A stretch of DNA of 64,000 bases, taken from NCBI RefSeq assembly GCF_900105925.1, contig NZ_LT629791.1, positions 3,631,278 through 3,695,277 of the forward strand, written 5' to 3'. The notes below the pieces were generated by a model. That model searched no databases, had not been told where the DNA came from, and saw only the letters and a list, made by a program, of their open reading frames with translations. Below, one piece after another: positions 1 to 64,000 of this stretch. How positions within the stretch are numbered: position 1 is the first letter of the stretch; each line of letters begins with the position of its first letter. This stretch comes from Jiangella alkaliphila. Lineage in GTDB: Bacteria > Actinomycetota > Actinomycetes > Jiangellales > Jiangellaceae. A program made the position numbers and the translations under genes.

Positions 1-2
1 GC

Positions 3-1388
3 ACAGGCTGGTTCGCCTGCAGCGACGAACGGGTCAACCGCCTGCACCAGGCCGCGGTCTGGAGCCTGCGCGGGAACGCCTGCGACATCCCGACCGACTG
101 CCCGACACGGGAGCGCGCCGGCTGGACCGGCGACTGGCAGGTGTTCGTCGCCAGCGCGGCGTTCCTCTACGACGTCGCCGGCTTCTCGGCCAAGTGGCTG
201 CGCGACCTCGCGTCCGATCAGTGGCGCGACGGCACCGTGCAGCACTTCGCACCGAACCCCGTTCCGATGGACATGCCCGGCAACCCGATCCCGCCCGGCT
301 CGGCCGGTTGGGGCGACGCCGCGGTGATCGTGCCGTGGGAGATCTACCGCGCCTACGGTGACGCCGGCGTGCTCGAGGAACAGTGGCCGTCCATGACGGC
401 ATGGGTCGACCGCGGCGCCCGTGCGGCGCGCGATCACCGCCACCCCGACCGGGTCGCGGTGCGGCCCAGCACCGCTGCGCACGAGCGCTATCTCTGGGAC
501 ACCGGTTTCCATTTCGGTGAGTGGCTCGAACCAGAGGTGCCCGAGTTCGATCCGATTGCGCTGGTCGCCGAGGATCACGGCGACCTCGCCAGCGCCTACC
601 TGCATCATTCAGCCGACCTGCTCAGCCGCAGCGCCGCCGTGCTCGGCCGCACCGGCGACGCGGACCGCTACGGCGAGCTCGCGGCGGCGGTCAAGGCGGC
701 CTGGCAACAGGAGTTCCTCGGCGCCGACGGCGCGCTGCTCCGCGACACCCAGGCCGCGCACGTCCGGGCGCTGGCGTTCGGCCTGGTCCCGGACGAGTTG
801 CGCGACTCGGTCGCCCAGCGCCTGGTCCAGCTCGTGCGCGAGGCCGGCACGCATCTCACGACCGGGTTCCTCTCGACCGGGTACCTGCTGCCGGTGCTCG
901 CGGAGACCGGCCATGTCGACGTCGCCTACGAGCTGTTGTTCCAGGACACCGAGCCCTCGTGGCTCACGATGATCGATCGCGGCGCGACGACGATCTGGGA
1001 GGACTGGCGAGGCATCGACGAGAACGGCGCGGCGTTGCTGTCGCTGAACCACTACAGCAAGGGTGCTGTCATCTCGTTCCTCCATCGCCATACGGCCGGC
1101 CTCACCCCGATCGACGACCAGCCGGGATATCGCCGATTCCGGGTCGCTCCACAGCCCGGCGGCGGGCTCACGCATGCACGTGCCATCCACGATTCGCCCT
1201 ATGGCCCGATCTCGGTCGCGTGGCGATCGGACGGCGAGACTTTCACACTCCATGTGAGTGTCCCGCCCGGTGCCACGGCCGACGTGATCCTTCCCGACGG
1301 TGACACGTTCGTCGCCGGCCCAGGACGGGTGCGGCGAACGTGCGCAGTTGACATGAATCGTTTCGGTCCCGCCGGAGCGGTGGTGTAG
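3..1388 (+). CDS. Alpha-L-rhamnosidase (GH78), C-terminal part, cut by window start
   Basis: Hydrolyses terminal alpha-L-rhamnose from glycosides. The frame is already open at the left edge, so the 5' end lies outside the window; 461 residues are visible. They begin just before the DCPTRERAGWTGD block, the start of the (alpha/alpha)6 catalytic barrel, which matches DCPQRDERLGWTGD in the second rhamnosidase at 14562. Later shared blocks are the RGATTIWEDW segment and the LNHYSKGAV segment, then a C-terminal beta domain ending in a pattern like VPPGATADVILPDG. The stop is TAG at 1386. No signal peptide can be judged. It lies upstream of, and co-oriented with, an ABC importer operon, which fits rhamnoside use. 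Family assignment is secure; the exact substrate is not known. Confidence 0.9.
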   Translation, partial: TGWFACSDERVNRLHQAAVWSLRGNACDIPTDCPTRERAGWTGDWQVFVASAAFLYDVAGFSAKWLRDLASDQWRDGTVQHFAPNPVPMDMPGNPIPPGSAGWGDAAVIVPWEIYRAYGDAGVLEEQWPSMTAWVDRGARAARDHRHPDRVAVRPSTAAHERYLWDTGFHFGEWLEPEVPEFDPIALVAEDHGDLASAYLHHSADLLSRSAAVLGRTGDADRYGELAAAVKAAWQQEFLGADGALLRDTQAAHVRALAFGLVPDELRDSVAQRLVQLVREAGTHLTTGFLSTGYLLPVLAETGHVDVAYELLFQDTEPSWLTMIDRGATTIWEDWRGIDENGAALLSLNHYSKGAVISFLHRHTAGLTPIDDQPGYRRFRVAPQPGGGLTHARAIHDSPYGPISVAWRSDGETFTLHVSVPPGATADVILPDGDTFVAGPGRVRRTCAVDMNRFGPAGAVV

Positions 1389-1430
1389 CGCCTCTGCGGG
1401 CATGCCGGCCGGCAGTCCGATTACCACGAT

Positions 1431-1538
1431 TCGTGACAGCTTTTCCGCGCGTCGTGACATCACAAGTCGACCCCGGATCATCTCGTCAGGCCTGTCATCG
1501 ATTGACAGCCGCCTCCTGAGGCTCTTAACGTCTCGTTA
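1431..1538 (+). promoter_or_regulatory. Promoter/operator region of the ABC importer operon
   Basis: The 270-base gap before the importer genes holds several symmetric sites. TCGTGACA occurs twice, at 1431 and 1452, spaced 21 bases (two helical turns). CTGTCA-TCGAT-TGACAG (1492-1508) is a perfect inverted repeat that contains a consensus -35, TTGACA (1502-1507). After a 17-base spacer comes a weak -10, TTAACG (1525-1530), lying in a second perfect inverted repeat, TAACG-TCT-CGTTA (1526-1538). The layout suggests repressor control of sugar uptake. The regulator is not identifiable from this window. Confidence 0.5.
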
Positions 1539-1658
1539 GGCAGTTGTTTCTTTGAGCGGAACAAGGCGTTCATTCAATGGACCCGCGCCGCGGGTTCGCC
1601 TCGTCTCCGGACTCAGCCGCCAAGTCGCGGGAGCCGGTGTCGCTGGGGAAGGGGTGCA

Positions 1659-2615
1659 ATGCTGGCCTACGTCTTGCGCCGGTTGCTCGTCGCGGCCCCT
1701 GTGCTGGTCGGGATCCTCCTGATCTCGTTCATCCTGGTTCAGCTGATGCCAGGAGACCCGGTACGGGCGTTGATGAGCCCCGAGGAGATGGCTGCCTCAC
1801 CCGAGTACGTCGCACGCCGCCGTGCGGAGCTGGGGCTGGACGATCCTGTGCTCGTGCAGTTCCTGGCCTGGGTGCGGGAGCTCGCCCAGGGCCACCTCGG
1901 GTACTCGTTCCACGGGCGGGTCCCAGTGGCCGAGCTGATCGGGGAACGGATCGGTCCTACCGTCCTCCTCGCCCTGGTCGCGCTGGCCATCGCGTTGATC
2001 GTCGGGATCTCCATCGGCGTGGTGGCGGCGCTACGGCAGAACTCCTGGTTCGACTACCTCGCATCCATCGGGAGCATGGCCGCGGTCTCCATCCCCGCCT
2101 TCTTCCTCGGCCTGATGGCCATCTACATTTTCTCCATCCAACTCGGGATCCTGCCCACCGGCGGCCTGAGGAGTCTGACGTCCGACGGATCCCTGGGCGA
2201 CAGCATCCGGCACCTGGTGCTGCCCGCGGGTGTGCTGGCGGCCAGCTTGGTGGGTCCGTACGTGCGGTACACCAGGCAGGGCATGCTCGAGGTCCTGCGT
2301 CAGGATTTCATGACCACCGCTCGCGCCAAGGGCGTCCCGCGATTCGGCGTCGTGGTCGGGCATGGACTTCGCAACACGCTGATCCCACTGACGACCGTGA
2401 TTGCCCTGCAGCTCCCTGGGCTGCTCACGGGGGTGCTCATCATCGAGGTCATCTTCTCCTGGCCGGGTCTCGGCCAGCTTGTCTATGACTCCATCATCGG
2501 ACGCGACTATCCGGTCATCATCGCCACGGTGTTTTTCAGTGCCGTTCTCGTCATGGTCGCCAACCTGCTCGCTGACCTGCTCGCCGCCGTCCTCGACCCC
2601 AGGATCCGACTATGA
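1659..2615 (+). CDS. ABC transporter permease, DppB/OppB type
   Basis: Inner-membrane permease of a peptide/nickel/oligosaccharide-type importer, 318 residues. A membrane helix starts almost at the N-terminus (residues 5-30), followed by the periplasmic-side LMPGDPV segment typical of DppB proteins and about five more helices. The conserved cytoplasmic EAA loop is near DFMTTARAKG, and the C-terminus ends ADLLAAVLDPRIRL, as in this family. The ATG at 1659 is preceded by a GGGGAAGGGG ribosome site. It is the first gene of a five-gene operon and overlaps the next gene by four bases. Confidence 0.93.
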   Translation: MLAYVLRRLLVAAPVLVGILLISFILVQLMPGDPVRALMSPEEMAASPEYVARRRAELGLDDPVLVQFLAWVRELAQGHLGYSFHGRVPVAELIGERIGPTVLLALVALAIALIVGISIGVVAALRQNSWFDYLASIGSMAAVSIPAFFLGLMAIYIFSIQLGILPTGGLRSLTSDGSLGDSIRHLVLPAGVLAASLVGPYVRYTRQGMLEVLRQDFMTTARAKGVPRFGVVVGHGLRNTLIPLTTVIALQLPGLLTGVLIIEVIFSWPGLGQLVYDSIIGRDYPVIIATVFFSAVLVMVANLLADLLAAVLDPRIRL

Positions 2616-3583
2616 GCGATGACATTCGTACTCAGGCGGTCCTCAGCGAACCGCCCCCCGAGCCACGACGTGACGTCGGCCGCATGGAGGCAAGGAGGGT
2701 CACCGCTGCCCCGGTCGCCGAGCCCCTTCCAGCGTCCATCCCGCCGATGCGGCTGGCGCTGCGCCGCTTTCGCCGGCACCGGCTGGCGTTCGCCAGTCTG
2801 CTGTTCATCGCAACGCTCGCGTTGCTCGCCGTTCTCGCGCCCCTCATCGCCCCGCACGATCCGAACGCCGTCAGCACGTCGGCGTTCCGGACACCACCGA
2901 GCGGCGATCACTGGCTCGGCACCGACTCCGCCGGGCGTGACGTGTTGTCGCGGCTGCTCTACGGGGCGCGGGTGTCACTCACCGTCGGCATCGCCGCCGC
3001 TCTCTCCGCAACCGCGCTGGGAACCGTGCTGGGGCTGATGGCCGGACTGCTCGGTCGATGGGTGGACGCCACCATCATGCGGCTGGTCGACACCTTCCTG
3101 TCGTTCCCGTCTCTGGTCGTGATCCTCGTGCTGGTGTCGGTCCTCGGACCGAGCGTCGGCACGATCATCGTCGTGATCGCACTGTTCGAATGGCCGGCCC
3201 CCTGCCGGATCGTGCGGCAGATGTCGCTCTCGATCAGGGAGGCGGACTACGTGCTCGCGGCCCGAGCTATCGGAGCGCGCAGAATATCCATCGCCCTACG
3301 TCACATGGTCGCGCCGGTGTTGCCGCCGCTGACCGTGGTGGCCACGCTGCTCAGCGCCGGCGCCATCCTGCTGGAGGCTGCCCTCTCGTTCCTGGGCCTC
3401 GGCGTGGAGCGGCCGCAGGCCACCTGGGGCGGGATGCTGCAGGACGCACAGTCGCTGACCATCGTGCAAGAGGTCCCGTGGATGTGGATTCCCGCCGGAG
3501 CCGCCATCGCCGTCACCGTACTCGCGATCAACTTCATCGGTGACGGACTGCGCGACGCCTTCGATCCGAGGCAGAACCCATGA
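2612..3583 (+). CDS. ABC transporter permease, DppC/OppC type
   Basis: Second permease of the importer, 323 residues. A hydrophilic N-terminal tail of about 50 residues precedes the first helix. Then comes the DHWLGTDSAGRDVLSRLLYGARVS block, which is diagnostic of DppC-type permeases, and five further helices. The EAA-type loop reads DYVLAARAIGARR, and the C-terminus carries GDGLRDAFDPR. The start ATG overlaps the stop of the upstream permease (ATGA at 2612), so the two are translationally coupled. The 50-residue leader is somewhat long for the family, but it is kept because the overlap fixes the start. Confidence 0.93.
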   Translation: MSDDIRTQAVLSEPPPEPRRDVGRMEARRVTAAPVAEPLPASIPPMRLALRRFRRHRLAFASLLFIATLALLAVLAPLIAPHDPNAVSTSAFRTPPSGDHWLGTDSAGRDVLSRLLYGARVSLTVGIAAALSATALGTVLGLMAGLLGRWVDATIMRLVDTFLSFPSLVVILVLVSVLGPSVGTIIVVIALFEWPAPCRIVRQMSLSIREADYVLAARAIGARRISIALRHMVAPVLPPLTVVATLLSAGAILLEAALSFLGLGVERPQATWGGMLQDAQSLTIVQEVPWMWIPAGAAIAVTVLAINFIGDGLRDAFDPRQNP

Positions 3584-4647
3584 CCGAGACAGTCGCATCC
3601 CCCCGCGCGTCCGCGGGCTCGTCCGGCGAGCCGTTGCTGTCCGTCCAGCACCTCTCCACCCGGATCGCGACGCAGACCGGCACGGTGCACGCCGTCAGCG
3701 ACGTCAGCTGGGAGATCCGCGCCGGCGAGATCCTCGGGATCGTCGGTGAATCGGGGTCGGGCAAGAGCGTCAGCGTGAGCTCGCTGATCAAGCTCCATCC
3801 GTCCCCGCCCGTCACGATCTCCGGCGGTCCCGTCATGTTCCAAGGGCAGGACCTGCTGGCCCTCTCCGAGCGGGAGTTGCGCCGCATCCGCGGCCGCGAG
3901 ATCGCCATGATCTTCCAGGACCCCATGACGTCGTTCAACCCGGTAAAGACGATCGGCCGGCAGATTTCCGAGGCCGTCCGGGTCCACGATCGCCGGGTCT
4001 CGCGCCGAGCCGCACGCGATCGCGCCGTCGAACTCCTCACGATGGTCGGTGTCCCGAGTCCCGAGGTGCGGTACAAGCAGTTCCCCCATGAGTACTCGGG
4101 CGGAATGCGGCAGCGGGCGATGATCGCGATGGCGATCGCCAACCAGCCGAAGCTGCTCATCGCCGATGAGCCGACCACGGCGCTGGACGTGACGATCCAG
4201 GCGCAGATTCTCGAGATCCTCAAGGTGGCGCAACGCGAGACCGACGCCTCGATCGTCCTCATCACCCATGATCTGGGCATCGTCGCCGAGCTGGCCGATC
4301 GCGTGCTGGTGATGTATGCCGGCCGCGTCGTGGAGTCGGCGCCGGTGCGCGAGCTCTTCCGCCGTCCCCGGCATCCGTACACCGTCAGTCTGCTGGAGAG
4401 CCTGCCGCGGCTCGACGTCGACGCCGATCGGCTGCTCCCCATCCCCGGGTCGCCGCCCAACCCAGTGCACCTACCGCCGGGCTGTGCCTTCGCTCCGCGC
4501 TGTTACCTGGCGCAGGGGCGCGAGCTCTGCCTCACCTCGCGCCCAGAGCTCCGGGCCGCCGGCACCGGCGGCCAGCTCACCGCCTGTCACTATGCCGCCG
4601 AGATCGACGGGCACGGCATCACTTCGCACGTGGGGGAGGAACGATGA
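3580..4647 (+). CDS. ABC transporter ATP-binding protein, DppD/OppD type
   Basis: Cytoplasmic ATPase powering the importer, 355 residues. Visible motifs are Walker A GESGSGKS (residues 56-63), the Q-loop in IFQDPM, signature YSGGMRQR (about 172-179), Walker B LLIADEP (about 192-198) and the H-loop LITHDLG. The C-terminal oligopeptide-transporter extension contains the cysteine set GCAFAPRC plus two later cysteines, as in DppD proteins where these can bind an iron-sulfur cluster. It overlaps both neighbours by four bases. Confidence 0.94.
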
Positions 4648-5699
4648 CGAGCGCGTCGTCCACGCCCGTGACTGAATCGATCCATCCCAACGACGACCTC
4701 CACCGGCGCCTTTCTCGTGGCGCCCCACTGCTCGAGGTGGAGGACCTCACTGTGCGCTACCCCGTCACGTCGACAGTCCTGCGGCGCACGCTGGGTCACG
4801 TCCATGCCGTCGACGGCGTCGACCTCTCCATCGCGGCGGGCGAGACACTCGGCCTGGTCGGTGAGTCCGGCTGCGGGAAGTCGACGACCGGGCTCGCCGT
4901 CCTCCGGCTGATCGAACCCACGGGCGGGCGGATCCGCTTCCACGGGCACGACCTCAACAGCCTGGGCCCTCGGGCGCTGCGGGAGGTCCGCCGCGAGATG
5001 CAGATCGTCCTCCAAGACCCGTTCGCCTCGTTGGATCCGCGGATGACCGTCCAGGCGATCGTCGCGGAGCCACTCAAGGTGCATCGGGTGTGTCCCAACG
5101 GCGCCGCCCGAGACCGGCGAGTGGCCGAACTGCTCGACTTGGTGGGCCTCGACCCACGGCTCGCCACCCGCTACCCGCACGAGTTCTCCGGCGGGCAGCG
5201 TCAGCGCATCAGCATCGCCCGCGCGCTCGCGCTCGGGCCGCAGCTGCTCGTCCTCGACGAGCCCATCTCCTCGCTCGACGTCTCCATCCAGGCACAGATC
5301 ATCAATCTCCTGCGTGACCTGCAGGAAGAGCTGTCACTCTCTTATCTCTTCATCGCTCACGACCTTTCCGTGATCAAGCACATCTGCGATCGGGTCACCG
5401 TCATGTACTTGGGCCGCATTGTCGAGACCGGCACTCCTTACGAGGTCTATCGCCGGCCCACGCATCCGTACACCCAGGCGTTGCTCTCCGCCGTCCCCGT
5501 CCCCGACCCCGAACTCCGTGGCGAGAGCCAGCGCATCATCCTCCGCGGCGACGTTCCCGATCCACAGAATCCACCGTCCGGGTGCCGGTTCCGCACCCGG
5601 TGCTGGAAGGCGCAGTCCCTGTGCGCTGAGAAGTCACCCGAGCTCATCGACCGCACCGGTCAGGGCCACCTCAGCGCGTGCCACTTTCCATCCCTCTGA
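4644..5699 (+). CDS. ABC transporter ATP-binding protein, DppF/OppF type
   Basis: Second ATPase subunit, 351 residues, pairing with the DppD-like protein. Walker A GESGCGKS is at residues 73-80, the Q-loop is in [13 protein letters not shown] (a hallmark of the F-type subunit), the signature is FSGGQRQR, Walker B is LLVLDEP, and the H-loop is FIAHDLS. A C-terminal [12 protein letters not shown] segment and a cysteine-containing oligopeptide extension follow. The start overlaps the previous gene by four bases. A 25-base gap separates it from the binding protein gene, which is probably still in the same operon. Confidence 0.94.
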
Positions 5700-5724
5700 C
5701 AACGGACCAGGAATGGGATGAATC

Positions 5725-7374
5725 ATGAACCGCTCCACACGTAGGTGGGCCGTGGCGCTGACGGCGCTGGCGATGCTCGCCACAGCATGCACGTCGGGTA
5801 CCGACGACCTCGACAGCGAAGGGCCCGATCCGTCGTCGGCCCGGTCCACGCTCGAGATCGCCGGTGTCGGTGGGCCATCGGACGCCACCAGCCTGGTGCC
5901 GCATCAGGAGGACGGCCTGGGGTCGTTCCTCGAGACCCTGTTCACTCCCTTGTTCCAGATCGACGCCGCGAACGAGACGTACTCGAACCTGCTCGACTCG
6001 TGGACCGTCTCGGACGACGTACAGACGGTGACGCTCAAGTTGAAGGAGGACGCCGTCTGGAGCGACGAGACTCCGGTCACCTCCGCCGACGTGATCATGT
6101 CACTGACGCAGTACCTCGACCCCGCGATCAGCCTCTGGGCCGGCCGTATCGGTGGCATCGTGGGTCAGGCCGCGTACGTCGAGGGCACGGCCGACAGCAT
6201 CACGGGGCTGACCGCGCCCGACGACCGGACGGTGGTGGTGCAGCTCGAGCAACCGGATCTCGCGTGGCTGCCCAACCTGGGATACCTTGCCAAGTTCATG
6301 CCCGTCCTCCCGTCGCACATCCTCGGCGACGTCCCGCATGACCAGTTGCTCGCCCACGAGTACTTCACGACGTATCCGGTGACTAACGGCCCGTACCTGC
6401 TGGACGAGGTCGTTCGTGATCAGTACGTGAAGCTGGTCGCGAACCACAACTGGTCGGCGGGCGAGGCACAGATCGAAGAGATCTTCATCAAGAACGTCGC
6501 CACCGACGTGCTGAGCGCGCAGTTGGAGTCGGGCGAATCGCAGCTGATCACGGCCGTCAGCCCGGAGGAGGCGGACCGAGTCGGGTCGATCGACGGCGTC
6601 GAGGTGCAGAGCGCGACCGGGGCGGCGCCGAACAGCTGGTGGCTGATGAACTACGGCCCGATCAAGGATCCGCGAGTACGGCAGGCCATGGTCTACGCCA
6701 TCGACCGTCAGGGGATCTGCGACCAGGTGCTGCAGGGCCACTGCACGGTCCCCGCGGCGAACAACCGTCAACTGGCTCCAGAGTGGTCTCTCCCCACCGA
6801 CGATGTCATCGAGTACGACTACGACCCGGACCGGGCGCGCGAGCTGCTCGATGAGGCCGGCTGGGATCCTGGCACCGAGCTCACGTTCTTCGCCTTCGAC
6901 GCCGGCGGCATCCCTGACGCCGGCATCGAGATCGCCCAGGCCAACCTGGCCGAGGTCGGCATCAACTGGTCGATCGTCGACAGCGATGTCGCGACGACCT
7001 TCGAAGCCATCGAGACGGGTGGCGGTGCGGAAGTGCAGGGCTTCCCACTCGGCGGGGGCAACTTCGTCACCGATCCGAGTCAAGTCGCGGTTTACGCGGA
7101 TTGCGATGCGTTCTTCCCGAACGGTTCCAACCTCATTCACTACTGCGACCCGGCACTGGACGAGTTGTGGGACACCGGTCGTCGTGAGCCCGATCAGGCT
7201 CGGCGAGCGGAGATCTACCACGACGCCTTCAGGATCTTGAACGAGAACCCGATGGAGATCATCTTCTACGTCCAGGACCAGATCGTGGCCCACGACGCAC
7301 GGCTGCAAGGCGTACAGGCGCATCCGTCGGGCGACATCTATTGGAACGTCGCCGAATGGACCTGGGAGGAATGA
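5725..7374 (+). CDS. Extracellular solute-binding lipoprotein, family 5
   Basis: Captures substrate outside the cell for the adjacent importer; 549 residues. The N-terminus has positive charge, a hydrophobic stretch and a lipobox ending in ATAC with Cys22, so the mature protein should be lipid-anchored. The middle carries the SBP_bac_5 pattern (DSWTVSDD, VKLTLK-like, DGxPVTSADV as TPVTSADV) and later RVRQAMVYAIDR. Family 5 proteins mainly bind peptides but also oligosaccharides and nickel complexes. The flanking rhamnosidase and oxidoreductase genes favour a sugar or glycoside ligand, which is an inference. Its last codons overlap the next gene start. Confidence 0.92.
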   Translation: MNRSTRRWAVALTALAMLATACTSGTDDLDSEGPDPSSARSTLEIAGVGGPSDATSLVPHQEDGLGSFLETLFTPLFQIDAANETYSNLLDSWTVSDDVQTVTLKLKEDAVWSDETPVTSADVIMSLTQYLDPAISLWAGRIGGIVGQAAYVEGTADSITGLTAPDDRTVVVQLEQPDLAWLPNLGYLAKFMPVLPSHILGDVPHDQLLAHEYFTTYPVTNGPYLLDEVVRDQYVKLVANHNWSAGEAQIEEIFIKNVATDVLSAQLESGESQLITAVSPEEADRVGSIDGVEVQSATGAAPNSWWLMNYGPIKDPRVRQAMVYAIDRQGICDQVLQGHCTVPAANNRQLAPEWSLPTDDVIEYDYDPDRARELLDEAGWDPGTELTFFAFDAGGIPDAGIEIAQANLAEVGINWSIVDSDVATTFEAIETGGGAEVQGFPLGGGNFVTDPSQVAVYADCDAFFPNGSNLIHYCDPALDELWDTGRREPDQARRAEIYHDAFRILNENPMEIIFYVQDQIVAHDARLQGVQAHPSGDIYWNVAEWTWEE

Positions 7375-8820
7375 CGCTGCCTGCCCAGGACGCAGTCGAT
7401 CGGGATCGGCCCTCGCCGGGTGAGTACCTGGAACCGGCGAGGCTGATCCCGGTCGTCCGGGAGTGCGATGTCCTGGTCTGCGGCGGCGGCCCGGCGGGGA
7501 TCGGAGCCGCGATCGCGGCGGCGCGAACCGGCGCCAGGACGACGCTCGTCGAGACGCATGGCTTCCTGGGCGGGGTCTGGACGGCGGGCGTGCTCAGCCG
7601 GGTCATGGAGGCGGACAAGCCCGGGATCATGGCTGAGCTGACCCAGACCCTCGACGCTCGTGGCGCGCGCGCCGACAGCCGCGCCGCGTACTGCTACGAC
7701 ATCGAGGCGAATGAAGGTCGTCCTCGACGAGATGGCGCTGGCCGCGGGCGTCGATGTCCGATTGCACACCAGAGCCTCGGCGGCCGGCCGAGACGCGGCG
7801 AATCGGCTGGGCATGGTCATCACCGAGTCGAAGTCCGGCCGAGAGGCGTGGGCGGCGCGGGTCGTCGTCGACGCGACGGGTGACGGCGACGTCGCCGCGC
7901 TCGCGGGATGCCAGTACGACTACGGCCATCCCCGGACCGGTGAGACTCAGCCGATGAGCCTGATGGCACTGCTCACCGGTCTGCGTCTGGACGACGTCGC
8001 GGGGTTCGTCGCAGGAGGCGCGCGTCCGCCGGGCGGCCGCCATGCCGCGGTGCCACCGTCGCGCAGGTACCAGTCGGCAACCGCATCGCTGCTGGGCGAG
8101 CTCGGTCGCGCCGGCATCGAACCGTCGTTCACCGCGCCGACGTTGTGGTGCATCTACGAGGACCTGTTCGCGTTGATGGCCAACCATCAGTACGGCGTCT
8201 CGGCTCTGAACGCGGACGAGATCAGCCGGGCGACCATGGAGACACGCATCGAGATCGATCGCGTGGTGAGCGGTCTGCGGTCGCTCGGCGGTGTGTGGGC
8301 CGGACTCCGGCTGGTGGCGACGGGTGCACAGCTCGGTGTCCGCGAGGGGCGCCGCATACACGGGCGCTACCGGGTCACGGCCGCCGACATGCTGGACGGC
8401 AGAAGGCACCATGACGCCGTCTGCAGAGTGACGTCGCCGGCCGACATCTACGCGCTCTCGGCCGGCGAAGGAGGCTCTCTCAGCCGAGCGGCCGAGGAGA
8501 TCGGCGGGCCGGATCGACCATCGGACCGGGTTCGGACCCAGCCGTACGACGTTCCGCTGCGAGCGCTGATCGCTCGGGACGTCGACGGTCTGCTCACGGC
8601 CGGGCGGTGCATCAGCGGTGATTTCTTCGCCCATGGCAGCTATCGGATGACCGGCAACGCAGTGGCGATGGGGCAGGCCGCGGGTGTCACGGCTGCGATC
8701 GCCTCGACGACCCGGGTGCTGCCCCATGAGGTCCCGTGGGAGGTCGTCCAGAGGCAGCTCGAGTCGATCAACACTGTCGCTGCGGCCGGCCGCCGTGTGC
8801 CAGCCTCCCCGAGGGCGTGA
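7371..8820 (+). pseudogene. FAD-dependent oxidoreductase, frameshifted
   Basis: Homologue of the intact FAD oxidoreductase at 13059. The first part (from ATG 7371, overlapping the upstream stop, or from an upstream ATG at 7341) contains the dinucleotide-binding motif CGGGPAGIGAA and FLGGVWTAG. At 7707-7713 the reading GCG-A-ATG has one base too many: the frame that matches the family resumes exactly at ATG AAG (7711) with VVLDEMALAAGVDVRL, then DATGDGDVAALAGC, and a C-terminal GRCISGDFFAHGSYRMTGN block ending at 8820. In the paralogue the same join reads without a break. No slippery heptamer is visible, so a one-base insertion (mutation or assembly error) is the simplest reading. Confidence 0.85.
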
Positions 8821-8825
8821 CGTCG

Positions 8826-10321
8826 ATGGAAGTCCACAACGCTTCGGCGGCACCGACGCCTGGATCTCCGAAGTCGCCGACCGATGCACAGCTTCGTCGA
8901 TATGCCGCGCGCCGGCAGCTGGAGCTCACGCCGGCCGAGTTGGACGCCATCAGGCCGACCATCGACACGTTCCTCCGGACGCTCCAGGGATTGCCTGGCA
9001 TCGAGCAGCCCCGAGTCCGCCGCCGTCATCCGGATCGCGCGTCCGGCCGGCGGCCCGAGCCGGTGGAGGACCCGCACCACGCCATCAGCTACGTCTGTGA
9101 GATCCATGGTGCGCGGACCGGGCCGCTGGCAGGAATGCGCATCGGTGTCAAGGACAACATCGCGGTGGCGGGCCTGCCGATGGCCGCCGGAGCGGTGCGA
9201 CCTCCCCTGGACGGGCCAGGGGAGGATGCGATCGTCGTCGAGCGTCTCCTCGACGCCGGCGCGACGATCGTCGCGAAGACCGTGATCGGGCCGAACGCCG
9301 CGACGACGAATCCGATCGACCCGGCGTACTCGTCCGGCGGGTCTTCCTCGGGCTCGGCTGTCGCGGTGGCCACGGGGTTGGTCGATGGCGCGCTGGGGGC
9401 CGACCAGGGTGGGAGCATCCGGGTGCCGTCGGCTTGGTGCGGCGTCGTGGGCATGAAGGCCACTCACGGGTTGGTTCCGACCCACGGTCTCGTGCACTGG
9501 GACCGCACCCTCGATCACGTCGGGCCGATCACCCGGACGGTCGCCGACAACGCGGCCATGCTCGACGTGCTCGCCGGGGCGGGTCGTGCGGAGACGTACA
9601 CGAGTGCGCTGGATCGCGGCGTGCGAGGTCTTCGCGTCGGCGTGATCAGCGAGTGCCTCGACCGGTCGGTGTGTACAGCGGACACGCTCCGAGTCTTCGC
9701 CGAGGCCGAACGGACACTCACAGGTGCCGGGGCGGACCTTGTCCCGGTGTCCATCCCCCTGTGGGTCCACAGTCATGTGATCTGGCTGGCCGCAGCGGTC
9801 TCCGGGCTCGCCGCGACGGTCGAGTCGCTCGGCCAGGTCTACGGCCACTGGGAACGCGTCGACGTCGATCGCCTGGTCGCTACGGCACGTGAGATCATCG
9901 CAGGCCGCCCGCCGGACGTTCATGCGGACGTCGAGGCGCTGCTGCTGACGTACGAACACCTCCGGGAAGCGCACTTCGGCCTTCACTTCGCACAGGCTCA
10001 GAACCTGAGACTGGACCTGCGCCGTCACATCGACCGTGCACTGGTGGACGTCGACCTCCTGATCACGCCGACCTGGCCCGCCGGCCCGGCGAGAACGGTC
10101 ACGGACCAGGTGCGTGAGCCACCGGCCGGCGGCCCGCCGTCCATGCCGATGATGAACTGGACCTCCGCGCTCAATCTCACCGGCCATCCGGCCCTGACCG
10201 TGCCGGCGGGGTGCGGTGACGACGGATGCCACGAGGTCTTCAGATCATCGGCAGATGGCTCGACGAGTTCACGGTCTATCGCGCCGGCGCCGCGGTCGAA
10301 CGGGTCCGAGCCGAGGCCTGA
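8826..10321 (+). pseudogene. Amidase signature family protein, frameshifted near its 3' end
   Basis: Amidase signature hydrolase. The catalytic lysine is in RIGVKDNIAV, the signature serines are in SSGGSSSGSAVAVA, and the nucleophile region is GADQGGSIRVPSAWCG. The frame runs well to NLTGHPALTVPAGCGDDG (about 10225). One base then seems missing, because the expected ending (GLQIIGRWLDEFTVYRAG and stop TGA 10319) lies in the next frame. The shifted ending stops 10 bases before the convergent gene ends. Without the shift the protein would run about 100 codons antisense through the glycosyltransferase gene to 10622, with no family similarity. ATG 8826 follows the upstream stop by 5 bases. Confidence 0.85.
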
Positions 10322-10330
10322 CAGCACCGC

Positions 10331-11599
10331 TCAGGTCGTCGCGGCGGCGAGGACGATCTCGGCCGCGGCTCGCACGCCGTCTTCGGCCCGCACCACGGGG
10401 GCGAGCTCACGGGCGCGGGCGGCGATGGCGGGGTCGCTCACCGCCTGCGTGATCGCCTGCGCCAGCGGCTTCGGGGCCAGGCGGTGCTGCGGGATGGGCG
10501 CGACCGCCACACCGGCCGCATGCGCGCGCCGGGCGAAGAACCGGTGGTCGGGAAGGTACGGGCAGCCCACTTGGGGCCGGCCCGACATGAGGGCGAGGCC
10601 GAAGGTTCCGATCCCGCAGTGATGGACGATGGCCGCCATTCGCGGGAACAAGCTCTCCAGGGGGGCCTCCCGGAGGAAGAGGATGTCGTCGGCGTTCTCG
10701 TCCGGTTCGATTCCGCCCCACCCCGCGACGACGACCGCCCGGACGCCGGCTCGCCGGACCGCCTCCGTGACGATCCGCCCGGTCCGCCGAGGATCGCCTC
10801 CGACGCTGCTTCCGAACCCGATGTAGACCGGAGGTTCGCCGCGGGCCAGGAAGTCCTCCACCTCCTCCGGAAGTGGAGCCGGATCGGCCGGCAGATCGAA
10901 CCAGAATCCCGTGGTGTGCACCCAGTCGGGATAGTCCAGCCGCGACGGGAGGATGTGCCGGCTGAACGGGTGGATGACCGTGGCGGGTGTGCCGTCCGGC
11001 GTACGCAACACGTCGTGGTGCTTGCGCCGGGGCGGCAACCCGAGCGTGTGCGATCGCCAGGCGTCCATGTCGCCCTGATAGGAACGACGACGAACCTCGA
11101 ACGCCCGATACGAGAGGCGATTCAGACTCGGAGGTAGCTGGAACGGCAGAGCCGGATAGGTGAAGGATCTCGTCGGGATCCAGGTCGGATGGGGACAGAC
11201 CGGGACCGCGGGTATGCCCAGCCGTTCGGCGATCTCATGCGCCGGGTAGAACGCGTGGTGAACGATGACGTCGGCTCCCTCGCGTCCTGCGTCGGCCATG
11301 TCGTCGTAGATCTCGTGCATCGCGCGCTGGACATGTGGCCTGTTGCGCCACTGGAGCCCCCTGTACCGCAGGTTCCGGACACCTGTCGCGCCGGCCTCGC
11401 GAAGCCTCGGATCGAGCGTCAGTTGCGTGGTGCGGTCGGCGAACGAGATCACCCGGGGGCGCGCGGGGAGCGTCAACGAGGCGAGTGCCATCGGGGCGCC
11501 TAGCAGCACCTCGTGGCCGGATTCGTCCAAGGTCCGGGCCAGGGCCGCGAAGGGTTCGACGTCACCGCGCGTCCCATACGTCAGTACCAGGATCTTCAT
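10331..11599 (-). CDS. GT1-type glycosyltransferase (UGT/YjiC-like)
   Basis: Transfers a sugar from a nucleotide donor to a small molecule or lipid acceptor; 422 residues. The start chosen gives MKILVLTYGTRGDVEPFAALA, the conserved N-terminus of sterol/macrolide-type GT1 enzymes; the frame is open further upstream but without similarity. The C-terminal donor domain contains PPVYIGFGSSVGGDP, then a variant of the usual HHGGAGT motif, VHHCGIGTFGLAL, then SGRPQVGCPYLPDHRFFA. The unusual Cys and Ile in place of Gly-Gly and Ala may alter donor binding. It is paralogous to the genes at 20953 and 30810. Confidence 0.9.
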   Translation of the reverse strand: MKILVLTYGTRGDVEPFAALARTLDESGHEVLLGAPMALASLTLPARPRVISFADRTTQLTLDPRLREAGATGVRNLRYRGLQWRNRPHVQRAMHEIYDDMADAGREGADVIVHHAFYPAHEIAERLGIPAVPVCPHPTWIPTRSFTYPALPFQLPPSLNRLSYRAFEVRRRSYQGDMDAWRSHTLGLPPRRKHHDVLRTPDGTPATVIHPFSRHILPSRLDYPDWVHTTGFWFDLPADPAPLPEEVEDFLARGEPPVYIGFGSSVGGDPRRTGRIVTEAVRRAGVRAVVVAGWGGIEPDENADDILFLREAPLESLFPRMAAIVHHCGIGTFGLALMSGRPQVGCPYLPDHRFFARRAHAAGVAVAPIPQHRLAPKPLAQAITQAVSDPAIAARARELAPVVRAEDGVRAAAEIVLAAATT

Positions 11600-11844
11600 C
11601 CTTCGGCCAGATCCTCTCTCCGCGATGTGGCCCACCGCCGACGGGAACGGCTGAAGGCTCGAGGCTGAACTCCTCAAGAGTGGTGGACGGTGCCCGGGCA
11701 GGGGAGGGGACGACTTTCCGGCGAGCTCTCCTGCCGCCGGAAACAGACTCTGGGCCGGCGCGCCGCGGCGATGCCAGGCTGTGCCCTGTCGATTGCTGAC
11801 CGGCATCGCCGCGGTTCACGATGCGAGTGCGGAGGACGAGCGAA

Positions 11845-13046
11845 ATGACGACATCGCAGGAACGGATCCGAATACTGGCGGGCGGGTCGCTGGACGTCGA
11901 CAATTTCGGTGATCTGCTGTTTCTCCTGGTCACCGAGAAGTACCTGGATGGAATGGTCGTCGCCACGGGGCCGTTCGGCTGGGACATGATGTCGATCCTG
12001 GGCCGGCGCGTGCACGCCTATACGCCGCTCCTGTAGCGAGCCGCCTTCGACGTGGTATGGACGATGGGTGGTGGGGCGTCGTTGGAGGGCGCCTTCCGGA
12101 TCTCGTCGCCCGATGATCTCTATGCAGAGTTCATGGCTGGATCACCCCAGGTGAGGAGGGAGATGATCGAGCAAGCAATGGGCGGCGAGTCCATGCCGCA
12201 ATTCATTCATCCCTACATGCCACCGCACCTGTCGTACTGTCGACCGAGTCCGCGGAGTCGGTGCTGAACTCCGTGGGACTGGCGAATTTCGTGGACGACC
12301 TCCCCGATCCGGGTGAAGGGGTCAGGTACTTGCGATCCTTGACTCACGTCTCCGTCCGCGACCAGGAGTCGAGCGACAAGCTGGCGTCCCTCGGGATCGC
12401 GCACCGGCTCGCGCCCGACGCGGTGCACTCACTTCGGCTGAATCGTCCGGCGACGCGACCGGAGCGGCCCGAGATCGCGCTGTTCCAGGTGTGCGAGTCC
12501 GTGCTCCGCCGATATGGCATCGACGCCGTCGCCGCCGCCCTGATCGGCTGCGACGCGTTGCGTCAGCATCCGATCCGGGTTCTGATGACGGGAACCTGGC
12601 GTGAGGGCGGCGACTCCGTCGACGCGAACCGTGACCTGGTTCGCCGGGTCAAGGGGCTGGATCCGGCGGCTGACATCGAGATGATCATGGATCGGCGGCC
12701 GTTCGATCTCGTGGACCACATCCAGCGTGCCCGGGTCGTGATCGGGACCTCCCTTCACCTGCGTATCGTCGCCTCGGCCTACGACGTCCCCCGGGTGACG
12801 TTGTCGGTGTTCGTGTCCGACAAGCCGACCAGGTATGCGCGCCTGTGGGACGACATCATGCCGTTCGACGTCTCGCTCGACGAGATGGGCGATGCGGTCA
12901 ACGCGGCGTTGTCCCTGGACGGCTCGCGCCGCGTGATCGCCCAGTCCGACGAGCTGGCTCGTCTCTCGGACGAGAACCTGCGCCAGGTGTCGGACCAGGT
13001 GATCTCCGCGGCGCGCGACCGACGGCGGTCGGCGACGCGGCTCTAG
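11845..13046 (+). pseudogene. Polysaccharide pyruvyl transferase family gene, nonsense codon plus frameshift
   Basis: The family adds pyruvate ketals to cell-surface polysaccharides. ATG 11845 has a GGAGGA ribosome site. The N-terminus reads ILAGGSLDVDNFGDLLF, as in the family. An in-frame TAG sits at 12034, and the same frame continues past it with FDVVWTMGGGASLEG. Around 12230 the frame changes. The 3' part contains VSVRDQESSDKLASLG, MIMDRRPFDLVDHIQRARVVIGTSLHLRIVASAYDVPR and ends at 13046. Two independent lesions of different types make a true pseudogene likely. Confidence 0.85.
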
Positions 13047-13058
13047 CGCCGGTACGGC

Positions 13059-14363
13059 TCAGACGTTCACGCCTCGCGTGCGGAGGAGCTGTTTGATCTT
13101 CGCTCCGTCCAGCTGCCGGACGTCGACGCCGGTCCGGCAGGCCTCGGCGGCGGCGAGCCCGGCGGCCTCGCCCATCGCGACGCAGTTGCCGGTGACCCGA
13201 TAGGACCCGTGCGCCTCGTGCGAACCGGAGATGCACCGGCCAGCCACCAGCAGCTGGTCGACTCCCGTGGGCACGAGGCACCGGAGCGGAACCTGATAGG
13301 GCTTGACCGGAGTGGCGGTGAGCTTCGTGTCGTCCGGAGCGTGGATGTCCATGGGGAACGTGGCCGTGCAGATGCCGTCGTCGAACGTCCGGCCGTTCAC
13401 GAGGTCGTCGAAATCCAGCCGGTACTCTCCTCTGATGCGGCGGGTCTCACGCACGCCGACCTGCATGGCGGTACTGATCAGGTGCCCCTCGCCGAACTCC
13501 GGGGTGTTGTCGAACATGCGCATCGCGAGGTGTGCCTGACGTCGCCCTTCGATCACCGCCGCGGTCAGGTCGTCGGCGTCGGTTCCGTCCCGGCGCTGCA
13601 TGTGGGTCCACATGATGGCGTCGAGGCCGCCGCGACCAGGCACCGGCACGACGGCGAAGTCCGTGAACGGAATCGAGGCCAGATCGTCGGGTGAATTGTG
13701 CTTCGCCATGACCTCGTACGGTCGTGGCGTCCACTGAAAGCCCTGGACGGTGAACTGGAGCGTCATCGGCTGCAGCAGGCCGTCGGAAGGGCGCCCCTTC
13801 TCGTAGTCGCAACCGGCATGAAAGGCGATGTCGCCGTCGCCCGTGCAATCGATGACGACCTCGGCGAGGATCGCCGAACGCCCGGACTTGTTCTCGACGA
13901 TGACGCCCTGCATGCGTCCGTCGTCGACGATGGCGGCAACGCCCATGCTGTACAGGAGCACGCGGACGCCCGCTTCCTCGGCCATCCTGTCCAGGACGTA
14001 CTTCATCACCTCATAGTCGAAGACGTCGGCCACGAAGACCTCTGGAAGCCATTCCTGCACTGCGTCGGCGGCTCCGTGGTGCCGTAGCCGGTCGATGATC
14101 TCGGTAGGGATTCCACCCTTACGCGCGCCATCGAAGTAAGGATTGAGCAGACCCGCGGTCCAGATGCCGCCCAGGCAGCCATACCGTTCGACGAGCAGCG
14201 TCTGGGCGCCGGCCCTCGCCGCCGAGAGTGCGGCCCCGACGCCGGCCGGCCCGCCGCCGACGACGACCACGTCCACGTCGGCATAGATCGGCGTCTCCAC
14301 GGAGGGTTCGACGATGGCTGCCGGCGCGCTTCGGGTGAACGGAACGGTGTGTCTCATGGTCAT
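13059..14363 (-). CDS. FAD-dependent oxidoreductase (intact paralogue of the 7371 gene)
   Basis: Flavoprotein of the FAD_oxidored family, 434 residues. The Rossmann motif VVVGGGPAGVGAA is at residues 33-45, ERYGCLGGIWTAG follows, a DCTGDGDIAFHAGC motif sits mid-protein, and GRCISGSHEAHGSYRVTGNCVAMGEAAG is the C-terminal FAD-contacting block. Members occur in uncharacterised sugar-degradation clusters next to rhamnosidases, amidases and importers, as here. The substrate is unknown. It starts at ATG 14363 or ATG 14357. It is divergent from the rhamnosidase at 14562 and shares its 200-base control region. Confidence 0.88.
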   Translation of the reverse strand: MTMRHTVPFTRSAPAAIVEPSVETPIYADVDVVVVGGGPAGVGAALSAARAGAQTLLVERYGCLGGIWTAGLLNPYFDGARKGGIPTEIIDRLRHHGAADAVQEWLPEVFVADVFDYEVMKYVLDRMAEEAGVRVLLYSMGVAAIVDDGRMQGVIVENKSGRSAILAEVVIDCTGDGDIAFHAGCDYEKGRPSDGLLQPMTLQFTVQGFQWTPRPYEVMAKHNSPDDLASIPFTDFAVVPVPGRGGLDAIMWTHMQRRDGTDADDLTAAVIEGRRQAHLAMRMFDNTPEFGEGHLISTAMQVGVRETRRIRGEYRLDFDDLVNGRTFDDGICTATFPMDIHAPDDTKLTATPVKPYQVPLRCLVPTGVDQLLVAGRCISGSHEAHGSYRVTGNCVAMGEAAGLAAAEACRTGVDVRQLDGAKIKQLLRTRGVNV

Positions 14364-14487
14364 CGATCCTTCGTCCGGAGGTGACCCATGTCAGGTGGTT
14401 CCTCGAGCCGTTTCACTGACCGACATTACCAGTTCACCACTCGAAGAACTCTGGGCCTGCCATGTGATCGACCCCTCCGAGTGGTGG

Positions 14488-14534
14488 TTGACACAGGCCA
14501 GGCGGAATGTCTACGTTTTCGAAACGCACGTTTC
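14488..14534 (+). promoter_or_regulatory. Promoter with LacI-like operator before the rhamnosidase gene
   Basis: A -35 TTGACA (14488-14493), an 18-base spacer and a -10 TACGTT (14512-14517) are followed at once by GAAACGCACGTTTC (14521-14534). This is a perfect inverted repeat with 6-base arms around CA. The form GAAACG/CGTTTC resembles LacI-family sugar-repressor operators and would cover the transcription start. No lacI gene is present in the window. Confidence 0.6.
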
Positions 14535-14561
14535 ATAGGTTCGATAGGGGCGTGGGTGTCG

Positions 14562-17378
14562 ATGAACGGCTCCGAGACGACCGCGGCGGAGAGTGGCAGC
14601 GGCTCAGTGCGTGTGGAGAACGTCCGGTTCGAACATCTCGACCGATCCCTGGGCTGCGGCGTCTCGATGCCGCGTCTGTCCTGGCAGATCTCGACCGATG
14701 ACCCCGAGTGGCAGCAGAAGGCCTACGAGGTGCGGCTCGACGGTGGGCGGACGGTGCATCGGCCGTCCGAGGACCAGGTCCTGGTCGACTGGCCGTTCGA
14801 GCCGCTCGAGTCGAGGACACGGGCGAGGGTGGAAGTGCGGGTCTCGGCGGGGGCGTCGTGGAGCGCGTGGAGCCAGCCGGCCACCGTCGAAATCGGGCTG
14901 CTGAGCTCGGAGGACTGGTCGGCGCGGTTCATCCGGCCGAGCACCATCGGCACGGTCGACCGTCCCGCGCCGATTCTCTCGCGCCGGCTCGTCGCCGGGC
15001 CGGGGGTCGCCGCCGGCCGGCTCTACGTCACAGCACATGGCGTCTATCGAGCCCGGCTGAACGGGCACGAGGTCGGCGACGACGTGCTGGCGCCGGGGTG
15101 GTCGAGCTACGGCCACCGGCTCTGCTATCAGACCTACGACGTCACCCGGCTGCTGCGTGACGGCGACAACGTGCTCGAGGTTCTCCTGGGCAACGGGTGG
15201 TATCGCGGCCGGTTCCTCGATCAGACGATGCCGTCGCGCGGCTACGGGGATGGCCTGGCGCTGCTGGCACAGCTCGAGGTGACGTACGCATCCGGAGCCG
15301 TCGACGTGATCGCGACCGACCGGCGCTGGTCGGCACGGGAGAGCGGCGTGCTGGAGAACGATCTCTACGACGGGCAGTACACCGACCTCCGGCGGTTGGA
15401 CCGCGCCGAGGACACGGTCGACGAGCTCGAAGAGACCCTGGATCGCCTGGTCGCCCCCGATGGTCCGCCCGTCCGGCCCACCGGCGTGCGGCCCGCGGTC
15501 GACGTCTGGACGTCGCCCTCCGGCCGCACGCTCGTCGACTTCGGCCAGAACCTCGTGGGCTGGGTCCGGCTCCGGGTGAACGGGCCGGTGGCCGGTCAGC
15601 GGGTGGTCGTGCGGCACGCGGAAGTCCTCGAGGACGGCGAACTCTGTACCAGGACGTTGCGCAGCGCGCGGGCGACGGACACTTATGTTCTGGACGATGC
15701 CGACGACGTCGTGTTGGAGCCGGCCCTGACATTCCACGGATTTCGGTATGCCGAGATCAGTGGTCTCGAGCCCCTGCGTGCCGCGGACGTCGAAGCCGTG
15801 GTGGTCGGCACCGACCTTCGCCGCACCGGCTGGTTCTCCTGTTCCGATCCTGACCTCGAGCGACTGCATGAGAACGTCGTGTGGAGCGCCCGTGGCAACT
15901 TCCTGTCGATTCCGTCTGACTGCCCTCAGCGCGACGAGAGGCTGGGCTGGACCGGCGACCTCCAGGTGTTCGCGCCTACCGCGACCTTTCTCTTCGACAG
16001 CGGGGGTTTCCTGACGTCGTGGCTGGCCGATCTTGCCGCCGATCAGCACGCCGATGGCACGGTTCCGGTGGTCGTTCCCAACGTGTTGCCGGACGACAGC
16101 CCCGCCGTCGCCGCCTGGAGCGATGCGGCCACCATCGTGCCCTGGGTCCTGTATCAGGCATACGGCGACAAGGGGCTGCTGGCCCGGCAGTTCGAGAGCA
16201 TGAAGCGGTGGGTCGACAAGGTGGTCACCCTCGCCCCCGACGGGCTCTGGGTCGGGGGGTTCCAGTTCGGCGACTGGCTCGATCCGACACCGTCGGCCCG
16301 GAAGGCGGGCGAGGCGAGAGCCGACCCCGACGTCATCGCCACGGCCTACCTGGTGCACTCCGCGCAGATCGTCGCCCAGACGGCCCGGGTACTGGGAGAC
16401 CTCGCGGTCGCGGACGAGTACCAGGAGCTGGCGACGCGTACCCGCGAGGCGTTCGTGCGGGAGTACGTGACCCCGGCCGGGCGGATCGTCAGCGATGCAC
16501 CCACCGCGTACGCCCTCGCGCTGGAGTTCGGTTTGCTTCCCGCCGAGGAGCAGCGGCGACGTGCCGGTGCGCGCCTGGCGGATCTCGTCCGGGCCGGCGG
16601 TTTCAGGGTCGCCACGGGATTCCTGGGAACGCCGCTCGTCACCGCCGCCTTGACCTCGGCCGGCCAGGTGGATCTCGCCTATCGCCTGCTCTTGGAGAGG
16701 GGTTGTCCCTCCTGGCTCCATACCGTCGAGATGGGTGCCACGACGATCTGGGAACGCTGGGACAGCATGCGGTCCGACGGCTCGGTCAACGTCAGTGAGA
16801 TGACGTCGTTCAACCACTACGCGTACGGGGCCGTGGCCGACTGGCTGCACCGTTCGGTGGCCGGGCTCGCGCCGGCGGCGCCGGGCTACCGGGAGGTCAC
16901 CGTGCGTCCGGAGCTGCATCAGCGGCTCACCTCGGCGTCCGCGCGCCTGCTCACTCCGTATGGAGAGACATCCGCGGGGTGGGAGCGACGAGACGGCCGG
17001 GTGCGGATCGACGTCGTCATACCTCCGGGCTCGCGGGCGACCGTCCACCTCCCCGATGGTCAGACGCTGTCGGTCGACCACGGGCGTCACACCTTCACGA
17101 CAGCAGATCCCTGCGCGCGGACACTCACTGGGCAACTCCGCTCGGTGCGCGATCTGCTGGACTCCTCGTTGCTCTGGGGCCGGGTGACCTCGACGCTCGT
17201 CGATGCGGGGGTCGCTTCGGATGCCGCTGAGGTGGCCGCTTGGTGCGCGCCCTACTTGGACGCTCCCGTCGACGGTCTGCCGGGCTACCTGAGCCGGCGG
17301 AACGACGTCGCCCCCGACGTTCGACAGGCGCTACGAGAGCTGGTCGAGGAGCATGCGTCGCAACCGGGGAGCCGCTAG
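14562..17378 (+). CDS. Alpha-L-rhamnosidase (GH78)
   Basis: Complete GH78 enzyme of 938 residues with no signal peptide, so it is probably cytoplasmic and acts on imported rhamnosides. Order: N-terminal beta domain (RVENVRFEHLDRSLGCG), carbohydrate-binding-like domain with YVTAHGVYRARLNGHEVG and LGNGWYRGR, then barrel start DCPQRDERLGWTGD, EMGATTIWERWDSM and SFNHYAYGAVADWLHR, then the C-terminal beta domain. The last 80 or so residues, from about LTGQLRSVRDLLDSS, are an extension absent from the copy at position 3. ATG 14562 follows a GTG-TCG-ATG context with a weak ribosome site; GTG 14556 is possible. The stop overlaps the convergent glycosyltransferase stop. Confidence 0.92.
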   Translation: MNGSETTAAESGSGSVRVENVRFEHLDRSLGCGVSMPRLSWQISTDDPEWQQKAYEVRLDGGRTVHRPSEDQVLVDWPFEPLESRTRARVEVRVSAGASWSAWSQPATVEIGLLSSEDWSARFIRPSTIGTVDRPAPILSRRLVAGPGVAAGRLYVTAHGVYRARLNGHEVGDDVLAPGWSSYGHRLCYQTYDVTRLLRDGDNVLEVLLGNGWYRGRFLDQTMPSRGYGDGLALLAQLEVTYASGAVDVIATDRRWSARESGVLENDLYDGQYTDLRRLDRAEDTVDELEETLDRLVAPDGPPVRPTGVRPAVDVWTSPSGRTLVDFGQNLVGWVRLRVNGPVAGQRVVVRHAEVLEDGELCTRTLRSARATDTYVLDDADDVVLEPALTFHGFRYAEISGLEPLRAADVEAVVVGTDLRRTGWFSCSDPDLERLHENVVWSARGNFLSIPSDCPQRDERLGWTGDLQVFAPTATFLFDSGGFLTSWLADLAADQHADGTVPVVVPNVLPDDSPAVAAWSDAATIVPWVLYQAYGDKGLLARQFESMKRWVDKVVTLAPDGLWVGGFQFGDWLDPTPSARKAGEARADPDVIATAYLVHSAQIVAQTARVLGDLAVADEYQELATRTREAFVREYVTPAGRIVSDAPTAYALALEFGLLPAEEQRRRAGARLADLVRAGGFRVATGFLGTPLVTAALTSAGQVDLAYRLLLERGCPSWLHTVEMGATTIWERWDSMRSDGSVNVSEMTSFNHYAYGAVADWLHRSVAGLAPAAPGYREVTVRPELHQRLTSASARLLTPYGETSAGWERRDGRVRIDVVIPPGSRATVHLPDGQTLSVDHGRHTFTTADPCARTLTGQLRSVRDLLDSSLLWGRVTSTLVDAGVASDAAEVAAWCAPYLDAPVDGLPGYLSRRNDVAPDVRQALRELVEEHASQPGSR

Positions 17379-18388
17379 GAGAACGCACCCATCGGCGCCA
17401 GGATCGGATGGGTCGCCTCACCGGGCTTGGCCGGCTGCTCCCGTGCGCTCGCAACGGCCTCGAGGAGGCGTCGTTCCTGCACGGCCTCGGGATACTCCCG
17501 TGCGACCCACGAGCGGAAGGTGTCGCGCTCCCGTTCCGGCGGCTCGGTCCGCAACACCGCGGCCACCTGGTCGATGACACCCAGCACGTCCGCGTCGTCG
17601 ACGGCATGAGTGCCGGGCGCCCGGAACAGCTCGCCGCCGCCTCCCGCGGCATACCCGACGACGACGCAGCCCGCGGCGAGGGCCTCGGCCACCGGGAGCC
17701 CGAAACCCTCGTCCCGGCCGAGGGCGACGAAGACGGAGGCGCGGCCGAGTACGCCGGCCGTCTCGCTCTCGCTGAGGCCGTCGACGATCACGGTGCGTAC
17801 GTCGCCGAAGCGGTGGTCCGCGGCCAGCAGTGCCTCCAGCAACGCGGACTCCTTCGGCCGCTTGCGCGGCATCCAGACGAGAAGGCGCTCGCGCGCCGGC
17901 GCCGGACGGAACAACGCCATGTCGATCGAGAGCGGGATGAGCTCGACCGGCCCGATCGGCAGCACCGCACGCAGGCGCTCCAGGACGCGCAGCGTCGCCA
18001 GCGACGACACCCAGGTCGGTGGCGGCGGATCCCAGTTCGGGAACCGCTCCCACGGGGCGTAGACGAAGGTCAGGAAGTGGTTCTGGTTGTAGATGACCTT
18101 GCGGCATCCGGGGGCCGGGTCGTGGTCGGCCAGCACGAACGACTCGGGCACGACGAGGATGTCGTTCTCGTCGAGGTCCAGCGTCGCCCCCTCGATCGTG
18201 GGCGCATCGCTGTCGAACCAGGTCGGCGTGGCGCCCGCGGCGATCTGACGGTGCCAGACGACGGCTTCCTGACCGGCGCGCACCAGCAGCTCCACGTGCC
18301 GGTACATCACCCTGGCGCCACCGATCGGGCGGTCGATGTCGGGAGCTGCGTAGATCACTCTTCCGCTCATGCTGGTCATGTTGGTCAT
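17375..18388 (-). CDS. Glycosyltransferase, GT4-like
   Basis: Putative retaining glycosyltransferase with a GT-B fold, 337 residues. The N-terminus reads VIYAAPDIDRPIGGARVMYRHVELL, a typical acceptor-domain start. The middle has ELIPLSIDMALFRPAP. The C-terminal donor domain has GRDEGFGLPVAEALAAGCVVVGYAAGGGGELF, with the E-x7-E arrangement of GT4. The start may be 18388 or the second methionine at 18370. Convergent stop codons overlap with the rhamnosidase. The product is unknown; nearby pyruvyltransferase and sugar enzymes suggest surface glycan work. Confidence 0.82.
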   Translation of the reverse strand: MTNMTSMSGRVIYAAPDIDRPIGGARVMYRHVELLVRAGQEAVVWHRQIAAGATPTWFDSDAPTIEGATLDLDENDILVVPESFVLADHDPAPGCRKVIYNQNHFLTFVYAPWERFPNWDPPPPTWVSSLATLRVLERLRAVLPIGPVELIPLSIDMALFRPAPARERLLVWMPRKRPKESALLEALLAADHRFGDVRTVIVDGLSESETAGVLGRASVFVALGRDEGFGLPVAEALAAGCVVVGYAAGGGGELFRAPGTHAVDDADVLGVIDQVAAVLRTEPPERERDTFRSWVAREYPEAVQERRLLEAVASAREQPAKPGEATHPILAPMGAFS

Positions 18389-18462
18389 GCTCGCGCCGGA
18401 GGGCTCGATCGCGCAGGAGGACGGGTTTCACCGCGGCTGAGCTCGTGCCGCGGCCGCCTGGC

Positions 18463-19431
18463 TCAGGATGCGCGCCGCGCGACGCTGGCCTTCTCGAGGG
18501 CGGTGGCGCCACGGACCGCGGCGATGGCGTCGTCGACGGAGACGAGGAACGGCGTGCCCGTGGCGAGTGCGTCCAGGAAGTGGCCGACCTCGAGGCGCAG
18601 CGCGCCCTCGATCCGGTCGTACATGACCGGCCAGGCGGTGCGGTCGGGCTCATCCACCCCCTCGGCGGAGTACTCGGTCACGCTGTCGTTGCTCTTGGTC
18701 GACTGGATCATGCCGTCCTCGCAATGGACCTTCAGGTCCCACCGAGGCGCGGCGGTATCAGGAAGCGTCCATCCGGTCACCAGGTTGAACCCCATGCCGT
18801 TGGTGAGCACACCCGTCGCCGTGAACGTGGCGACGCCCGAGGGCGACTCCAGCAGTTGCGCGCCGTCGACCTCGTCGATCTCACCTCGGCCGATCCATTG
18901 GATGAGGTCGATGTCGTGGATGGCGAAGTGCCACAACGGGCTCGTCGTGCTCGCCACCCGTGCACCGATCGACCGCGGACCCCAGGTCGACGTCGTGATC
19001 ATCACCGGGCGACCGAGGCGGCCGCTTCGGACCGCGTCGACCACGCCCGCGTAGCGGGCCATGAACCGGGTGATGTGGCCGGTCATGAGCCGGGTGCCGT
19101 GCCGCTCGGCCAGGTCGGCGATCGCCTCGGCGTCGTCGATGCTCGTGGCCAGCGGCTTCTCGACGAGGACGTGGACGCCGGCCTCGATCAGCACGCGTAC
19201 CGGGTGCAGGTGCGCGGAGTCGGGGGTGGCGACGACGGCGGCGTCGGGCGCGAGCTCGCGGATCGCGGCCTCCAGGTCGGTGAACGCGGGCACCCCGAGC
19301 TGGGCGCCGACGGCACGTGCCGCGTCGGCCGATCGATCCACGACGCCGCACAGCTCGACGGACCTGGTCTCGTGGACGGCGCGTGCGTGCATCGCGCCCA
19401 TGAAGCCGACGCCCACGACGAGTACCTTCAT
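18463..19431 (-). CDS. Gfo/Idh/MocA family oxidoreductase
   Basis: NAD(P)-dependent sugar or inositol dehydrogenase-like protein, 322 residues. N-terminal Rossmann motif VVGVGFMGAMHARAV (residues 4-18); VEKPLATS, the family EKP motif with catalytic lysine; and HFAIHDIDLIQW in the C-terminal domain with the active-site Asp/His pattern. Its start codon overlaps the stop of the upstream trehalase-like gene (ATGA), so both are cotranscribed and probably process the released sugar. Confidence 0.9.
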   Translation of the reverse strand: MKVLVVGVGFMGAMHARAVHETRSVELCGVVDRSADAARAVGAQLGVPAFTDLEAAIRELAPDAAVVATPDSAHLHPVRVLIEAGVHVLVEKPLATSIDDAEAIADLAERHGTRLMTGHITRFMARYAGVVDAVRSGRLGRPVMITTSTWGPRSIGARVASTTSPLWHFAIHDIDLIQWIGRGEIDEVDGAQLLESPSGVATFTATGVLTNGMGFNLVTGWTLPDTAAPRWDLKVHCEDGMIQSTKSNDSVTEYSAEGVDEPDRTAWPVMYDRIEGALRLEVGHFLDALATGTPFLVSVDDAIAAVRGATALEKASVARRAS

Positions 19432-20846
19432 CGCTCCTCGTGCTCCGGCCGGGGTCCGTCCGAACCCGCCGTGAGCTCGACGACGGGCGTGGGCGCGAGC
19501 GGATCGCCGCGGTAGACGTAGCGCCCGAGCAGGACGACGGCGGTCGCGGTCCATCCTCGAAGCGGCACATTCCCGCAGCGCGAGTTCGGCAGCACCAGCG
19601 TGCCGTCGACCACGTTGTACTTCTCCCACAGGTGCCCCGTCTCGTGGTATCGATCCACCAGCAGACGCAGGAATCGCGCCGAGACACGCCGTGCCGCGGC
19701 GGTGTAGCCGTAGGCGTCCAGTCCTTCCGCGGCGATGAGGTGCTCCGGAGCCCACCCCGCGGGGTACATCCACTGGAGCTGCCCTTGCCCCCCGACGAGG
19801 TCCGGCGGTACGTCCGCCGCGATCGGCGGCCGGTCGGGATAGGCGTCCGGATGCGGATCGGGGTACTCGCGGTCGGTACAGGCCAGGCCGTACTCGTGCT
19901 CGAAGAGCGGCAGGCGGTCGGCCAGCTGGCCGGCCTGGTCCGGCGTCGCGACTCCGGTCCACAGGGCGTAGAACGCGCAGGAGGACAGATAGGGCAGCTG
20001 CCGTTGCGCGACGTGGTCGTACTCGACGAAGAACCCGAGCTCCTCGTTCCAGCAGTATCGCCGGATCAGCTCCGCGCGGCGCTCGGCGTCGGCGTGGAAC
20101 TGCTCCGCCTCGGTCTCGCGGCCGAGCTGTCCGGCGATGAGCGACAGCGCACGCGCGTATCGGACCAGCGCGCAGTTGGTGATCAGAGGCGCGCAACGCC
20201 GGACGTCACCGCCGAAGATCGGCGTCCAGTCCCAGCCGGTCTCGGCCTCGGCCGCGAGCTCCGGCGGCCAGTACGGATCGCCGAGGTCTCTGTTGGTGGC
20301 GAGCCCGATCGGCGTCTGGTGATGCTCCGCGTTCCAGTAGCGCCGGTAGTTCTGCTTGAGCAGCGGAAAGGCATGCTCGAGCAGCTCTTCGTCCTTGGTG
20401 GCGAGGTGGTAGCGCCAGACGGTGTCGGCGATGAGCGGCGTCTGAGACCTCGACATCACCGACGTCACGTTCGCATTCGGCATGTAGCCGAACCGCGACA
20501 CCATGAACAGGTAGTTCAGGAGGTGGCCGCGGACGAGGTCGCCCCGACCGTGTGCCAGCAGCGCCCGGCTGGTGAAGTCGGTGTCCCAGGCGTACATGGT
20601 CGTGAACGTGCCTGCCGAGCCGCTCGGCGGCACGTAGGGGAACGGCAGGAACAGCAGGGTGCCGAACTCGGGCGGCGCGGTCGGGTTGACCTGCACCAGG
20701 CGTTCTTCGGTGGCGCTGACCGCGTCGGAGTCCCACCAGCCGCCGATCGTCCGGTCGAGGTTCGCCCACCTCTCCTCGTCCGGTGGCCGGCTGGATGTCG
20801 TTGTTCCTGGGATCGTGCTGACAACGGCAGGTCGCTCCATGGCCAC
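19428..20846 (-). CDS. Trehalase-like (GH37/GH63-type) glycosidase
   Basis: Cytoplasmic alpha-glycosidase-like protein, 472 residues, no signal peptide. Family blocks are FTTMYAWDTDFTSRALL, GYMPNANV, ESGWDWTP-like ETGWDWTPIF (catalytic acid region), LQWMYPAGWAPEHL and LWEKYNVVDGT, which carries the C-terminal catalytic glutamate. GH37 trehalases read GGEYxxQxGFGW at the last site, so specificity may differ. ATG 20846 or 20840 are both possible. It is the first gene of a two-gene operon with the oxidoreductase. A truncated copy of its 3' end lies at 24808. Confidence 0.82.
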   Translation of the reverse strand: MAMERPAVVSTIPGTTTSSRPPDEERWANLDRTIGGWWDSDAVSATEERLVQVNPTAPPEFGTLLFLPFPYVPPSGSAGTFTTMYAWDTDFTSRALLAHGRGDLVRGHLLNYLFMVSRFGYMPNANVTSVMSRSQTPLIADTVWRYHLATKDEELLEHAFPLLKQNYRRYWNAEHHQTPIGLATNRDLGDPYWPPELAAEAETGWDWTPIFGGDVRRCAPLITNCALVRYARALSLIAGQLGRETEAEQFHADAERRAELIRRYCWNEELGFFVEYDHVAQRQLPYLSSCAFYALWTGVATPDQAGQLADRLPLFEHEYGLACTDREYPDPHPDAYPDRPPIAADVPPDLVGGQGQLQWMYPAGWAPEHLIAAEGLDAYGYTAAARRVSARFLRLLVDRYHETGHLWEKYNVVDGTLVLPNSRCGNVPLRGWTATAVVLLGRYVYRGDPLAPTPVVELTAGSDGPRPEHEER

Positions 20847-20952
20847 TCCCGGATGGGTCTGCTGGCCAAAACCAAGGTATTGACTGCCGATACTCTAGCT
20901 CACCACGTGCCGCCGCCGGGCCTTGTACCCCGGCAGGTCCGGTCGGTGCCGG

Positions 20953-22239
20953 TCAGTGGGTGCGCGCGCCGTCAGCGACGAGCGTCTCGAGGAGTTCGGC
21001 CGCGGTGGCGGCCCCGTTCTCGGCGCGGATCAGCGCGCCGAGCTCCTGCGCCCGGACGGTCAGCGCCGGGTCGTCGACCGCCCGTTCGATGGCGGCGGCC
21101 AGCTTCTCGGCGGTCAGAGTGGACTGCGGCAACGGCGCGGTCGCGACGCCGGCGGCGTGCATCCGGGCGGCGTTGAACGGCTGCTCGTACATGAACGGGC
21201 AGATCACCTGTGGCCGGCCGGCCGCGAGCGCGGCACTGAGGGTGCCGGCGCCACCGTGGTGGACGACCGCTGCCACCTGCGGGAACAGCCAGTCGAACGG
21301 GGTCTCCTCCGCGACGAACACGTTGCCGCCGGAGAGCGGCTCGGCGGAGATCCCCCCGGATCCGGTGACCACCACGGCGCGCATGCCGGCGAGGCGCACG
21401 GCCTCGGCCACGACGTGACCGGCGTGGACGGGGTCGGTGCCGGCGACGCTGCCGAACCCCAGGTAGACGGGCGGTTCGCCGGCGCGGAGGAACCGGTCCA
21501 GCGAGGCGGGCGGCGTCCACTGCGGGGGCGCCGGCAGGAACCAGAATCCGGTGGTGTGCACCCAGCTCGGATAGTCCGTCCGTTCGGGCAGGAGATGACG
21601 GCTGAAGGCGTGCAGCACCGTTGTGGCGGCGCCGTCCGGGCGCCGCAGCATGTTCCGGCTGCCTCGGCGTCGCGGCAGGTCCAGGACGTCGCGCCGCCAC
21701 CGCGACGTGTTGCCCAGCTGTCCATGGACCCAGAGCCTGCTGGTCAGGTACGAGGCCCGGTTGAGCGGACGCGGCAGGCGCAGCGGGATCAGCGGGTTCG
21801 CGAAGGCGCTCGTCGGGACCCAGCCGGGCTGGAGACAGGCGAGGGCCGCGGGTACGCCCAGGCGTTCGGCGATCTCGTGTCCCGGCAGGTTGGGCAGGTG
21901 CACCACCAGGTCGGCGCCCTCGTCGCCGATCGCGGCCATGTCGTCCAGCACCCGGGCCATCATCGGCTGGTAGCGGCGGAAGAGCGCGGCGGCGAGCCGT
22001 TTGCCACGCAGACCGCGGAAGTTGGTCTCGTATCCCGCGCGCACGACGGGGTCGTTGGACAACGTGTCGTATCGGTCGAAGAGCGGGGCGAAGCGGATCC
22101 CGTAGGGCTCGGCGAGGTGTGCCAGGGGAGCGTTCGTCGCGAGGACGGCTTCATGTCCCGCGTGGGTGAGCGCACGTGCGAGCGCCGCGAAGGGCTGCAC
22201 GTCACCCCGAGTCCCGTGCGAGAACAGCAGCACCTTCAT
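20953..22239 (-). CDS. GT1-type glycosyltransferase (UGT/YjiC-like)
   Basis: Nucleotide-sugar glycosyltransferase of 428 residues, paralogous to the gene at 10331. The start was placed at MKVLLFSHGTRGDVQPFAALARAL, the family N-terminus. It has the canonical donor motif VVHHGGAGTLSAALAAGRPQVICPFMYEQPFNA and the PPVYLGFGSVAGTDP segment. An acceptor-domain loop, GLRGKRLAAALFRRYQPMM, is highly basic. Acceptor unknown. It is divergent from the BldD-like gene across 151 bases, a candidate shared control region. Confidence 0.92.
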   Translation of the reverse strand: MKVLLFSHGTRGDVQPFAALARALTHAGHEAVLATNAPLAHLAEPYGIRFAPLFDRYDTLSNDPVVRAGYETNFRGLRGKRLAAALFRRYQPMMARVLDDMAAIGDEGADLVVHLPNLPGHEIAERLGVPAALACLQPGWVPTSAFANPLIPLRLPRPLNRASYLTSRLWVHGQLGNTSRWRRDVLDLPRRRGSRNMLRRPDGAATTVLHAFSRHLLPERTDYPSWVHTTGFWFLPAPPQWTPPASLDRFLRAGEPPVYLGFGSVAGTDPVHAGHVVAEAVRLAGMRAVVVTGSGGISAEPLSGGNVFVAEETPFDWLFPQVAAVVHHGGAGTLSAALAAGRPQVICPFMYEQPFNAARMHAAGVATAPLPQSTLTAEKLAAAIERAVDDPALTVRAQELGALIRAENGAATAAELLETLVADGARTH

Positions 22240-22390
22240 GCTCGTCCCTTCCGTGCGCTCCCATCGGCAGCCAGCGTCGCGAGCCGGAGCGCCGTCGTGG
22301 AAGGGGCCGGTGTCCGCCGCTCGACATGCGGCCGCGGCCGGACCGGGTGACAATCGCGCCAGGGGAACCACGAGAACGGGAGCTCGGTGC

Positions 22391-22882
22391 ATGAGTGATG
22401 ACCAGGCCAACTCCGATGCGACGTTCAGCAAACGGATCGGTGCGCGGCTGCGAGCGCTGCGCGAACGGCGCCGATTGACGTTGCAGGAGGTGGAGCGGCG
22501 TACCGGTGGCTCGATCCGCTACACGGTTCTCGGCTCGTACGAACGGGGCGAGCGCACGCCGGGCATCCGCCGCATCCTCGAACTGGCCGAGCTCTACGAG
22601 GAGCCGATCGAGGAGTTGCTGAGAGGCCTGCACGGGCAGCCTCGGCAGCGCACTCTCGACACCGGCAGGGCGGTGTTGCACCTGGAGCGGTTGCGGTCCG
22701 CGCCGCGCGAGGCCGAGGCCCTGACTCGCTTCGTGGACGGCTTGCAGCGCATCCGCGGCGACTACGGCACCGTCATCCTCACCATCAGGTCGGCCGACAT
22801 CGTGACGATGTCCGCCGTCTACGGCACCGATCCCCAGGATCTCCGGCAGCGCATCGTCGACTGGGGTGTCCTCGAGCCGTAG
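22391..22882 (+). CDS. BldD-like transcriptional regulator with cyclic-di-GMP motif
   Basis: 163 residues in the BldD layout: XRE helix-turn-helix (residues 15-77, with VLGSYERGERTP matching the BldD recognition region) followed by the BldD C-terminal domain (about 95-163). That domain contains RGD (122-124) and RSAD (133-136) separated by eight residues, the RxD-x8-RxxD signature through which Streptomyces BldD binds a cyclic-di-GMP tetramer. It ends DWGVLEP; BldD continues a little further. The ATG at 22391 is adopted although the ribosome site is weak. It is likely a paralogue rather than the housekeeping BldD, given the accessory context. Confidence 0.87.
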   Translation: MSDDQANSDATFSKRIGARLRALRERRRLTLQEVERRTGGSIRYTVLGSYERGERTPGIRRILELAELYEEPIEELLRGLHGQPRQRTLDTGRAVLHLERLRSAPREAEALTRFVDGLQRIRGDYGTVILTIRSADIVTMSAVYGTDPQDLRQRIVDWGVLEP

Positions 22883-22942
22883 CCGGGCTGGGCTGAAGAC
22901 GCCACCTTCCGGCACTGCCGGGCTGGAGCACACTGTGGGGGC

Positions 22943-24109
22943 GTGCTGCGGCGGATCTGCGTGTTCACCGGCTCCCGGGCCGACTACGGGCCGCTGCTGC
23001 CGGTCATCGCGGCGTTGCGCGACGAGCCCACCGTCGACCTGCGGCTGCTGGCCACCGGGGGGCATCTGGTCCCAGGACAGGGCATGACCGTCGGCCAGAT
23101 CGAGGCGGACGGGTTCGAGGTGGCCGAGCGGGTCGACATGGTGCTCGCACGGGACACCCCGTCGACGGCGGCGAAGTCGCTGGCGCTCGGCGTGATCGGT
23201 TACGCCGACGCGCTGGACCGGCTGGACCCGGACCTGCTGGTGCTGCTGGGGGACCGGTACGAGGCCCTGGCCGCCGCGATGGTGGCGCACCTTCGCCTCC
23301 TGCCGATAGCGCACATCAGCGGGGGAGAGCTGTCCTACGGCTCCACCGACGACTCGACGCGGCACGCGATCACGAAGCTCGCGCACCTGCACTTCACCGC
23401 GAACGAGGAGTTCCGGGCCCGGGTGATCCAGCTCGGGGAGGCGCCCAGCAGGGTGTTCGTCACCGGGGTGCCGAGCCTGGACACCATCCGGACGGCGCCC
23501 CTGCTGGATCGTGCCGAGTTGTCCCGGCGGATCGGCCTGCCGCTGCGGGACCCCGTGCTGGCGGTGACCTATCATCCGGCGACGGCGGACGTCGCGGGCA
23601 GCCGTGACGGCGTCGCCGGCCTGGTCGCCGCCCTCGAGGCGCTGCCGGACGCCACCGTCGTCATCACCGGGACCAACGTCGACCCGGGCGGCGCTGAGGT
23701 GTTCGCCCCGATCCGCGAGTTCGCCGGCCGTCAGGCCGTCCGCGCCGCCATGGCGGCCTCGCTCGGCCAGCACGCCTACCTGAGCCTGGTCCGGCAGGCC
23801 GCGGTCGTGGTCGGGAACTCCAGCAGCGGGCTGATCGAGGCGCCGGCGCTGCACACCCCGACGGTGAACATCGGCACGCGCCAGGACGGCCGGCCGCGTG
23901 CGGCGTCGGTCATCGACTCTGGAGAGACCGCCGACGACATCATCCGCGCGATTCGCCGGGCGCTGACGCCCGAGCACCAGCGGCTGGCCAGGACCGCCCG
24001 GTCCCCGTTCGGCGACGGCCGGGCGGCGGGACGGATCGTCGACGTGCTGCGCTCGATCGACCTCGACGGGCTGACGACGAAGCGGTTCGCCGACCTGCCC
24101 GTGCGCTGA
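22943..24109 (+). CDS. Hydrolysing UDP-N-acetylglucosamine 2-epimerase (NeuC/LegG type)
   Basis: Converts a UDP-N-acetyl sugar to the free 2-epimer (ManNAc or its 4-amino derivative) for nonulosonic acid synthesis. 388 residues from GTG 22943. Family blocks are CVFTGSRADYGPLLPV, LLGDRYEALAAA, HISGGELSYGSTDDSTRHAITKLAHLHF, and GNSSSGLIEAPALHTPTVNIGTRQDGR near the C-terminus. The strong HISGGE and GNSSSG motifs favour the hydrolysing NeuC/LegG class over WecB. Partner enzymes LegB and LegC occur 9 kb away at 32716. A NeuB/LegI synthase and a CMP-transferase were not found in the window. Confidence 0.88.
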   Translation: MLRRICVFTGSRADYGPLLPVIAALRDEPTVDLRLLATGGHLVPGQGMTVGQIEADGFEVAERVDMVLARDTPSTAAKSLALGVIGYADALDRLDPDLLVLLGDRYEALAAAMVAHLRLLPIAHISGGELSYGSTDDSTRHAITKLAHLHFTANEEFRARVIQLGEAPSRVFVTGVPSLDTIRTAPLLDRAELSRRIGLPLRDPVLAVTYHPATADVAGSRDGVAGLVAALEALPDATVVITGTNVDPGGAEVFAPIREFAGRQAVRAAMAASLGQHAYLSLVRQAAVVVGNSSSGLIEAPALHTPTVNIGTRQDGRPRAASVIDSGETADDIIRAIRRALTPEHQRLARTARSPFGDGRAAGRIVDVLRSIDLDGLTTKRFADLPVR

Positions 24110-24119
24110 CGCCGCCGGC

Positions 24120-24746
24120 TCAGCCCGGCGGCACCCGCTCGCGCAGGCGGCGCGCGGGGACCCCGCCGTAGACGCCGTAGGGCTCGGTGTCGCGGGTCAG
24201 CACCGCACCGGCGCCGACTATGCAGCCGCGCGCGACCGCCGTTCTCGGCGTGACGGTGGCGTTGGCGCCGATCCACACGTCGTCGGCGAGCGTGATGGGG
24301 CCGCCGTCCTGCGGCGCGAGGGCCATCGGCTCGGGATGCCGGCGCGGATCGTGCTGCACGGTGGACAGGACGACGTGCGCGGCGATGTTGCAGTACGCGC
24401 CGATCGTCAGGCCGTGCTTTCCGTAGAGGGCGCAGCCGGCGGCGAAGTGGGTGCGCCGGCCGATCCTGATGCGGCCCTGGGCGTCCCCGGTCGAGATGTA
24501 GGTCGATGGGAAGAACTCCACGCCCTCCTCGACCCCGACCTCGCCGGCGCCCTGGACGAAGCACCAGGGATGGAAGGTCACGTTCGCGCCGACCGTCATG
24601 CGCACGTCGCCCTGGCAGTGGAAGCCTCGGCCGATCCGGACGTTGTCGCCCACCCGCAGCAGCTCGGGACGCTCGATCCGCACGTCGTCGTCGATGACGA
24701 CGCCGTCGCCGCAGTGCGCCAGTCTGGCGCGGAGATCTTCGGACAT
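24120..24746 (-). CDS. Left-handed beta-helix acyltransferase (hexapeptide repeat)
   Basis: 208-residue O- or N-acyltransferase with hexapeptide repeats. Short repeat units such as VRIERP, VRIGRG, VRMTVG, VTFHPW and IRIGRR run through the middle, and the C-terminal coil has DDVWIGANATVTPRTAVARGCIVGAGAVL, as in CysE/WbbJ-type enzymes. The start at 24746 (MSEDLRARL) was chosen because upstream codons overlap the trehalase remnant and show no similarity. It is convergent with the NeuC-like gene, 10 bases apart. Possible role: acylation of a surface sugar. Confidence 0.85.
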   Translation of the reverse strand: MSEDLRARLAHCGDGVVIDDDVRIERPELLRVGDNVRIGRGFHCQGDVRMTVGANVTFHPWCFVQGAGEVGVEEGVEFFPSTYISTGDAQGRIRIGRRTHFAAGCALYGKHGLTIGAYCNIAAHVVLSTVQHDPRRHPEPMALAPQDGGPITLADDVWIGANATVTPRTAVARGCIVGAGAVLTRDTEPYGVYGGVPARRLRERVPPG

Positions 24747-24807
24747 CGGAGGACGAGTCTGCTGTCGCGTCGCCGACGGCGGAAGGGGTTGCGTTCTGCC
24801 GAGCGCC

Positions 24808-25190
24808 AGGGACGAAGTACTCGGTGAGGACCTGCGTAGGAGCGTACTCAACATGCTGGCGGCCATCAGGGATGACAGGCATGGTGATCATTACGGCACC
24901 GAGCAGTTGCCATGGATGCATCCGGCCGGCTGGGCGCCGGAGCAGCCCATCGTGGCTCAAGGGCTGCGCGACTACGGCTACGACGAGCACACCAAGCGCA
25001 TCGGCCGGAACTTCCTGAGGCTGGCGATCGGCGAGTGCCGACGCACGGGCCGGCTGCCGGAGACGTACAACGAGGTCGACGGCGGGATGGAACTGCCGAA
25101 CGCCCGGTACGGGAACGCGACGATGCACGGCTGGACCGCGGCCGCCGCGGTCGTGGTGGGGCGCGCCGTCATCGGCCGGACGGCTGACCC
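24808..25190 (+). pseudogene. 5'-truncated remnant of a trehalase-like glycosidase
   Basis: About 128 codons in one frame match the last third of the trehalase-like protein at 19428. MHPAGWAPEQPIVAQGL corresponds to MYPAGWAPEHLIAAEGL, ETYNEVDGGMELPNARYGN to EKYNVVDGTLVLPNSRCGN, and MHGWTAAAAVVVGRAV to LRGWTATAVVLLGRYV. No start codon with a ribosome site, and the N-terminal two thirds are absent. The reading frame runs on antisense into the neighbouring luciferase-like gene. It is a relic of a second glycosidase copy on the opposite strand. Confidence 0.8.
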
Positions 25191-26138
25191 TCAACCGAGT
25201 TGCGGAAGGGCTTCGGCGGCGATGAGCTCGATCTGGTCGAGATCGCTCAGGTCGAACAGGTCCAGATAGACGCGGGACACGCCGATTGACTCGTATCGGC
25301 CGATCCTATCCACCAGCTCGGCGGGCGAGCCGGTCGGCATGTGATCGGGCAGCTGGCCGACGGGGATCTTCGGCAGCTGCCGTCGCAGCCGGTCCACCCG
25401 GCGGGCCGACTCGGCTGGCGTGCGGCCGACAGCAGGGAGCAGCGACACGGACCGGACGATGGTGTCCGGGCGGCGGCCGATCCGCCGAGCGGCCGCGTCG
25501 ACGCGCTCGAAGTGCTCGGGTGCCGTACCTACCTCGGCAAAGGCAAGGTTGAACTCGTCGGCGTAGGCCGCGGCCAGCTCCGGCGTCCTCCGCTTGCCGC
25601 GACCACCGATGATCACCGGCGGACGCGGGCGTTGGAACGGTTTCGGCAGCGCCGGTGAGTCCACGAGCCGGTAGTGCGTCCCATGGAAGCTGTACGTCTC
25701 ACCCGGTGGCGTCTTCCAGAGACCCGTGACGACGGCGAGTTGCTCGGTGAACACGTCGAACCGCCGGCCTGCATCGTCGAGGGGGATGCCGTACGCCTCG
25801 TGCTCCTCCGCGTACCAGCCCGCACCGAGACCCAGCTCGACACGGCCGCCGGACATCTGGTCTATTTGCGCCACCGAGATGGCCAGCACCGCCGGATGAC
25901 GGAACGTCGCCGGGCTGACCAGTGTTCCGAGCCGGACCCGCGTGGTCTCGCGGGCCAGCCCGGCAAGCGTGACCCAGGCGTCGGTGGGACCGGGCAGGCC
26001 GGACGCCGTTCCCATGCGTAGGTAGTGATCGGATCGGAAGAAGCCCGCGAAGCCGGCGTCCTCGGCCAGCTTCGCTGCCGCGAGCATGTCGTCGTAACAG
26101 GCTCCCTGCTGGGGTTCGCTCAGAATCCGCACGTCCAT
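25191..26138 (-). CDS. Luciferase-like (LLM class) F420-dependent oxidoreductase
   Basis: Probable F420- or FMN-dependent oxidoreductase with a TIM-barrel fold, 315 residues. Recognisable blocks are MDVRILSEPQQGA at the start, FAGFFRSDHYLRMG, RLGTLVSPATFRHPAVLA, GGRVELGLGAGWYAEEHEAYGIP (diagnostic for LLM enzymes) and RPRPPVIIGGRGKRRTPELAA. The start at 26138 was chosen from similarity; the frame stays open upstream only because the broken isomerase gene runs into it. It is probably the last gene of the decayed operon that began at 28008, and it remains intact. Confidence 0.9.
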   Translation of the reverse strand: MDVRILSEPQQGACYDDMLAAAKLAEDAGFAGFFRSDHYLRMGTASGLPGPTDAWVTLAGLARETTRVRLGTLVSPATFRHPAVLAISVAQIDQMSGGRVELGLGAGWYAEEHEAYGIPLDDAGRRFDVFTEQLAVVTGLWKTPPGETYSFHGTHYRLVDSPALPKPFQRPRPPVIIGGRGKRRTPELAAAYADEFNLAFAEVGTAPEHFERVDAAARRIGRRPDTIVRSVSLLPAVGRTPAESARRVDRLRRQLPKIPVGQLPDHMPTGSPAELVDRIGRYESIGVSRVYLDLFDLSDLDQIELIAAEALPQLG

Positions 26139-26169
26139 GCGATCGACCGTAGGGACGTCATCGCGGGCG

Positions 26170-27021
26170 CACGAGAGGGTCCGTCTCAGCCGCCGCGCAC
26201 CGGCCGGCTCGAGCAGGGGAGCGACGTGATCGAGGGCCCGTCGTGCCTCACGGACCCGATCGTCGGCCGAGGCGTCCGCATCCGACGGCTCGAGCTTGAG
26301 CATGACTTCGTCGTCGTAGCCCGCGGCCGTGACCTGCGCGAAGTACTAGTCGAAGTCGCCGTCGCCGGGGGTGCAGAACTCCCCGATCCGGCCGTCGCGT
26401 AGCACCACGTGGGCGATCCGCGGGCCGAGCGCTGCGACGACCTCGGACGTGCTCGAACTAGGGTTCAGCACGTGGCTGGTGTCCAGGTCGATGCCCAGCT
26501 GCGGCAGGTCGGCGAACTCCAGTAGTTCGAGCACCTGCGGCAGCGTCTCCGCTAGGCCGCCGCGGTGCGGGATCTCCACCTCCAGCCGGAGCCCGCGCCG
26601 GTCCGCGATCTGGGCGGCCATCGTCGTGACGCGGGCGAACCGGTCCAGTCCCGTGCGCCGCTCGATGGCGGGCGTCGGTGCCCACCAGTGCGTCGATCAC
26701 CCACGTCCGGGTGCCGACCGCGGCCGCGAGGGCCGCGGCGACGCCGTAGCGCCGAGCGCACTCCGCGTGGTCGTCGATGGCATCGGGAGCCCACGGCGCG
26801 GACTGCAGGCCGGCGACCCCGAACTCGTACCGCTGCACCAGGGCGGCGATGTCGTCGATCTGCCGGGCGGACGGGTCGCTCAGCTCCGGCTGCGCCGGAT
26901 AGGCTGGCATGGCGGCGAGGTCCACCACCGAGAAGCCGAGGCCGGCAATCAGGTCGAAGGACCGGGCGAGCGGACGGTCGCCGAAGCTGATGAGGGAGCA
27001 CCCGACGCGCATCGCCGTCAT
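26170..27021 (-). pseudogene. Sugar-phosphate isomerase/epimerase (TIM barrel), frameshift plus nonsense codon
   Basis: Xylose-isomerase-like TIM-barrel gene. The first part, from ATG 27021, reads MRVGCSLISFGDRPLARSF up to TWVIDALVG. The frame shifts near 26690, where TPAIERRTGLDRFARV continues in another frame, followed by LEVEIPHRG and LGIDLDTSHVLNP. An in-frame TAG at 26346 then interrupts DFD-stop-YFAQVTAAGYDDEV, where a glutamate codon is expected. The C-terminus (LEPSD to VAPLLEPAG) fades near 26170 without its own stop. The native start overlaps the end of the upstream MocA gene (ATGA). Confidence 0.83.
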
Positions 27022-28008
27022 GCGGCCTCGTCCAGCCGGACCAGGCGGTGCTAGCGCGCCGATCGGCCGATCGGCCGATCGCCTCGTGGAGCCGCATGGT
27101 GTCGTAGGCACTGGCGATCGCCGACTCCGGCTCGCCGCCCCTCCCGGACGGCGTCGACGAACTCGAGCAGCTCCCCGCGGTAGCCGCGCTCGGCGTTGCC
27201 GTCGACGATGGCGAACGGTACCAGTCGGCCACCTGCTGGTACCGGATCATCTTGCCGGCGTGCGGGACGACCACGTAGTGGCCCGGCCCGCCGGTGAGCT
27301 CGGTCCGCTCGGTGACCGAGTAGGCGTGGTTCCCCGACATCCCGAGGACCCCGATCGCGCCGCTCTGGAACTGCAGGCTGACGGCGTACGCGATGTCGTC
27401 GAGCTGGTTGGCGAAGACCTCGGCGACCTCGCCGAACATGTACCGGGCCAGGTCCAGCATGTGGACGCAGATGTCGAGCAGCAACCGGGGCTTCGGGTCG
27501 TCCGGGAGGTTTCCTTCGGTGAACGGGCCGGAGGACCAGTTGATGGTGAGCAGCGTCGGCGCGCCGAAGTCGGGGGAGTGCACCGCCTCGTGCGCCTTCC
27601 GGTAGGCCGGTGCGAACCGCTTGACGACGTCATGCACGGCTGCCCGGTCCGCCGGATCGTCTCGAGAACGGCCAGGGCGTCCGCGGCGCTGAGCGCGGGC
27701 GGCTTCTCCGTATCGACGGGCAGGCCGGCCTCCATGACCTCGATGGCCAGCCGCGAATGCTCCTGTGGCCCGACGCAGACGACGACCGCGTCGAGGCCGG
27801 CCCGCTCGATCATCCTGAGGTGATCGGTGAAGACCTCCTCGGCGCAGAAGACCCGAGCGTTGTGCTCCGCTTTCGACCGGTCCAGGTTGAAGACGGCTGC
27901 GAGCCGGACCGGGAGATCGCGCAGGGCGGAGCAGATCATCTTGGAGGAGTTGACCCCCGGCCCGATGATGCCGAGCCGTAGCTCACGGCCCGGACTCGCG
28001 GTCGTCAC
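27018..28008 (-). pseudogene. Gfo/Idh/MocA oxidoreductase with at least four frameshifts
   Basis: Paralogue of the intact gene at 28521, which makes each lesion easy to place. From GTG 28008 the protein reads LGIIGPGVNSSKMIC and VVVCVGPQEHSRLAIEVMEAGLPV correctly to GQPCMT. One base is then missing near 27640 before KRFAPAYRKAH. Two compensating shifts bracket 27140-27230, where the family sequence GYRGELLEFVDAV lies in another frame. A fourth is needed near 27050 to reach the likely ending VRLDEAA and stop TGA 27018. It is headed by a 45-base gap from the VOC gene. Confidence 0.87.
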
Positions 28009-28053
28009 ATCGCTCGCATCTGCGCCCTCTCGCTCAGCGCCATAGGACCGTGC

Positions 28054-28494
28054 TCACTCGTCGATGGACAGCTGGAGGATCTCCACCGTGATGCCGTCCG
28101 GGTCGCGGAGATACGCGAACCGCGACGTGCCCTCGCCCAGTGAAGGGCTCGGCGGAGCGATGAACTCCACTCCCTTGGCAACGAACTCCGAGTACGTCGC
28201 ATCGATGTCCTCGACCGGGAAGCAGACGTGCGCCGCGCCGATGTCGTTGTTGCGCGGCGCGGAGTCGTTGCCGGCCTCGCGCGCGTACTGGATCAGCTCC
28301 AGCCGCATGGTCTCACCACGGAGCATCGCGATGACCAGCTTCGAGTTCGGCACGCCGACGCCCGCCGAGACGTAGGCGACGTCGGCGACCCCGCGGGTGG
28401 TCTCCTCCATGCCGAACAACGTCGTGTAGAACTCGACCGAGCGGTCGACGTCACCGACGGTGAGGCCGAGGTGGTGGATCTGTGTGTCGCTCAC
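28054..28494 (-). CDS. VOC family protein (glyoxalase/methylmalonyl-CoA epimerase-like)
   Basis: 146-residue vicinal oxygen chelate protein. Two beta-alpha-beta modules are visible: IHHLGLTVGDVDRSVEFYTTLFGM at the N-terminus and AAHVCFPVEDIDATYSEFVAKGVEFI in the second half, ending FAYLRDPDGITVEILQ with the metal-binding glutamate. The GTG start at 28494 has a strong GGAGGAG ribosome site five bases upstream. It lies between two MocA-type genes in the same direction, 26 bases after the upstream one, so probably the same transcript. Substrate unknown. Confidence 0.88.
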   Translation of the reverse strand: MSDTQIHHLGLTVGDVDRSVEFYTTLFGMEETTRGVADVAYVSAGVGVPNSKLVIAMLRGETMRLELIQYAREAGNDSAPRNNDIGAAHVCFPVEDIDATYSEFVAKGVEFIAPPSPSLGEGTSRFAYLRDPDGITVEILQLSIDE

Positions 28495-28520
28495 GTGTTC
28501 TCCTCCGCTGGGTCTACGGG

Positions 28521-29486
28521 TCAGTGGATCTCGTCGAGGACGACCGGGCGGCGCTCCTTGGCCGACAGGTCGATGGCCTCGCACAGCCGCATGGTCTGGT
28601 AGGAGCTGGCGATGGACGACTCGGGCTCCCGGCCCTCGTGGATCGCCGAGACGAATTCGGCCAGCTCGAGCCGGTACCCGATCTCGGCGTAGGGTCGCTC
28701 GTGCCAGTCGACGACGCGGTTGTCGTGATGGCGCATCATCGCCGAGCCGTCGCTGATCGTGATGAAGTCGCCGAACCCGCCGGTGATCTCCACCTCCTCG
28801 GTGATCGTCCCCTGTCGGTGGGCGGACACGGCGACGTTGCCGACCGCTCCGTTGGCGAAGATCAGGGTGGTGGCGTAGGCGATCTGCTGCTGGGTGCGCG
28901 CGTAGACCTCGCTAACTTCACCGAAGAGGAAGCGGGCCAGGTCGACCACGTGGATCGAGAAGTCGAAGAGCAGCCAGGAGGGATCCTCGTGGACCAGCCC
29001 CAGCCCCGAGTCGATCGTGAGCAGGCTCGGGGCGCCGAACTCCGGTGAGACGATCGCCGCGTGCGCCTTCTGGTAGGCCGGGGCGAACCTCTTCATGAAG
29101 GCGGTCATGCAGGGCTGGCCGGTGCGGCGGCTGGCCTCGAGCACCGTGCGCGCGTCGGCTGCGCTCGCGGCCGGCGGCTTCTCGGTGTAGACCGGCAGCC
29201 CGGCCTCCATCACCTCGACGGAGAGCCGGGCATGCTCCTTCGGCCCGACGCACACGATGACCGCGTCGAGCTCGGCCCGGTCGAGCATCTCGGTGTGGTC
29301 GGTGAAGTGCTGCCCGCCGAAGCGCCGGGCGTTGCGGCTGGCCCGGTCGGCGTCGAGGTCGCAGACGGCGACCAGCTCCGCCGGCAGGGCGTGCAGGTTC
29401 GGGTAGATCATGTTCGAGGAGTGACTGCCGGCGCCGATGATGCCGAGCCGGAGGTGGGGGTGCGGGATCTGCTCCTGGTCTTCCAT
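28521..29486 (-). CDS. Gfo/Idh/MocA family oxidoreductase (intact)
   Basis: 321-residue NAD(P)-dependent dehydrogenase-like protein. The N-terminal nucleotide fold begins LRLGIIGAGSHSSNMIY, where the usual second-helix glycines are replaced by SHSS, as in its broken paralogue. YTEKPPAASAADA carries the catalytic lysine, and SIHVVDLARFLFGEVSE is the C-terminal domain entry. The start is MEDQE at 29486; a further ATG at 29498 is in frame. The pair of MocA genes with VOC and isomerase genes resembles inositol or keto-sugar catabolic modules; the actual substrate is unknown. Confidence 0.9.
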   Translation of the reverse strand: MEDQEQIPHPHLRLGIIGAGSHSSNMIYPNLHALPAELVAVCDLDADRASRNARRFGGQHFTDHTEMLDRAELDAVIVCVGPKEHARLSVEVMEAGLPVYTEKPPAASAADARTVLEASRRTGQPCMTAFMKRFAPAYQKAHAAIVSPEFGAPSLLTIDSGLGLVHEDPSWLLFDFSIHVVDLARFLFGEVSEVYARTQQQIAYATTLIFANGAVGNVAVSAHRQGTITEEVEITGGFGDFITISDGSAMMRHHDNRVVDWHERPYAEIGYRLELAEFVSAIHEGREPESSIASSYQTMRLCEAIDLSAKERRPVVLDEIH

Positions 29487-29628
29487 TCGACAACCCAATC
29501 CAGATGTCGTGTGGCCGTTCGCCGCTGAGTGCCGGACCCGACCCGCGGTACCCGGCCCGTTCTCGGACGGTAGCGGTGTGGGCGGGTGGTTCCGGAGGGG
29601 GCGATACCCGCCACGTTCGCCGGCGAGG

Positions 29629-30618
29629 CTAGGACCAGCGGACGATGACCTTGCCGGACGCGCCGGCGAGGAAGTCGTCGATGGCGGCCTGCGCGTCGTC
29701 GGCCGTGACGTCGTGCGTGCAGAGGGCGTCGAGCCGCGGGCCGTGCGCCGCGAGGTCGAGCATCGCCGGGTAGTCCTCGCTCGTGTAGTACCAGCTGCCC
29801 GTGTAGGTGATCTCGCGCCGGATGAAGGTGTCCGACGGCTTGATCCGCACCTCGGTGTGGCACTCGCCGGACTGCAGCACGATGCCGCCGCCGTCGGCGA
29901 GGTCGAGGGCCTGTTCGATGCACGACGGCTGACCGCTGCATTCGATGACCAGCCGGGCCCGGAAGTCCGTGACGTCGTCGATGCTGCTCACGGTGTCGAT
30001 GCCGAGCGACGCCGCGAGCTTGCGGCGGTAGGCCGACGGCTCGACGCCGAAGACGTCGCAGCCGGCGAAGGTCCGCACGGCCGCGTGCGCGAGGCCGACC
30101 GGCCCCAGTCCGATGACGAGGACCCGGTCGCCGACGCTCGTCGGCACCCGGCGAAGTCCTCGGGCCGGCACGCCCAGGGTGTCGCCGCTGACCAGCACGC
30201 CGGTCAGTGCGTCGACGTGAGCCGGGAGCTCGCGCAGGGCCCGGGCGTCGACCGTCACCAGCTCGGCGTGCCAGCCGCCGCTCTTGCTCGATCCCTGCGG
30301 TCCGCCGCTGCGGCAGAACAGCTCCTGGCCGGCCGCGCAGCGGACGCACGCGTTGCAGCCCACGATCGCCGACAGGCCGACCCGGTCCCCGGGCTGGAAG
30401 CGGGACTCGCCGGGCTCGACGACGATGCCGCAGGCCTCGTGACCGCCGTTGCCGACGAGTCCCTCCGGCCACGAACTGCCGACCCGCAGGGAATCACGTT
30501 CGCTGCCGCACAGGCCGGAGGCCTCGATCCGGATGAGTGCCTCGCCGTCCCGTGGCTTGGGATCGGGCAGGTCCGCGATGGTCACCCGCCCGTCGCCCTC
30601 GCATTGCAGTGCTCTCAT
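29629..30618 (-). CDS. Zinc-dependent alcohol/polyol dehydrogenase (MDR family)
   Basis: Medium-chain dehydrogenase of 329 residues. The catalytic zinc site is suggested by GLCGSE and NGGHEACG. The structural zinc cysteines are complete in GCNACVRCAAGQELFC (C-x2-C-x2-C-x7-C). The cofactor fold reads VLVIGLGPVGLAHAA, where GLGPVG binds NAD(P). Similar to threonine/sorbitol dehydrogenases. Start MRALQCEGDG at 30618 was chosen over an in-frame ATG at 30657, which would overlap the promoter repeats. The 142-base gap to the MocA gene holds no gene. Confidence 0.92.
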   Translation of the reverse strand: MRALQCEGDGRVTIADLPDPKPRDGEALIRIEASGLCGSERDSLRVGSSWPEGLVGNGGHEACGIVVEPGESRFQPGDRVGLSAIVGCNACVRCAAGQELFCRSGGPQGSSKSGGWHAELVTVDARALRELPAHVDALTGVLVSGDTLGVPARGLRRVPTSVGDRVLVIGLGPVGLAHAAVRTFAGCDVFGVEPSAYRRKLAASLGIDTVSSIDDVTDFRARLVIECSGQPSCIEQALDLADGGGIVLQSGECHTEVRIKPSDTFIRREITYTGSWYYTSEDYPAMLDLAAHGPRLDALCTHDVTADDAQAAIDDFLAGASGKVIVRWS

Positions 30619-30655
30619 GCCGGTCTCCGATGGTGGCGCACGAGTTTCGTTAATC

Positions 30656-30687
30656 AATACTGATGTTCTGGTGAGAGAAATACTGAT
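30656..30687. repeat. Direct repeat AATACTGAT in the control region of the MDR gene
   Basis: AATACTGAT occurs at 30656-30664 and again at 30679-30687, starts 23 bases apart, in an unusually AT-rich patch 38 bases upstream of the dehydrogenase start. TTTCGTTAATC precedes the first copy. The spacing of about two helical turns on one face suggests a regulator binding in tandem. The broken glycosyltransferase on the other strand starts 123 bases away. Confidence 0.5.
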
Positions 30688-30809
30688 CGGTCGCCGGGGA
30701 GAATGTCAAGGCATGAAAGCTGCCCCCTCGCCGGTCCGATCGCCGCCTGCCAGGCTCGGGTGCGACCGCAGGAGGCGGACTCACGGGGCCAGGGCGGTTG
30801 TCCGAGGAC

Positions 30810-31760
30810 ATGAAGGTGCTGATGCTCACGTACGGGAGCCCTGGCGACGTCGAGCCGTTCGTCGCGCTGACGGAGGCGCTCGACGAGGCCGGTCACGAGG
30901 CGGTGCTGGGCGCGCCGTTCGACCTGGCCTCGATGGACCCGCCCGCGGGTCTGCGTGTCGTGCGGTCTCGGACCGGACGACGCGCTCGGCGACGACCCCC
31001 GGGTGCGTGAGGCGGTCGGGACCGGGCTCTGGCGGCTGCGTCACAAGCGCCGGGAGTGGCGGGCGATGCGCGGGCTGCGGCGCGTCACGACCGGAATCTA
31101 CGACGACATGGTCGCGGAGAGCCGTGACGGTGCTGACGTCGTCGTCCATCACGCGCTGTTCCCCGGCCAGCAGATCGCGGGAGAAGCTGGGGGTGCCAGC
31201 CGACGCGTCTGCCCGCACCCCGTGTGGGTGCCGTCCGGCTCCTTAACCTATCTGGCGCTGCCGCTCGCGCTACCGCGGCAGCCGAACCGGGGCTCGTGCC
31301 GGGTGATGGACGCCCGCAGCGGGCCTACCAGGGCGACCTCACGAGCTGGCGGCAGCGGTCGCTGGGCCCGCTGGCCATTATGACGTGCTCCGGCCGCAGG
31401 ACAGCGACCCTGTGACCGTCCTGCATCCCTTCAGCCGGCCCAAACTGCCGCCGGAACTGGACTGCCCGGGCTGGGTGCACAACCACCAGATACTGGTTCA
31501 CGCGGATCGATCCTCCCTGGACGCCGCCGACGGCGCTGGCAGAGTTCCTGGACGGTGGCGACCCGCCCGTATACATCGGCTTCGGCAGTCTGGTCGGCGC
31601 CGATCCCGGCCGAGCGCTAAGAAAGGCGGAGCGGGTGGCTCCGATTGCGCTCGTGCGTCCCTCTTCCGCGTCGGTGCATGCCTCGCTGGTGACGAACAGG
31701 ACGTGGGTCTTCGCCCCGGGCGGGCGCTGGGCAGAGCAATTCCGTCGATGACTGTCCTGG
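30810..31760 (+). pseudogene. Collapsed GT1-type glycosyltransferase
   Basis: Third paralogue of the genes at 10331 and 20953. It starts well with MKVLMLTYGSPGDVEPFVALTEALDEAG at 30810, then changes frame near 30970 (DDALGDDPRVREAVGTG), again near 31190 before LGVPA, and again several times after 31290. Recognisable later pieces are YQGDLTSWRQRSLGP, DPVTVLHPFSRPKLPPELDCPGWVH, and PPVYIGFGSLVGADP. The donor-binding HHGGAGT region appears lost. At least four indels plus deletion of the 3' part make this clearly non-functional. Confidence 0.87.
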
Positions 31761-31823
31761 GCGACCAGCGCACGTCGGAGCCGAAACGCAGGTTTCATTT
31801 CACACCGGACCGTGGAGGGGGCT

Positions 31824-32612
31824 ATGACGACGGACGAGGGCCGGTTGGCGATCGTGACCGGCGCCGGAACCGGTATCGGGCGAGCCATCGCCGTCAAGCT
31901 GGCGCACGACGGCTACACCTGCCTGCTTGCCGGTCGCCGCAAGGACCCGCTGGAGGAGACGGCCGAGTTGCTGCGCGACGACGGCGGCCAGGCGGACACC
32001 GTCGCAGCCGACGTCAGCACCGACGACGGGCGGGCGCTGATCCTCGCGGCCGCCGACGCGCGACCGGAACCGCTGCAGGCACTCGTCAACAACGCCGGTG
32101 GCTCCAACCTCGCCCCGCTGCTCGCTCCGGTGCTCTCCGACTGGCGCGCGAACCTCGCGCTGATCCTCGAGGCGTCCGAGTTCCTGTCCGTCGAGTGCAT
32201 TCGCCGGATGCGCGAGACCGGCGGCGGCGCGATCGTGAACATCGCCTCGGTCTACGGCAGCGTGACGCTCAACAATGCCTTCTACGCCTCCCGGTTCGCC
32301 GCCGACGGGCCCGACGGGCCGGTGCGCGACACGTCCTATGCCGCCGCGAAGGGTGCCCTGCGCATGCTCTCGCGTGAGCTGGCCACCGGCGCCGCCCCGA
32401 TGGGCGTCCGGGTGAACACGGTCTCACCCGGCATGATCGACGTCGGCACCCTGGCCGGCGCCGACGCGGACGGCTTCGCGCGGGCGACGCCGCTGGGGCG
32501 TGTCGGGCGTCCCGAAGAGGTCGCGGGTGCGGTCGCGTTCCTTCTCTCGCCCGACGCCAGCTTCGTCACCGGCGCCGAGATCGTCGTCGACGGCGGCTGG
32601 ACGCTCTGGTAG
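31824..32612 (+). CDS. SDR family oxidoreductase
   Basis: Short-chain dehydrogenase of 262 residues. Cofactor motif [12 protein letters not shown] near residue 13, NNAGGSN, catalytic serine in NIASVYGS and catalytic YxxxK in YAAAKGAL, ending VDGGWTLW, typical of the FabG-like classical group. ATG 31824 has a GGAGGGGG ribosome site; the frame could extend to GTG 31812. An insertion ([18 protein letters not shown]) between the catalytic serine and tyrosine makes the active-site loop longer than usual. Substrate unknown. Confidence 0.92.
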
Positions 32613-32715
32613 CGGCCCCGACTGCACCAGAACACGCCCCCTGCACGTCCGCTCGGCCCGGCGCGAGAATCGAGTTCGATCATCGACGGTGAGCCGAGAG
32701 GACGAATGGCGTTTC

Positions 32716-33711
32716 ATGGATGCACTGACGCGCATGCGGGTTCTGGTCACGGGTGCGGACGGATTCATCGGGAGTCATCTGGTCGAGCGGTTGCTCGACG
32801 AGGCCGCGGCGGTCAAGGCGTTCTGCATCTACAACAGCAACGGCTCCTACGGCTGGCTGGACGAGCTGGCGCCGGGCCGCCGGGCGGGGATCGACCTGCA
32901 ACTCGGCGACATCCGCGACCCGCGGTCCGTGCGGGACGCCGTGCGCGACGTCGACGTCGTCTTCCACCTTGCGGCGCTGGTGGCGATCCCGTACAGCTAC
33001 CAGGCGCCCGAGTCGTTCGTCGACACGAACGTCAAGGGGACGTTGAACGTGCTGGAGGCCGTGCGCGACGCGGGCGGCGTCCGCATGGTGCACACCTCCA
33101 CGAGCGAGGTGTACGGGACGCCCGAGACGGTGCCGATCACCGAGGACCACCCGCTGCGCGCCCAGTCGCCCTACGCCGCGTCGAAGATCGCCGCGGACCA
33201 GCTGTGCCAGTCGTACGCCAGGTCGTTCGACGTGGACGCCGTCACCCTGCGGCCGTTCAACACGTTCGGCCCGCGGCAGTCCGCTCGCGCCGTCATCCCC
33301 ACCATCCTCGGGCAGCTGCTCGCGGGCGCCACCACCGTGCGGCTGGGCAACCTGTCGCCCCGGCGTGACCTGACCTTCGTCGCCGACACGGTGGACGGGT
33401 TCGTCCGGATGGCCGCTGCCGGCCTTCCCGCGGGGTCGGTGGTCCAGCTCGGCACCGGCAACGCGGTGTCCATCGAGGAGCTGTTCGCGCTGTCCTGCGA
33501 GGTGACCGGGGTCGAGGCGACGGTCGTCACCGATCGGCAGCGGATCCGGCCCGAGTCCAGCGAGGTCCAGGTGCTGCTCTCGGAACCGAGCAGGGCGAAG
33601 GCGGCGCTGGGCTGGCAGGCCGGGTGTACCCTGCCGGACGGGCTGCGCGAGACCGCTCGATGGCTCGAATCCCGGGTCGTCGCCGACCAGGTGACGAGGT
33701 ACCACCGGTGA
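32716..33711 (+). CDS. legB: NAD-dependent 4,6-dehydratase, LegB-like
   Basis: Extended SDR of 331 residues resembling LegB, which makes a UDP-4-keto-6-deoxy-N-acetylhexosamine in legionaminic acid synthesis. Motifs: VTGADGFIGSHLVERL (residues 11-26), FHLAALVAIPYSYQAP, HTSTSEVYGT, SPYAASKIAADQL (YxxxK) and RPFNTFGPRQSARAVIPTI, a stretch very close to LegB proteins, then LGNLSPRRDLTFV. ATG 32716 is preferred; ATG 32734 (MRVLVTG) is an alternative. The stop overlaps the start of the aminotransferase gene, so the two enzymes are coupled. Confidence 0.85.
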   Translation: MDALTRMRVLVTGADGFIGSHLVERLLDEAAAVKAFCIYNSNGSYGWLDELAPGRRAGIDLQLGDIRDPRSVRDAVRDVDVVFHLAALVAIPYSYQAPESFVDTNVKGTLNVLEAVRDAGGVRMVHTSTSEVYGTPETVPITEDHPLRAQSPYAASKIAADQLCQSYARSFDVDAVTLRPFNTFGPRQSARAVIPTILGQLLAGATTVRLGNLSPRRDLTFVADTVDGFVRMAAAGLPAGSVVQLGTGNAVSIEELFALSCEVTGVEATVVTDRQRIRPESSEVQVLLSEPSRAKAALGWQAGCTLPDGLRETARWLESRVVADQVTRYHR

Positions 33712-34844
33712 TTCCGCTGGCCGAACCCGTCCTCGGCGGCAACGAGGCGCGCTACCTGGCCGAGTGCATCGAGACAGGATTCGTGTCGTCGGTCGGGCCG
33801 TTCGTCGAGCGGTTCGAGCAGCGCTTCGCCGAGGCCGTCCGCGCCGGCCACGCCGTGGCGTGTGCCAGCGGCACGGCGGCGCTTCATGTCGCCTTGAGGC
33901 TGGCCGGCGCGGGACCCGGCCGGTTGGTGGCGGTGTCGGACTTCACCTTCATCGCGTCGGCCAACGCGGCGGCGTACACCGGCGCGGACGTCCTGCTCGT
34001 CGACAGCGAACCCGACACCTGGAACATGGACACGGAGCTGCTGTACGACGAGGTGACGCGCCGAGCCCGCCTCGGGGAGCCGATCCCGGACGTCGTCGAG
34101 GTGGTGCACGTGCTCGGGCATCCGGCGGCCATGGAGCCGTTGCTGGAGTTGCGGTCGCGATTCGGTGTGCGGATCGTCGAGGACGCGGCCGAGGCGCTGG
34201 GCGCCTCGTGGACCAGCGGCCCCCTGGCGGGACGTCAGGTGGGCACAGTGAGCGACCTCGGCTGCTACTCCTTCAACGGCAACAAGATCATCACCACCGG
34301 CGGTGGCGGGATGATCGTGACGGCTGACGCCGAGTACGCGGACGCGGCGAGGCACCTGGCGAACCAGGCGAAGGTGGCCGGCGGCCACTACGAGCACGAC
34401 ACCGTCGGCTACAACTATCGGCTGACCAACCTCGCCGCGGCGGTCGGCGTCGCGCAGCTGGAGCGCCTGCCCGAGCTGCTGGCGGCCAAGCGGTCGATCG
34501 CCTCGCGGTACGACGCGTGGCTGTCGACGTCGCCGTTCACGCCGGCACCGAGAGCGGCGTGGGCGGACCCGTCCTACTGGCTCTACTCGGTCCTGGCGGG
34601 GGCCGGCGACTCCAGTCCGGACGACGTGGTCGCCCGTCTGGCCGCGGCGGGCGCTCAGGCGCGGCGGCTGTGGCCGCCTCTGCATCGGCAGCGGCCGTAC
34701 GCGTCCGCCCGCGTTCTCGGCGGAGCGGTCGCGGATGACCTGCACCGCCGGGGGATCTCCCTTCCGAGCACGGCCACGCTGTCCGCCGAGGACCAGGAGG
34801 CGGTGGTGGCGACGGCGCTGACCGCTGTCGGTGTGGGTGCGTGA
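33708..34844 (+). CDS. legC: DegT/DnrJ/EryC1 aminotransferase, LegC-like
   Basis: PLP-dependent sugar aminotransferase of 378 residues that would aminate the 4-keto sugar from the LegB-like enzyme. IPLAEPVLGGNEARYLAECIETGFVSSVG opens the protein. SGTAALHVAL binds PLP, and GCYSFNGNKIITTGGGGM contains Lys193, the expected Schiff-base lysine. GYNYRLTNLAAAVGVAQLERL is the conserved downstream block. The GTG start overlaps the upstream TGA (GTGA). Sequence around SSVG and SFNGNKIITTGGGGM strongly resembles LegC proteins. Confidence 0.86.
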   Translation: MIPLAEPVLGGNEARYLAECIETGFVSSVGPFVERFEQRFAEAVRAGHAVACASGTAALHVALRLAGAGPGRLVAVSDFTFIASANAAAYTGADVLLVDSEPDTWNMDTELLYDEVTRRARLGEPIPDVVEVVHVLGHPAAMEPLLELRSRFGVRIVEDAAEALGASWTSGPLAGRQVGTVSDLGCYSFNGNKIITTGGGGMIVTADAEYADAARHLANQAKVAGGHYEHDTVGYNYRLTNLAAAVGVAQLERLPELLAAKRSIASRYDAWLSTSPFTPAPRAAWADPSYWLYSVLAGAGDSSPDDVVARLAAAGAQARRLWPPLHRQRPYASARVLGGAVADDLHRRGISLPSTATLSAEDQEAVVATALTAVGVGA

Positions 34845-34893
34845 CGGGGGTTTCGGCGGTTCCAGCGAGGTACCGCAGTGAGGAGGACGGCGA

Positions 34894-35934
34894 GTGAGGG
34901 TGCTCGTGACAGGGGCGGCCGGCCGGGTCGGGTCGACGCTCGCGCAGCAGCTGGTGCAGTCGGGCCACGACGTGCGCGGAACGGTTCAGCCGGACGGGCG
35001 GCAGCCGCATCCGGCGCTGGCGGCGCGGATCGAGGTCGTCGAAGCCGCGATGACCGATGCCCGCGCACTGCGCCGGGCCGTCGCCGACACGGAGGTCGTC
35101 GTCCATCTGGCCGCGCGGATCGTCGTCGGCGGGCGGCCGGCGGATGAGCTGCTCGACGTCAACGTCGGGGGGACGCTGCGGCTCTTGGAGGCGTCGGTGG
35201 CCGGCGGGAGCCGGGTCCGGCGCTTCGTCTTCGCCAGCACCGACAACGTCTACGGGCCGGCGACGCCGGCGTCGGGGCCGTACACGGAGGAGAGTCCGCA
35301 GCGACCCGGCGACTACTACGGCACCTCCAAGGTGCTCGCCGAGCAGCTCGTCCGGAACCACCGTGAGCTGCACGGCCTCGAGTACACGATCATGCGCCTG
35401 GGCTCGGTCATCGCGCCCAACGAGGCGCTACCGCTGTTCCGGCTCGCGTGGACGCGGGCGTTCCTGGCCGGACAGGTCGAGGCCGGGAAGCGCGGCAGCC
35501 TCTGGCAGTTGTTCGCCGGCCGCGACGACGTCCTCGCCGGCTTCGACACGGCGGTGAGCGGTCATACCGACAACCCGGCGGTCGCGCTGCTCGGGCCCGG
35601 CGGCGCGCCCTGGTCCATTCACTTCACCGACGTGCGCGACTCGGTGGCCGGGTTGATGCTCGGCATCGAGCGCCCGCAGGCGGCCGACGAGGTGTTCAAC
35701 GTGGTCGGGCCGCGGACCACCACGTTCGCGGCGGGTGCCGGCGTGGTGGCCGCGGCCTTCGGCATCGGCTCGGTCGACGTGACGCTGCCGGTACGGCTTG
35801 CTTTCGAGGTCTCCACCGTCAAGGCGCGCAGCCTGCTGGGATACGCGCCCCAGTGGGATTTCGCCGCGACGCTGGAGAGCGCCTTGCGGACGCCGCACGT
35901 CGACCCGAGCTATCTCCCGGTGTCGCCGGCCTAG
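34894..35934 (+). CDS. NAD-dependent epimerase/dehydratase family protein
   Basis: Extended SDR, 346 residues. Start GTG 34894 follows a GAGGAGG ribosome site. VTGAAGRVGSTLAQQLV is the NAD motif, HLAARIVVGG follows, and FASTDNVYGPATPASG and DYYGTSKVLAEQLV give the catalytic Ser and YxxxK. It ends with SLLGYAPQWDF, as in UDP-glucose epimerase relatives. A long middle insertion (about 170-215, including a tract rich in aromatic and charged residues) is shared with the divergent protein at 35966, so the pair are diverged paralogues. Substrate unknown. Confidence 0.87.
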   Translation: MRVLVTGAAGRVGSTLAQQLVQSGHDVRGTVQPDGRQPHPALAARIEVVEAAMTDARALRRAVADTEVVVHLAARIVVGGRPADELLDVNVGGTLRLLEASVAGGSRVRRFVFASTDNVYGPATPASGPYTEESPQRPGDYYGTSKVLAEQLVRNHRELHGLEYTIMRLGSVIAPNEALPLFRLAWTRAFLAGQVEAGKRGSLWQLFAGRDDVLAGFDTAVSGHTDNPAVALLGPGGAPWSIHFTDVRDSVAGLMLGIERPQAADEVFNVVGPRTTTFAAGAGVVAAAFGIGSVDVTLPVRLAFEVSTVKARSLLGYAPQWDFAATLESALRTPHVDPSYLPVSPA

Positions 35935-35965
35935 CCCGCGGCGCCGGCCAGCCGTCGCTCGGCGG

Positions 35966-37018
35966 TCACCAGGTGGAGGCGATGCCGGAGCTGGAGTGCG
36001 CTTCGATGAAGTCGCGGGTGCCGCGCAGGCCGTCCTGCACCGTGCTGCGGAAGTCGTGCCGCGGCCAGAACCCGACGCGCTCGATGGCGGAGTCGATGCT
36101 CAGCTCCAGCCGATGGGACGTCGGCATGGTGATCATCAGCTTCGGCACGTCGTACAGGTCGGCGATGGTCGCGGCGCCGTCGTCGTGGCTGGTCGGCTCG
36201 CGAGCCGCGAGGTTGAATGCCTGGCCGACGGCGCCCGGCTCGGTCAGCGCACGGTAGACGCCCTCGACGGCGTCGCGGACGTCGAGCAGTGACAGCGTCC
36301 ACGGCCGCAGGTCCTGGTCGCGCAGGCCGACGGCGATGTCGTCGTCGGCCTCGCCGGCCTGCTCGTTCAGGAGCGCCAGCAGGTCCGGCTGACCGTCGAA
36401 GAGCGGCCACAGATGTGAGTTCTTCCCGAGCGCCTGCCAGCCCAGCAGCGCGCGCCAGAAGCGGAGGCGGAACAGCGTCCCGGCCTCCTCGGGGCTGATC
36501 ACCGTGGCGAACCGGACGATCGAGTAGGGGAGGGCGAACTGTGCGCTGTGGTTGCGCAGGATGACCTCGCCCAGCAGCTTGCTGGTGCCGTAGTAGTCGG
36601 CCGGCTCCTGCCAGCTGTCCTCCCGCAGCGGCCGGGCCGGCGGGCGGCCCGGCCGGTAGGTGCCGTCGGAGCTGGCCAGCACGAACCGCTCGACCTCCGC
36701 TCCACCGTGGACGACCCCCTCGAGCAGCCGCAGCGTCCCGAGCGCGTTGACGTCGTAGAGCCGGTCGACCGGGGTGTCGCCGCGGACGAGCTGGGCCGCG
36801 AGGTGCACGACGTGGGTGACCCCACGGCACGCGACGTCGATGGCCGCCTGGTCGCCGAGGTCGGCCTCGACGACCTCGACGTCGGGGAAGACGTCGAGCT
36901 TCGACCGCTGCGCGTCGCCAGGCAGCACCATGGCCCGAACGGTCGCGCCCTCGTCGACGAGACGCTTGACCATGTTCGTGCCGACCCGGCCCGCCGCACC
37001 CGTCACCAGAACCCGCAT
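35966..37018 (-). CDS. NAD-dependent epimerase/dehydratase family protein (paralogue of 34894)
   Basis: 350 residues, convergent with the previous gene. VTGAAGRVGTNMVKRLV is the NAD motif, HLAAQLVRG follows, LASSDGTYRPGRPPAR carries the catalytic serine, and DYYGTSKLLGEVIL the YxxxK. The shared insertion reads ALLGWQALGKNSHLWPLFDGQ and resembles that of its neighbour. It ends RVGFWPRHDFRSTV. ATG 37018 begins MRVLVTGAAG. The upstream gap contains the IclR-type operator at 37068, so expression may be tied to the catabolic cluster on the other side. Confidence 0.87.
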   Translation of the reverse strand: MRVLVTGAAGRVGTNMVKRLVDEGATVRAMVLPGDAQRSKLDVFPDVEVVEADLGDQAAIDVACRGVTHVVHLAAQLVRGDTPVDRLYDVNALGTLRLLEGVVHGGAEVERFVLASSDGTYRPGRPPARPLREDSWQEPADYYGTSKLLGEVILRNHSAQFALPYSIVRFATVISPEEAGTLFRLRFWRALLGWQALGKNSHLWPLFDGQPDLLALLNEQAGEADDDIAVGLRDQDLRPWTLSLLDVRDAVEGVYRALTEPGAVGQAFNLAAREPTSHDDGAATIADLYDVPKLMITMPTSHRLELSIDSAIERVGFWPRHDFRSTVQDGLRGTRDFIEAHSSSGIASTW

Positions 37019-37067
37019 GTGATCATCACCGCTTCCCGGACAGTGTCCACAGGAGTGGTCAAACAAT

Positions 37068-37116
37068 TGAAACCTGTGTTTCAGTATGACATGTGGGTGC
37101 GGTCTTCCCCTAGAAT
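37068..37116 (+). promoter_or_regulatory. Candidate IclR operator and promoter of the deacylase operon
   Basis: TGAAACCTGTGTTTCA (37068-37083) is a perfect inverted repeat with 6-base arms around CTGT. It is followed by a -35-like TGACAT (37087-37092), an 18-base spacer and a strong -10 TAGAAT (37111-37116), 16 bases before the start codon at 37132. Thirteen of 16 positions match a site in the iclR promoter at 40993. The operator lies just upstream of the -35 in this promoter. Confidence 0.6.
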
Positions 37117-37131
37117 GACCGAGGGGCGTTG

Positions 37132-38067
37132 ATGCAGACGACGTGCGTGGAGACCGTGCTGGCCGGCGGGGCCGTGATGACGACCGTGCGCGGGGTGGTG
37201 CCCGGGCCGACGCTCGCGCTGCTCGGCGGTGTGCACGGCGACGAGGACGAGGGCGTCCTGGCCGTGAGGCGGCTGGTGACGGAGTTGCGCGAGGCGCCGC
37301 TCGTGGGCACCGTGCGGGCGGTCGCGCCGGCTCATCCCGCGGCCTGGGCGGCGGGCAGCCGGACCGGACCGCTCGACGACGGAAATCTCGCGCGGTGCTT
37401 TCCCGGCGACCCTGCCGGTGGGCCGACGCAGGCACTGGCCGCCGGCATCACGAACGAGGTGATCGACGGTTCGGACCTGCTGATCGATCTGCACTCGGCG
37501 GGCAGCCGCTACGACATGCCGCTGTTCTGCGGCTTCGTCGCCCGAGGCGGCGACGCTGCCGGGTCCGAGCGGGCGGCGTACGCCTTCGGCGCACCGCTGG
37601 TCTGGGCGCATTCGGCCGTCGCCTCGGGCCGCACTCTCTCGGCCGCTGTCGATCGCGCCATCCCCGCGGTGTACGTCGAGTGCGCCGGGGGCGGTGGCAT
37701 CCGGCGGCACGAGCTCGACGCGTACGTCGACGGCGTCTGCGCGATCATGGCCGAGTTCGGCATGTTGCCGCCGCCGTACGGCCGGGCCGGCCGGCCCGCC
37801 CCGCGGCGGGTCGTCGATGGCGGCGACCTCGACGCCGGGGTCGTGTCCGGGCACGACGGCTTCTTCGTCAGCACGGTCACGGCCGGCGCCGTGGTCGCGG
37901 CGGGGGACGAGATCGGGCGTATCTACTCCTACGCGGGTGTGCTGGCCGACTCGGTCGCCGCTCCGTCCGGCGGAATGGTGATGTTCCTGCGCCGGCAGTC
38001 GCGCACGCGCACCGGCGAGGTGCTGTTCGCGCTCGCCGGCCTCGGCGGCGAACGGGGGACGCGGTGA
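37132..38067 (+). CDS. AstE/AspA-type (M14-like) zinc deacylase
   Basis: Succinylglutamate desuccinylase/aspartoacylase family, 311 residues; these cytoplasmic zinc enzymes remove acyl groups from N-acyl amino acids. Zinc ligands are visible in LLGGVHGDEDEG (His and Glu) and DLLIDLHSAGSRYD (His), and a likely catalytic glutamate in AVYVECAGGGG. A C-terminal beta domain includes AGDEIGRIYSYAG. A TTG at 37129 is in frame, but ATG 37132, with GAGGGG upstream, is preferred. The DoeB/EutE deacetylases of ectoine use belong to this family, though no ectoine hydrolase is present here. Confidence 0.85.
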   Translation: MQTTCVETVLAGGAVMTTVRGVVPGPTLALLGGVHGDEDEGVLAVRRLVTELREAPLVGTVRAVAPAHPAAWAAGSRTGPLDDGNLARCFPGDPAGGPTQALAAGITNEVIDGSDLLIDLHSAGSRYDMPLFCGFVARGGDAAGSERAAYAFGAPLVWAHSAVASGRTLSAAVDRAIPAVYVECAGGGGIRRHELDAYVDGVCAIMAEFGMLPPPYGRAGRPAPRRVVDGGDLDAGVVSGHDGFFVSTVTAGAVVAAGDEIGRIYSYAGVLADSVAAPSGGMVMFLRRQSRTRTGEVLFALAGLGGERGTR

Positions 38068-39158
38068 GTCTGAGCCGGTTCGCCGCGGATCTTCCCGCCG
38101 TCCGCGAGTTCGTGACCATGGGCGAGGGCGAGACGCCCCTGGTGGCGCTGCCGGCGCTGGCCCGCCGGCTGGGCCTTCGGCGGCTCTCGGCGAAGCTCGA
38201 GTCGCTGAACCCGACCGGATCGTACAAGGACCGGGTGGCGGCCATGTCGCTGTCGCTCGCGAGGCACCGTCGCATGCGCGGGTGGATCGCCTCGTCGTCG
38301 GGCAACGCCGGCCTGGCCATGGCCGCGTACGGCGCCCGGGCCGGCCTGCCGGGCTTCCTCTGCCTGGTCGCGTCGGCGCCGATCGAGAAGCGCGTGCCGC
38401 TGATGCCGTACGGCCTCGGCGTGGTCGGCGTCGACGGCGTCGGCGACGGTGCGACGAGCGCCAACCTCGCCGTCCTGTTCGACGAGATCCGCGCCGCCGC
38501 GCAGCGCCACGACCTCTTCTTGGGTATCACCGCGCACGCCTTCAACCCGGCCGGCATGCGGGGCGTCGACACGCTCGCCTACGAGCTCGTCGAGCAGGCA
38601 CCCGACGCGACCCACGTCTACGTGCCGGTCGGCGGTGGCGGTCTCCTGGTGGCGGTCGCCCGTGGGCTGCGGCACCGTGGCCACGACGCGCGCGTGATCG
38701 CCTGTCAGCCGCGTGGCTGTGCTCCGGTGGTCGCGGCCCTGGACGGCAGCGCGCGCGTGCCGGTGATCGAGACGTGCGACAGCCACATCTCGGGACTGCA
38801 GCTGCCGAACCCGCCCGACGGCCCGCCGGCGGTCGCCGCCGTGGAAGCCACCGGCGGGTGGGGTGACGCTCCGGACGACGCGGCGATCCTCGCCGCGCAG
38901 AGTCTGCTCACCCGCACCGAAGGCGTCTTCGCCGAACCGGCGGCGGCAGCCACGCTGGCCGGTCTCATGATCGACGCGGAGCGCGGACGCATCGGACCCG
39001 GCGACCACCCGGTGCTCGTCCTGTCCGGTGCCGGCTGGAAGGATCTCGGCCGGTTCGGGGCCGACGCGGCCACGTTGCCGGTCGTCGCTCTGCCGGAGCT
39101 GGCCGGCAGGGTGGACGACTGGGCCGGCCGTCAGCGCTCGGCCCGAGACGCGCCCTAG
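38064..39158 (+). CDS. PLP-dependent lyase (threonine synthase/dehydratase fold type II)
   Basis: 364 residues. PLP lysine in LNPTGSYKDRVAAM (Lys55), phosphate-side ASSSGNAGLAMAAYGARAG and glycine loop VYVPVGGGGLLVAVARG place it with threonine synthase, threonine dehydratase and diaminopropionate ammonia-lyase. It overlaps the deacylase by four bases (GTGA), so the two act in sequence: deacylation frees an amino acid that this enzyme could eliminate or deaminate. The reaction is inferred. The convergent lactonase gene shares its stop-codon bases. Confidence 0.87.
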   Translation: MSLSRFAADLPAVREFVTMGEGETPLVALPALARRLGLRRLSAKLESLNPTGSYKDRVAAMSLSLARHRRMRGWIASSSGNAGLAMAAYGARAGLPGFLCLVASAPIEKRVPLMPYGLGVVGVDGVGDGATSANLAVLFDEIRAAAQRHDLFLGITAHAFNPAGMRGVDTLAYELVEQAPDATHVYVPVGGGGLLVAVARGLRHRGHDARVIACQPRGCAPVVAALDGSARVPVIETCDSHISGLQLPNPPDGPPAVAAVEATGGWGDAPDDAAILAAQSLLTRTEGVFAEPAAAATLAGLMIDAERGRIGPGDHPVLVLSGAGWKDLGRFGADAATLPVVALPELAGRVDDWAGRQRSARDAP

Positions 39159-40069
39159 AACTCCGGTGCCCGAGGCTCCAGCAGCTCGGCGGGGATGCCG
39201 GCGCGGGGAAACGGCGGGCGTCGCTGGCCGGTGACCGGAGTCGTGGCCACGAAGACGTCGCCGGCGAACCGTCCGGCGCCGCCATGGCCGGGCGCGGCCA
39301 GTGCCGCCGTCGTAATGAACAGCGTGGTGCCCCGGGGACCGCCGAAGGTGCAGCTCGTCACGTTCGGCGTCGGTACCGAGATGGCGCCGAGCGGCCGGCC
39401 GTCCGGAGCGTAGCGGCGGACCTCTCCGCCGCCCCAGACGGCCAGCCACAGGCAGCCCTCGCTGTCGACGCACAGGCCGTCGGGCAGACCGTCGCCGGGC
39501 GGGATCTCGATGAACGGCACGGGGTGGTGCGGCACGCCCTCGTCCGCGTCCCACTCGTACCGTCGCACCGTCTGCGACAGCGTGTCGACGTGGTAGAAGT
39601 AGGCGTCGTCGGGGCTCCAGTCCAGCCCGTTGGACATGCCGATGTCGCCGAAGAGCCGATGCGTGGACCCGTCGTGGTCGACGCGGTAGAGCGAGCCGGT
39701 GAAGCGCGGATCGACCGCGGCGGTGCCGGCCACGAACCGTCCCCGGCTGTCGCACTTTCCGTCGTTGAACTGGGTCGCGAGGTCTGTCTCGACCGCGCTC
39801 CACAGCCGCGGCAGGTCCGACCAGGTGGGCTGGACCAGGATGCCCCGGCGGGTGGCAAGCAGCAGCCCGCCGCCCTCGATCAGCGCGACACTGCCGAGCG
39901 GCTCCCCGATGGCCTGGTACACCATGCTCCGCTCGGCGCGGCTCCACCGCCACAGATGACCCGCCGGGATGTCGACCCAGTACAGAGTCTCGGCGTGGGC
40001 GTCGTAGAGCGGGCCCTCGCCGACCTCGGCCTGACAGCGGATGGCGTGTTGCGCGTGGTGGCCGATCAT
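39155..40069 (-). CDS. SMP-30/gluconolactonase/LRE family protein
   Basis: 304-residue six-bladed beta-propeller calcium- or zinc-dependent lactonase. VGEGPLYDAHAETLYWVDIPAGHLWRW is the first blade with the metal-binding glutamate. KCDSRGRFVAGTAAVDPRFTGSLYRVD, SNGLDWSPDDAYFYHVDT (metal Asn/Asp) and DGLCVDSEGCLWLAVWGGGEVRRYAPDG follow. It probably opens a sugar lactone or a similar cyclic ester. Start codon at 40069, 26 bases downstream of iclR in the same direction, so the two may form one transcript. Confidence 0.9.
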   Translation of the reverse strand: MIGHHAQHAIRCQAEVGEGPLYDAHAETLYWVDIPAGHLWRWSRAERSMVYQAIGEPLGSVALIEGGGLLLATRRGILVQPTWSDLPRLWSAVETDLATQFNDGKCDSRGRFVAGTAAVDPRFTGSLYRVDHDGSTHRLFGDIGMSNGLDWSPDDAYFYHVDTLSQTVRRYEWDADEGVPHHPVPFIEIPPGDGLPDGLCVDSEGCLWLAVWGGGEVRRYAPDGRPLGAISVPTPNVTSCTFGGPRGTTLFITTAALAAPGHGGAGRFAGDVFVATTPVTGQRRPPFPRAGIPAELLEPRAPEF

Positions 40070-40095
40070 GCCTCGCTCGCCACCGCCGTCGAGGG

Positions 40096-40968
40096 CTACT
40101 CGTGTGGGGCCGGCTGGAGCCGTTCGGCGACGTCGATCAGCGACTTCGCGACGGCCGCGGCCTCTCTGGTGCTGAATCGGCTGGCCGGACCACTGACGCT
40201 GAGCGCCGCGGGTAGACGCGTCCCGAGCAGCGCCACGGCCACGCAGCGGCCGTCCTCTTCGTTCTCGCCGTCGTCGATGGCGAACCCGCGCGCACGCACG
40301 GTGGCCAGCTGTGCCAGGTAGCCGTCGACGGTGGTGACGGTGCGGGCCGTGCGCGGCGTCATCTCGACCTGGGCCAGCAGCTCACGCACCTGGCTCTCGG
40401 GCAGCTGGGCCGCGATGGCCTTGCCGAGCGCCGTGCAGTACAGCGGGTCGCGGCTGCCGGGCGGGCTGGACATCCGGACCGTGCGGATGCTCTCGGAGAC
40501 CTCCACGTAGCGGACCGAGTTGCCGTCGAGGACGCCGAGGTTGGTGGTCTCGCCGGTGTCGTCGCGGAGCCGCTCGAGCCATGGCCGCGCGCGTTCCTTG
40601 AGGACGTCGAGGTCGCGCGACTGCATGCCCACGAAGCCGAGGCCGAGAACGTAGAGGCCGTCGGCGTTCCGTTCGACGTAACGGTGCTTCTGCAGCGTCC
40701 AGAGGTACCGGAACGCGGTGGCCTTCGGCATGTCGATGGCCCGGTGGATGTCGACGAGCGACATCGGCACGGTCGCCTCCTGCAGCTCGTTGAGCATGGA
40801 GACGACCCGCTCGACCGAGCGGTTCAGGTACTTCTTCGCCTGCGCGGGCGTGGCGGTTGCCGGATCGGGCGCGTTGTTGATGTCGATCTTGGCGACGGCG
40901 TGTTCGTCGTCGATGTCGTCGACCTGGCCGTGCGTGTCGTCTCCGCCCGGCCGCCGTTTGCGTGGCAT
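40096..40968 (-). CDS. IclR family transcriptional regulator
   Basis: 290 residues. Winged helix at about 45-110 (RSVERVVSMLNELQEATVPMSLVDIHRAIDMPKATAFRYLWTL), then the IclR effector domain with ARPWLERLRDDTGETTNLGVLDG, CTALGKAIAAQLP and RGFAIDDGENEEDGRCVAV. An N-terminal extension of about 45 residues, very acidic (THGQVDDIDDEHAV), is unusual for the family. ATG 40968 has GAGGTGAG upstream. It sits inside the cluster it probably controls. Matching operator-like sites lie in its own promoter, at 41139 and at 37068. Confidence 0.92.
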   Translation of the reverse strand: MPRKRRPGGDDTHGQVDDIDDEHAVAKIDINNAPDPATATPAQAKKYLNRSVERVVSMLNELQEATVPMSLVDIHRAIDMPKATAFRYLWTLQKHRYVERNADGLYVLGLGFVGMQSRDLDVLKERARPWLERLRDDTGETTNLGVLDGNSVRYVEVSESIRTVRMSSPPGSRDPLYCTALGKAIAAQLPESQVRELLAQVEMTPRTARTVTTVDGYLAQLATVRARGFAIDDGENEEDGRCVAVALLGTRLPAALSVSGPASRFSTREAAAVAKSLIDVAERLQPAPHE

Positions 40969-40992
40969 GAGCTCACCTCGGGTTTTCTGGCT

Positions 40993-41017
40993 TGAACTCG
41001 GTGTTTCATTGATTCTA
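40993..41017 (-). promoter_or_regulatory. iclR promoter -10 with overlapping operator
   Basis: On the minus strand a good -10, TAGAAT (41017-41012), precedes iclR; no convincing -35 is seen. Just downstream, across the expected start of transcription, is TGAACTCGGTGTTTCA (40993-41008, plus-strand reading), matching TGAAACCTGTGTTTCA at 37068 in 13 of 16 bases. The position suits autorepression. Confidence 0.55.
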
Positions 41018-41105
41018 CGAGCGTCAAGATCGTTCGCCAGGGGCCAATCCGGCCGGCCCTGGCCGGTGCGCCGGGCCGGTGATCGTCGGTGCGGAGTTGG
41101 CCCCC

Positions 41106-41154
41106 TTGACGGCGGCTGGCGCCAATCGTAGCGTGATTTGAAGGTTGGAGTTCT
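41106..41154 (+). promoter_or_regulatory. Promoter of the aminotransferase-RidA-M81 operon with weak operator match
   Basis: TTGACG (41106-41111), a 17-base spacer and TAGCGT (41129-41134) form a good promoter. TGAAGGTTGGAGTTCT (41139-41154) keeps the TGAA-N8-TTC frame of the other two sites and covers the expected start point. A further AT-rich inverted repeat, AGTTT-N9-AAACT, lies at 41155-41173. The gene starts at 41223. Confidence 0.5.
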
Positions 41155-41222
41155 AGTTTCGTATATCAAAACTTCGCGGGTGGTCGCCACTTGTTGCGCC
41201 TGGCCATCGAGGAGAGTGACTC

Positions 41223-42494
41223 ATGAGCGGTCCTCCGCAGCGCTATGAACGATCCGACCAGCTCCACCGACGCGCATCGCGGCATGCCCCTGGCGGGGTG
41301 CACTCCAACGTCCGGCTGGCCGGGCAGCGGATCTTCTTCGAGAGCGCCGACGGGCCGTGGCTGCACAGCGTCGACGGCGACGACTACGTCGACTACCTGC
41401 TCGGGCAGGGCCCGAACTTCCTCGGTCACGCACCCGAACCGGTGGTGCGCGCCGTCCACGAGGCCAGCCGCAAGGGGGTGATCTTCGGCGGCCAGCACGA
41501 GCTGGAGATCGAGGCCTCCGAGCTGGTGTGCTCCACGCTGCGCTGGCCCGACATGGTGCGGTTCTGCGTTTCCGGCACGGAGGCCGTGCAGGCGGCGTTC
41601 CGGCTGGCCAGGGCGGTCACCGGCCGCACGAAGATCGTCCGGTTCGAGGGCCACTACCACGGCTGGCTCGACAACGTCCTGACGGCGCCCGGCGACGACG
41701 GCTGGGGCGTGGCCAGCGCGGGGCAGCTGCCCAGCCACCTCGACGACTTCGTGGTGCTGCCGTGGAACGACGCCGACCGGGTGGCCGCGGCGCTGGCCGA
41801 CGACGGCGAGCGGATCGCCGCCGTCGTCATGGAACCGGTCATGATCAACGCCGGGGTCATCGAGCCGCTGCCCGGCTACCTCGAGCGCGTGCGCGAGCTG
41901 TGCACGTCGCACGGCGTGGTGCTGATCTTCGACGAGGTGCTGTCCGGGTTCCGGCTGGGCCTCGACGGCGCGGCCGGCCACTACGGCGTCACGCCCGACC
42001 TCGCCACGTACGCGAAGGCGCTGGCCGCCGGGTGGCCGGTGGCGGCGCTGGCCGGCCGGGCCGAGCTGATGGAGCGCTTCGGCACCGGCGAGGTGAACCA
42101 CTCCGGCACGTTCAACGGGTCGGTGGTCGCGACCGCCGCGGTCAAGGCCAGTCTGGAGCTGCTGCGCGCCGACCCGCCCTACGCCGCCATCGAGGAGCAC
42201 GGCACCGCGCTGATGGCCGGCATCCGCGAGCTCGGCCAGACCTACGGCGTCCCGTTGCGCGCCGCCGGCCTGCCTGCCGCGTTCCACGTCTCGTTCGGCG
42301 ACGCCGACGTCGTCGACTACCGCACGCTGCAGCAGCTGGACCTCGCCCGCTACGAGGACCTCGCGGAGGCACTGGTCGACAACGGCGTCTGGGTCGCGCC
42401 GCGCGGCGTCTGGTATGTCTCCGCGGCACACGGTGCGGTCGAGCTGGACGCCGCCCTGACCCGGTTCGGCAAGGCCCTGACGGAGTGGACATGA
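41223..42494 (+). CDS. Class III aminotransferase, glutamate-1-semialdehyde aminomutase-like
   Basis: 423 residues, fold type I. PLP-binding GTEAVQAAFRLARA near 118, FDEVLSGFR with Asp238, and TYAKALAAGWP with Lys265 as the Schiff-base lysine. NHSGTFNGSVVATAA is the conserved thumb region. Similar to HemL, but the catabolic context and the C-terminal region make a true haem role unlikely. It may transfer or move an amino group on the product of the deacylase/lyase pair. It overlaps the RidA gene by four bases. Confidence 0.9.
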   Translation: MSGPPQRYERSDQLHRRASRHAPGGVHSNVRLAGQRIFFESADGPWLHSVDGDDYVDYLLGQGPNFLGHAPEPVVRAVHEASRKGVIFGGQHELEIEASELVCSTLRWPDMVRFCVSGTEAVQAAFRLARAVTGRTKIVRFEGHYHGWLDNVLTAPGDDGWGVASAGQLPSHLDDFVVLPWNDADRVAAALADDGERIAAVVMEPVMINAGVIEPLPGYLERVRELCTSHGVVLIFDEVLSGFRLGLDGAAGHYGVTPDLATYAKALAAGWPVAALAGRAELMERFGTGEVNHSGTFNGSVVATAAVKASLELLRADPPYAAIEEHGTALMAGIRELGQTYGVPLRAAGLPAAFHVSFGDADVVDYRTLQQLDLARYEDLAEALVDNGVWVAPRGVWYVSAAHGAVELDAALTRFGKALTEWT

Positions 42495-42874
42495 CCAGCG
42501 CACCTGTAGAGACCGAGCTGTTCCGGCCGTTCGTCCGGGCCGGTGACTTCGTCTTCGTGTCCGGCCAGGCGTCCATCGACCCGCAAGGACGGCTGGTCAG
42601 GGGCACGTTCGAGCAGGAGATGCGCCGCTCGATCGAGAATGTCCGGGCGGTCCTGGCGGTGGCCGGCCTCACGCTGATGGACGTCGTGAAGGTCGGCTCG
42701 TACGTCCAGGACGCCGCCGACCTGCCCGAGTACAACCGCCTGTACATGGAGTACTTCGCGGCGCTGCGCCCGGCTCGTACGACGATCACCCGGTGCCTGC
42801 CCGAGACCGTCAAGTTCGAGATGGACGTGGTCGCCTACCGCGAGTACACACCGAGCCTGCGTTCGGAGGGCTGA
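42491..42874 (+). CDS. RidA family protein (enamine/imine deaminase-like)
   Basis: 127 residues. GDFVFVSGQASIDPQGRLV, the conserved N-terminal strand, then ENVRAVLAVAGLTLMDVVKVGSYVQD, and PARTTITRCLP carrying the arginine used by Rid proteins to bind the substrate carboxylate. These proteins hydrolyse reactive enamines and imines produced by PLP lyases. Placement between a PLP aminotransferase and an M81 protein, with a fold-II PLP lyase in the same cluster, fits that role. Four-base overlap upstream, four-base gap downstream. Confidence 0.9.
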   Translation: MTSAPVETELFRPFVRAGDFVFVSGQASIDPQGRLVRGTFEQEMRRSIENVRAVLAVAGLTLMDVVKVGSYVQDAADLPEYNRLYMEYFAALRPARTTITRCLPETVKFEMDVVAYREYTPSLRSEG

Positions 42875-42878
42875 CCGA

Positions 42879-44360
42879 GTGCGTCTCGCGGTGCTGGGCC
42901 TCTACCACGAGGCCAACACGTTCTCGCCCTTGCTGGCCGACCGTGCGCTGTTCACGGCCGGCGGCGTCTTCCGCGGCCAGCAGATCGTCGACGAGTACGC
43001 GGGCTCGTCGACCACGATCGGCGGCTATCTTCGGGCCGCGTCGCGGCTCGGTGCCGAGGCGGTTCCGCTCACGTTCGGCTACGTCAACCCCATCGGACCG
43101 ATCGTGGCCGACGCGTTCGAATGGCTGGCCGGCGAGATGCTCGGCGAGCTCGAGCGCGGCGGACCGTGGGACGGCGTGCTGCTGAACCTGCACGGCGCCG
43201 CGGTCGCGGAGCACCTGCCCGATGCCGACGCGGAACTGGCCACGCGGGTGCGCGCGGTCGTCGGTCCCGACGTGGCCATCGGTGCCGTCCTGGACCTGCA
43301 CGCCAACGTCTCGCAGCCGCTCGTCGACGCGCTCACCGTCACGCTGGTCTACCAGACCAACCCGCACGTCGATGCCGCCCGGCAGGCCGAGCGCTGTGCG
43401 GAGTTGGTCGTCCGGACCGCTCGTCGCGAGATCGCTCCGGTCCAGGCGTTGGAGCCGCTGCCGCTGGTGGTGAACATCGCCCGCCAGGACACCGGCGAGG
43501 AGCCGATGGCGTCGCTGGTCGCGGCCGCCGAGGGCGTCGCGGCGCAGCCGGGCATGCTGTGGGCCGGGGTGGTCGAGGGGTTCCCGTACGCCGACGTGCC
43601 GCACGTCGGCATGTCCTGCCTCGCGGTACACGACGGCGACCGGCTCGCCGCCGAGCAGGCGGCACGAGAGCTGGCCGAGGCGGTGTGGGCCCGCCGCGAC
43701 GACCTGCAAGCCCGCGGGCACACGGTCGAGGAGGCACTGGACCTCGCCGAACGCGAGGCCGCGCCGGTGGTGCTGCTGGACGTCGGCGACAACATCGGGG
43801 CCGGCGCGCCGGGCGACTCCACCGTCATCCTCGCCGCCGCCCTGCGCCGAGGGCTGCGGTCGCTCGTGCAGACGCTCTGGGACCCCGACGCGGTACGGGT
43901 CTGCGCGGCGGCCGGGGCCGGCGGCGAGGTCGCTCTCACCGTCGGCGCCCGGCATCGGCACTCGGCCGGCGACCCCGTGCCGGTCAAGGGCCGGGTGCGG
44001 GTGATCTCGGACGGGCGGTTCGAGGATCCCGCGCCGACGCACGGCGGGTTCCGCTGGTTCGACATGGGTCCGACCGCGGTCCTCGAGACCGCCGAGGGGC
44101 CGACGTTGGTGCTGACCTCGCGGCAGACGATGAACAGCAGCCGGCGGCAGCTGACCGCGTTGGGCCTCGACCCGGCGGCCTTCCAGGTGATCGTCGCCAA
44201 GGGGGTCAACAGCCCGCGCGCGGCGTATGCGCCGATCGCGTCCCGGCTGGTCGTCGTCGACACCGATGGCATCACGGCGATGGGGCTCGAGCGGTTCACT
44301 TACCGAAACCGCCGACGCCCGATCCATCCATTCGAGCCGGCGAGCTATCCGCCGAGGTAG
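42879..44360 (+). CDS. M81 family metallopeptidase (MlrC-like)
   Basis: 493 residues. MlrC-type proteins were named from microcystin degradation, but most relatives act on unknown small substrates. Putative zinc-site segments are GLYHEANTFSP at the start, LNLHGAAVAEH and LDLHANVS, with GDNIGAGAPGDSTVIL in the second domain and VVKGVNSPRAAY-like VAKGVNSPRAAYAP at the end. GTG 42879 follows the RidA stop by four bases. Last gene of the three-gene operon. Whether it hydrolyses a peptide or an amide ring is unknown. Confidence 0.88.
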   Translation: MRLAVLGLYHEANTFSPLLADRALFTAGGVFRGQQIVDEYAGSSTTIGGYLRAASRLGAEAVPLTFGYVNPIGPIVADAFEWLAGEMLGELERGGPWDGVLLNLHGAAVAEHLPDADAELATRVRAVVGPDVAIGAVLDLHANVSQPLVDALTVTLVYQTNPHVDAARQAERCAELVVRTARREIAPVQALEPLPLVVNIARQDTGEEPMASLVAAAEGVAAQPGMLWAGVVEGFPYADVPHVGMSCLAVHDGDRLAAEQAARELAEAVWARRDDLQARGHTVEEALDLAEREAAPVVLLDVGDNIGAGAPGDSTVILAAALRRGLRSLVQTLWDPDAVRVCAAAGAGGEVALTVGARHRHSAGDPVPVKGRVRVISDGRFEDPAPTHGGFRWFDMGPTAVLETAEGPTLVLTSRQTMNSSRRQLTALGLDPAAFQVIVAKGVNSPRAAYAPIASRLVVVDTDGITAMGLERFTYRNRRRPIHPFEPASYPPR

Positions 44361-44410
44361 GCGCTCTGCCGCGACGGCCCACCCTCCTTCACCCTGCCCC
44401 GCGTGCGTCC

Positions 44411-44434
44411 AGAAATATAAAACTCTAGTATTAT
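44411..44434 (+). promoter_or_regulatory. AT-rich promoter patch before the unknown coiled-coil protein
   Basis: A 24-base AT-rich island in very GC-rich DNA contains overlapping -10-like hexamers TAGTAT (44426-44431) and TATTAT (44429-44434). A CTGACGAAACG element follows. No clear -35. The gene begins at 44484. The composition stands out and may mark either a strong promoter or an insertion boundary. Confidence 0.4.
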
Positions 44435-44483
44435 CTGACGAAACGTACCGGGCACCGGGCCCGGCGGGCAGGAGGGCCGAGTC

Positions 44484-45683
44484 ATGGCTGTGGGGTTCCG
44501 GTCGTTCCTCAGCGTGGAGACGGCGCCGTGCATCGAGACCGTCATCGGTCACCTGGATCGCTGGTCGCGGACCAAAGAGATCCGCGTCGACGCCGGCGCT
44601 CCGGGCCGCTACCTCCTGGATCCCGACGACGTGATCACGATCGATCGGCACGAGGCCGGCGGCCGCTCGGTCTACCGCTGGCGGCGGCTGCATCCGTACG
44701 CCCAGGGACGCAACGAGATCTGGCGGACGTCCGTCACGGCGGTCGAGGCCCAGGGCGGTCCCGGCTGGCTCTGGACGGAGATCGAGGCCGCCGAGGGCGA
44801 CGACGACGAGCCGGCCAGGGTGCCGTTCATGTCCGTGCCGGCCGTGCTCCGGGCGTTGCTCGCCGACCTCCGGTGTCGCGACGGCATCGTGCCGAGCGCG
44901 ACCGAGCCGACGTGGGTGGCCTCTGACGGCCTTCCCGACCTGATGGACTATCTGGCCGACGAGGGACGGCTGGGCCCGGTCTACGTCGCCAGGCAGGGGG
45001 CCCGTGATGCCGAGGCGTTCCACGCCTGGGCGACGCAGGTGATGTGGGAGGTCGTCGGGCTCGGCAACGCCTTCCTGCTGGGTGGGCAGGTCGAAGAGGA
45101 GTTCAACGACATGGTCGGTGAGCTCCACGCCATTCCCGACGCCGCCATCCGCACCTACCTGCCCGGCGTCCAGCTCGACGATCCGCGTGACCCGCGGCGC
45201 CATCAGATCCTCGGTGCGGTGCGCATCGACCGCAACGGGCCGCGGCGGCTGGCGTACATCTTCGGACTGTCGCAGCGTGACCGCGGTGGCCTCGCACCGC
45301 TGCCGCCGGAGGTGGCCGACGTCGAGCAGCTGCTGGCCGGCGAGGCCGCCGAGCGGCACGGCGCCGAGCTCCACGTCGTGGCCGACGTGCCTGTGCAGGC
45401 TGACTCCGCACAGCACGGCGGGCCGCCCGTCGCGGCCGGGTCCGGGAACATCGCGCTGTCGCGCCGGGCGCAGCACCGCCGGCTGGTGGAGCTGCTGGAA
45501 GAGAACGAACAGCTTCGCGCCGAGGTCGAGCGGCTTCGGGGCGCGCTCGGCGCAACTCGCCACTCGGGCGTGGCGATGCTCACCGCGTTGGAGACGCTCG
45601 AGGAAGAGGTCAGGTCCGTGCGGCGCCGGTTCGGCGCGATCGATGGCCCGCTCGGGGCGGAGCAGCGTCTGACTGCCTCCTGA
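44484..45683 (+). CDS. Unknown protein with C-terminal coiled coil
   Basis: 399 residues; I do not recognise the family. The N-terminal 110 residues alternate short hydrophobic and charged segments (FLSVETAPCIETVIGHLDRW, then VITIDRHEAGGRSVYRWRR) and look like a beta-rich domain. The middle (about 165-270) includes AFHAWATQVMWEVVGLGNAFLLGGQVEEEFND. Residues 332-350 (RLVELLEENEQLRAEVERL) form a clear leucine heptad coiled coil, and a second one runs to the C-terminus. No signal peptide or membrane helix. ATG 44484; a GGCAGGAGGG ribosome site lies upstream. It stands alone and could be a regulator or a defence-associated gene. Confidence 0.7.
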   Translation: MAVGFRSFLSVETAPCIETVIGHLDRWSRTKEIRVDAGAPGRYLLDPDDVITIDRHEAGGRSVYRWRRLHPYAQGRNEIWRTSVTAVEAQGGPGWLWTEIEAAEGDDDEPARVPFMSVPAVLRALLADLRCRDGIVPSATEPTWVASDGLPDLMDYLADEGRLGPVYVARQGARDAEAFHAWATQVMWEVVGLGNAFLLGGQVEEEFNDMVGELHAIPDAAIRTYLPGVQLDDPRDPRRHQILGAVRIDRNGPRRLAYIFGLSQRDRGGLAPLPPEVADVEQLLAGEAAERHGAELHVVADVPVQADSAQHGGPPVAAGSGNIALSRRAQHRRLVELLEENEQLRAEVERLRGALGATRHSGVAMLTALETLEEEVRSVRRRFGAIDGPLGAEQRLTAS

Positions 45684-45985
45684 GGCGCAGCCGGATGAGA
45701 TCCGGCCGCCGCGCCAGGCAGACGTCGGTCCGGCCAGCGCGGTGAGCTGTGCTGTCATCGTTCGACTTGCGTTCACGGCGGCCTGATAGACAATTTCGGT
45801 ACCACTGTCGATTGCACCGGCCCGCCGTCGACGAAGGCGAGCGATGTTTGCGATGCGGCGTTCCTACGGGCATGGAAGCCCGGTTTGGTCGTTCGTACGG
45901 TCTGCGACGTTTCTCCAACCATGGCGAGGTGGAATCGTCATGGTGCGTACTCGGGGTGGCTGTGCGAGCGTGCGAGGTGCCCGAA
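45684..45985. other. Intergenic stretch, 302 bases, no confirmed gene
   Basis: No RNA gene or strong promoter was seen. The frame of the following gene is open back to ATG 45749 and would add a cysteine-containing segment (CRLHRPAVDEGERCLRCG), but the paralogue at 49292 has nothing comparable. The sequence just before ATG 45986 (GTGCGAGCG and GAGGTG) resembles that before ATG 49292. The shorter start is therefore preferred. Confidence 0.45.
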
Positions 45986-46660
45986 ATGGCTGATTTGCCC
46001 GCAAATCCGATGTCCGTCGAGCTGACCGTCAGTCATCGCCTCCTGTGGTGGCAGACCATGTCGGACGACGACCTCCCAGAGCACTGGCATGTGTCGGCCG
46101 ACGTCTGGGACCTCGATGTGTGCCCGCCCGGAAGTCGCCACGTCGCTGACATCGAGCTGGCGGTCGCCGATCTCGACAGCGAGCGGAACCTGCTCGACTC
46201 CATCGAGCTGGGAGAGTGGGCGCTCGAGTTCATTGCCGAGACGATCCTCGATCTCGCCGATGGAACGCTGGTGCCCGAGCTGGACGAGAAGATCGGCGCC
46301 GGCCCGCCTCGTATGGTCATCGTCCGATGGTTCGAGCTGGCAGAGGCATGGCGTGGTCACGGCCTCGCGGCGCCGTTCATCGCGGCCGCGCTGGAACGTT
46401 TCTCCAGCAACGCCCGGCTCGCCGTGTGCCGGATCTCGCCGGGCGACTTCAGCAGCCGGGGCCAGGACCGGATATCGGCCGAGCTGACCTGTCTCCGGCT
46501 CGGCTCTCTGCTGGAGCGGATCGGTTTCTTCCAGTGGAACGGCGTCTACGTCGTCGATCTCCAGAACCAGGAGCTGACCGACGCCAGCCTGGGGCCGCTC
46601 GAGCGCTGGGGGCCGTACAGCGACGGGCACCCCGGCCACGTGCCGCGCCCGGGCGACTGA
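45986..46660 (+). CDS. GNAT-like protein of unknown substrate (paralogue of 49292)
   Basis: 224 residues. The N-terminal half begins MADLPANPMSVELTVSHRLLWW and has an unidentified beta-rich domain with DVCPPGSRHVADIELAVADL. The second half resembles a GNAT acetyltransferase fold: VIVRWFELAEAWRGHGLAAPFIAAALERF corresponds to motif A, where R-G-H-G-L contacts the acetyl-CoA pyrophosphate, and LLERIGFFQWNGVYVVDL resembles the last strands. The paralogue at 49292 shares the whole layout. ATG 45986 has GAGGTG upstream. Function unknown. Confidence 0.72.
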   Translation: MADLPANPMSVELTVSHRLLWWQTMSDDDLPEHWHVSADVWDLDVCPPGSRHVADIELAVADLDSERNLLDSIELGEWALEFIAETILDLADGTLVPELDEKIGAGPPRMVIVRWFELAEAWRGHGLAAPFIAAALERFSSNARLAVCRISPGDFSSRGQDRISAELTCLRLGSLLERIGFFQWNGVYVVDLQNQELTDASLGPLERWGPYSDGHPGHVPRPGD

Positions 46661-46705
46661 GCGGTCCGATGGCCGCGCGTCCCCCGGGCGGCAGCTGAGC
46701 GCGTC

Positions 46706-47387
46706 CTAGGCCAGCAGCCGGTCGAGCTGCTCGATGACCGGCCGGCCCGCGGTGAGGTCGTGCGGTGCGTCGAACTCCCACCAGGGCCCGGGCACCGCGA
46801 CCGCGGTCACCGTCGCCGCCTGGGTCGTGATGAGCCGGTAGAGGAGCGCGGTCATGTCGCGGCGTTCCCCGGGCGCCAGCTCCGGCAGGGCGGCGGCGAT
46901 GGCGGCCCAGCCGTCCGGGGTGAGCTTGAGCAGCCCGAGGTACTGGCCCGCGACGTCGTCGATCGAGTGCGGGGTGTTGCCGATGTCGGCGATGGTGCCG
47001 TCGGGCGCCAGCCGGAAGGTCTCGGCGTCGGTCAGCGGGTCGGCGAAGCGGTCGGCCCACTGGCCCAGCCACTGCGGGTCGTAGGCGACGGCGATGGCGG
47101 CCGGGCTGGCCGCGACGGCGCGGACGGCGGCCGGGGAGACCACGATGTCGCCGTAGCAGACCACCGTCGGGCCGGCGCGCAGCCAGTCCGCGGCACAGGC
47201 CAGCGAGTCGACCATCGACGAGCCGGCCCACTCCCGGTTGTGGAACAGCCGCAGGCCGCGGCCGTCGAACCGGTCCGCCTGCCAGCCGGTGACGACGGCG
47301 ATCCGCGCGATCGCGGCACTTGGGCCGGTCGGCGGTCAGCGGCCCCATCCGGGAACCGCGGCCGGCGCCGAGGATGACCCCTCTCAT
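46706..47387 (-). pseudogene. NTP-transferase (cytidylyltransferase-like), internal deletion
   Basis: Starts ATG 47387 with MRGVILGAGRGSRMGPLTADRPKC, the signature of nucleotidyltransferases. The expected next 20 or so residues are missing, and the family frame resumes out of register at about 47310 with IARIAVVTGWQADRF, then AGPTVVCYGDIVV, DPQWLGQWADRFADPLTDAETF and EGQY-like AGQYLGLLKL, ending at 46706. The YGDIV, W-x-x-W-x-x-R and PL-D-ES/AETF pattern resembles Cj1416-type CTP:phosphoglutamine cytidylyltransferase. A deletion not divisible by three explains both the gap and the shift. The start overlaps the amidotransferase stop (ATGA). Confidence 0.75.
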
Positions 47388-47911
47388 GGCGCCGCGCCGA
47401 ACGTCCGCGCGAACAGCTCGACGTCCGCCGGGTCGAAGGGGTCGCATCGCTCGGGGTGCCACATCAGCCCGGTCAGCGGCGCCGACACGTGCCGGACGGA
47501 CTCCGCGACGCGGCCGTGCCGGGCGAGGACGGCGAACGCCGGCGGCGGGTCGAGGACGGCCCAGTGGTGATAGCTGTTGACCAGCCGGCCGCCGTCGCCG
47601 TCCAGCCGGTGCCAGGTCGCGACATGGCCCTCGACGCGGCGCAGCTCGGCGCCGTACGTGTGCGCCATCATCAGCATTCCCCGGCACACCCCGATCAGCG
47701 GCTGCTCCCGTGCGACGGCCCGTTCGAGGAGGTGTCGCTCGAGCAGGTCCCGGGCCGGGCCTGGCCCTCCGTACGCGTGGAGGTCGTCGCCACCGGTCAG
47801 GACGACGCCCGCGCAGCCGGCGCGGTCCATCGTCTGTTCGGCCAGCTCGGGGTCCAGTGGCAGCGGGACGCCCACGAGCCCGCAGGTGGCGAGGAACGCC
47901 GGCCACCGCAC
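47384..47911 (-). CDS. Class I glutamine amidotransferase-like (peptidase C26), possibly N-terminally truncated
   Basis: 175 residues. The nucleophile elbow is GVCRGMLMM with the catalytic cysteine, TGGDDLHAYGG is the oxyanion region, and LMWHPERCDPF holds the catalytic His and Glu. PuuD-type relatives carry about 25 more N-terminal residues before DVRWPAFL. Here the frame is open for only 12 codons above GTG 47911 to a TGA, so the 5' end may be lost. Next to a Cj1416-like gene it resembles Cj1417, the gamma-glutamyl-CDP-amidate hydrolase of phosphoramidate synthesis. Confidence 0.72.
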   Translation of the reverse strand: MRWPAFLATCGLVGVPLPLDPELAEQTMDRAGCAGVVLTGGDDLHAYGGPGPARDLLERHLLERAVAREQPLIGVCRGMLMMAHTYGAELRRVEGHVATWHRLDGDGGRLVNSYHHWAVLDPPPAFAVLARHGRVAESVRHVSAPLTGLMWHPERCDPFDPADVELFARTFGAAP

Positions 47912-47936
47912 GTCGAGGGCGAGGCGGACCTCAGGT

Positions 47937-48068
47937 TCAAGCGAGTTCGATCAGCGTATTGGTGACGATCGCCTGTCCTGAGACGCCGATGCTGGAAATG
48001 ACCACATCACCCGGGCCGATCTTTTCGAGTTTCGCCAATAAGGTCGGGAAGCCGACTCGGTGGAGGTG
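47937..48068 (-). pseudogene. Orphan 43-codon coding remnant
   Basis: Between two TGA codons this frame reads a protein-like sequence containing LLAKLEKIGPGDVVISSIG and ending VTNTLIELA, with codon bias and hydrophobicity unlike random translation. No start codon or ribosome site. It lies immediately upstream of the truncated amidotransferase and is probably the 3' end of a lost operon partner. The family was not recognised. The rest of the gap to 48177 shows nothing. Confidence 0.45.
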
Positions 48069-48177
48069 TCAGGGCTCGTGTTCCCGACCATTTGCGGTCA
48101 CCCTCTTGGCTGTGGGCCTCCCACCTAACCAGCGCCGATGACTCGGGGCCAAGGGATGATCTACGGCGATGGCGGCC

Positions 48178-49002
48178 TCAGGGTTCGACGGCGATTTCCG
48201 CCAGCACTCCGAAATGATCGCTCACCGGGGGGTCGGTCAGGACGACCTGGCAACTGAGCACCCGGGCCACCGTGCCCCGGTGGTTCAGCCGGGAGCCCAC
48301 GAGGATGTAGTCGATGCGGCGGGCATGCGACGGCTGCCCGATGAGCAGGTCGACGAGCGGCGCCGCCAGCGGGTTGCCGGCGGTCCACGTGTGGCCCGGC
48401 CCGCCGTCGCCGGCGACGGCCCACGCGTCGCTGTAGTACACGCTGGTCCCGTCGACGACTGCCCGGCCGGTCAGGTACCGCAGACTGTCGGCGTCGGGCG
48501 TGGCGTCGAAGTCGCCCGCGATGATCGACGGAGCGCCGGCGCGCAGCTTCGCCTCGAACTCGGCGATCGCCTGTGCCTGCTGCACCCGCATCGCTTCCCC
48601 GTCGAGCTCCCACGACGGCTTGACCACCATGACGAGGATGTCGAGCCCGTTCGGCAAGGCGATGGTCGCGGCGAGGGCGGACCTGATGCCGCCTTCGTGC
48701 GCGCCCTGCGGCAGTGCGAGGGCGTCGACTCGGGTGGGTCTCCAGCGGGAGGCCAGCGCAACGCCATGGATCCTGTCAGCCGGAGCCGTCTCCGGTGACT
48801 CGAACTGGTGCGCCAGGTGGAAGCCGGTCCCGGAGAAGAGCATGGCGAGCTGATCCTCGGCGTGTGTGCGCACGACCTCCTGCAGCGCGACCACGTCGGG
48901 TCGCAGCGCCAGGATTCCCTCGCGCAAGCGATACTGCCGGTCCGGCTCGCCGTCGAGGTTCCACACGTTGCAGGTCAGGACGCGCAGCACGATTGCATCC
49001 GC
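48178..49002 (-). CDS. Endonuclease/exonuclease/phosphatase (EEP) family hydrolase
   Basis: 274 residues, metal-dependent phosphodiesterase fold. Conserved sites: LTCNVWNLDG (Asn), VALQEVVR (metal-binding Glu), IIAGDFDATPDA (Asp pair), RIDYILVGS and SDHFGVLAEI (catalytic Asp-His). Substrate could be nucleic acid, a phospholipid or a small phosphoester. ATG 49002 (MADAIVLRV) is preferred; ATG 49035 would add MTDTTAIVVV. A copy of the XRE-associated promoter motif lies 118-130 bases upstream on the same strand. Confidence 0.88.
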   Translation of the reverse strand, partial: ADAIVLRVLTCNVWNLDGEPDRQYRLREGILALRPDVVALQEVVRTHAEDQLAMLFSGTGFHLAHQFESPETAPADRIHGVALASRWRPTRVDALALPQGAHEGGIRSALAATIALPNGLDILVMVVKPSWELDGEAMRVQQAQAIAEFEAKLRAGAPSIIAGDFDATPDADSLRYLTGRAVVDGTSVYYSDAWAVAGDGGPGHTWTAGNPLAAPLVDLLIGQPSHARRIDYILVGSRLNHRGTVARVLSCQVVLTDPPVSDHFGVLAEIAVEP

Positions 49003-49119
49003 CATGACGACGACGATAGCAGTGGTATCGGTCACTGCAACACTGGTTTCTCTTTGTGAACCACAGCCGGAAATCAGCTGAAGCCGACGCGCGAGCTGCC
49101 GACGTGTGGCACACTCTCG

Positions 49120-49132
49120 GTCGACAGACTAT
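49120..49132 (-). promoter_or_regulatory. Repeated 13-bp promoter motif, copy A (no XRE gene behind it)
   Basis: Minus-strand reading ATAGTCTGTCGAC, identical to copies B and D at the XRE genes, including the flanking GCTACTC that copy C also has. It points toward the EEP gene, 118 bases before its start. The 30 bases after it lack an XRE start codon, so either it drives the hydrolase with a long leader or the XRE gene it served is gone. Confidence 0.5.
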
Positions 49133-49291
49133 GAGTAGCAAGTCCAGGGTGGGTTTGCGCGGTGCGCCAACGATGCGATCCGCCCTCACCCCGTTCGGCG
49201 GGCCTGCGACGCACGTGATCGCCCCTTTCGGCTGCGACCCCGGCCGGCCGACCCGTCTGCCCACCATGTCGTGCGAGCGAGGTGACCTGAC

Positions 49292-49999
49292 ATGGCCGAC
49301 CCTGCCTGCGAACCTGATGTCGATCGATTCGAGACCCACCCGCCGGCCAACCCGATGTCCGTCGAGCTGACCGTGCTGCACCGCCGCGTGTGGTGGCAGC
49401 CCGACGACGAGCTCCAGCCCGAGGCGTGGGAGGTCACGGCCGACGTCTCCGCGCTGGACGTCTGCCCGCCCGGCGTCCGCCACGTCGCCGAGCTGTCCGT
49501 CACCGTCGCCGACCTGCGCCGCGGCCGGGTGCCACTGGACGCCGTCCTGCTGGGCGCGTGGGCGCCCGGCTTCCTCGCCGCGGCGGCGGCCGGCGACGGC
49601 GGCGCGCTCCCGCCCGACCTGGAGGAGTGGGTGAGCGACGGCCCGCCGCGGGTGGTCGTCGTCCGCCGGTACGAGCTGATGCCCGTGTGGCGCGGCCACG
49701 GGCTCGGCCCGGTGCTGCTGGCCGGCGCGCTCGCGGCGTTCCTGCCGGTGGCCCGGCTCGCCGCGTTCCGGGTGACGGGGCTGGAGGCGACGCCCCCGGG
49801 TCCGCCCGGTGTCACCGGTCTCGGCCGCGTCGCCCGTGAGCGGGTGGCCGAGCGGCTGCAGGCGCGGCGGACCGCCGTGCTGGAGCGGCTCGGGTTCCGG
49901 CCCTGGGATGGCGTGCACGTCGCCGACGTGCGGGCGGCCGAGCTTGCCGACGCCCGGCACGGCGCGCTCGACGCCTGGCAACGACTGGACTGGCGTTGA
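49292..49999 (+). CDS. GNAT-like protein of unknown substrate (paralogue of 45986)
   Basis: 235 residues with the same two-part layout as the protein at 45986: PPANPMSVELTVLHRRVWW, then DVCPPGVRHVAELSVTVADL, then the GNAT-like half with VVVVRRYELMPVWRGHGLGPVLLAGALAAF and VLERLGFRPWDGVHVADV. It carries a short insertion rich in Gly and Pro (LEATPPGPPGVTGLG) before the last part. ATG 49292 has GCGAGGTGAC upstream. The two copies flank the broken nucleotidyltransferase and the EEP hydrolase, which suggests duplication of one functional unit. Confidence 0.72.
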   Translation: MADPACEPDVDRFETHPPANPMSVELTVLHRRVWWQPDDELQPEAWEVTADVSALDVCPPGVRHVAELSVTVADLRRGRVPLDAVLLGAWAPGFLAAAAAGDGGALPPDLEEWVSDGPPRVVVVRRYELMPVWRGHGLGPVLLAGALAAFLPVARLAAFRVTGLEATPPGPPGVTGLGRVARERVAERLQARRTAVLERLGFRPWDGVHVADVRAAELADARHGALDAWQRLDWR

Positions 50000-50019
50000 C
50001 GCCGCCCGCGGTCAGGTCG

Positions 50020-50994
50020 TCAGCGGGTAGACGCGAAGGCGTCGACGCCGGTGAGGGAGGCCGAGAGCGCCCACAGGCGGGCCGCCTGGTCCGGGTCGAC
50101 GGCGTAGTCCTTGACGCCGGTGGCGTCGGCGCCCTCGCCGGACGCGGGGCCGGCGACGTCGCAGTCCTCGAGGTAGAGGCCGCCCAGCCCGGCCAGCTGC
50201 GGCGACGTCGCGGCGAAGACCTGCGTCGCGGCGCCCTGCTCCGGCGTCTTGAAGGTGTCGAGCAGCCCGTTGCCGTCCTCGTCGATCCAGCCGAACCCGA
50301 CCATCTCCTCCTTCGGCAGGTGCCGCTGCAGCGGCGTCAGAATGCCGCCCGGGTGCAGCGCGAACGCCCGCACGCCTGCGTCCTGCCCGAGCGCGTCCAG
50401 GTGCACGGCGAACAGCACGTTCGCGGTCTTCGCCTGGCCGTAGGCGACCCACTTGTCGTAGCCGGTCTCGAACTGGACGTCGTCCCAGCGGACGGGGGAG
50501 CGGTGGTGGCCGCGGGAGGAGACGGACACGACGCGGGCGCCGTCGCCGCCGGCCAGGGCGGGCCAGAGCCGGTTGACCAGCGCGAAGTGCCCGAGGTGGT
50601 TGGTCGCGAACTGCGCCTCCCAGCCCGGCCCGACGCGCGTCTCGGGGCAGGCCATGATGCCGGCGCTGTCGATCATCAGGTCGACGCCGCGGCCGGAGGC
50701 GAGGAACCGCTCGGCGAAGCCGTGGACACTATCGAGGTCGCCCAGGTCCAGCTCGTCCACCTCGACGCCGTCCACGCCGGCCAGCGCCTCGACGGCCCGG
50801 TCCGGCCGCCGCGCCGGGACGACGACGTGCGCGCCGGCGGTGGCGAGGGCGCGGGTGGTCTCCAGGCCGATGCCGGAGTAGCCGCCCGTCACGATCCCGA
50901 GCCGGCCGGTGAGATCGACGCCGGCCAGGACCTCGGTGGCGGTGGACTTGGCGCCGAACCCGGTGCCGATCGGGTGTTGCTGAAGCATCGTCAT
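50020..50994 (-). CDS. SDR family oxidoreductase
   Basis: 324 residues. NAD(P) motif VTGGYSGIGLETTRALA near residue 34, DSAGIMAC in place of NNAG, catalytic serine in VVSVSSRGHH and YGQAKTANVLFAVHL (YxxxK). It belongs with WW-domain oxidoreductase/retinol dehydrogenase-like SDRs rather than FabG. The start at 50994 lies 20 codons before the likely core. It is convergent with the GNAT-like gene, 20 bases apart. Substrate unknown. Confidence 0.9.
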   Translation of the reverse strand: MTMLQQHPIGTGFGAKSTATEVLAGVDLTGRLGIVTGGYSGIGLETTRALATAGAHVVVPARRPDRAVEALAGVDGVEVDELDLGDLDSVHGFAERFLASGRGVDLMIDSAGIMACPETRVGPGWEAQFATNHLGHFALVNRLWPALAGGDGARVVSVSSRGHHRSPVRWDDVQFETGYDKWVAYGQAKTANVLFAVHLDALGQDAGVRAFALHPGGILTPLQRHLPKEEMVGFGWIDEDGNGLLDTFKTPEQGAATQVFAATSPQLAGLGGLYLEDCDVAGPASGEGADATGVKDYAVDPDQAARLWALSASLTGVDAFASTR

Positions 50995-51072
50995 GGCATC
51001 GACGCTACGAGTTCGAGTGCGCTCGAAGTCAAGGTGCCGGGACAGCCGCCCGGACAGGCGGCCCGCCGCGCG

Positions 51073-51315
51073 TCACGTCCCGGTCAGCAGGTCCCCTGGG
51101 TCGGTCTCGAGGGCCGCGGCCAGGAGATAGAGGTTGTCCAGCGTGAGGTTGCGGGCGCCGCGCTCGACCCCGCCGGAGAACTTGCCGCGATAGCCCATGC
51201 GGGCGTCCAATTGCCGCTGCGTCAGTCCGAGCGCCCCGCGGCGGGCGCGCGCCGTCTCGCCGAAGGCCATCAGGAACTCGGCCTTGCGAGCCTTGACGTC
51301 GTCGTGTGCGGGCAT
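51073..51315 (-). CDS. Small XRE family regulator 1
   Basis: 80-residue single-domain helix-turn-helix protein: LGLTQRQLDARMGYRGKFSGGVERGARNLTLDNLYLLAAAL, ending EDPGDLL-like TDPGDLLTGT. No effector domain. The start at 51315 follows AGGGG directly, so the true initiation mode is uncertain. Promoter motif copy B ends 31 bases before the start codon. It is first of three tandem, separately promoted XRE genes read leftwards, and is the most diverged of them. Confidence 0.85.
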   Translation of the reverse strand: MPAHDDVKARKAEFLMAFGETARARRGALGLTQRQLDARMGYRGKFSGGVERGARNLTLDNLYLLAAALETDPGDLLTGT

Positions 51316-51346
51316 CCCCTCACCGTCGGGGCATGATGATCGTTTC

Positions 51347-51359
51347 GTCGACAGACTAT
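51347..51359 (-). promoter_or_regulatory. Repeated 13-bp promoter motif, copy B
   Basis: Minus-strand ATAGTCTGTCGAC, 31 bases upstream of XRE gene 1. The embedded TAGTCT fits a -10 element (TAnnnT), with the start point expected inside or just after GTCGAC. Identical to copies A and D. Confidence 0.55.
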
Positions 51360-51375
51360 GGAGAGCACCCTCGCG

Positions 51376-51600
51376 TCAGAGCAGATCGCGGGCGGTCACT
51401 CCCAGCGCACGGGCGAGCCGATGGATGTTCAGCAGTGCCACGTTGCGCTCGCCGCGCTCGATCGAGCCGACGTAGGTGCGGTGGAGGTTGGCGCGATCGG
51501 CGAGGTCCTCCTGACTGAGGCCCAGCTCACGACGGAGCTCCCGGACGCGAGTGCCGAACGCGCTGAGGGCGCGACGCTCATCGTCGGGAGGCTGGGGCAC
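51376..51600 (-). CDS. Small XRE family regulator 2
   Basis: 74 residues from GTG 51600. Clear helix-turn-helix: RVRELRRELGLSQEDLADRANLHRTYVGSIERGERNVALLNIHRLARAL, then GVTARDLL and stop. Helix 3 (HRTYVGSIERGERN) matches the C.AhdI/SinR type that binds DNA as a dimer. No other domain. Promoter motif copy C lies 30 bases upstream. It resembles controller proteins of restriction-modification or toxin-antitoxin units, but no such partner gene is visible. Confidence 0.9.
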   Translation of the reverse strand: MPQPPDDERRALSAFGTRVRELRRELGLSQEDLADRANLHRTYVGSIERGERNVALLNIHRLARALGVTARDLL

Positions 51601-51630
51601 CCGTCTACGCTGCGGGTCGCCCCCGTCAAG

Positions 51631-51643
51631 ATCTACAGACTAT
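51631..51643 (-). promoter_or_regulatory. Repeated 13-bp promoter motif, copy C
   Basis: Minus-strand ATAGTCTGTAGAT, matching the other copies at 11 of 13 positions and keeping the TAGTCT core. It lies 30 bases upstream of XRE gene 2. The flanking GCTACTC is shared with copy A. Confidence 0.55.
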
Positions 51644-51682
51644 GAGTAGCATGCGCGAGTTCGCCGACTGGGACCGAGGGCA

Positions 51683-51952
51683 CTAATCCGGCACAGCGGG
51701 CAGAACGGGAAGCGGGTGATCGGGCAGCAGATCGCTGGCCGGCCGCCCCAACGCCCCTGCCAGCAGGTGCACGACGAAGATCGACGGGGTACGCTCGGCG
51801 CGCTCGAGCATCCCGACGTACGAGCGATCCAGCCCGGCGGCGATGGCCAGCGCCTCCTGGCTCAACTCCGGCTCGGCGGCGTCGCGCAGTTGCTGCAGCC
51901 GGGCGGCGAACGCCTCACGCAGGCCGCGGGCGTACTCCTCGGTCGTGGACAC
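51683..51952 (-). CDS. Small XRE family regulator 3
   Basis: 89 residues from GTG 51952. Helix-turn-helix: RLQQLRDAAEPELSQEALAIAAGLDRSYVGMLERAERTPSIFVVHLLAGAL, ending ASDLLPDHPLPVLPAVPD. Slightly longer than its two neighbours at both ends. Motif copy D lies 30 bases upstream and falls in the shared gap with the divergent winged-helix gene at 52041, so this regulator could affect both. Confidence 0.9.
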   Translation of the reverse strand: MSTTEEYARGLREAFAARLQQLRDAAEPELSQEALAIAAGLDRSYVGMLERAERTPSIFVVHLLAGALGRPASDLLPDHPLPVLPAVPD

Positions 51953-51982
51953 TCGTCCACGGTCGGGTGCTGGGCACTATGG

Positions 51983-51995
51983 GTCGACAGACTAT
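51983..51995 (-). promoter_or_regulatory. Repeated 13-bp promoter motif, copy D
   Basis: Minus-strand ATAGTCTGTCGAC, 30 bases upstream of XRE gene 3 and 45 bases before the divergent ATG 52041. Identical to copies A and B. Confidence 0.55.
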
Positions 51996-52040
51996 GGATG
52001 GCATTCTTCGGCTGTCAGTGCCGGGTGGCAAGGTGGACTC

Positions 52041-53129
52041 ATGGTCACGCGTGCGCAGGTACTCGCCTACCGGGCCGCGGTCAGCGGGCTGTCCGGGACG
52101 GGATCCGTGCTGCTCACCGGCGTCCAGGACCATCCGACGGGCGCCACGGCGCGGCTCGCGACGGCGTTGCGCGGCGCCGCGGACGGCGACGCCGTACTGG
52201 TGCATTCGGTGCGGGCCGCCACGCATCTGCACCGATCGGGTGATCTCGGGCTGCTGGCCGCCGCCCTACGCGTCGACGACGGCGCGGAGCTGGCCCAGCA
52301 GGCGATCGGCCGGTTCGGCGCCGAGATCGGGTCCGGCTTCGGCGCGGCCGTCGACGAGGTCGCCGCCGTCATGCGCGACGTCATGGCCGGCGGGGTCGCG
52401 CGCACCAAGGGCGAGCTGTCCGGCGCCGTCTCGCCCCGCGTCGATGCTCGGCTGGCGCCGTGGTGTCAGGGCTGCGGGGTGCACCACGTGCAGGACGCGC
52501 TGTTCCGGTACGCGACGCTGCAGACTGGGCTCGTCATCGAGGTCGAGTCGCCGAAGGTGTTCCGCTTCCGCGCCTCAGGTGGTGGCGGGGCCGGTGCGGA
52601 CGACGTCGACGCGGCGCGGGCCGAGCTCGTCCGCCGGTTCGTCCACGCCGCCGGGCCCGTGCGGCCGACGCACCTGGCCACGTGGCTGTCCCTCGCGCCG
52701 GCCGCGGCGAAGCGCTGGTGGGCGCTGGCCGAGCCCGACCTCACCGACGTCGAGGCCGACGGCCGCCGCGGCTCGATCCTCGCGGCCGACGCGCCGTCGT
52801 TCGACGATCCGCCGGCGCCCGACGAGCTGCGGCTGCTCGGCTCGTACGATCCGCTCACCGAGCTGGCCGACCGCGAGTTGCTGGTGCCCGACCCCGCGGC
52901 ACGTCGCCAGGTCTGGGCGGCGACGGCCAACCCCGGCATCGTCCTGTGGGACGGCGAGATCGCCGGCACCTGGCGCCGGCGCACCGGCCGCGGCCGCCTC
53001 ACCCTCACCGCCACCGCGTTCGACGGCCTGCCGCCCGCCTGGGCCGACCACGAGTCCGTCCGCGCCGACGCCGACGTCATCGGGCGGTTCTTCGGCGTCG
53101 AAGAGGTCGAGGTCGCGACGGCAGGCTGA
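52041..53129 (+). CDS. Winged helix DNA-binding domain protein (AlkX/HTH_42 family)
   Basis: 362 residues. The family, which includes AlkX- and YcaQ-type glycosylase relatives, is recognised by VLAYRAAVSGL at the start, WCQGCGVHHVQDALFRYATLQTGLV in the middle, and the C-terminal LLGSYDPLTELADRELLVPD and NPGIVLWDGEIAGTWRRR. ATG 52041 has AAGGTGG upstream. YcaQ proteins remove interstrand crosslinks from DNA. This member belongs to a looser group, so repair is only a possibility. Divergent from the XRE genes. Confidence 0.85.
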   Translation: MVTRAQVLAYRAAVSGLSGTGSVLLTGVQDHPTGATARLATALRGAADGDAVLVHSVRAATHLHRSGDLGLLAAALRVDDGAELAQQAIGRFGAEIGSGFGAAVDEVAAVMRDVMAGGVARTKGELSGAVSPRVDARLAPWCQGCGVHHVQDALFRYATLQTGLVIEVESPKVFRFRASGGGGAGADDVDAARAELVRRFVHAAGPVRPTHLATWLSLAPAAAKRWWALAEPDLTDVEADGRRGSILAADAPSFDDPPAPDELRLLGSYDPLTELADRELLVPDPAARRQVWAATANPGIVLWDGEIAGTWRRRTGRGRLTLTATAFDGLPPAWADHESVRADADVIGRFFGVEEVEVATAG

Positions 53130-53266
53130 AGCGGACACGCCGGAGCGGCCGGTGCGGGGAACGTGGCGGCGGGGTGGTTCGTCGTGCACAATGGATCCGT
53201 CGCAGGTTTCGCCTGGGCGGAACGAGGTCGCAGGGGAAGGCGTCCCTCGAACCGCAGGAGGATCCG

Positions 53267-53761
53267 GTGACGACTCGTGGCGTTCTGTACGTTCACGCCG
53301 CTACGTCGGCTTTGTGCCCACACATTGAGTGGGCAGTGGCCGGCGCTCTTGGTGTGCGCGTGAAGCTGGACTGGAGCGCGCAGCCGGCCGCACCCGGGAT
53401 GTACCGCGCCGAGCTGTCCTGGCAGGGTGCCTCCGGCACCGGGGCCAAGATCGCGTCGGCGCTGCGCGGGTGGATGCACCTGCGCTTCGAGGTGACCGAG
53501 GAGCCGAGCCTCGGCTGCGAGGGCGCGCGCTACTCCTACACCCCGGAGCTCGGCGTCTTCCACGCGGTGACCGGCGTCCACGGCGACATCATGATCCCCG
53601 AGGACCGCATCAAGGCCGCCGTCGTGAAGGCGTCTCTGGGTGAGGTCGACCTCGAGGAGGAGCTGCGCCGGCTGCTCGGCGCGCCGTGGGACGAGGAGCT
53701 CGAGCCGTTCCGCTATGCGGGCGACGGAGCGCCGGTCCGGTGGCTTCACCAGGTCGTCTGA
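53267..53761 (+). CDS. DUF3145 family protein
   Basis: 164 residues, a conserved actinobacterial protein of unknown role usually found beside fatty acid synthesis genes, as here. GVLYVHAATSALCPHIEWAVAGALG at the start, LSWQGASGTGAKIASALRGWMHLRFEVTEEPS in the centre, and ALGAPWDEELEPFRYAGDGAPVRWLHQVV-like ending. The GTG at 53267 has a strong GCAGGAGG ribosome site. No signal peptide or membrane helix. Confidence 0.93.
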   Translation: MTTRGVLYVHAATSALCPHIEWAVAGALGVRVKLDWSAQPAAPGMYRAELSWQGASGTGAKIASALRGWMHLRFEVTEEPSLGCEGARYSYTPELGVFHAVTGVHGDIMIPEDRIKAAVVKASLGEVDLEEELRRLLGAPWDEELEPFRYAGDGAPVRWLHQVV

Positions 53762-53802
53762 GCGGGTCGGCGAGCGGCGGCAAATTCATCCTCGACAGGG
53801 CC

Positions 53803-53958
53803 TTCACAAGACGCCAAGTCCTCGGTATGGTCACGGACAAGTAACACACCTCAAGACGTGGCCGCTCCGGCTCCGGTGGTTGTCCCCGGCCCGGTGACCG
53901 GGAAATACAGCGGCCTCACCACGTAGCAGCGCCCCGGACCCACGCGGTCCGGGGCGCT
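53803..53958 (+). ncRNA. Candidate small RNA between DUF3145 and accD
   Basis: TTCACA (53803-53808), a 17-base spacer and TATGGT (53826-53831) form a good promoter not followed by a gene. The next 120 bases contain complementary segments (GGACAA at 53835 with TTGTCC about 45 bases later, and a CCCG-GTGAC-CGGG hairpin) and end in a 13-pair terminator stem. The only reading frame after the promoter is a five-codon MVTDK. A structured transcript of roughly 110-125 nucleotides is plausible; no known RNA family was recognised. Confidence 0.4.
53928..53958. terminator. Strong hairpin terminator between convergent genes
   Basis: AGCGCCCCGGACC (53928-53940), loop CACGC, GGTCCGGGGCGCT (53946-53958): a perfect 13-base-pair GC stem. 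No U-tract, as is common in actinobacteria. It can end the small RNA or DUF3145 transcript from the left and the accD operon from the right. Confidence 0.8.
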
Positions 53959-54042
53959 CCGTCGTGCAGGGGCAGGAGAGACGAACTCCCGCCCCACCAG
54001 ACGGCCCTGGCGAGGCGGGAGCTCGGGTCCTGCGAGGCGACG

Positions 54043-55479
54043 CTACAACGGGATGTTGCCGTGCGCGCCGCGCCGGTCGGGGGCGTCGGCGATGGCGCGG
54101 GCGAGCGCCGAGCGGGTCTGCTCGGGCGTGATGACCTCGTCGACGACGCCGAGCTCGATGGCGCGGTCGAGACCGCCGGCGATGCGGGCGTGCTCGTCGG
54201 CCAGTTCGGCCTCGACCTGCGGGCGGACGTCGGGGGCCACCTCGGCCAGTTTGCGCCGGTGCAGGATCCGGACGGCGGCGACGGCGCCCATGACGGCGAC
54301 CTCGGCGGTCGGCCAGGCGAAGACCCGCGTCGCGCCCAGGGCGCGCGAGTTCATCGCGATGTACGCGCCGCCGTAGACCTTGCGGGTCACCAGCGTCACC
54401 CTCGGCACGGTCGCCTCGGCGAACGCGTGCAGCAGCTTCGCGCCACGCCGGACGACGCCGTCCCACTCCTGGCCGACGCCGGGGAGGTAGCCGGGGACGT
54501 CCACGACGACCAGCAGCGGCACGCCGAACGCGTCGCACATGCGGACGAACCGGGCGGCCTTCTCGGCCGACGTGGAGTCGAGGCAGCCGCCGAGGCGCAG
54601 CGGGTTGTTCGCGATGACGCCGACGGTGCGGCCGCCGAACCGGCCCAGCGTGGTGGTGATGTTCGGCGCCCAGCGCTGGTGCAGCTCAATACCGGTGGCG
54701 TCGTCGAGCAGGTCGTCGACGATCGGGTGGACGTCGTAGGCGCGCTTGGCCGACTCCGGGAAGTGCACGCCGAGGTCGCGGTCGGCAACGGCGGCAACGT
54801 CCAGCGAACCCTGCGAACCGAGCAGCGCGCCCAGGGCCCGCGCCCGGTCCAGCGCCTCCCGCTCGGTGGTCGCGACGACATGGACGACGCCGGAACGGCG
54901 GCCGTGCGGCTCCGGGCCGCCCAGCCGCAGCATGTCGACGTCCTCGCCGGTGACCGAGCGGACCACCTCGGGGCCGGTCACGAAGACCCGGCCCTCGGGG
55001 CCCATGATCACGATGTCGGTGAGCGCCGGGCCGTATGCGGCGCCGCCGGCGGCCGGGCCGAGCACGACCGACAGCTGCGCGATCCTGCCCGACGCGCGGG
55101 TCATGACCGCGAAGATCTCGCCGACGGCGTGCAGCGAGAGCACGCCCTCGGGCAGCCGGGCACCGCCGGAGTGCCACAGGCCGATGATCGGGACGCCGTC
55201 GGCCAGCGCCCGCTCGTACGCGTCGACGACCACCCGGCAGCCGTCCGCGCCCATGGCGCCGCCCATGACCGTGGCGTCGGAGCAGAACGCGACGGCCGGC
55301 GTCCCGTGCATCGTGCCGACGGCGGCGAGCATGCCGCTGAGGTCGTCGGTGCTGATCAGCTCGATGGAGCCCTCGTCGAACAGGGCGGCGAGCCGGTGCT
55401 TGGGGTTGCGCGGGTCCTCGTCCCGCCGCGGCTTCGCACCCGGCGCGGACGATGCCGGACGATCGGCCAGGGCGGTCAT
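54043..55479 (-). CDS. accD: Acyl-CoA carboxylase carboxyltransferase (beta) subunit
   Basis: Transfers the carboxyl group from biotin to acetyl- or propionyl-CoA, supplying malonyl-CoA to the operon in which it sits. 478 residues. Two crotonase-like halves: AVAFCSDATVMGGAMG and SGGARLPEGVLSLHAVGEIFA in the first, and NNPLRLGGCLDSTSAEKAARFVRMCDAFGVPLLVVVDVPGYLPGVGQE and RVFAWPTAEVAVMGAVAAV in the second. Resembles AccD5/AccD6 of actinobacteria. Start ATG 55479 shares one base with the fabF stop, so it is the last gene of the fab operon. Confidence 0.94.
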   Translation of the reverse strand: MTALADRPASSAPGAKPRRDEDPRNPKHRLAALFDEGSIELISTDDLSGMLAAVGTMHGTPAVAFCSDATVMGGAMGADGCRVVVDAYERALADGVPIIGLWHSGGARLPEGVLSLHAVGEIFAVMTRASGRIAQLSVVLGPAAGGAAYGPALTDIVIMGPEGRVFVTGPEVVRSVTGEDVDMLRLGGPEPHGRRSGVVHVVATTEREALDRARALGALLGSQGSLDVAAVADRDLGVHFPESAKRAYDVHPIVDDLLDDATGIELHQRWAPNITTTLGRFGGRTVGVIANNPLRLGGCLDSTSAEKAARFVRMCDAFGVPLLVVVDVPGYLPGVGQEWDGVVRRGAKLLHAFAEATVPRVTLVTRKVYGGAYIAMNSRALGATRVFAWPTAEVAVMGAVAAVRILHRRKLAEVAPDVRPQVEAELADEHARIAGGLDRAIELGVVDEVITPEQTRSALARAIADAPDRRGAHGNIPL

Positions 55480-56738
55480 CAGGCCCTCCTGAAGGCCAGG
55501 ACGACGTTGTGCCCGCCGAACCCGAACGAGTCGTTCAGCGCGGCCAGCGGACCGTCGTCGAGCTTCCGCGGGGTGGTGCGGACGATGTCGAGGTTGATGT
55601 CGTCGTCGACGTCGTCGACGTTCGCCGTGGGCGGGACCAGGCCGTGGTACAGCGTCAGCACCGTGGCCAGCGACTCGACGGCGCCGGCGCCGCCGAGCAG
55701 GTGCCCGATCATCGACTTCGGCGCCGTGACCGGAATGGACGGCGTCCGGTCGCCGAAGACCGTGTTGAGGGCCACCGACTCGGCGATGTCGCCGGTCGGG
55801 GTCGACGTGGCGTGGCAGTTGACGTGCGCGATGTCGTCGGGGGTCAGCCCGGCGTCGGTCAGCGCCTTGCGCATCGCCGTGACGACGCCGCGGCCGGACG
55901 GCTCCGGCTGCGCGATGTGGTGGGCGTCGGCACTCATGCCGGCGCCGGCCAGCTCGGCGTAGATCTTCGCGCCGCGCGCCTCGGCGTGCTCGGCGGACTC
56001 GAGCACCATCAGCGCGCCGCCCTCGCCGAGCACGAACCCGTCGCGGTTCTTGTCGAACGGACGGCTGACGACGGCCGGGTCGTCGTCGCGCTTGGACAGC
56101 GCCATCATGTTCGCGAACGCGGCGATCGGCAGCGGCGAGATGACCGCTTCGGTGCCACCGGCGACGACGACGTCGGCCCGGCCGGCCCGGATCATGTCCA
56201 GCGCGTACGCGAGCGCCTCGGCGCCGGACGAGCACGCGCTCACCGGGGTGTGCGCGCCGGCCTGCGCCTGCAGTTCGATGCTGACGTTCGCGGACGGGCT
56301 GTTCGGCATCAGCATGGGGATCGCCAGCGGCGACACCCGGCGCGGCCCGGACTCGCGCAGCTGGTCGTAGTTGGACAGCAGCGTCGTGAGCCCGCCGATG
56401 CCGGAGGCGCAGACCACGCCGACGCGGTCCGGGTCGAGCCCGGCCTCGCTCGACCGGCCGGAGAAACCGGCGTCGGCCCACGCCTGCCGGGCGCAGATGA
56501 TGGCGAACTGGGCCGAGCGGTCCAGCCGCCGGGCCTCGACGCGGGGGAGGACCTCGGAGGGGTCGACGGCGGCCGGCGCACCGATCTGCACCGGCAGGTC
56601 GGCGACCCACTCCTGAGTCAGCTTGCGTACGCCGGAACGACCGGCGAGCAGGGACTCCCAGGTCGACGCCACGTCGCCTCCGACGGGCGTGGTGGCGCCG
56701 AGCCCGGTGACGACGACTCGTGCCTGGGAACGCGACAT
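55479..56738 (-). CDS. fabF: 3-oxoacyl-ACP synthase II (KAS II)
   Basis: Elongating condensing enzyme of type II fatty acid synthesis, 419 residues. Catalytic Cys in TPVSACSSGAEALAYA, His in NCHATSTPTGD and second His in KSMIGHLLGGAGAVE complete the Cys-His-His triad. NDSFGFGGHNVVLAF closes the protein. Starts at ATG 56738 (MSRSQARVVVTGLG), four bases after the acpP stop codon region. In streptomycetes the same gene order fabD-fabH-acpP-fabF is found. Confidence 0.96.
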   Translation of the reverse strand: MSRSQARVVVTGLGATTPVGGDVASTWESLLAGRSGVRKLTQEWVADLPVQIGAPAAVDPSEVLPRVEARRLDRSAQFAIICARQAWADAGFSGRSSEAGLDPDRVGVVCASGIGGLTTLLSNYDQLRESGPRRVSPLAIPMLMPNSPSANVSIELQAQAGAHTPVSACSSGAEALAYALDMIRAGRADVVVAGGTEAVISPLPIAAFANMMALSKRDDDPAVVSRPFDKNRDGFVLGEGGALMVLESAEHAEARGAKIYAELAGAGMSADAHHIAQPEPSGRGVVTAMRKALTDAGLTPDDIAHVNCHATSTPTGDIAESVALNTVFGDRTPSIPVTAPKSMIGHLLGGAGAVESLATVLTLYHGLVPPTANVDDVDDDINLDIVRTTPRKLDDGPLAALNDSFGFGGHNVVLAFRRA

Positions 56739-56742
56739 GCGG

Positions 56743-56988
56743 TTACGACCCTGCCTTCTCGATGAACGTGACGGCGTCGCCGACGGTGGCCAGGTTCTTG
56801 ACCTCCTCGTCGGGGATCTTGACGCCGAACTTCTCCTCGGCGGCCACGACCACCTCGACCATCGACAGCGAGTCGATGTCGAGGTCGTCGGTGAAGGACT
56901 TGGCGAGCTGCACGTCCTCGGCGGGAACGCCGGTGATCTCATTGACGATCTCGGCAAGACCCTCGCGGATCTCCTCGGTGCTGACCAT
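56743..56988 (-). CDS. acpP: Acyl carrier protein
   Basis: 81-residue acidic four-helix protein that holds the growing acyl chain on phosphopantetheine. The modified serine is in DLDIDSLSMVEVV (DSL motif). EEIREGLAEIVNEITGVPAEDVQ forms helix I and its loop, and FIEKAGS the C-terminus. ATG 56988 (MVSTEEIRE) with a GAGGAGAACGA ribosome site. It lies between fabH and fabF; the 104-base gap to fabH could hold an extra promoter raising ACP levels. Confidence 0.97.
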   Translation of the reverse strand: MVSTEEIREGLAEIVNEITGVPAEDVQLAKSFTDDLDIDSLSMVEVVVAAEEKFGVKIPDEEVKNLATVGDAVTFIEKAGS

Positions 56989-57092
56989 GGCTGTCGTTCT
57001 CCTCGTTGGGTTGTGTGATGCTCTCGTGACCGAACGTGGTCGGTGACGATCGTAGGTGCCCACACGCCGTCGGATGGGCTTGTGGCGGTACG

Positions 57093-58112
57093 TCAGGGGA
57101 TCCGGATCACCTGGCCGGCGTACACCAGCCCGGCGCCGAAGCCGATGATCAGGGCGAGGTCGCCGCTCTGCGCCTCGCCCGTCTCGAGCATCCGCTCGAT
57201 GGCCAGCGGGATGGACGCCGCCGAGGTGTTGCCCTGGGTGGCGATGTCCCGCGCGACGGCGACCCGCTCGGGCAGCTTGAGCTGGCGCGACATCGCGTCG
57301 GTGATGCGCATGTTGGCCTGGTGCGGCACGAACACGTCGAGGTCGTCGACGGTGACGCCGGCGGCGTCGAGCGCCTCCTGGGCCACCTTCGCCATCTCGT
57401 AGGACGCCCACCGGAAGACCGCGTTGCCCTGCATGACCAGGTGCGGCATGGCCGGCCCGGTCTCGTTGAACAGGGCGTCGCGCCAGTGCTCCTTCTGCCT
57501 GATGTGGTCGAGGTGCTGGCCGTCGGAGCCCCAGACGACGGGGCCGATGCCGGCCTCGGCGGGCCGGGTGGCGGGGCCTACGACGGCCGCGCCGGCGCCG
57601 TCGGCGAACAGGAACGCCGTCGACCGGTCGGTCTTGTCGGTGAGGTCGGAGAGCCGCTCGACGCCGATGACGACGACGTGGCCGGCGGTGCCCACGCGCA
57701 CCATGTCCGACGCCAGCGACAGGCCGTAGCAGAACCCGGCGCACGCGGCGGAGACGTCGAACGCGGCGGCCTTGTTCGTGCCCAGCTCATAGGCGATCTG
57801 GGCGGCCGCGGACGGCGTCTGGTAGAGGTGCGTGACGGTCGAGACGATGACGCAGTCGACCTGTTCGGGCTGGACGCCGGCGTCGGCCAGCGCCTTCCGG
57901 GCGGCGGCCAGGCTCATCGAGATGACGGTCTCGTCGTCACTGGCCCAGCGGCGGCTCTCGATGCCCGAGCGGGTGCGGATCCACTCGTCGGAGGAGTCGA
58001 TCTTCTCGATGATCTCCGCATTGGTGACGACCCGGCTGGGCCGGTAGCCACCGATGCCGAGGATGCGCGACGACCGCGGCTGCCGCTCCGCCTGGATCGT
58101 GACACCGCTCAT
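57093..58112 (-). CDS. fabH: 3-oxoacyl-ACP synthase III (initiating)
   Basis: 339 residues; condenses acyl-CoA with malonyl-ACP to start each chain. Catalytic Cys in DVSAACAGFCYGLSLA, His in VFVPHQANMRI and Asn in TQGNTSAASIPLA. SRILGIGGYRPSRVVTNAEI is the typical N-terminus. Start ATG 58112; a GTG at 58118 overlapping the fabD stop (GTGA) is an equal alternative. Second gene of the fab operon. Confidence 0.95.
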   Translation of the reverse strand: MSGVTIQAERQPRSSRILGIGGYRPSRVVTNAEIIEKIDSSDEWIRTRSGIESRRWASDDETVISMSLAAARKALADAGVQPEQVDCVIVSTVTHLYQTPSAAAQIAYELGTNKAAAFDVSAACAGFCYGLSLASDMVRVGTAGHVVVIGVERLSDLTDKTDRSTAFLFADGAGAAVVGPATRPAEAGIGPVVWGSDGQHLDHIRQKEHWRDALFNETGPAMPHLVMQGNAVFRWASYEMAKVAQEALDAAGVTVDDLDVFVPHQANMRITDAMSRQLKLPERVAVARDIATQGNTSAASIPLAIERMLETGEAQSGDLALIIGFGAGLVYAGQVIRIP

Positions 58113-58114
58113 AC

Positions 58115-59299
58115 TCACGCCACCGCCTCGGGATGCAGCCGGACCAGCGGCTGACCGGGAGCGACCGGGTCGCCGTCCTCGACCAGCCACTCGATGATGG
58201 TGCCGCCGTGCCCCGCCGTGACCTCGACGGTGTCGCGCAGCGAGCTGACGGCGCCGACGGCGTCGCCGGCCGCCAGCAGGTCGCCGGCCTTGGCGCCGCC
58301 GGAGGCGAACGTGCCCTTGACCGGCGCGACGACCAGGCGCCACGTCGGGTTGGTGGCCAGCGGGTTCGACTGGCTGCCGTGCTTCTCGACGAACGCGCGG
58401 GCGGCGTCGAGCTGGTCAGGCGTCTTCAGCGCGAACGTCTCGACGCCGGGCAGCGCGCGCTTGGCCAGGCCGGTCAGCGTGCCGGCCGGCGGCACCTCCA
58501 GCAGGCCGGTGACGCCGAGGTCGGCCATCGACTGCATGCACAGGTCCCAGCGGACCGGGTTCGACACCTGGTCGACCAGCCGGTCGAGCACCTGGCGGCC
58601 GTCGTGCACGACCTGGCCGTCGCGGTTGGACAGCAGCAGCGTGCGCGGGTCGTGGGTGCTGATCGACTGCGAGTAGTGCCGCAGCCGCTTGACCGCCGTC
58701 GCCATGTGCGTCGTGTGGAACGCCCCGGCGACGGAGAGCGCGCGCAGCCGGGCGCCCTGCGGCGGGTCGCCGGCCAGCGCCTCGAGCTGGGCGACGGTGC
58801 CGGCGGCCACGACCTGGCCGGCGCCGTTGACGTTGGCGGGGGTGAGGCCGTGCCGCGCAAGCGTGGCCAGGACGTCGTCCGGGTCGCCGCCGAGGACGGC
58901 GGTCATGCCGGTGGACTCCTTGGCGGCCGCGTCGGCCATGCCCTTGCCGCGCTCGCGGACGAACACCATGGCCTGCTCGGCGGTGATGACGCGGGCGCCG
59001 GCCGCGGCGGTGATCTCGCCGACGCTGTGCCCGGCCGCCGCGCCCACCGTCGTGAAGCCGTCGGCGGGGTGCGGGAACAGCGCGAGCGCGGCGACCAGAC
59101 CGGACGCCACCAGCAGCGGCTGGGCGATCGCGGTGTCGCGGATCGTGTCCGCGTCGGCCTCGGTTCCGTAGTGGGCGAGGTCGAGCCCGGCGACGGCGGA
59201 CAGCCAGTCGATGCGGGCGGCGAACGACGGCTCCTCCAGCCACGGCTGGAGGAAGCCGGGCGTCTGGGATCCCTGACCGGGAGCGACGATCACAAGCAC
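58115..59299 (-). CDS. fabD: Malonyl-CoA:ACP transacylase with C-terminal BCCP-like domain
   Basis: 394 residues; transfers malonyl from CoA to ACP. The transacylase part (1-310) has APGQGSQTPGF, nucleophile Ser92 in GHSVGE and His195 in AFHTTHM. About 70 further residues (322-388) align with a biotin carboxyl carrier domain: VVAPVKGTF at its start and GGTIIEWLVEDGDPVAPGQPL at its end. Where BCCP has the biotinylated lysine in MKM this protein has LRD (Arg355), so it cannot be biotinylated. Standard FabD lacks this domain. GTG 59299; GTG 59293 has better ribosome-site spacing. Confidence 0.94.
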   Translation of the reverse strand: MLVIVAPGQGSQTPGFLQPWLEEPSFAARIDWLSAVAGLDLAHYGTEADADTIRDTAIAQPLLVASGLVAALALFPHPADGFTTVGAAAGHSVGEITAAAGARVITAEQAMVFVRERGKGMADAAAKESTGMTAVLGGDPDDVLATLARHGLTPANVNGAGQVVAAGTVAQLEALAGDPPQGARLRALSVAGAFHTTHMATAVKRLRHYSQSISTHDPRTLLLSNRDGQVVHDGRQVLDRLVDQVSNPVRWDLCMQSMADLGVTGLLEVPPAGTLTGLAKRALPGVETFALKTPDQLDAARAFVEKHGSQSNPLATNPTWRLVVAPVKGTFASGGAKAGDLLAAGDAVGAVSSLRDTVEVTAGHGGTIIEWLVEDGDPVAPGQPLVRLHPEAVA

Positions 59300-59367
59300 C
59301 CTTTTAGCCTCGCGGCTACCCGGGCGTAGAAGGGGTCGGCCACAGGCACAAGGTCGTCCGACTAACT

Positions 59368-59384
59368 TTGGGGGTTTCCCACAA
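59368..59384. promoter_or_regulatory. Candidate FasR operator upstream of fabD
   Basis: TTGGGGGTTTCCCACAA is an imperfect palindrome of the form TTG-n-GGG-nnn-CCC-n-CAA, lying 15 bases downstream of the fasR-like stop codon and 69 bases upstream of fabD. FasR of streptomycetes activates this operon. The minus-strand TTAGTC just after it could serve as a -10 for fabD. Confidence 0.5.
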
Positions 59385-59398
59385 CGTTCACTGGATCG

Positions 59399-60598
59399 TC
59401 ACTCGATGGCCGGCGGGTTCATCCGGCCGAGGGACAGCGCGAGCCGCAGCGTGTAGGAGTCGCGCGGGTCGGTCGGCGTCAGGCCGACGACGTCGGAGAC
59501 CCGCCGCAGCCGGTACCGGACCGTGTTCGGGTGGACGAACAGCAGCCGGGCCGCGGCCTCGACGGACGCCCCGGTCTCGAGGTAGGCGGCCAGCGTTTCG
59601 AGGATGACCGGGCCGGCCTCGGCGATCGGCACGTAGAGCTCGGCGATCAGCTCGTGCAGCGCCTCCTGGTCGCCGGCCAGCGCCCGCTCGGGCAGCAGCG
59701 ACCCGGCCGCGACGGGACGGGGCGCGTCGGGCCAGCCGGCCGCCGCCAGCAGCCCGGTGACCGCGGGCCGGGCCGACGTCGCCGCCGACACCAGGTCCGG
59801 GACCAGCGGGCCGACGACGACCGGGCCGGGGCCGAAGTGGGTGACGATGGCCGTCGCCGCCTGCACCGGGTCCTCGACCCGGCCGAGCACGGCGACCAGC
59901 CGGTCGCCCTGCCCGCCGGTGAGCACGTCGTACCCGGCGTGCCGGGCCGAGCGCCGGATCTCGTCGGCCGACGTGCCGTCGTCGGGCCGCGGCCGGCCGA
60001 TGATGACGGCGACGCCGCTGGCGGCGGTCCACCCCAGCGCGGACGCCCGCGACCGGACGTCCTCGTCGACCTCGCCGCGCAGCAGCGAGTCGACGACGGT
60101 CGCCTCCAGCCGGGCGTCCCACGAGCCGCGCGCCTCGGCGTAGCGGGCGTAGACGTGCGCGGCGGAGAACGCGACCTCGCGCGAGTAGCGCAGCACGCCC
60201 TCGGTGACGTCGCGTACATCGTCGGGCCCGACGACGTCCTCGACGCTCTCCTCGACCACCTCGATCGCGACCCGGACCACCTCGACGGTCTGCTGCAGGC
60301 TGATCGAGCGGATGAGGTCACGCGGCGCGGTGCCGAACACGTCGGCCGTCGGCGTGGGCCGGGACTCGTCGGCGTTGCGGTACCAGTCGACGAACGCGGC
60401 GATGCCGGCCTGGATCACCAGGCCCACCCAGGACCGCTGTTCCGCCGGCATCGCGCGATACCACGTGAGCGTCTCTTCCATGCGGGCGATCGCCGCCGTC
60501 GCGAGCCGTCCGGTCGCGCGCTCCAGCAGGTGCACGGTGCGGTCGTGCCGGCTGGTGCCGAAGGCGCCGGGCAGCTCGGAGTCGGGGGTTGGCCGCAT
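59399..60598 (-). CDS. PucR family regulator, FasR-like
   Basis: 399 residues. The C-terminal PucR helix-turn-helix (VILETLAAYLETGASVEAAARLLFVHPNTVRYRLRRVSDVVGL) binds DNA. The long N-terminal region with TWYRAMPAEQRSWVGLVIQAGIAAFVDWYR is typical of FasR, the activator of fabD-fabH-acpP-fabF in Streptomyces. Position directly upstream of fabD in the same direction, with a palindrome between, supports that assignment. Start codon at 60598. FasR is essential for fatty acid synthesis in streptomycetes; essentiality here is not shown. Confidence 0.9.
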   Translation of the reverse strand: MRPTPDSELPGAFGTSRHDRTVHLLERATGRLATAAIARMEETLTWYRAMPAEQRSWVGLVIQAGIAAFVDWYRNADESRPTPTADVFGTAPRDLIRSISLQQTVEVVRVAIEVVEESVEDVVGPDDVRDVTEGVLRYSREVAFSAAHVYARYAEARGSWDARLEATVVDSLLRGEVDEDVRSRASALGWTAASGVAVIIGRPRPDDGTSADEIRRSARHAGYDVLTGGQGDRLVAVLGRVEDPVQAATAIVTHFGPGPVVVGPLVPDLVSAATSARPAVTGLLAAAGWPDAPRPVAAGSLLPERALAGDQEALHELIAELYVPIAEAGPVILETLAAYLETGASVEAAARLLFVHPNTVRYRLRRVSDVVGLTPTDPRDSYTLRLALSLGRMNPPAIE

Positions 60599-60732
60599 GC
60601 TCGGCAGCGTACGCGGCCGGTGCCGTCAGACGGTGGACCAGGGCGCTGGTCGTTGTGGTGACCGGACAATCCGGGCCGCTACGGCGTGGTCCGCCGCCGG
60701 GTGCCGGTTCGGACGGCACTAGGCTGCGGCCC

Positions 60733-61215
60733 ATGTCGACACCCACATCGCCCGGCGAGGGCGCGCCCACCGACGTCCTCGGCCGCGCGCTGCGGTTGGT
60801 GAGTTTCGCCATGCTCGCCGGTGTCGTGGTCATCGCGACGGTGGCCGTCTTCACGGTCGGCGACGAGGCCGGGACGAGCACCGACGCGTTCGGCCAGCTC
60901 CTGGTGAGCGTGGTCTTCGTGGCCGCCGCGATCTTCGTCCCGCGGCGCATGGTCCGGCCGTGGCCGGCCACCGCCGAGCCCGACGAGGTCAAGGCGGCCG
61001 GGCAGCTGCGCGGCGCGGCGTTCCTGAGCCTGGTGTTCGCCGAGCTGCCGACGCTGATCGGGCTGGTCAACTCGTTCGCCCGCGGGGTGTGGCTGCCGGT
61101 GGCGATCGGCGCACTGTTCAGCGTCGCCGGGCTGCTGCTGACGGCGCCGACGGCGGACCGCATGCGCGAGTGGCTGGCCCGGCTGGAGTCGGCGGGCGCC
61201 CGCACCGGCCTGTAG
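60733..61215 (+). CDS. Small membrane protein of unknown function
   Basis: 160 residues with four likely helices: about 22-42 (RLVSFAMLAGVVVIATVAVF), 53-72 (FGQLLVSVVFVAAAIFVPR), 95-112 (AAFLSLVFAELPTLIGLV) and 120-138 (LPVAIGALFSVAGLLL). No recognised domain. It is divergent from the FasR-like gene across 134 bases, and pirin starts right after its stop, so the two are likely cotranscribed. ATG 60733 has a weak ribosome site. Confidence 0.75.
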   Translation: MSTPTSPGEGAPTDVLGRALRLVSFAMLAGVVVIATVAVFTVGDEAGTSTDAFGQLLVSVVFVAAAIFVPRRMVRPWPATAEPDEVKAAGQLRGAAFLSLVFAELPTLIGLVNSFARGVWLPVAIGALFSVAGLLLTAPTADRMREWLARLESAGARTGL

Positions 61216-61962
61216 ATGACGTCGGTGCGGGTCAGGCGGGCGGGGGAGCGGTTCGTCACGCCTGGCGAAGGCGTGGTGTCGCGGCACTCGTTCTCGTTCG
61301 GGCCGCACTACGACCCGGGCAACGTCGGCTTCGGCCTGCTCGTGGTGGCCAACGACGACGTCGCCGAGCCGCGCGGCGGGTACCCGGTGCACCCGCACCG
61401 CGACGTCGAGATCGTCACCTGGGTGCTGGCCGGCGCGCTGAGGCACGAGGACACCGCCGGCCACGGCGGCGAGCTGGTGGCCGGTGTCGTCCAGCGGATG
61501 AGCGCCGGTCGCGGCGTCCGCCACTCCGAACTGGCCACCGGCGCCGGCGCACGGTTCGTCCAGATGTGGGTGCCGCCCGGCGCGTCGGGCGGCGACCCGT
61601 CCTACGGCCAGGCCGACGTGACGGCCGGCCTCGCCGATGGCGGGCTGGTTCCGGTGGTCAGCGGGCTGCGGCGGCACGCGGGCGCCGTCGCCGTCGGGCT
61701 CGGGCAGCCGGCCGCCGCGTTGCACGTGGGCCGGCTGCGGCCCGGCGACGTGGTGACGTTGCCGTCCGCGCCGTTCGTGCACGTCTACGTCGCGCGCGGC
61801 GCCGTCGACGTCGAGACCGCGGGCGCGCTGGGCGACGGTGACGCCGTCCGCCTCACCGACGAGGGCGGCCGGACGGTGACCGCCCGCGGCGACGCCGAGC
61901 TGCTCGTCTGGGAGATGCACGCCGCCGCTGGTCAGGGTGGTGTGCGAGCCGCTTTGCAATGA
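61216..61962 (+). CDS. Pirin family protein
   Basis: 248 residues, bicupin. The N-terminal cupin has metal ligands in YPVHPHRDVEIVTWVLAGALRHEDTAGHGG (two His and Glu) and the RGVRHSELA segment. The C-terminal cupin is more degenerate. Some pirins are quercetinase-like dioxygenases, others regulators. ATG 61216 starts directly after the TAG of the membrane protein gene. The last codons and the TGA stop form the left arm of the hairpin at 61949. Confidence 0.9.
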   Translation: MTSVRVRRAGERFVTPGEGVVSRHSFSFGPHYDPGNVGFGLLVVANDDVAEPRGGYPVHPHRDVEIVTWVLAGALRHEDTAGHGGELVAGVVQRMSAGRGVRHSELATGAGARFVQMWVPPGASGGDPSYGQADVTAGLADGGLVPVVSGLRRHAGAVAVGLGQPAAALHVGRLRPGDVVTLPSAPFVHVYVARGAVDVETAGALGDGDAVRLTDEGGRTVTARGDAELLVWEMHAAAGQGGVRAALQ

Positions 61963-62007
61963 GCACGAATACGCACCGGTGCGTATAGGTGCTCATTGCA
62001 AAAGCGG
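61949..62007. terminator. Long inverted repeat spanning the pirin stop codon
   Basis: Left arm CCGCTTTGCAATGAGCAC (61949-61966), centre ATACGCACCGGTGCGTAT (61969-61986, a perfect 18-base palindrome), right arm GTGCTCATTGCAAAAGCGG (61989-62007), one extra A compared with the left arm. The whole forms a stem of about 27 pairs with a small internal bulge. It lies between convergent genes and can terminate both. A mobile repeat is also possible. Confidence 0.7.
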
Positions 62008-62038
62008 CCGTCAGGACTCACGGCCGGGACGCCGGGCG

Positions 62039-62485
62039 TCACGGCACGAACGTGCCTGCGACGCACTCGCCGATCGTCACCTCCGGCAGGCCGTCCCAGC
62101 ACTCGCGCAGCAGGGCGTCGCCGGTGAGCGTTCCGCCCGGCGGTCCCTGCGGGCCCTGCGGGCCTGGCACGCCCTGTGGCCCGGGCGCGCCCTGGGGCCC
62201 CGGCTCGCCCTGGACACCCTGCGGACCCGGCACGCCCTGCGGGCCCGCGGCGCCGGGCGGCCCGGCCGGTCCCTGCCGGTTCCAGCTCAGCGGGTCCTCG
62301 GTACGCCGGCAGTCGTCCGGTTCGTCGACGATGCGTACGTCGCCGGCGCCCAGGCCGAGCAGGCCCCGGCTGACGCACGCGTGGATCACGTCGTCGGAGG
62401 TGGTCGCGGCCACGACCGCGACCGTGCCGCCGGTCGCGATCACCCCGGTCGTCGCGATCACGGCGAGCATCCGGTGGCGGTTCAC
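62039..62485 (-). CDS. Secreted protein with collagen-like Gly-X-Y repeats
   Basis: 148 residues. N-terminal signal or anchor segment ([22 protein letters not shown], within the first 30 residues), a short conserved [23 protein letters not shown], then a run of Gly-X-Y triplets ([20 protein letters not shown] and similar, roughly residues 72-118), and a C-terminal tail with two cysteines. GTG 62485 overlaps the stop of the upstream gp19-like gene, so the two are translationally coupled. Probably forms a short triple helix outside the cell. Confidence 0.82.
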
Positions 62486-63015
62486 GAGACCCGCACCAGA
62501 CCGTCGGCGACGATCGTCACGACCTCGAGGAGGACCCCGCTGGAGTCGCCGGCGTCGACGAAGGTGAGCTCGCTGGGCCAGGCGTTGACGTACTGGACCT
62601 GGGCGAACGGGGCGCCGGCCAGGTCGAACAGCGTGAGCGTGACGTCCTTGCGGGCGTCGGGGGCGCCGTCGAGCAGCAGCCGCTGCCACTCGACGAGCGT
62701 GTCGTCGTCGGTCACCGCACGGGTGCACACGAGGTCGTGGTCGCGGCTGTGGCCGGGCACCTTGCGCGTCACGACCTGGCCGTCCGGGCCGGGCACCCGC
62801 GTCTCGACGACCTCGGTCGCCGTGCCGATGCCGACGCACTGGTGCATGCTCAGGCTGATGCCGTCGATGGCGAGCCCGTAGCTGACGACCTCCTGGGCGG
62901 TCTCCGCGGCCTGGGCCGCCTGGGTGGACTGGGCGACGCTGGGTGTTGACGTGCTGAGGACCGCTGCCGTCGCCGCGGCGACAGTGGCCCAGACGACTGG
63001 TGTCTTCTTGCGCAT
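62482..63015 (-). CDS. Secreted protein of the gp19 phage-tail tube-like family
   Basis: 177 residues. A signal peptide is clear: [20 protein letters not shown] with a cleavage site near SVAQS at residue 26-30. The rest resembles the T4 gp19-type tail tube fold: [18 protein letters not shown], then [23 protein letters not shown], then [26 protein letters not shown] and a C-terminal strand [16 protein letters not shown]. The NAWP block and [10 protein letters not shown] region are characteristic. Normal tail tube proteins are cytoplasmic, so export makes this one unusual. ATG 63015 has GGAGGGG upstream. Confidence 0.72.
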
Positions 63016-63131
63016 GACGAACCCCTCCGGATGCCCCGTCGCCCTTCGCGACGGATGGCACACCCAGCAAAGCGGGTCGATCTTGTCAAGGGAACGCGTT
63101 CAGCACACTCGGTGCGGCCCCTGGCGCTCTG

Positions 63132-64000
63132 CTACGACTCGCCGCCGGCCTCCTCGGCGGTGGTGGCGTTGACGTCGTCGAGTTGGTAGCGCTCGTGGGC
63201 CTGCTTGACGGTCTCCCACGGGAGCTCGTTGCGGCGGGCCAGCAGCGTCAGCACGCTGAGCACGATGGACTGGGCATCGACCTTGAAGTGCCGGCGCAGC
63301 GCCGCCCGGGTGTCGGACAGCCCGAAGCCGTCGGTGCCCAGCGAGGTGTAGTCGGTGGGGACGTACGGCGCGATCTGGTCCTGCACCGCGCGCAGGTAGT
63401 CGCTGACGCCGACGACCGGGCCGTGGGCCTCGCGCAGCCGTGCGGTGACGTACGGGACGCGGGCGTCCTCGCCGGGGTGCATGAGGTTCCACTCGTCGGC
63501 GGCGAGGGCGTCGCGGCGCAGCTCGTTCCACGACGTGACCGACCAGACGTCGGCCGCGACCTGCCACTCCTCGGCCAGCCGCTGCTGCGCCTCGAGCGCC
63601 CAGTTCATGCCGACGCCCGACGCGAGGATCTGCGCGTGCGGGACGTCGTCGCCGGGCGCGGTCTCCATGGGGTGGTAGAGGTACATGCCCTTGAGCAGGC
63701 CCGCGACGTCGAGGTTCTCGGGCTCGGCCGGCTGGACGTACGGCTCGTTGTAGATCGTCAGGTAGTAGTAGATGTTCTCGGACCCTTCGCCGTACATGCG
63801 GCGCAGGCCGTCCTTGATGATGTGCCCGATCTCGAACGCGTACGCGGGGTCGTAGTGCACGACCGCCGGGTTCGTCGAGGCCAGCAGCACCGAGTGGCCG
63901 TCCTCGTGCTGCAGGCCCTCGCCGTTCAGCGTGGTGCGCCCGGCCGTGGCGCCGAGGACGAAGCCGCGGGCCAGCTGGTCGGCCGCCGCCCAGAAGCCGT
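63132..64000 (-). CDS. aceE: Pyruvate dehydrogenase E1 (homodimeric type), C-terminal part, cut by window end
   Basis: Decarboxylates pyruvate in the pyruvate dehydrogenase complex. Only the last 289 residues lie in the window; the gene starts beyond position 64000. [30 protein letters not shown]-like [35 protein letters not shown] and [20 protein letters not shown] are strongly conserved in AceE. The stop is at 63132. It is 117 bases upstream of the gp19-like gene in the same direction; a minus-strand TTGACA at 63084-63089 may start that separate transcript. Confidence 0.95.

Follow-up and report, generated by a model that had tools for sequence, protein, structure and literature searches.

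A second, probably c-di-GMP-responsive BldD-family protein in an amino-sugar and importer neighborhood of Jiangella alkaliphila

In passages of PMC4255298 and PMC4151990, BldD is described as a master switch of development in actinomycetes, highly conserved and syntenic. A BldD-like gene lies among sugar genes in the 64-kb stretch of the Jiangella alkaliphila genome analyzed here (the window). The gene, called bldD2 below, starts with ATG and encodes a protein of 163 amino acids. A sequence-only reading of the window had proposed that this protein is a BldD paralog that responds to c-di-GMP and links surface glycosylation to that signal. A search of a literature library found no report linking BldD or c-di-GMP with Jiangella, nor one linking "BldD-like" with c-di-GMP.

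The C-terminal part of BldD2 matched the whole of the BldD-like_C domain with 62.3 bits (cut-off 27; E 3.9e-17), and the XRE helix-turn-helix (HTH) that precedes it scored 37.7 bits with HTH_3 (cut-off 23). BldD2 therefore has the domain layout of BldD-like proteins, a BldD_C domain above the Pfam cut-off and a preceding XRE HTH. The best matches among solved structures were 2ewt for the HTH (E 1.4e-13) and 4oaz for the C-domain (E 1.7e-10), which we take to be domains of BldD itself, the depositors having named them just "DNA-binding protein"; the letters of both matches agreed with the Streptomyces-type BldD reference. The frame is open, with a GC3 of 0.88. An AlphaFold model built from a two-row alignment had a mean pLDDT of 52.4 and was too poor for use. 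The domain match is strong, and it bears out the predicted membership of BldD2 in the BldD family.

Table 1. Positions of bldD2, its parts and neighbors in the window, and of related regions elsewhere in the window genome (C1, contig positions)
Feature	Position	Strand	Evidence or remark
Opp/Dpp-type ABC importer	1659..7374	+	OppD 3580-4647, OppF 4644-5699
Palindrome TAACGTCTCGTTA, fitting TNAC-N5-GTNA	1526..1538		upstream of importer operon
Divergent glycosyltransferase	20953..22239	-	EryCIII-like C / GT28
bldD2/glycosyltransferase divergent intergenic region	22240..22390		151 bp, candidate control region
bldD2, XRE-HTH + BldD_C	22391..22882	+	ORF, Pfam, solved-structure matches
HTH region, residues 29-62	22475..22576	+	has diverged from BldD; R37L relative to P. 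endophytica copy
BldD-like C-terminal domain, residues 93-161	22667..22873	+	Pfam PF21179
Motif 1, RGD, residues 122-124	22754..22762	+	equivalents of R114 and D116
Motif 2, RSAD, residues 133-136	22787..22798	+	equivalents of R125 and D128
UDP-GlcNAc 2-epimerase, NeuC-like	22943..24109	+	60 bp 3' of bldD2, same strand
Hexapeptide-repeat transferase	24120..24746	-	start uncertain
NDP-sugar dehydratase and DegT aminotransferase	32734..34844	+
NAD-dependent epimerase	34894..35934	+	in the dehydratase/DegT cluster
Core run and counterparts	L062:669-7347, C1 about 1530668-1537346		GAF-GGDEF-EAL and bldD-type genes
nusB surroundings	C1:5083000-5099000		L074, counterparts L075-L078; without bldD

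The pattern RGD-x8-RSAD, which had been read as the c-di-GMP signature of BldD, does fit RxD-x8-RxxD and occurs once in the protein (residues 122-136, nucleotides 22754-22798). The motif string was rejected as sole evidence, since an unrelated glycosyltransferase in the window (10331-11599) carries it too (2 of the 61 predicted window genes have it), and the bare motif arises in 1.4% of shuffles of BldD2. Because the string is this unspecific, the case rests on domain homology. In the residue alignment, RGD-x8-RSAD fell on R114, D116, R125, and D128 of BldD. The contacts of BldD with c-di-GMP given in passages of PMC4151990 are K84, I110, R114, D116, N118, S123, R125, D128, and R130, and the residues of BldD2 at these nine positions are, in the same order, R, L, R, D, G, T, R, D, and V. 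BldD2 keeps the whole R/D/R/D tetrad, with a conservative replacement of K84 by another basic residue and threonine in place of S123, while N118 and R130, the latter a phosphate contact, are lost. The loss is not peculiar to BldD2, as both were missing in all 14 Jiangellaceae rows other than that of the basal MAG G004. The tetrad was kept in 34 of the 35 aligned rows, the exception being the closest full-length relative of BldD2, from Phytoactinopolyspora endophytica, in which D116 is replaced by E and motif 1 reads RDE instead of RGD. With this change in the sole full-length close relative, ligand binding is not certainly conserved. As judged from its sequence, BldD2 is probably c-di-GMP-responsive.

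One other BldD_C protein above the cut-off was found in the window genome (C1:1536870-1537328), and it was 49% identical to BldD2. This second BldD-type protein was present in all 12 genomes of the genus, with exactly one copy in each of the 11 others, and a bldD2-type extra copy was found in 1 of the 12. The claim that BldD2 is a paralog was thus upheld by a second BldD_C protein in the genome, BldD2 being the accessory one in the genus, and the possibility that bldD2 is the only bldD in the genome was ruled out by the genus-wide copy. The accompanying expectation of a separate housekeeping bldD stood in part: a second, genus-wide copy exists, but it scores below the equivalog cut-off and lies away from the nusB site, which ruled out an ordinary housekeeping BldD. 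Canonical BldD was defined by the NCBIfam equivalog NF050110, for which the cut-off is 250 bits. The core Jiangella copy scored 172.2 bits, BldD2 124.3, and the P. endophytica copy 104.8, all under the cut-off; the basal MAG G004 has a copy that, at 288.4 bits, was over it.

The synteny of canonical BldD with nusB and pyrR-pyrB is described in passages of PMC4255298. In G004, bldD was found between nusB, with two small genes intervening, and a phosphoribosyltransferase/carbamoyltransferase pair fitting pyrR-pyrB. No bldD was found around nusB in the five Jiangellaceae genomes read there (G000, which is the window genome, G010, G017, G001, and G021, with G020 left out of the count), and the BldD_C copies of these five sit elsewhere. 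BldD2 is likewise not in the canonical neighborhood. G003, which is 75% complete, had no BldD_C match.

BldD2 shares with Streptomyces BldD the XRE-HTH and BldD_C layout, the basic nature of residue 84, and the RxD-x8-RxxD tetrad, but it differs in its sub-equivalog score, its genomic place, and the substitutions R130V and N118G. The DNA-binding domain of BldD2 is only 30/68 identical to that of Streptomyces-type BldD and does not share the near-invariance given in passages of PMC4151990, where the DNA-binding domains of BldD homologs from sporulating actinomycetes are 95-100% identical. The genus-wide Jiangellaceae copy falls in a common clade with BldD2 and also has the R/D/R/D tetrad, in the form RND-x8-RAED. 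It differs from BldD2 in having a BldD-like recognition helix, AVVVGSYERGD, and in being encoded in a run with a GAF-GGDEF-EAL gene.

In the window genome, this core bldD-type gene lies downstream of the GAF-GGDEF-EAL gene in an operon-like run, which opens with a gene that matched no Pfam family, followed by a ThiF-like gene, the GAF-GGDEF-EAL gene, and the bldD-type gene. The placing of a ThiF-like gene beside the GAF-GGDEF-EAL gene presumably resembles a mycobacterial arrangement. A GGDEF-EAL neighbor was found on the upstream side in 20 of 20 core loci; the canonical locus of G004, the 21st tested, was without one. The GGDEF and EAL protein of the window genome bears AGDEF and EALVRW signatures. 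No RNA families were found at the gathering threshold at the core operon (L062, L063) or in the locus of the P. endophytica copy (L060). The BldD box is given in passages of PMC4151990 as TNAC(N)5GTNA, and all 14 upstream regions read had at least one perfect box at a distance of about 485-645 bp from the first core gene, where simulations gave an expectation of 0.4-1.0 boxes per whole core upstream region (about 7 kb). All nine regions from the genus of the window had at least three boxes there, two of them spaced 21 bp apart. The 14 regions came from 14 Jiangellaceae genomes including G000 and G010, nine of them from the genus, with the genus genomes G006, G013, and G015 left out. The boxes suggest that the sensor may feed back on the operon that encodes it.

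Where BldD2 came from was addressed with a tree of 35 rows, hand-chosen from 78 extracted proteins that included duplicates of one locus. BldD2 and the P. endophytica copy, whose row was long, formed a sister pair (100/100) inside a Jiangellaceae clade (97/100), and the pair grouped with the core copies of Phytoactinopolyspora and g6 (95/93). This places the origin of BldD2 within the Jiangellaceae. The P. endophytica paralog (L060:10900-11412) is 54-55% identical to BldD2, with HTH residues 29-62 the same at all but one position, and has Opp genes alongside that are relatives of the window importer; it differs in its motif 1 and in its neighbors, which include a KAS III gene and a GH20-like gene. 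Between the two proteins the HTH domains are identical at 49/68 positions and the C-domains at 33/70, so that the part for DNA recognition has been conserved better. A further relative in P. halotolerans (L061:6493-6834) has a BldD2-type HTH followed by a short tail with CPYC and no BldD C-domain. These two Phytoactinopolyspora proteins were the sole named relatives in a two-peptide-pattern scan, a type of scan that may miss more distant or differently worded ones. Among 393 genomes drawn from the class, matches at E 1e-43 came from the window genome and P. endophytica (G017) only, in a search with a strict threshold that scored at most nine candidates per genome. A phage or plasmid origin of bldD2 was considered and set aside: phage records gave no match at E 1e-10, and the one match from a plasmid collection, to an 11.85-Mb Nonomuraea record, was weak (32.8% identity over 75% of the query). 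bldD2 may be mobile all the same.

The recognition region reads IRYTVLGSYERGERTPG in BldD2, as against WKAVVVGSYERGDRAVT in BldD and LRAVVVGSYERGDRVAS in the core copy, and this altered helix suggests targets other than those of BldD. No perfect BldD box (TNAC-N5-GTNA) was found in either stretch flanking bldD2 (22240-22390 and 22883-22942). The palindrome in the importer upstream stretch, TAACGTCTCGTTA, had a P of 0.0225. In P. endophytica, the bldD2-oppD intergenic region has two perfect boxes spaced by 20 bp, with a P of 0.012 in Markov-1 simulations; both values are uncorrected. Across the window there were 5 TNAC-N5-GTNA sites, where mononucleotide shuffles gave 3.6 on average, which makes the lone importer site weak by itself. 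The boxes at the importer and in P. endophytica could serve the core protein instead.

The description of the surroundings as a sugar region was confirmed, as a glycosyltransferase adjoins bldD2 and amino-sugar genes lie around it. The further claim of nonulosonate genes did not hold up: the NeuC-like 2-epimerase, the dehydratase, and DegT are present, but NeuB synthase (PF03102), the mark of a nonulosonate cluster, had no match in the window. Genome-wide there was one partial match, 254 kb downstream of the window, which scored 22.7 bits against a cut-off of 22.1 and covered positions 61-147 of 241. With no NeuB in the window and just this partial, threshold-level match elsewhere, the nonulosonate label is unsupported. 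Of the 11 other genus genomes, the six with the epimerase among the matches listed were read for the cluster. In these six, a counterpart of the 2-epimerase (67-71% identical) was grouped in a single run with those of the dehydratase, DegT, and the NAD-dependent epimerase. All six hold the sugar cluster without bldD2, and their BldD_C copies sit elsewhere. In the window, the 2-epimerase and the dehydratase cluster (32734-35934) are about 8.6 kb apart, and broken genes lie in the interval. At 24895-25137 there is the tail of a glycosidase, at 27056-27993 a Gfo/Idh-type copy that occupies two frames, and at 30810-31655 a copy of a glycosyltransferase that is divided among frames. The proposed link of BldD2 to surface glycosylation is a positional one, drawn from the place of its gene. 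Further along the window, two similar genes about 3 kb apart (46010-46660 and 49355-49999) are 46% identical over 211 residues, a possible duplication.

The importer lies about 15 kb from bldD2 in the window, and in P. endophytica OppD and OppF are encoded beside bldD2 itself. The P. endophytica OppD had 38 matches in the window genome, of which the window OppD was the best at 73%, the next being 60%; in a pairwise comparison, its OppF was 72% identical to the window OppF. An OppD at least 70% identical to that of the window was found in only 4 of 22 genomes (G000, G016, G017, and G020), and two of these, G016 and G020, lack a second BldD_C gene. The counterparts of the sugar genes in G016 adjoin a GH20-like gene and OppD and OppF genes whose products are 73% and 77% identical to those of the window. 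This shared linkage of Opp and sugar genes indicates that BldD2 belongs to a patchy importer/amino-sugar neighborhood common to the window genome and Phytoactinopolyspora.

The reading that we favor, with about as much doubt as confidence, is that BldD2 is a lineage-specific second BldD-family factor and a probable c-di-GMP-assisted local regulator. c-di-GMP would bridge two BldD2 C-domains through RGD-x8-RSAD, which would raise the effective concentration of the HTH dimer, and the dimer would then bind a palindromic operator and repress (or modulate) nearby genes. The likeliest targets would be the divergent glycosyltransferase and the downstream 2-epimerase, and possibly the importer operon. 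The c-di-GMP signal may be common to BldD2 and the genus-wide BldD-type protein encoded beside the GAF-GGDEF-EAL enzyme. Several findings speak against this reading: D116E in the P. endophytica copy, the lost R130 and N118, flanks of bldD2 free of perfect boxes, the weak importer site and its distance of some 15 kb, the OppD orthologs of G016 and G020 that go with a single BldD_C gene, and the six genus genomes in which the sugar cluster occurs and bldD2 does not. The main rival, which we consider possible but doubtful, is that BldD2 kept the BldD fold and no longer needs or binds c-di-GMP, acting as a constitutive local XRE repressor with a drifting C-domain. The D116E change in the only full-length close relative fits such a loss, as do the missing R130 and N118 contacts, the lower conservation of the C-domain than of the HTH domain within the pair, and the HTH-only relative with a different tail in P. 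halotolerans. However, the tetrad of BldD2 itself is intact, and the genus-wide copies are also without R130 and N118, yet the tetrad is kept in every one of their rows used.

It is less likely, and in our view improbable, that BldD2 acts on the core BldD circuit, tuning development either through competition for boxes or through c-di-GMP pairing with the genus-wide protein. The two proteins have the same kind of C-domain interface, BldD-type boxes lie near the P. endophytica copy, and boxes were present in 14 of 14 core-operon upstream regions read; the difference in recognition helix (IRYTVLGSYERGERTPG versus LRAVVVGSYERGDRVAS) speaks against it, however, and the importer linkage suggests local action. 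Least likely of all, and very improbable, is that bldD2 is a mere passenger, without any regulatory function today, on an island that is decaying. The broken genes at about 24.9-31.7 kb and the presence of bldD2 in 1 of 12 genus genomes are what would be expected of a passenger, but its open frame with a GC3 of 0.88 and its intact HTH and motifs are not.

Local regulation by BldD2 can be placed in a wider scheme, put forward tentatively, in which the Jiangellaceae lost the canonical-site BldD and rebuilt the switch as a self-contained sensor and GAF-GGDEF-EAL circuit behind a box array, and in which an offshoot of this sensor, BldD2, rare, transferable, and with a new helix, runs the amino-sugar/importer island. 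The core BldD circuit, apparently rebuilt in this family, is a more interesting result than BldD2 itself. If the scheme is true, control by c-di-GMP would have been made portable through gene transfer. A family in which the canonical site is empty, a BldD-type protein is paired with an enzyme, and one strain has a diverged extra copy would be a natural test of the duplication, re-targeting, and spread of a second-messenger-driven transcription factor.

BldD duplication as such is not new, since the extra BldD_C proteins of genome family f18 formed a clade of their own (95/96), a duplication apart from that of BldD2. Among the f18 genomes listed with a match, 28 of 29 had 2-5 BldD_C proteins (for example G058, G283, and G346); seven f18 BldD_C loci (L137-L142 and L147, of 29 matches) were left out of the tree and the residue counts. 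Like BldD2, the extra f18 proteins are paralogs, with the tetrad kept in the nine aligned rows, but they differ in that their helices are mostly WKTAAVGSYERGD and R130 is kept in 8 of the 9 rows. The BldD_C proteins of f18 had more than one kind of recognition helix.
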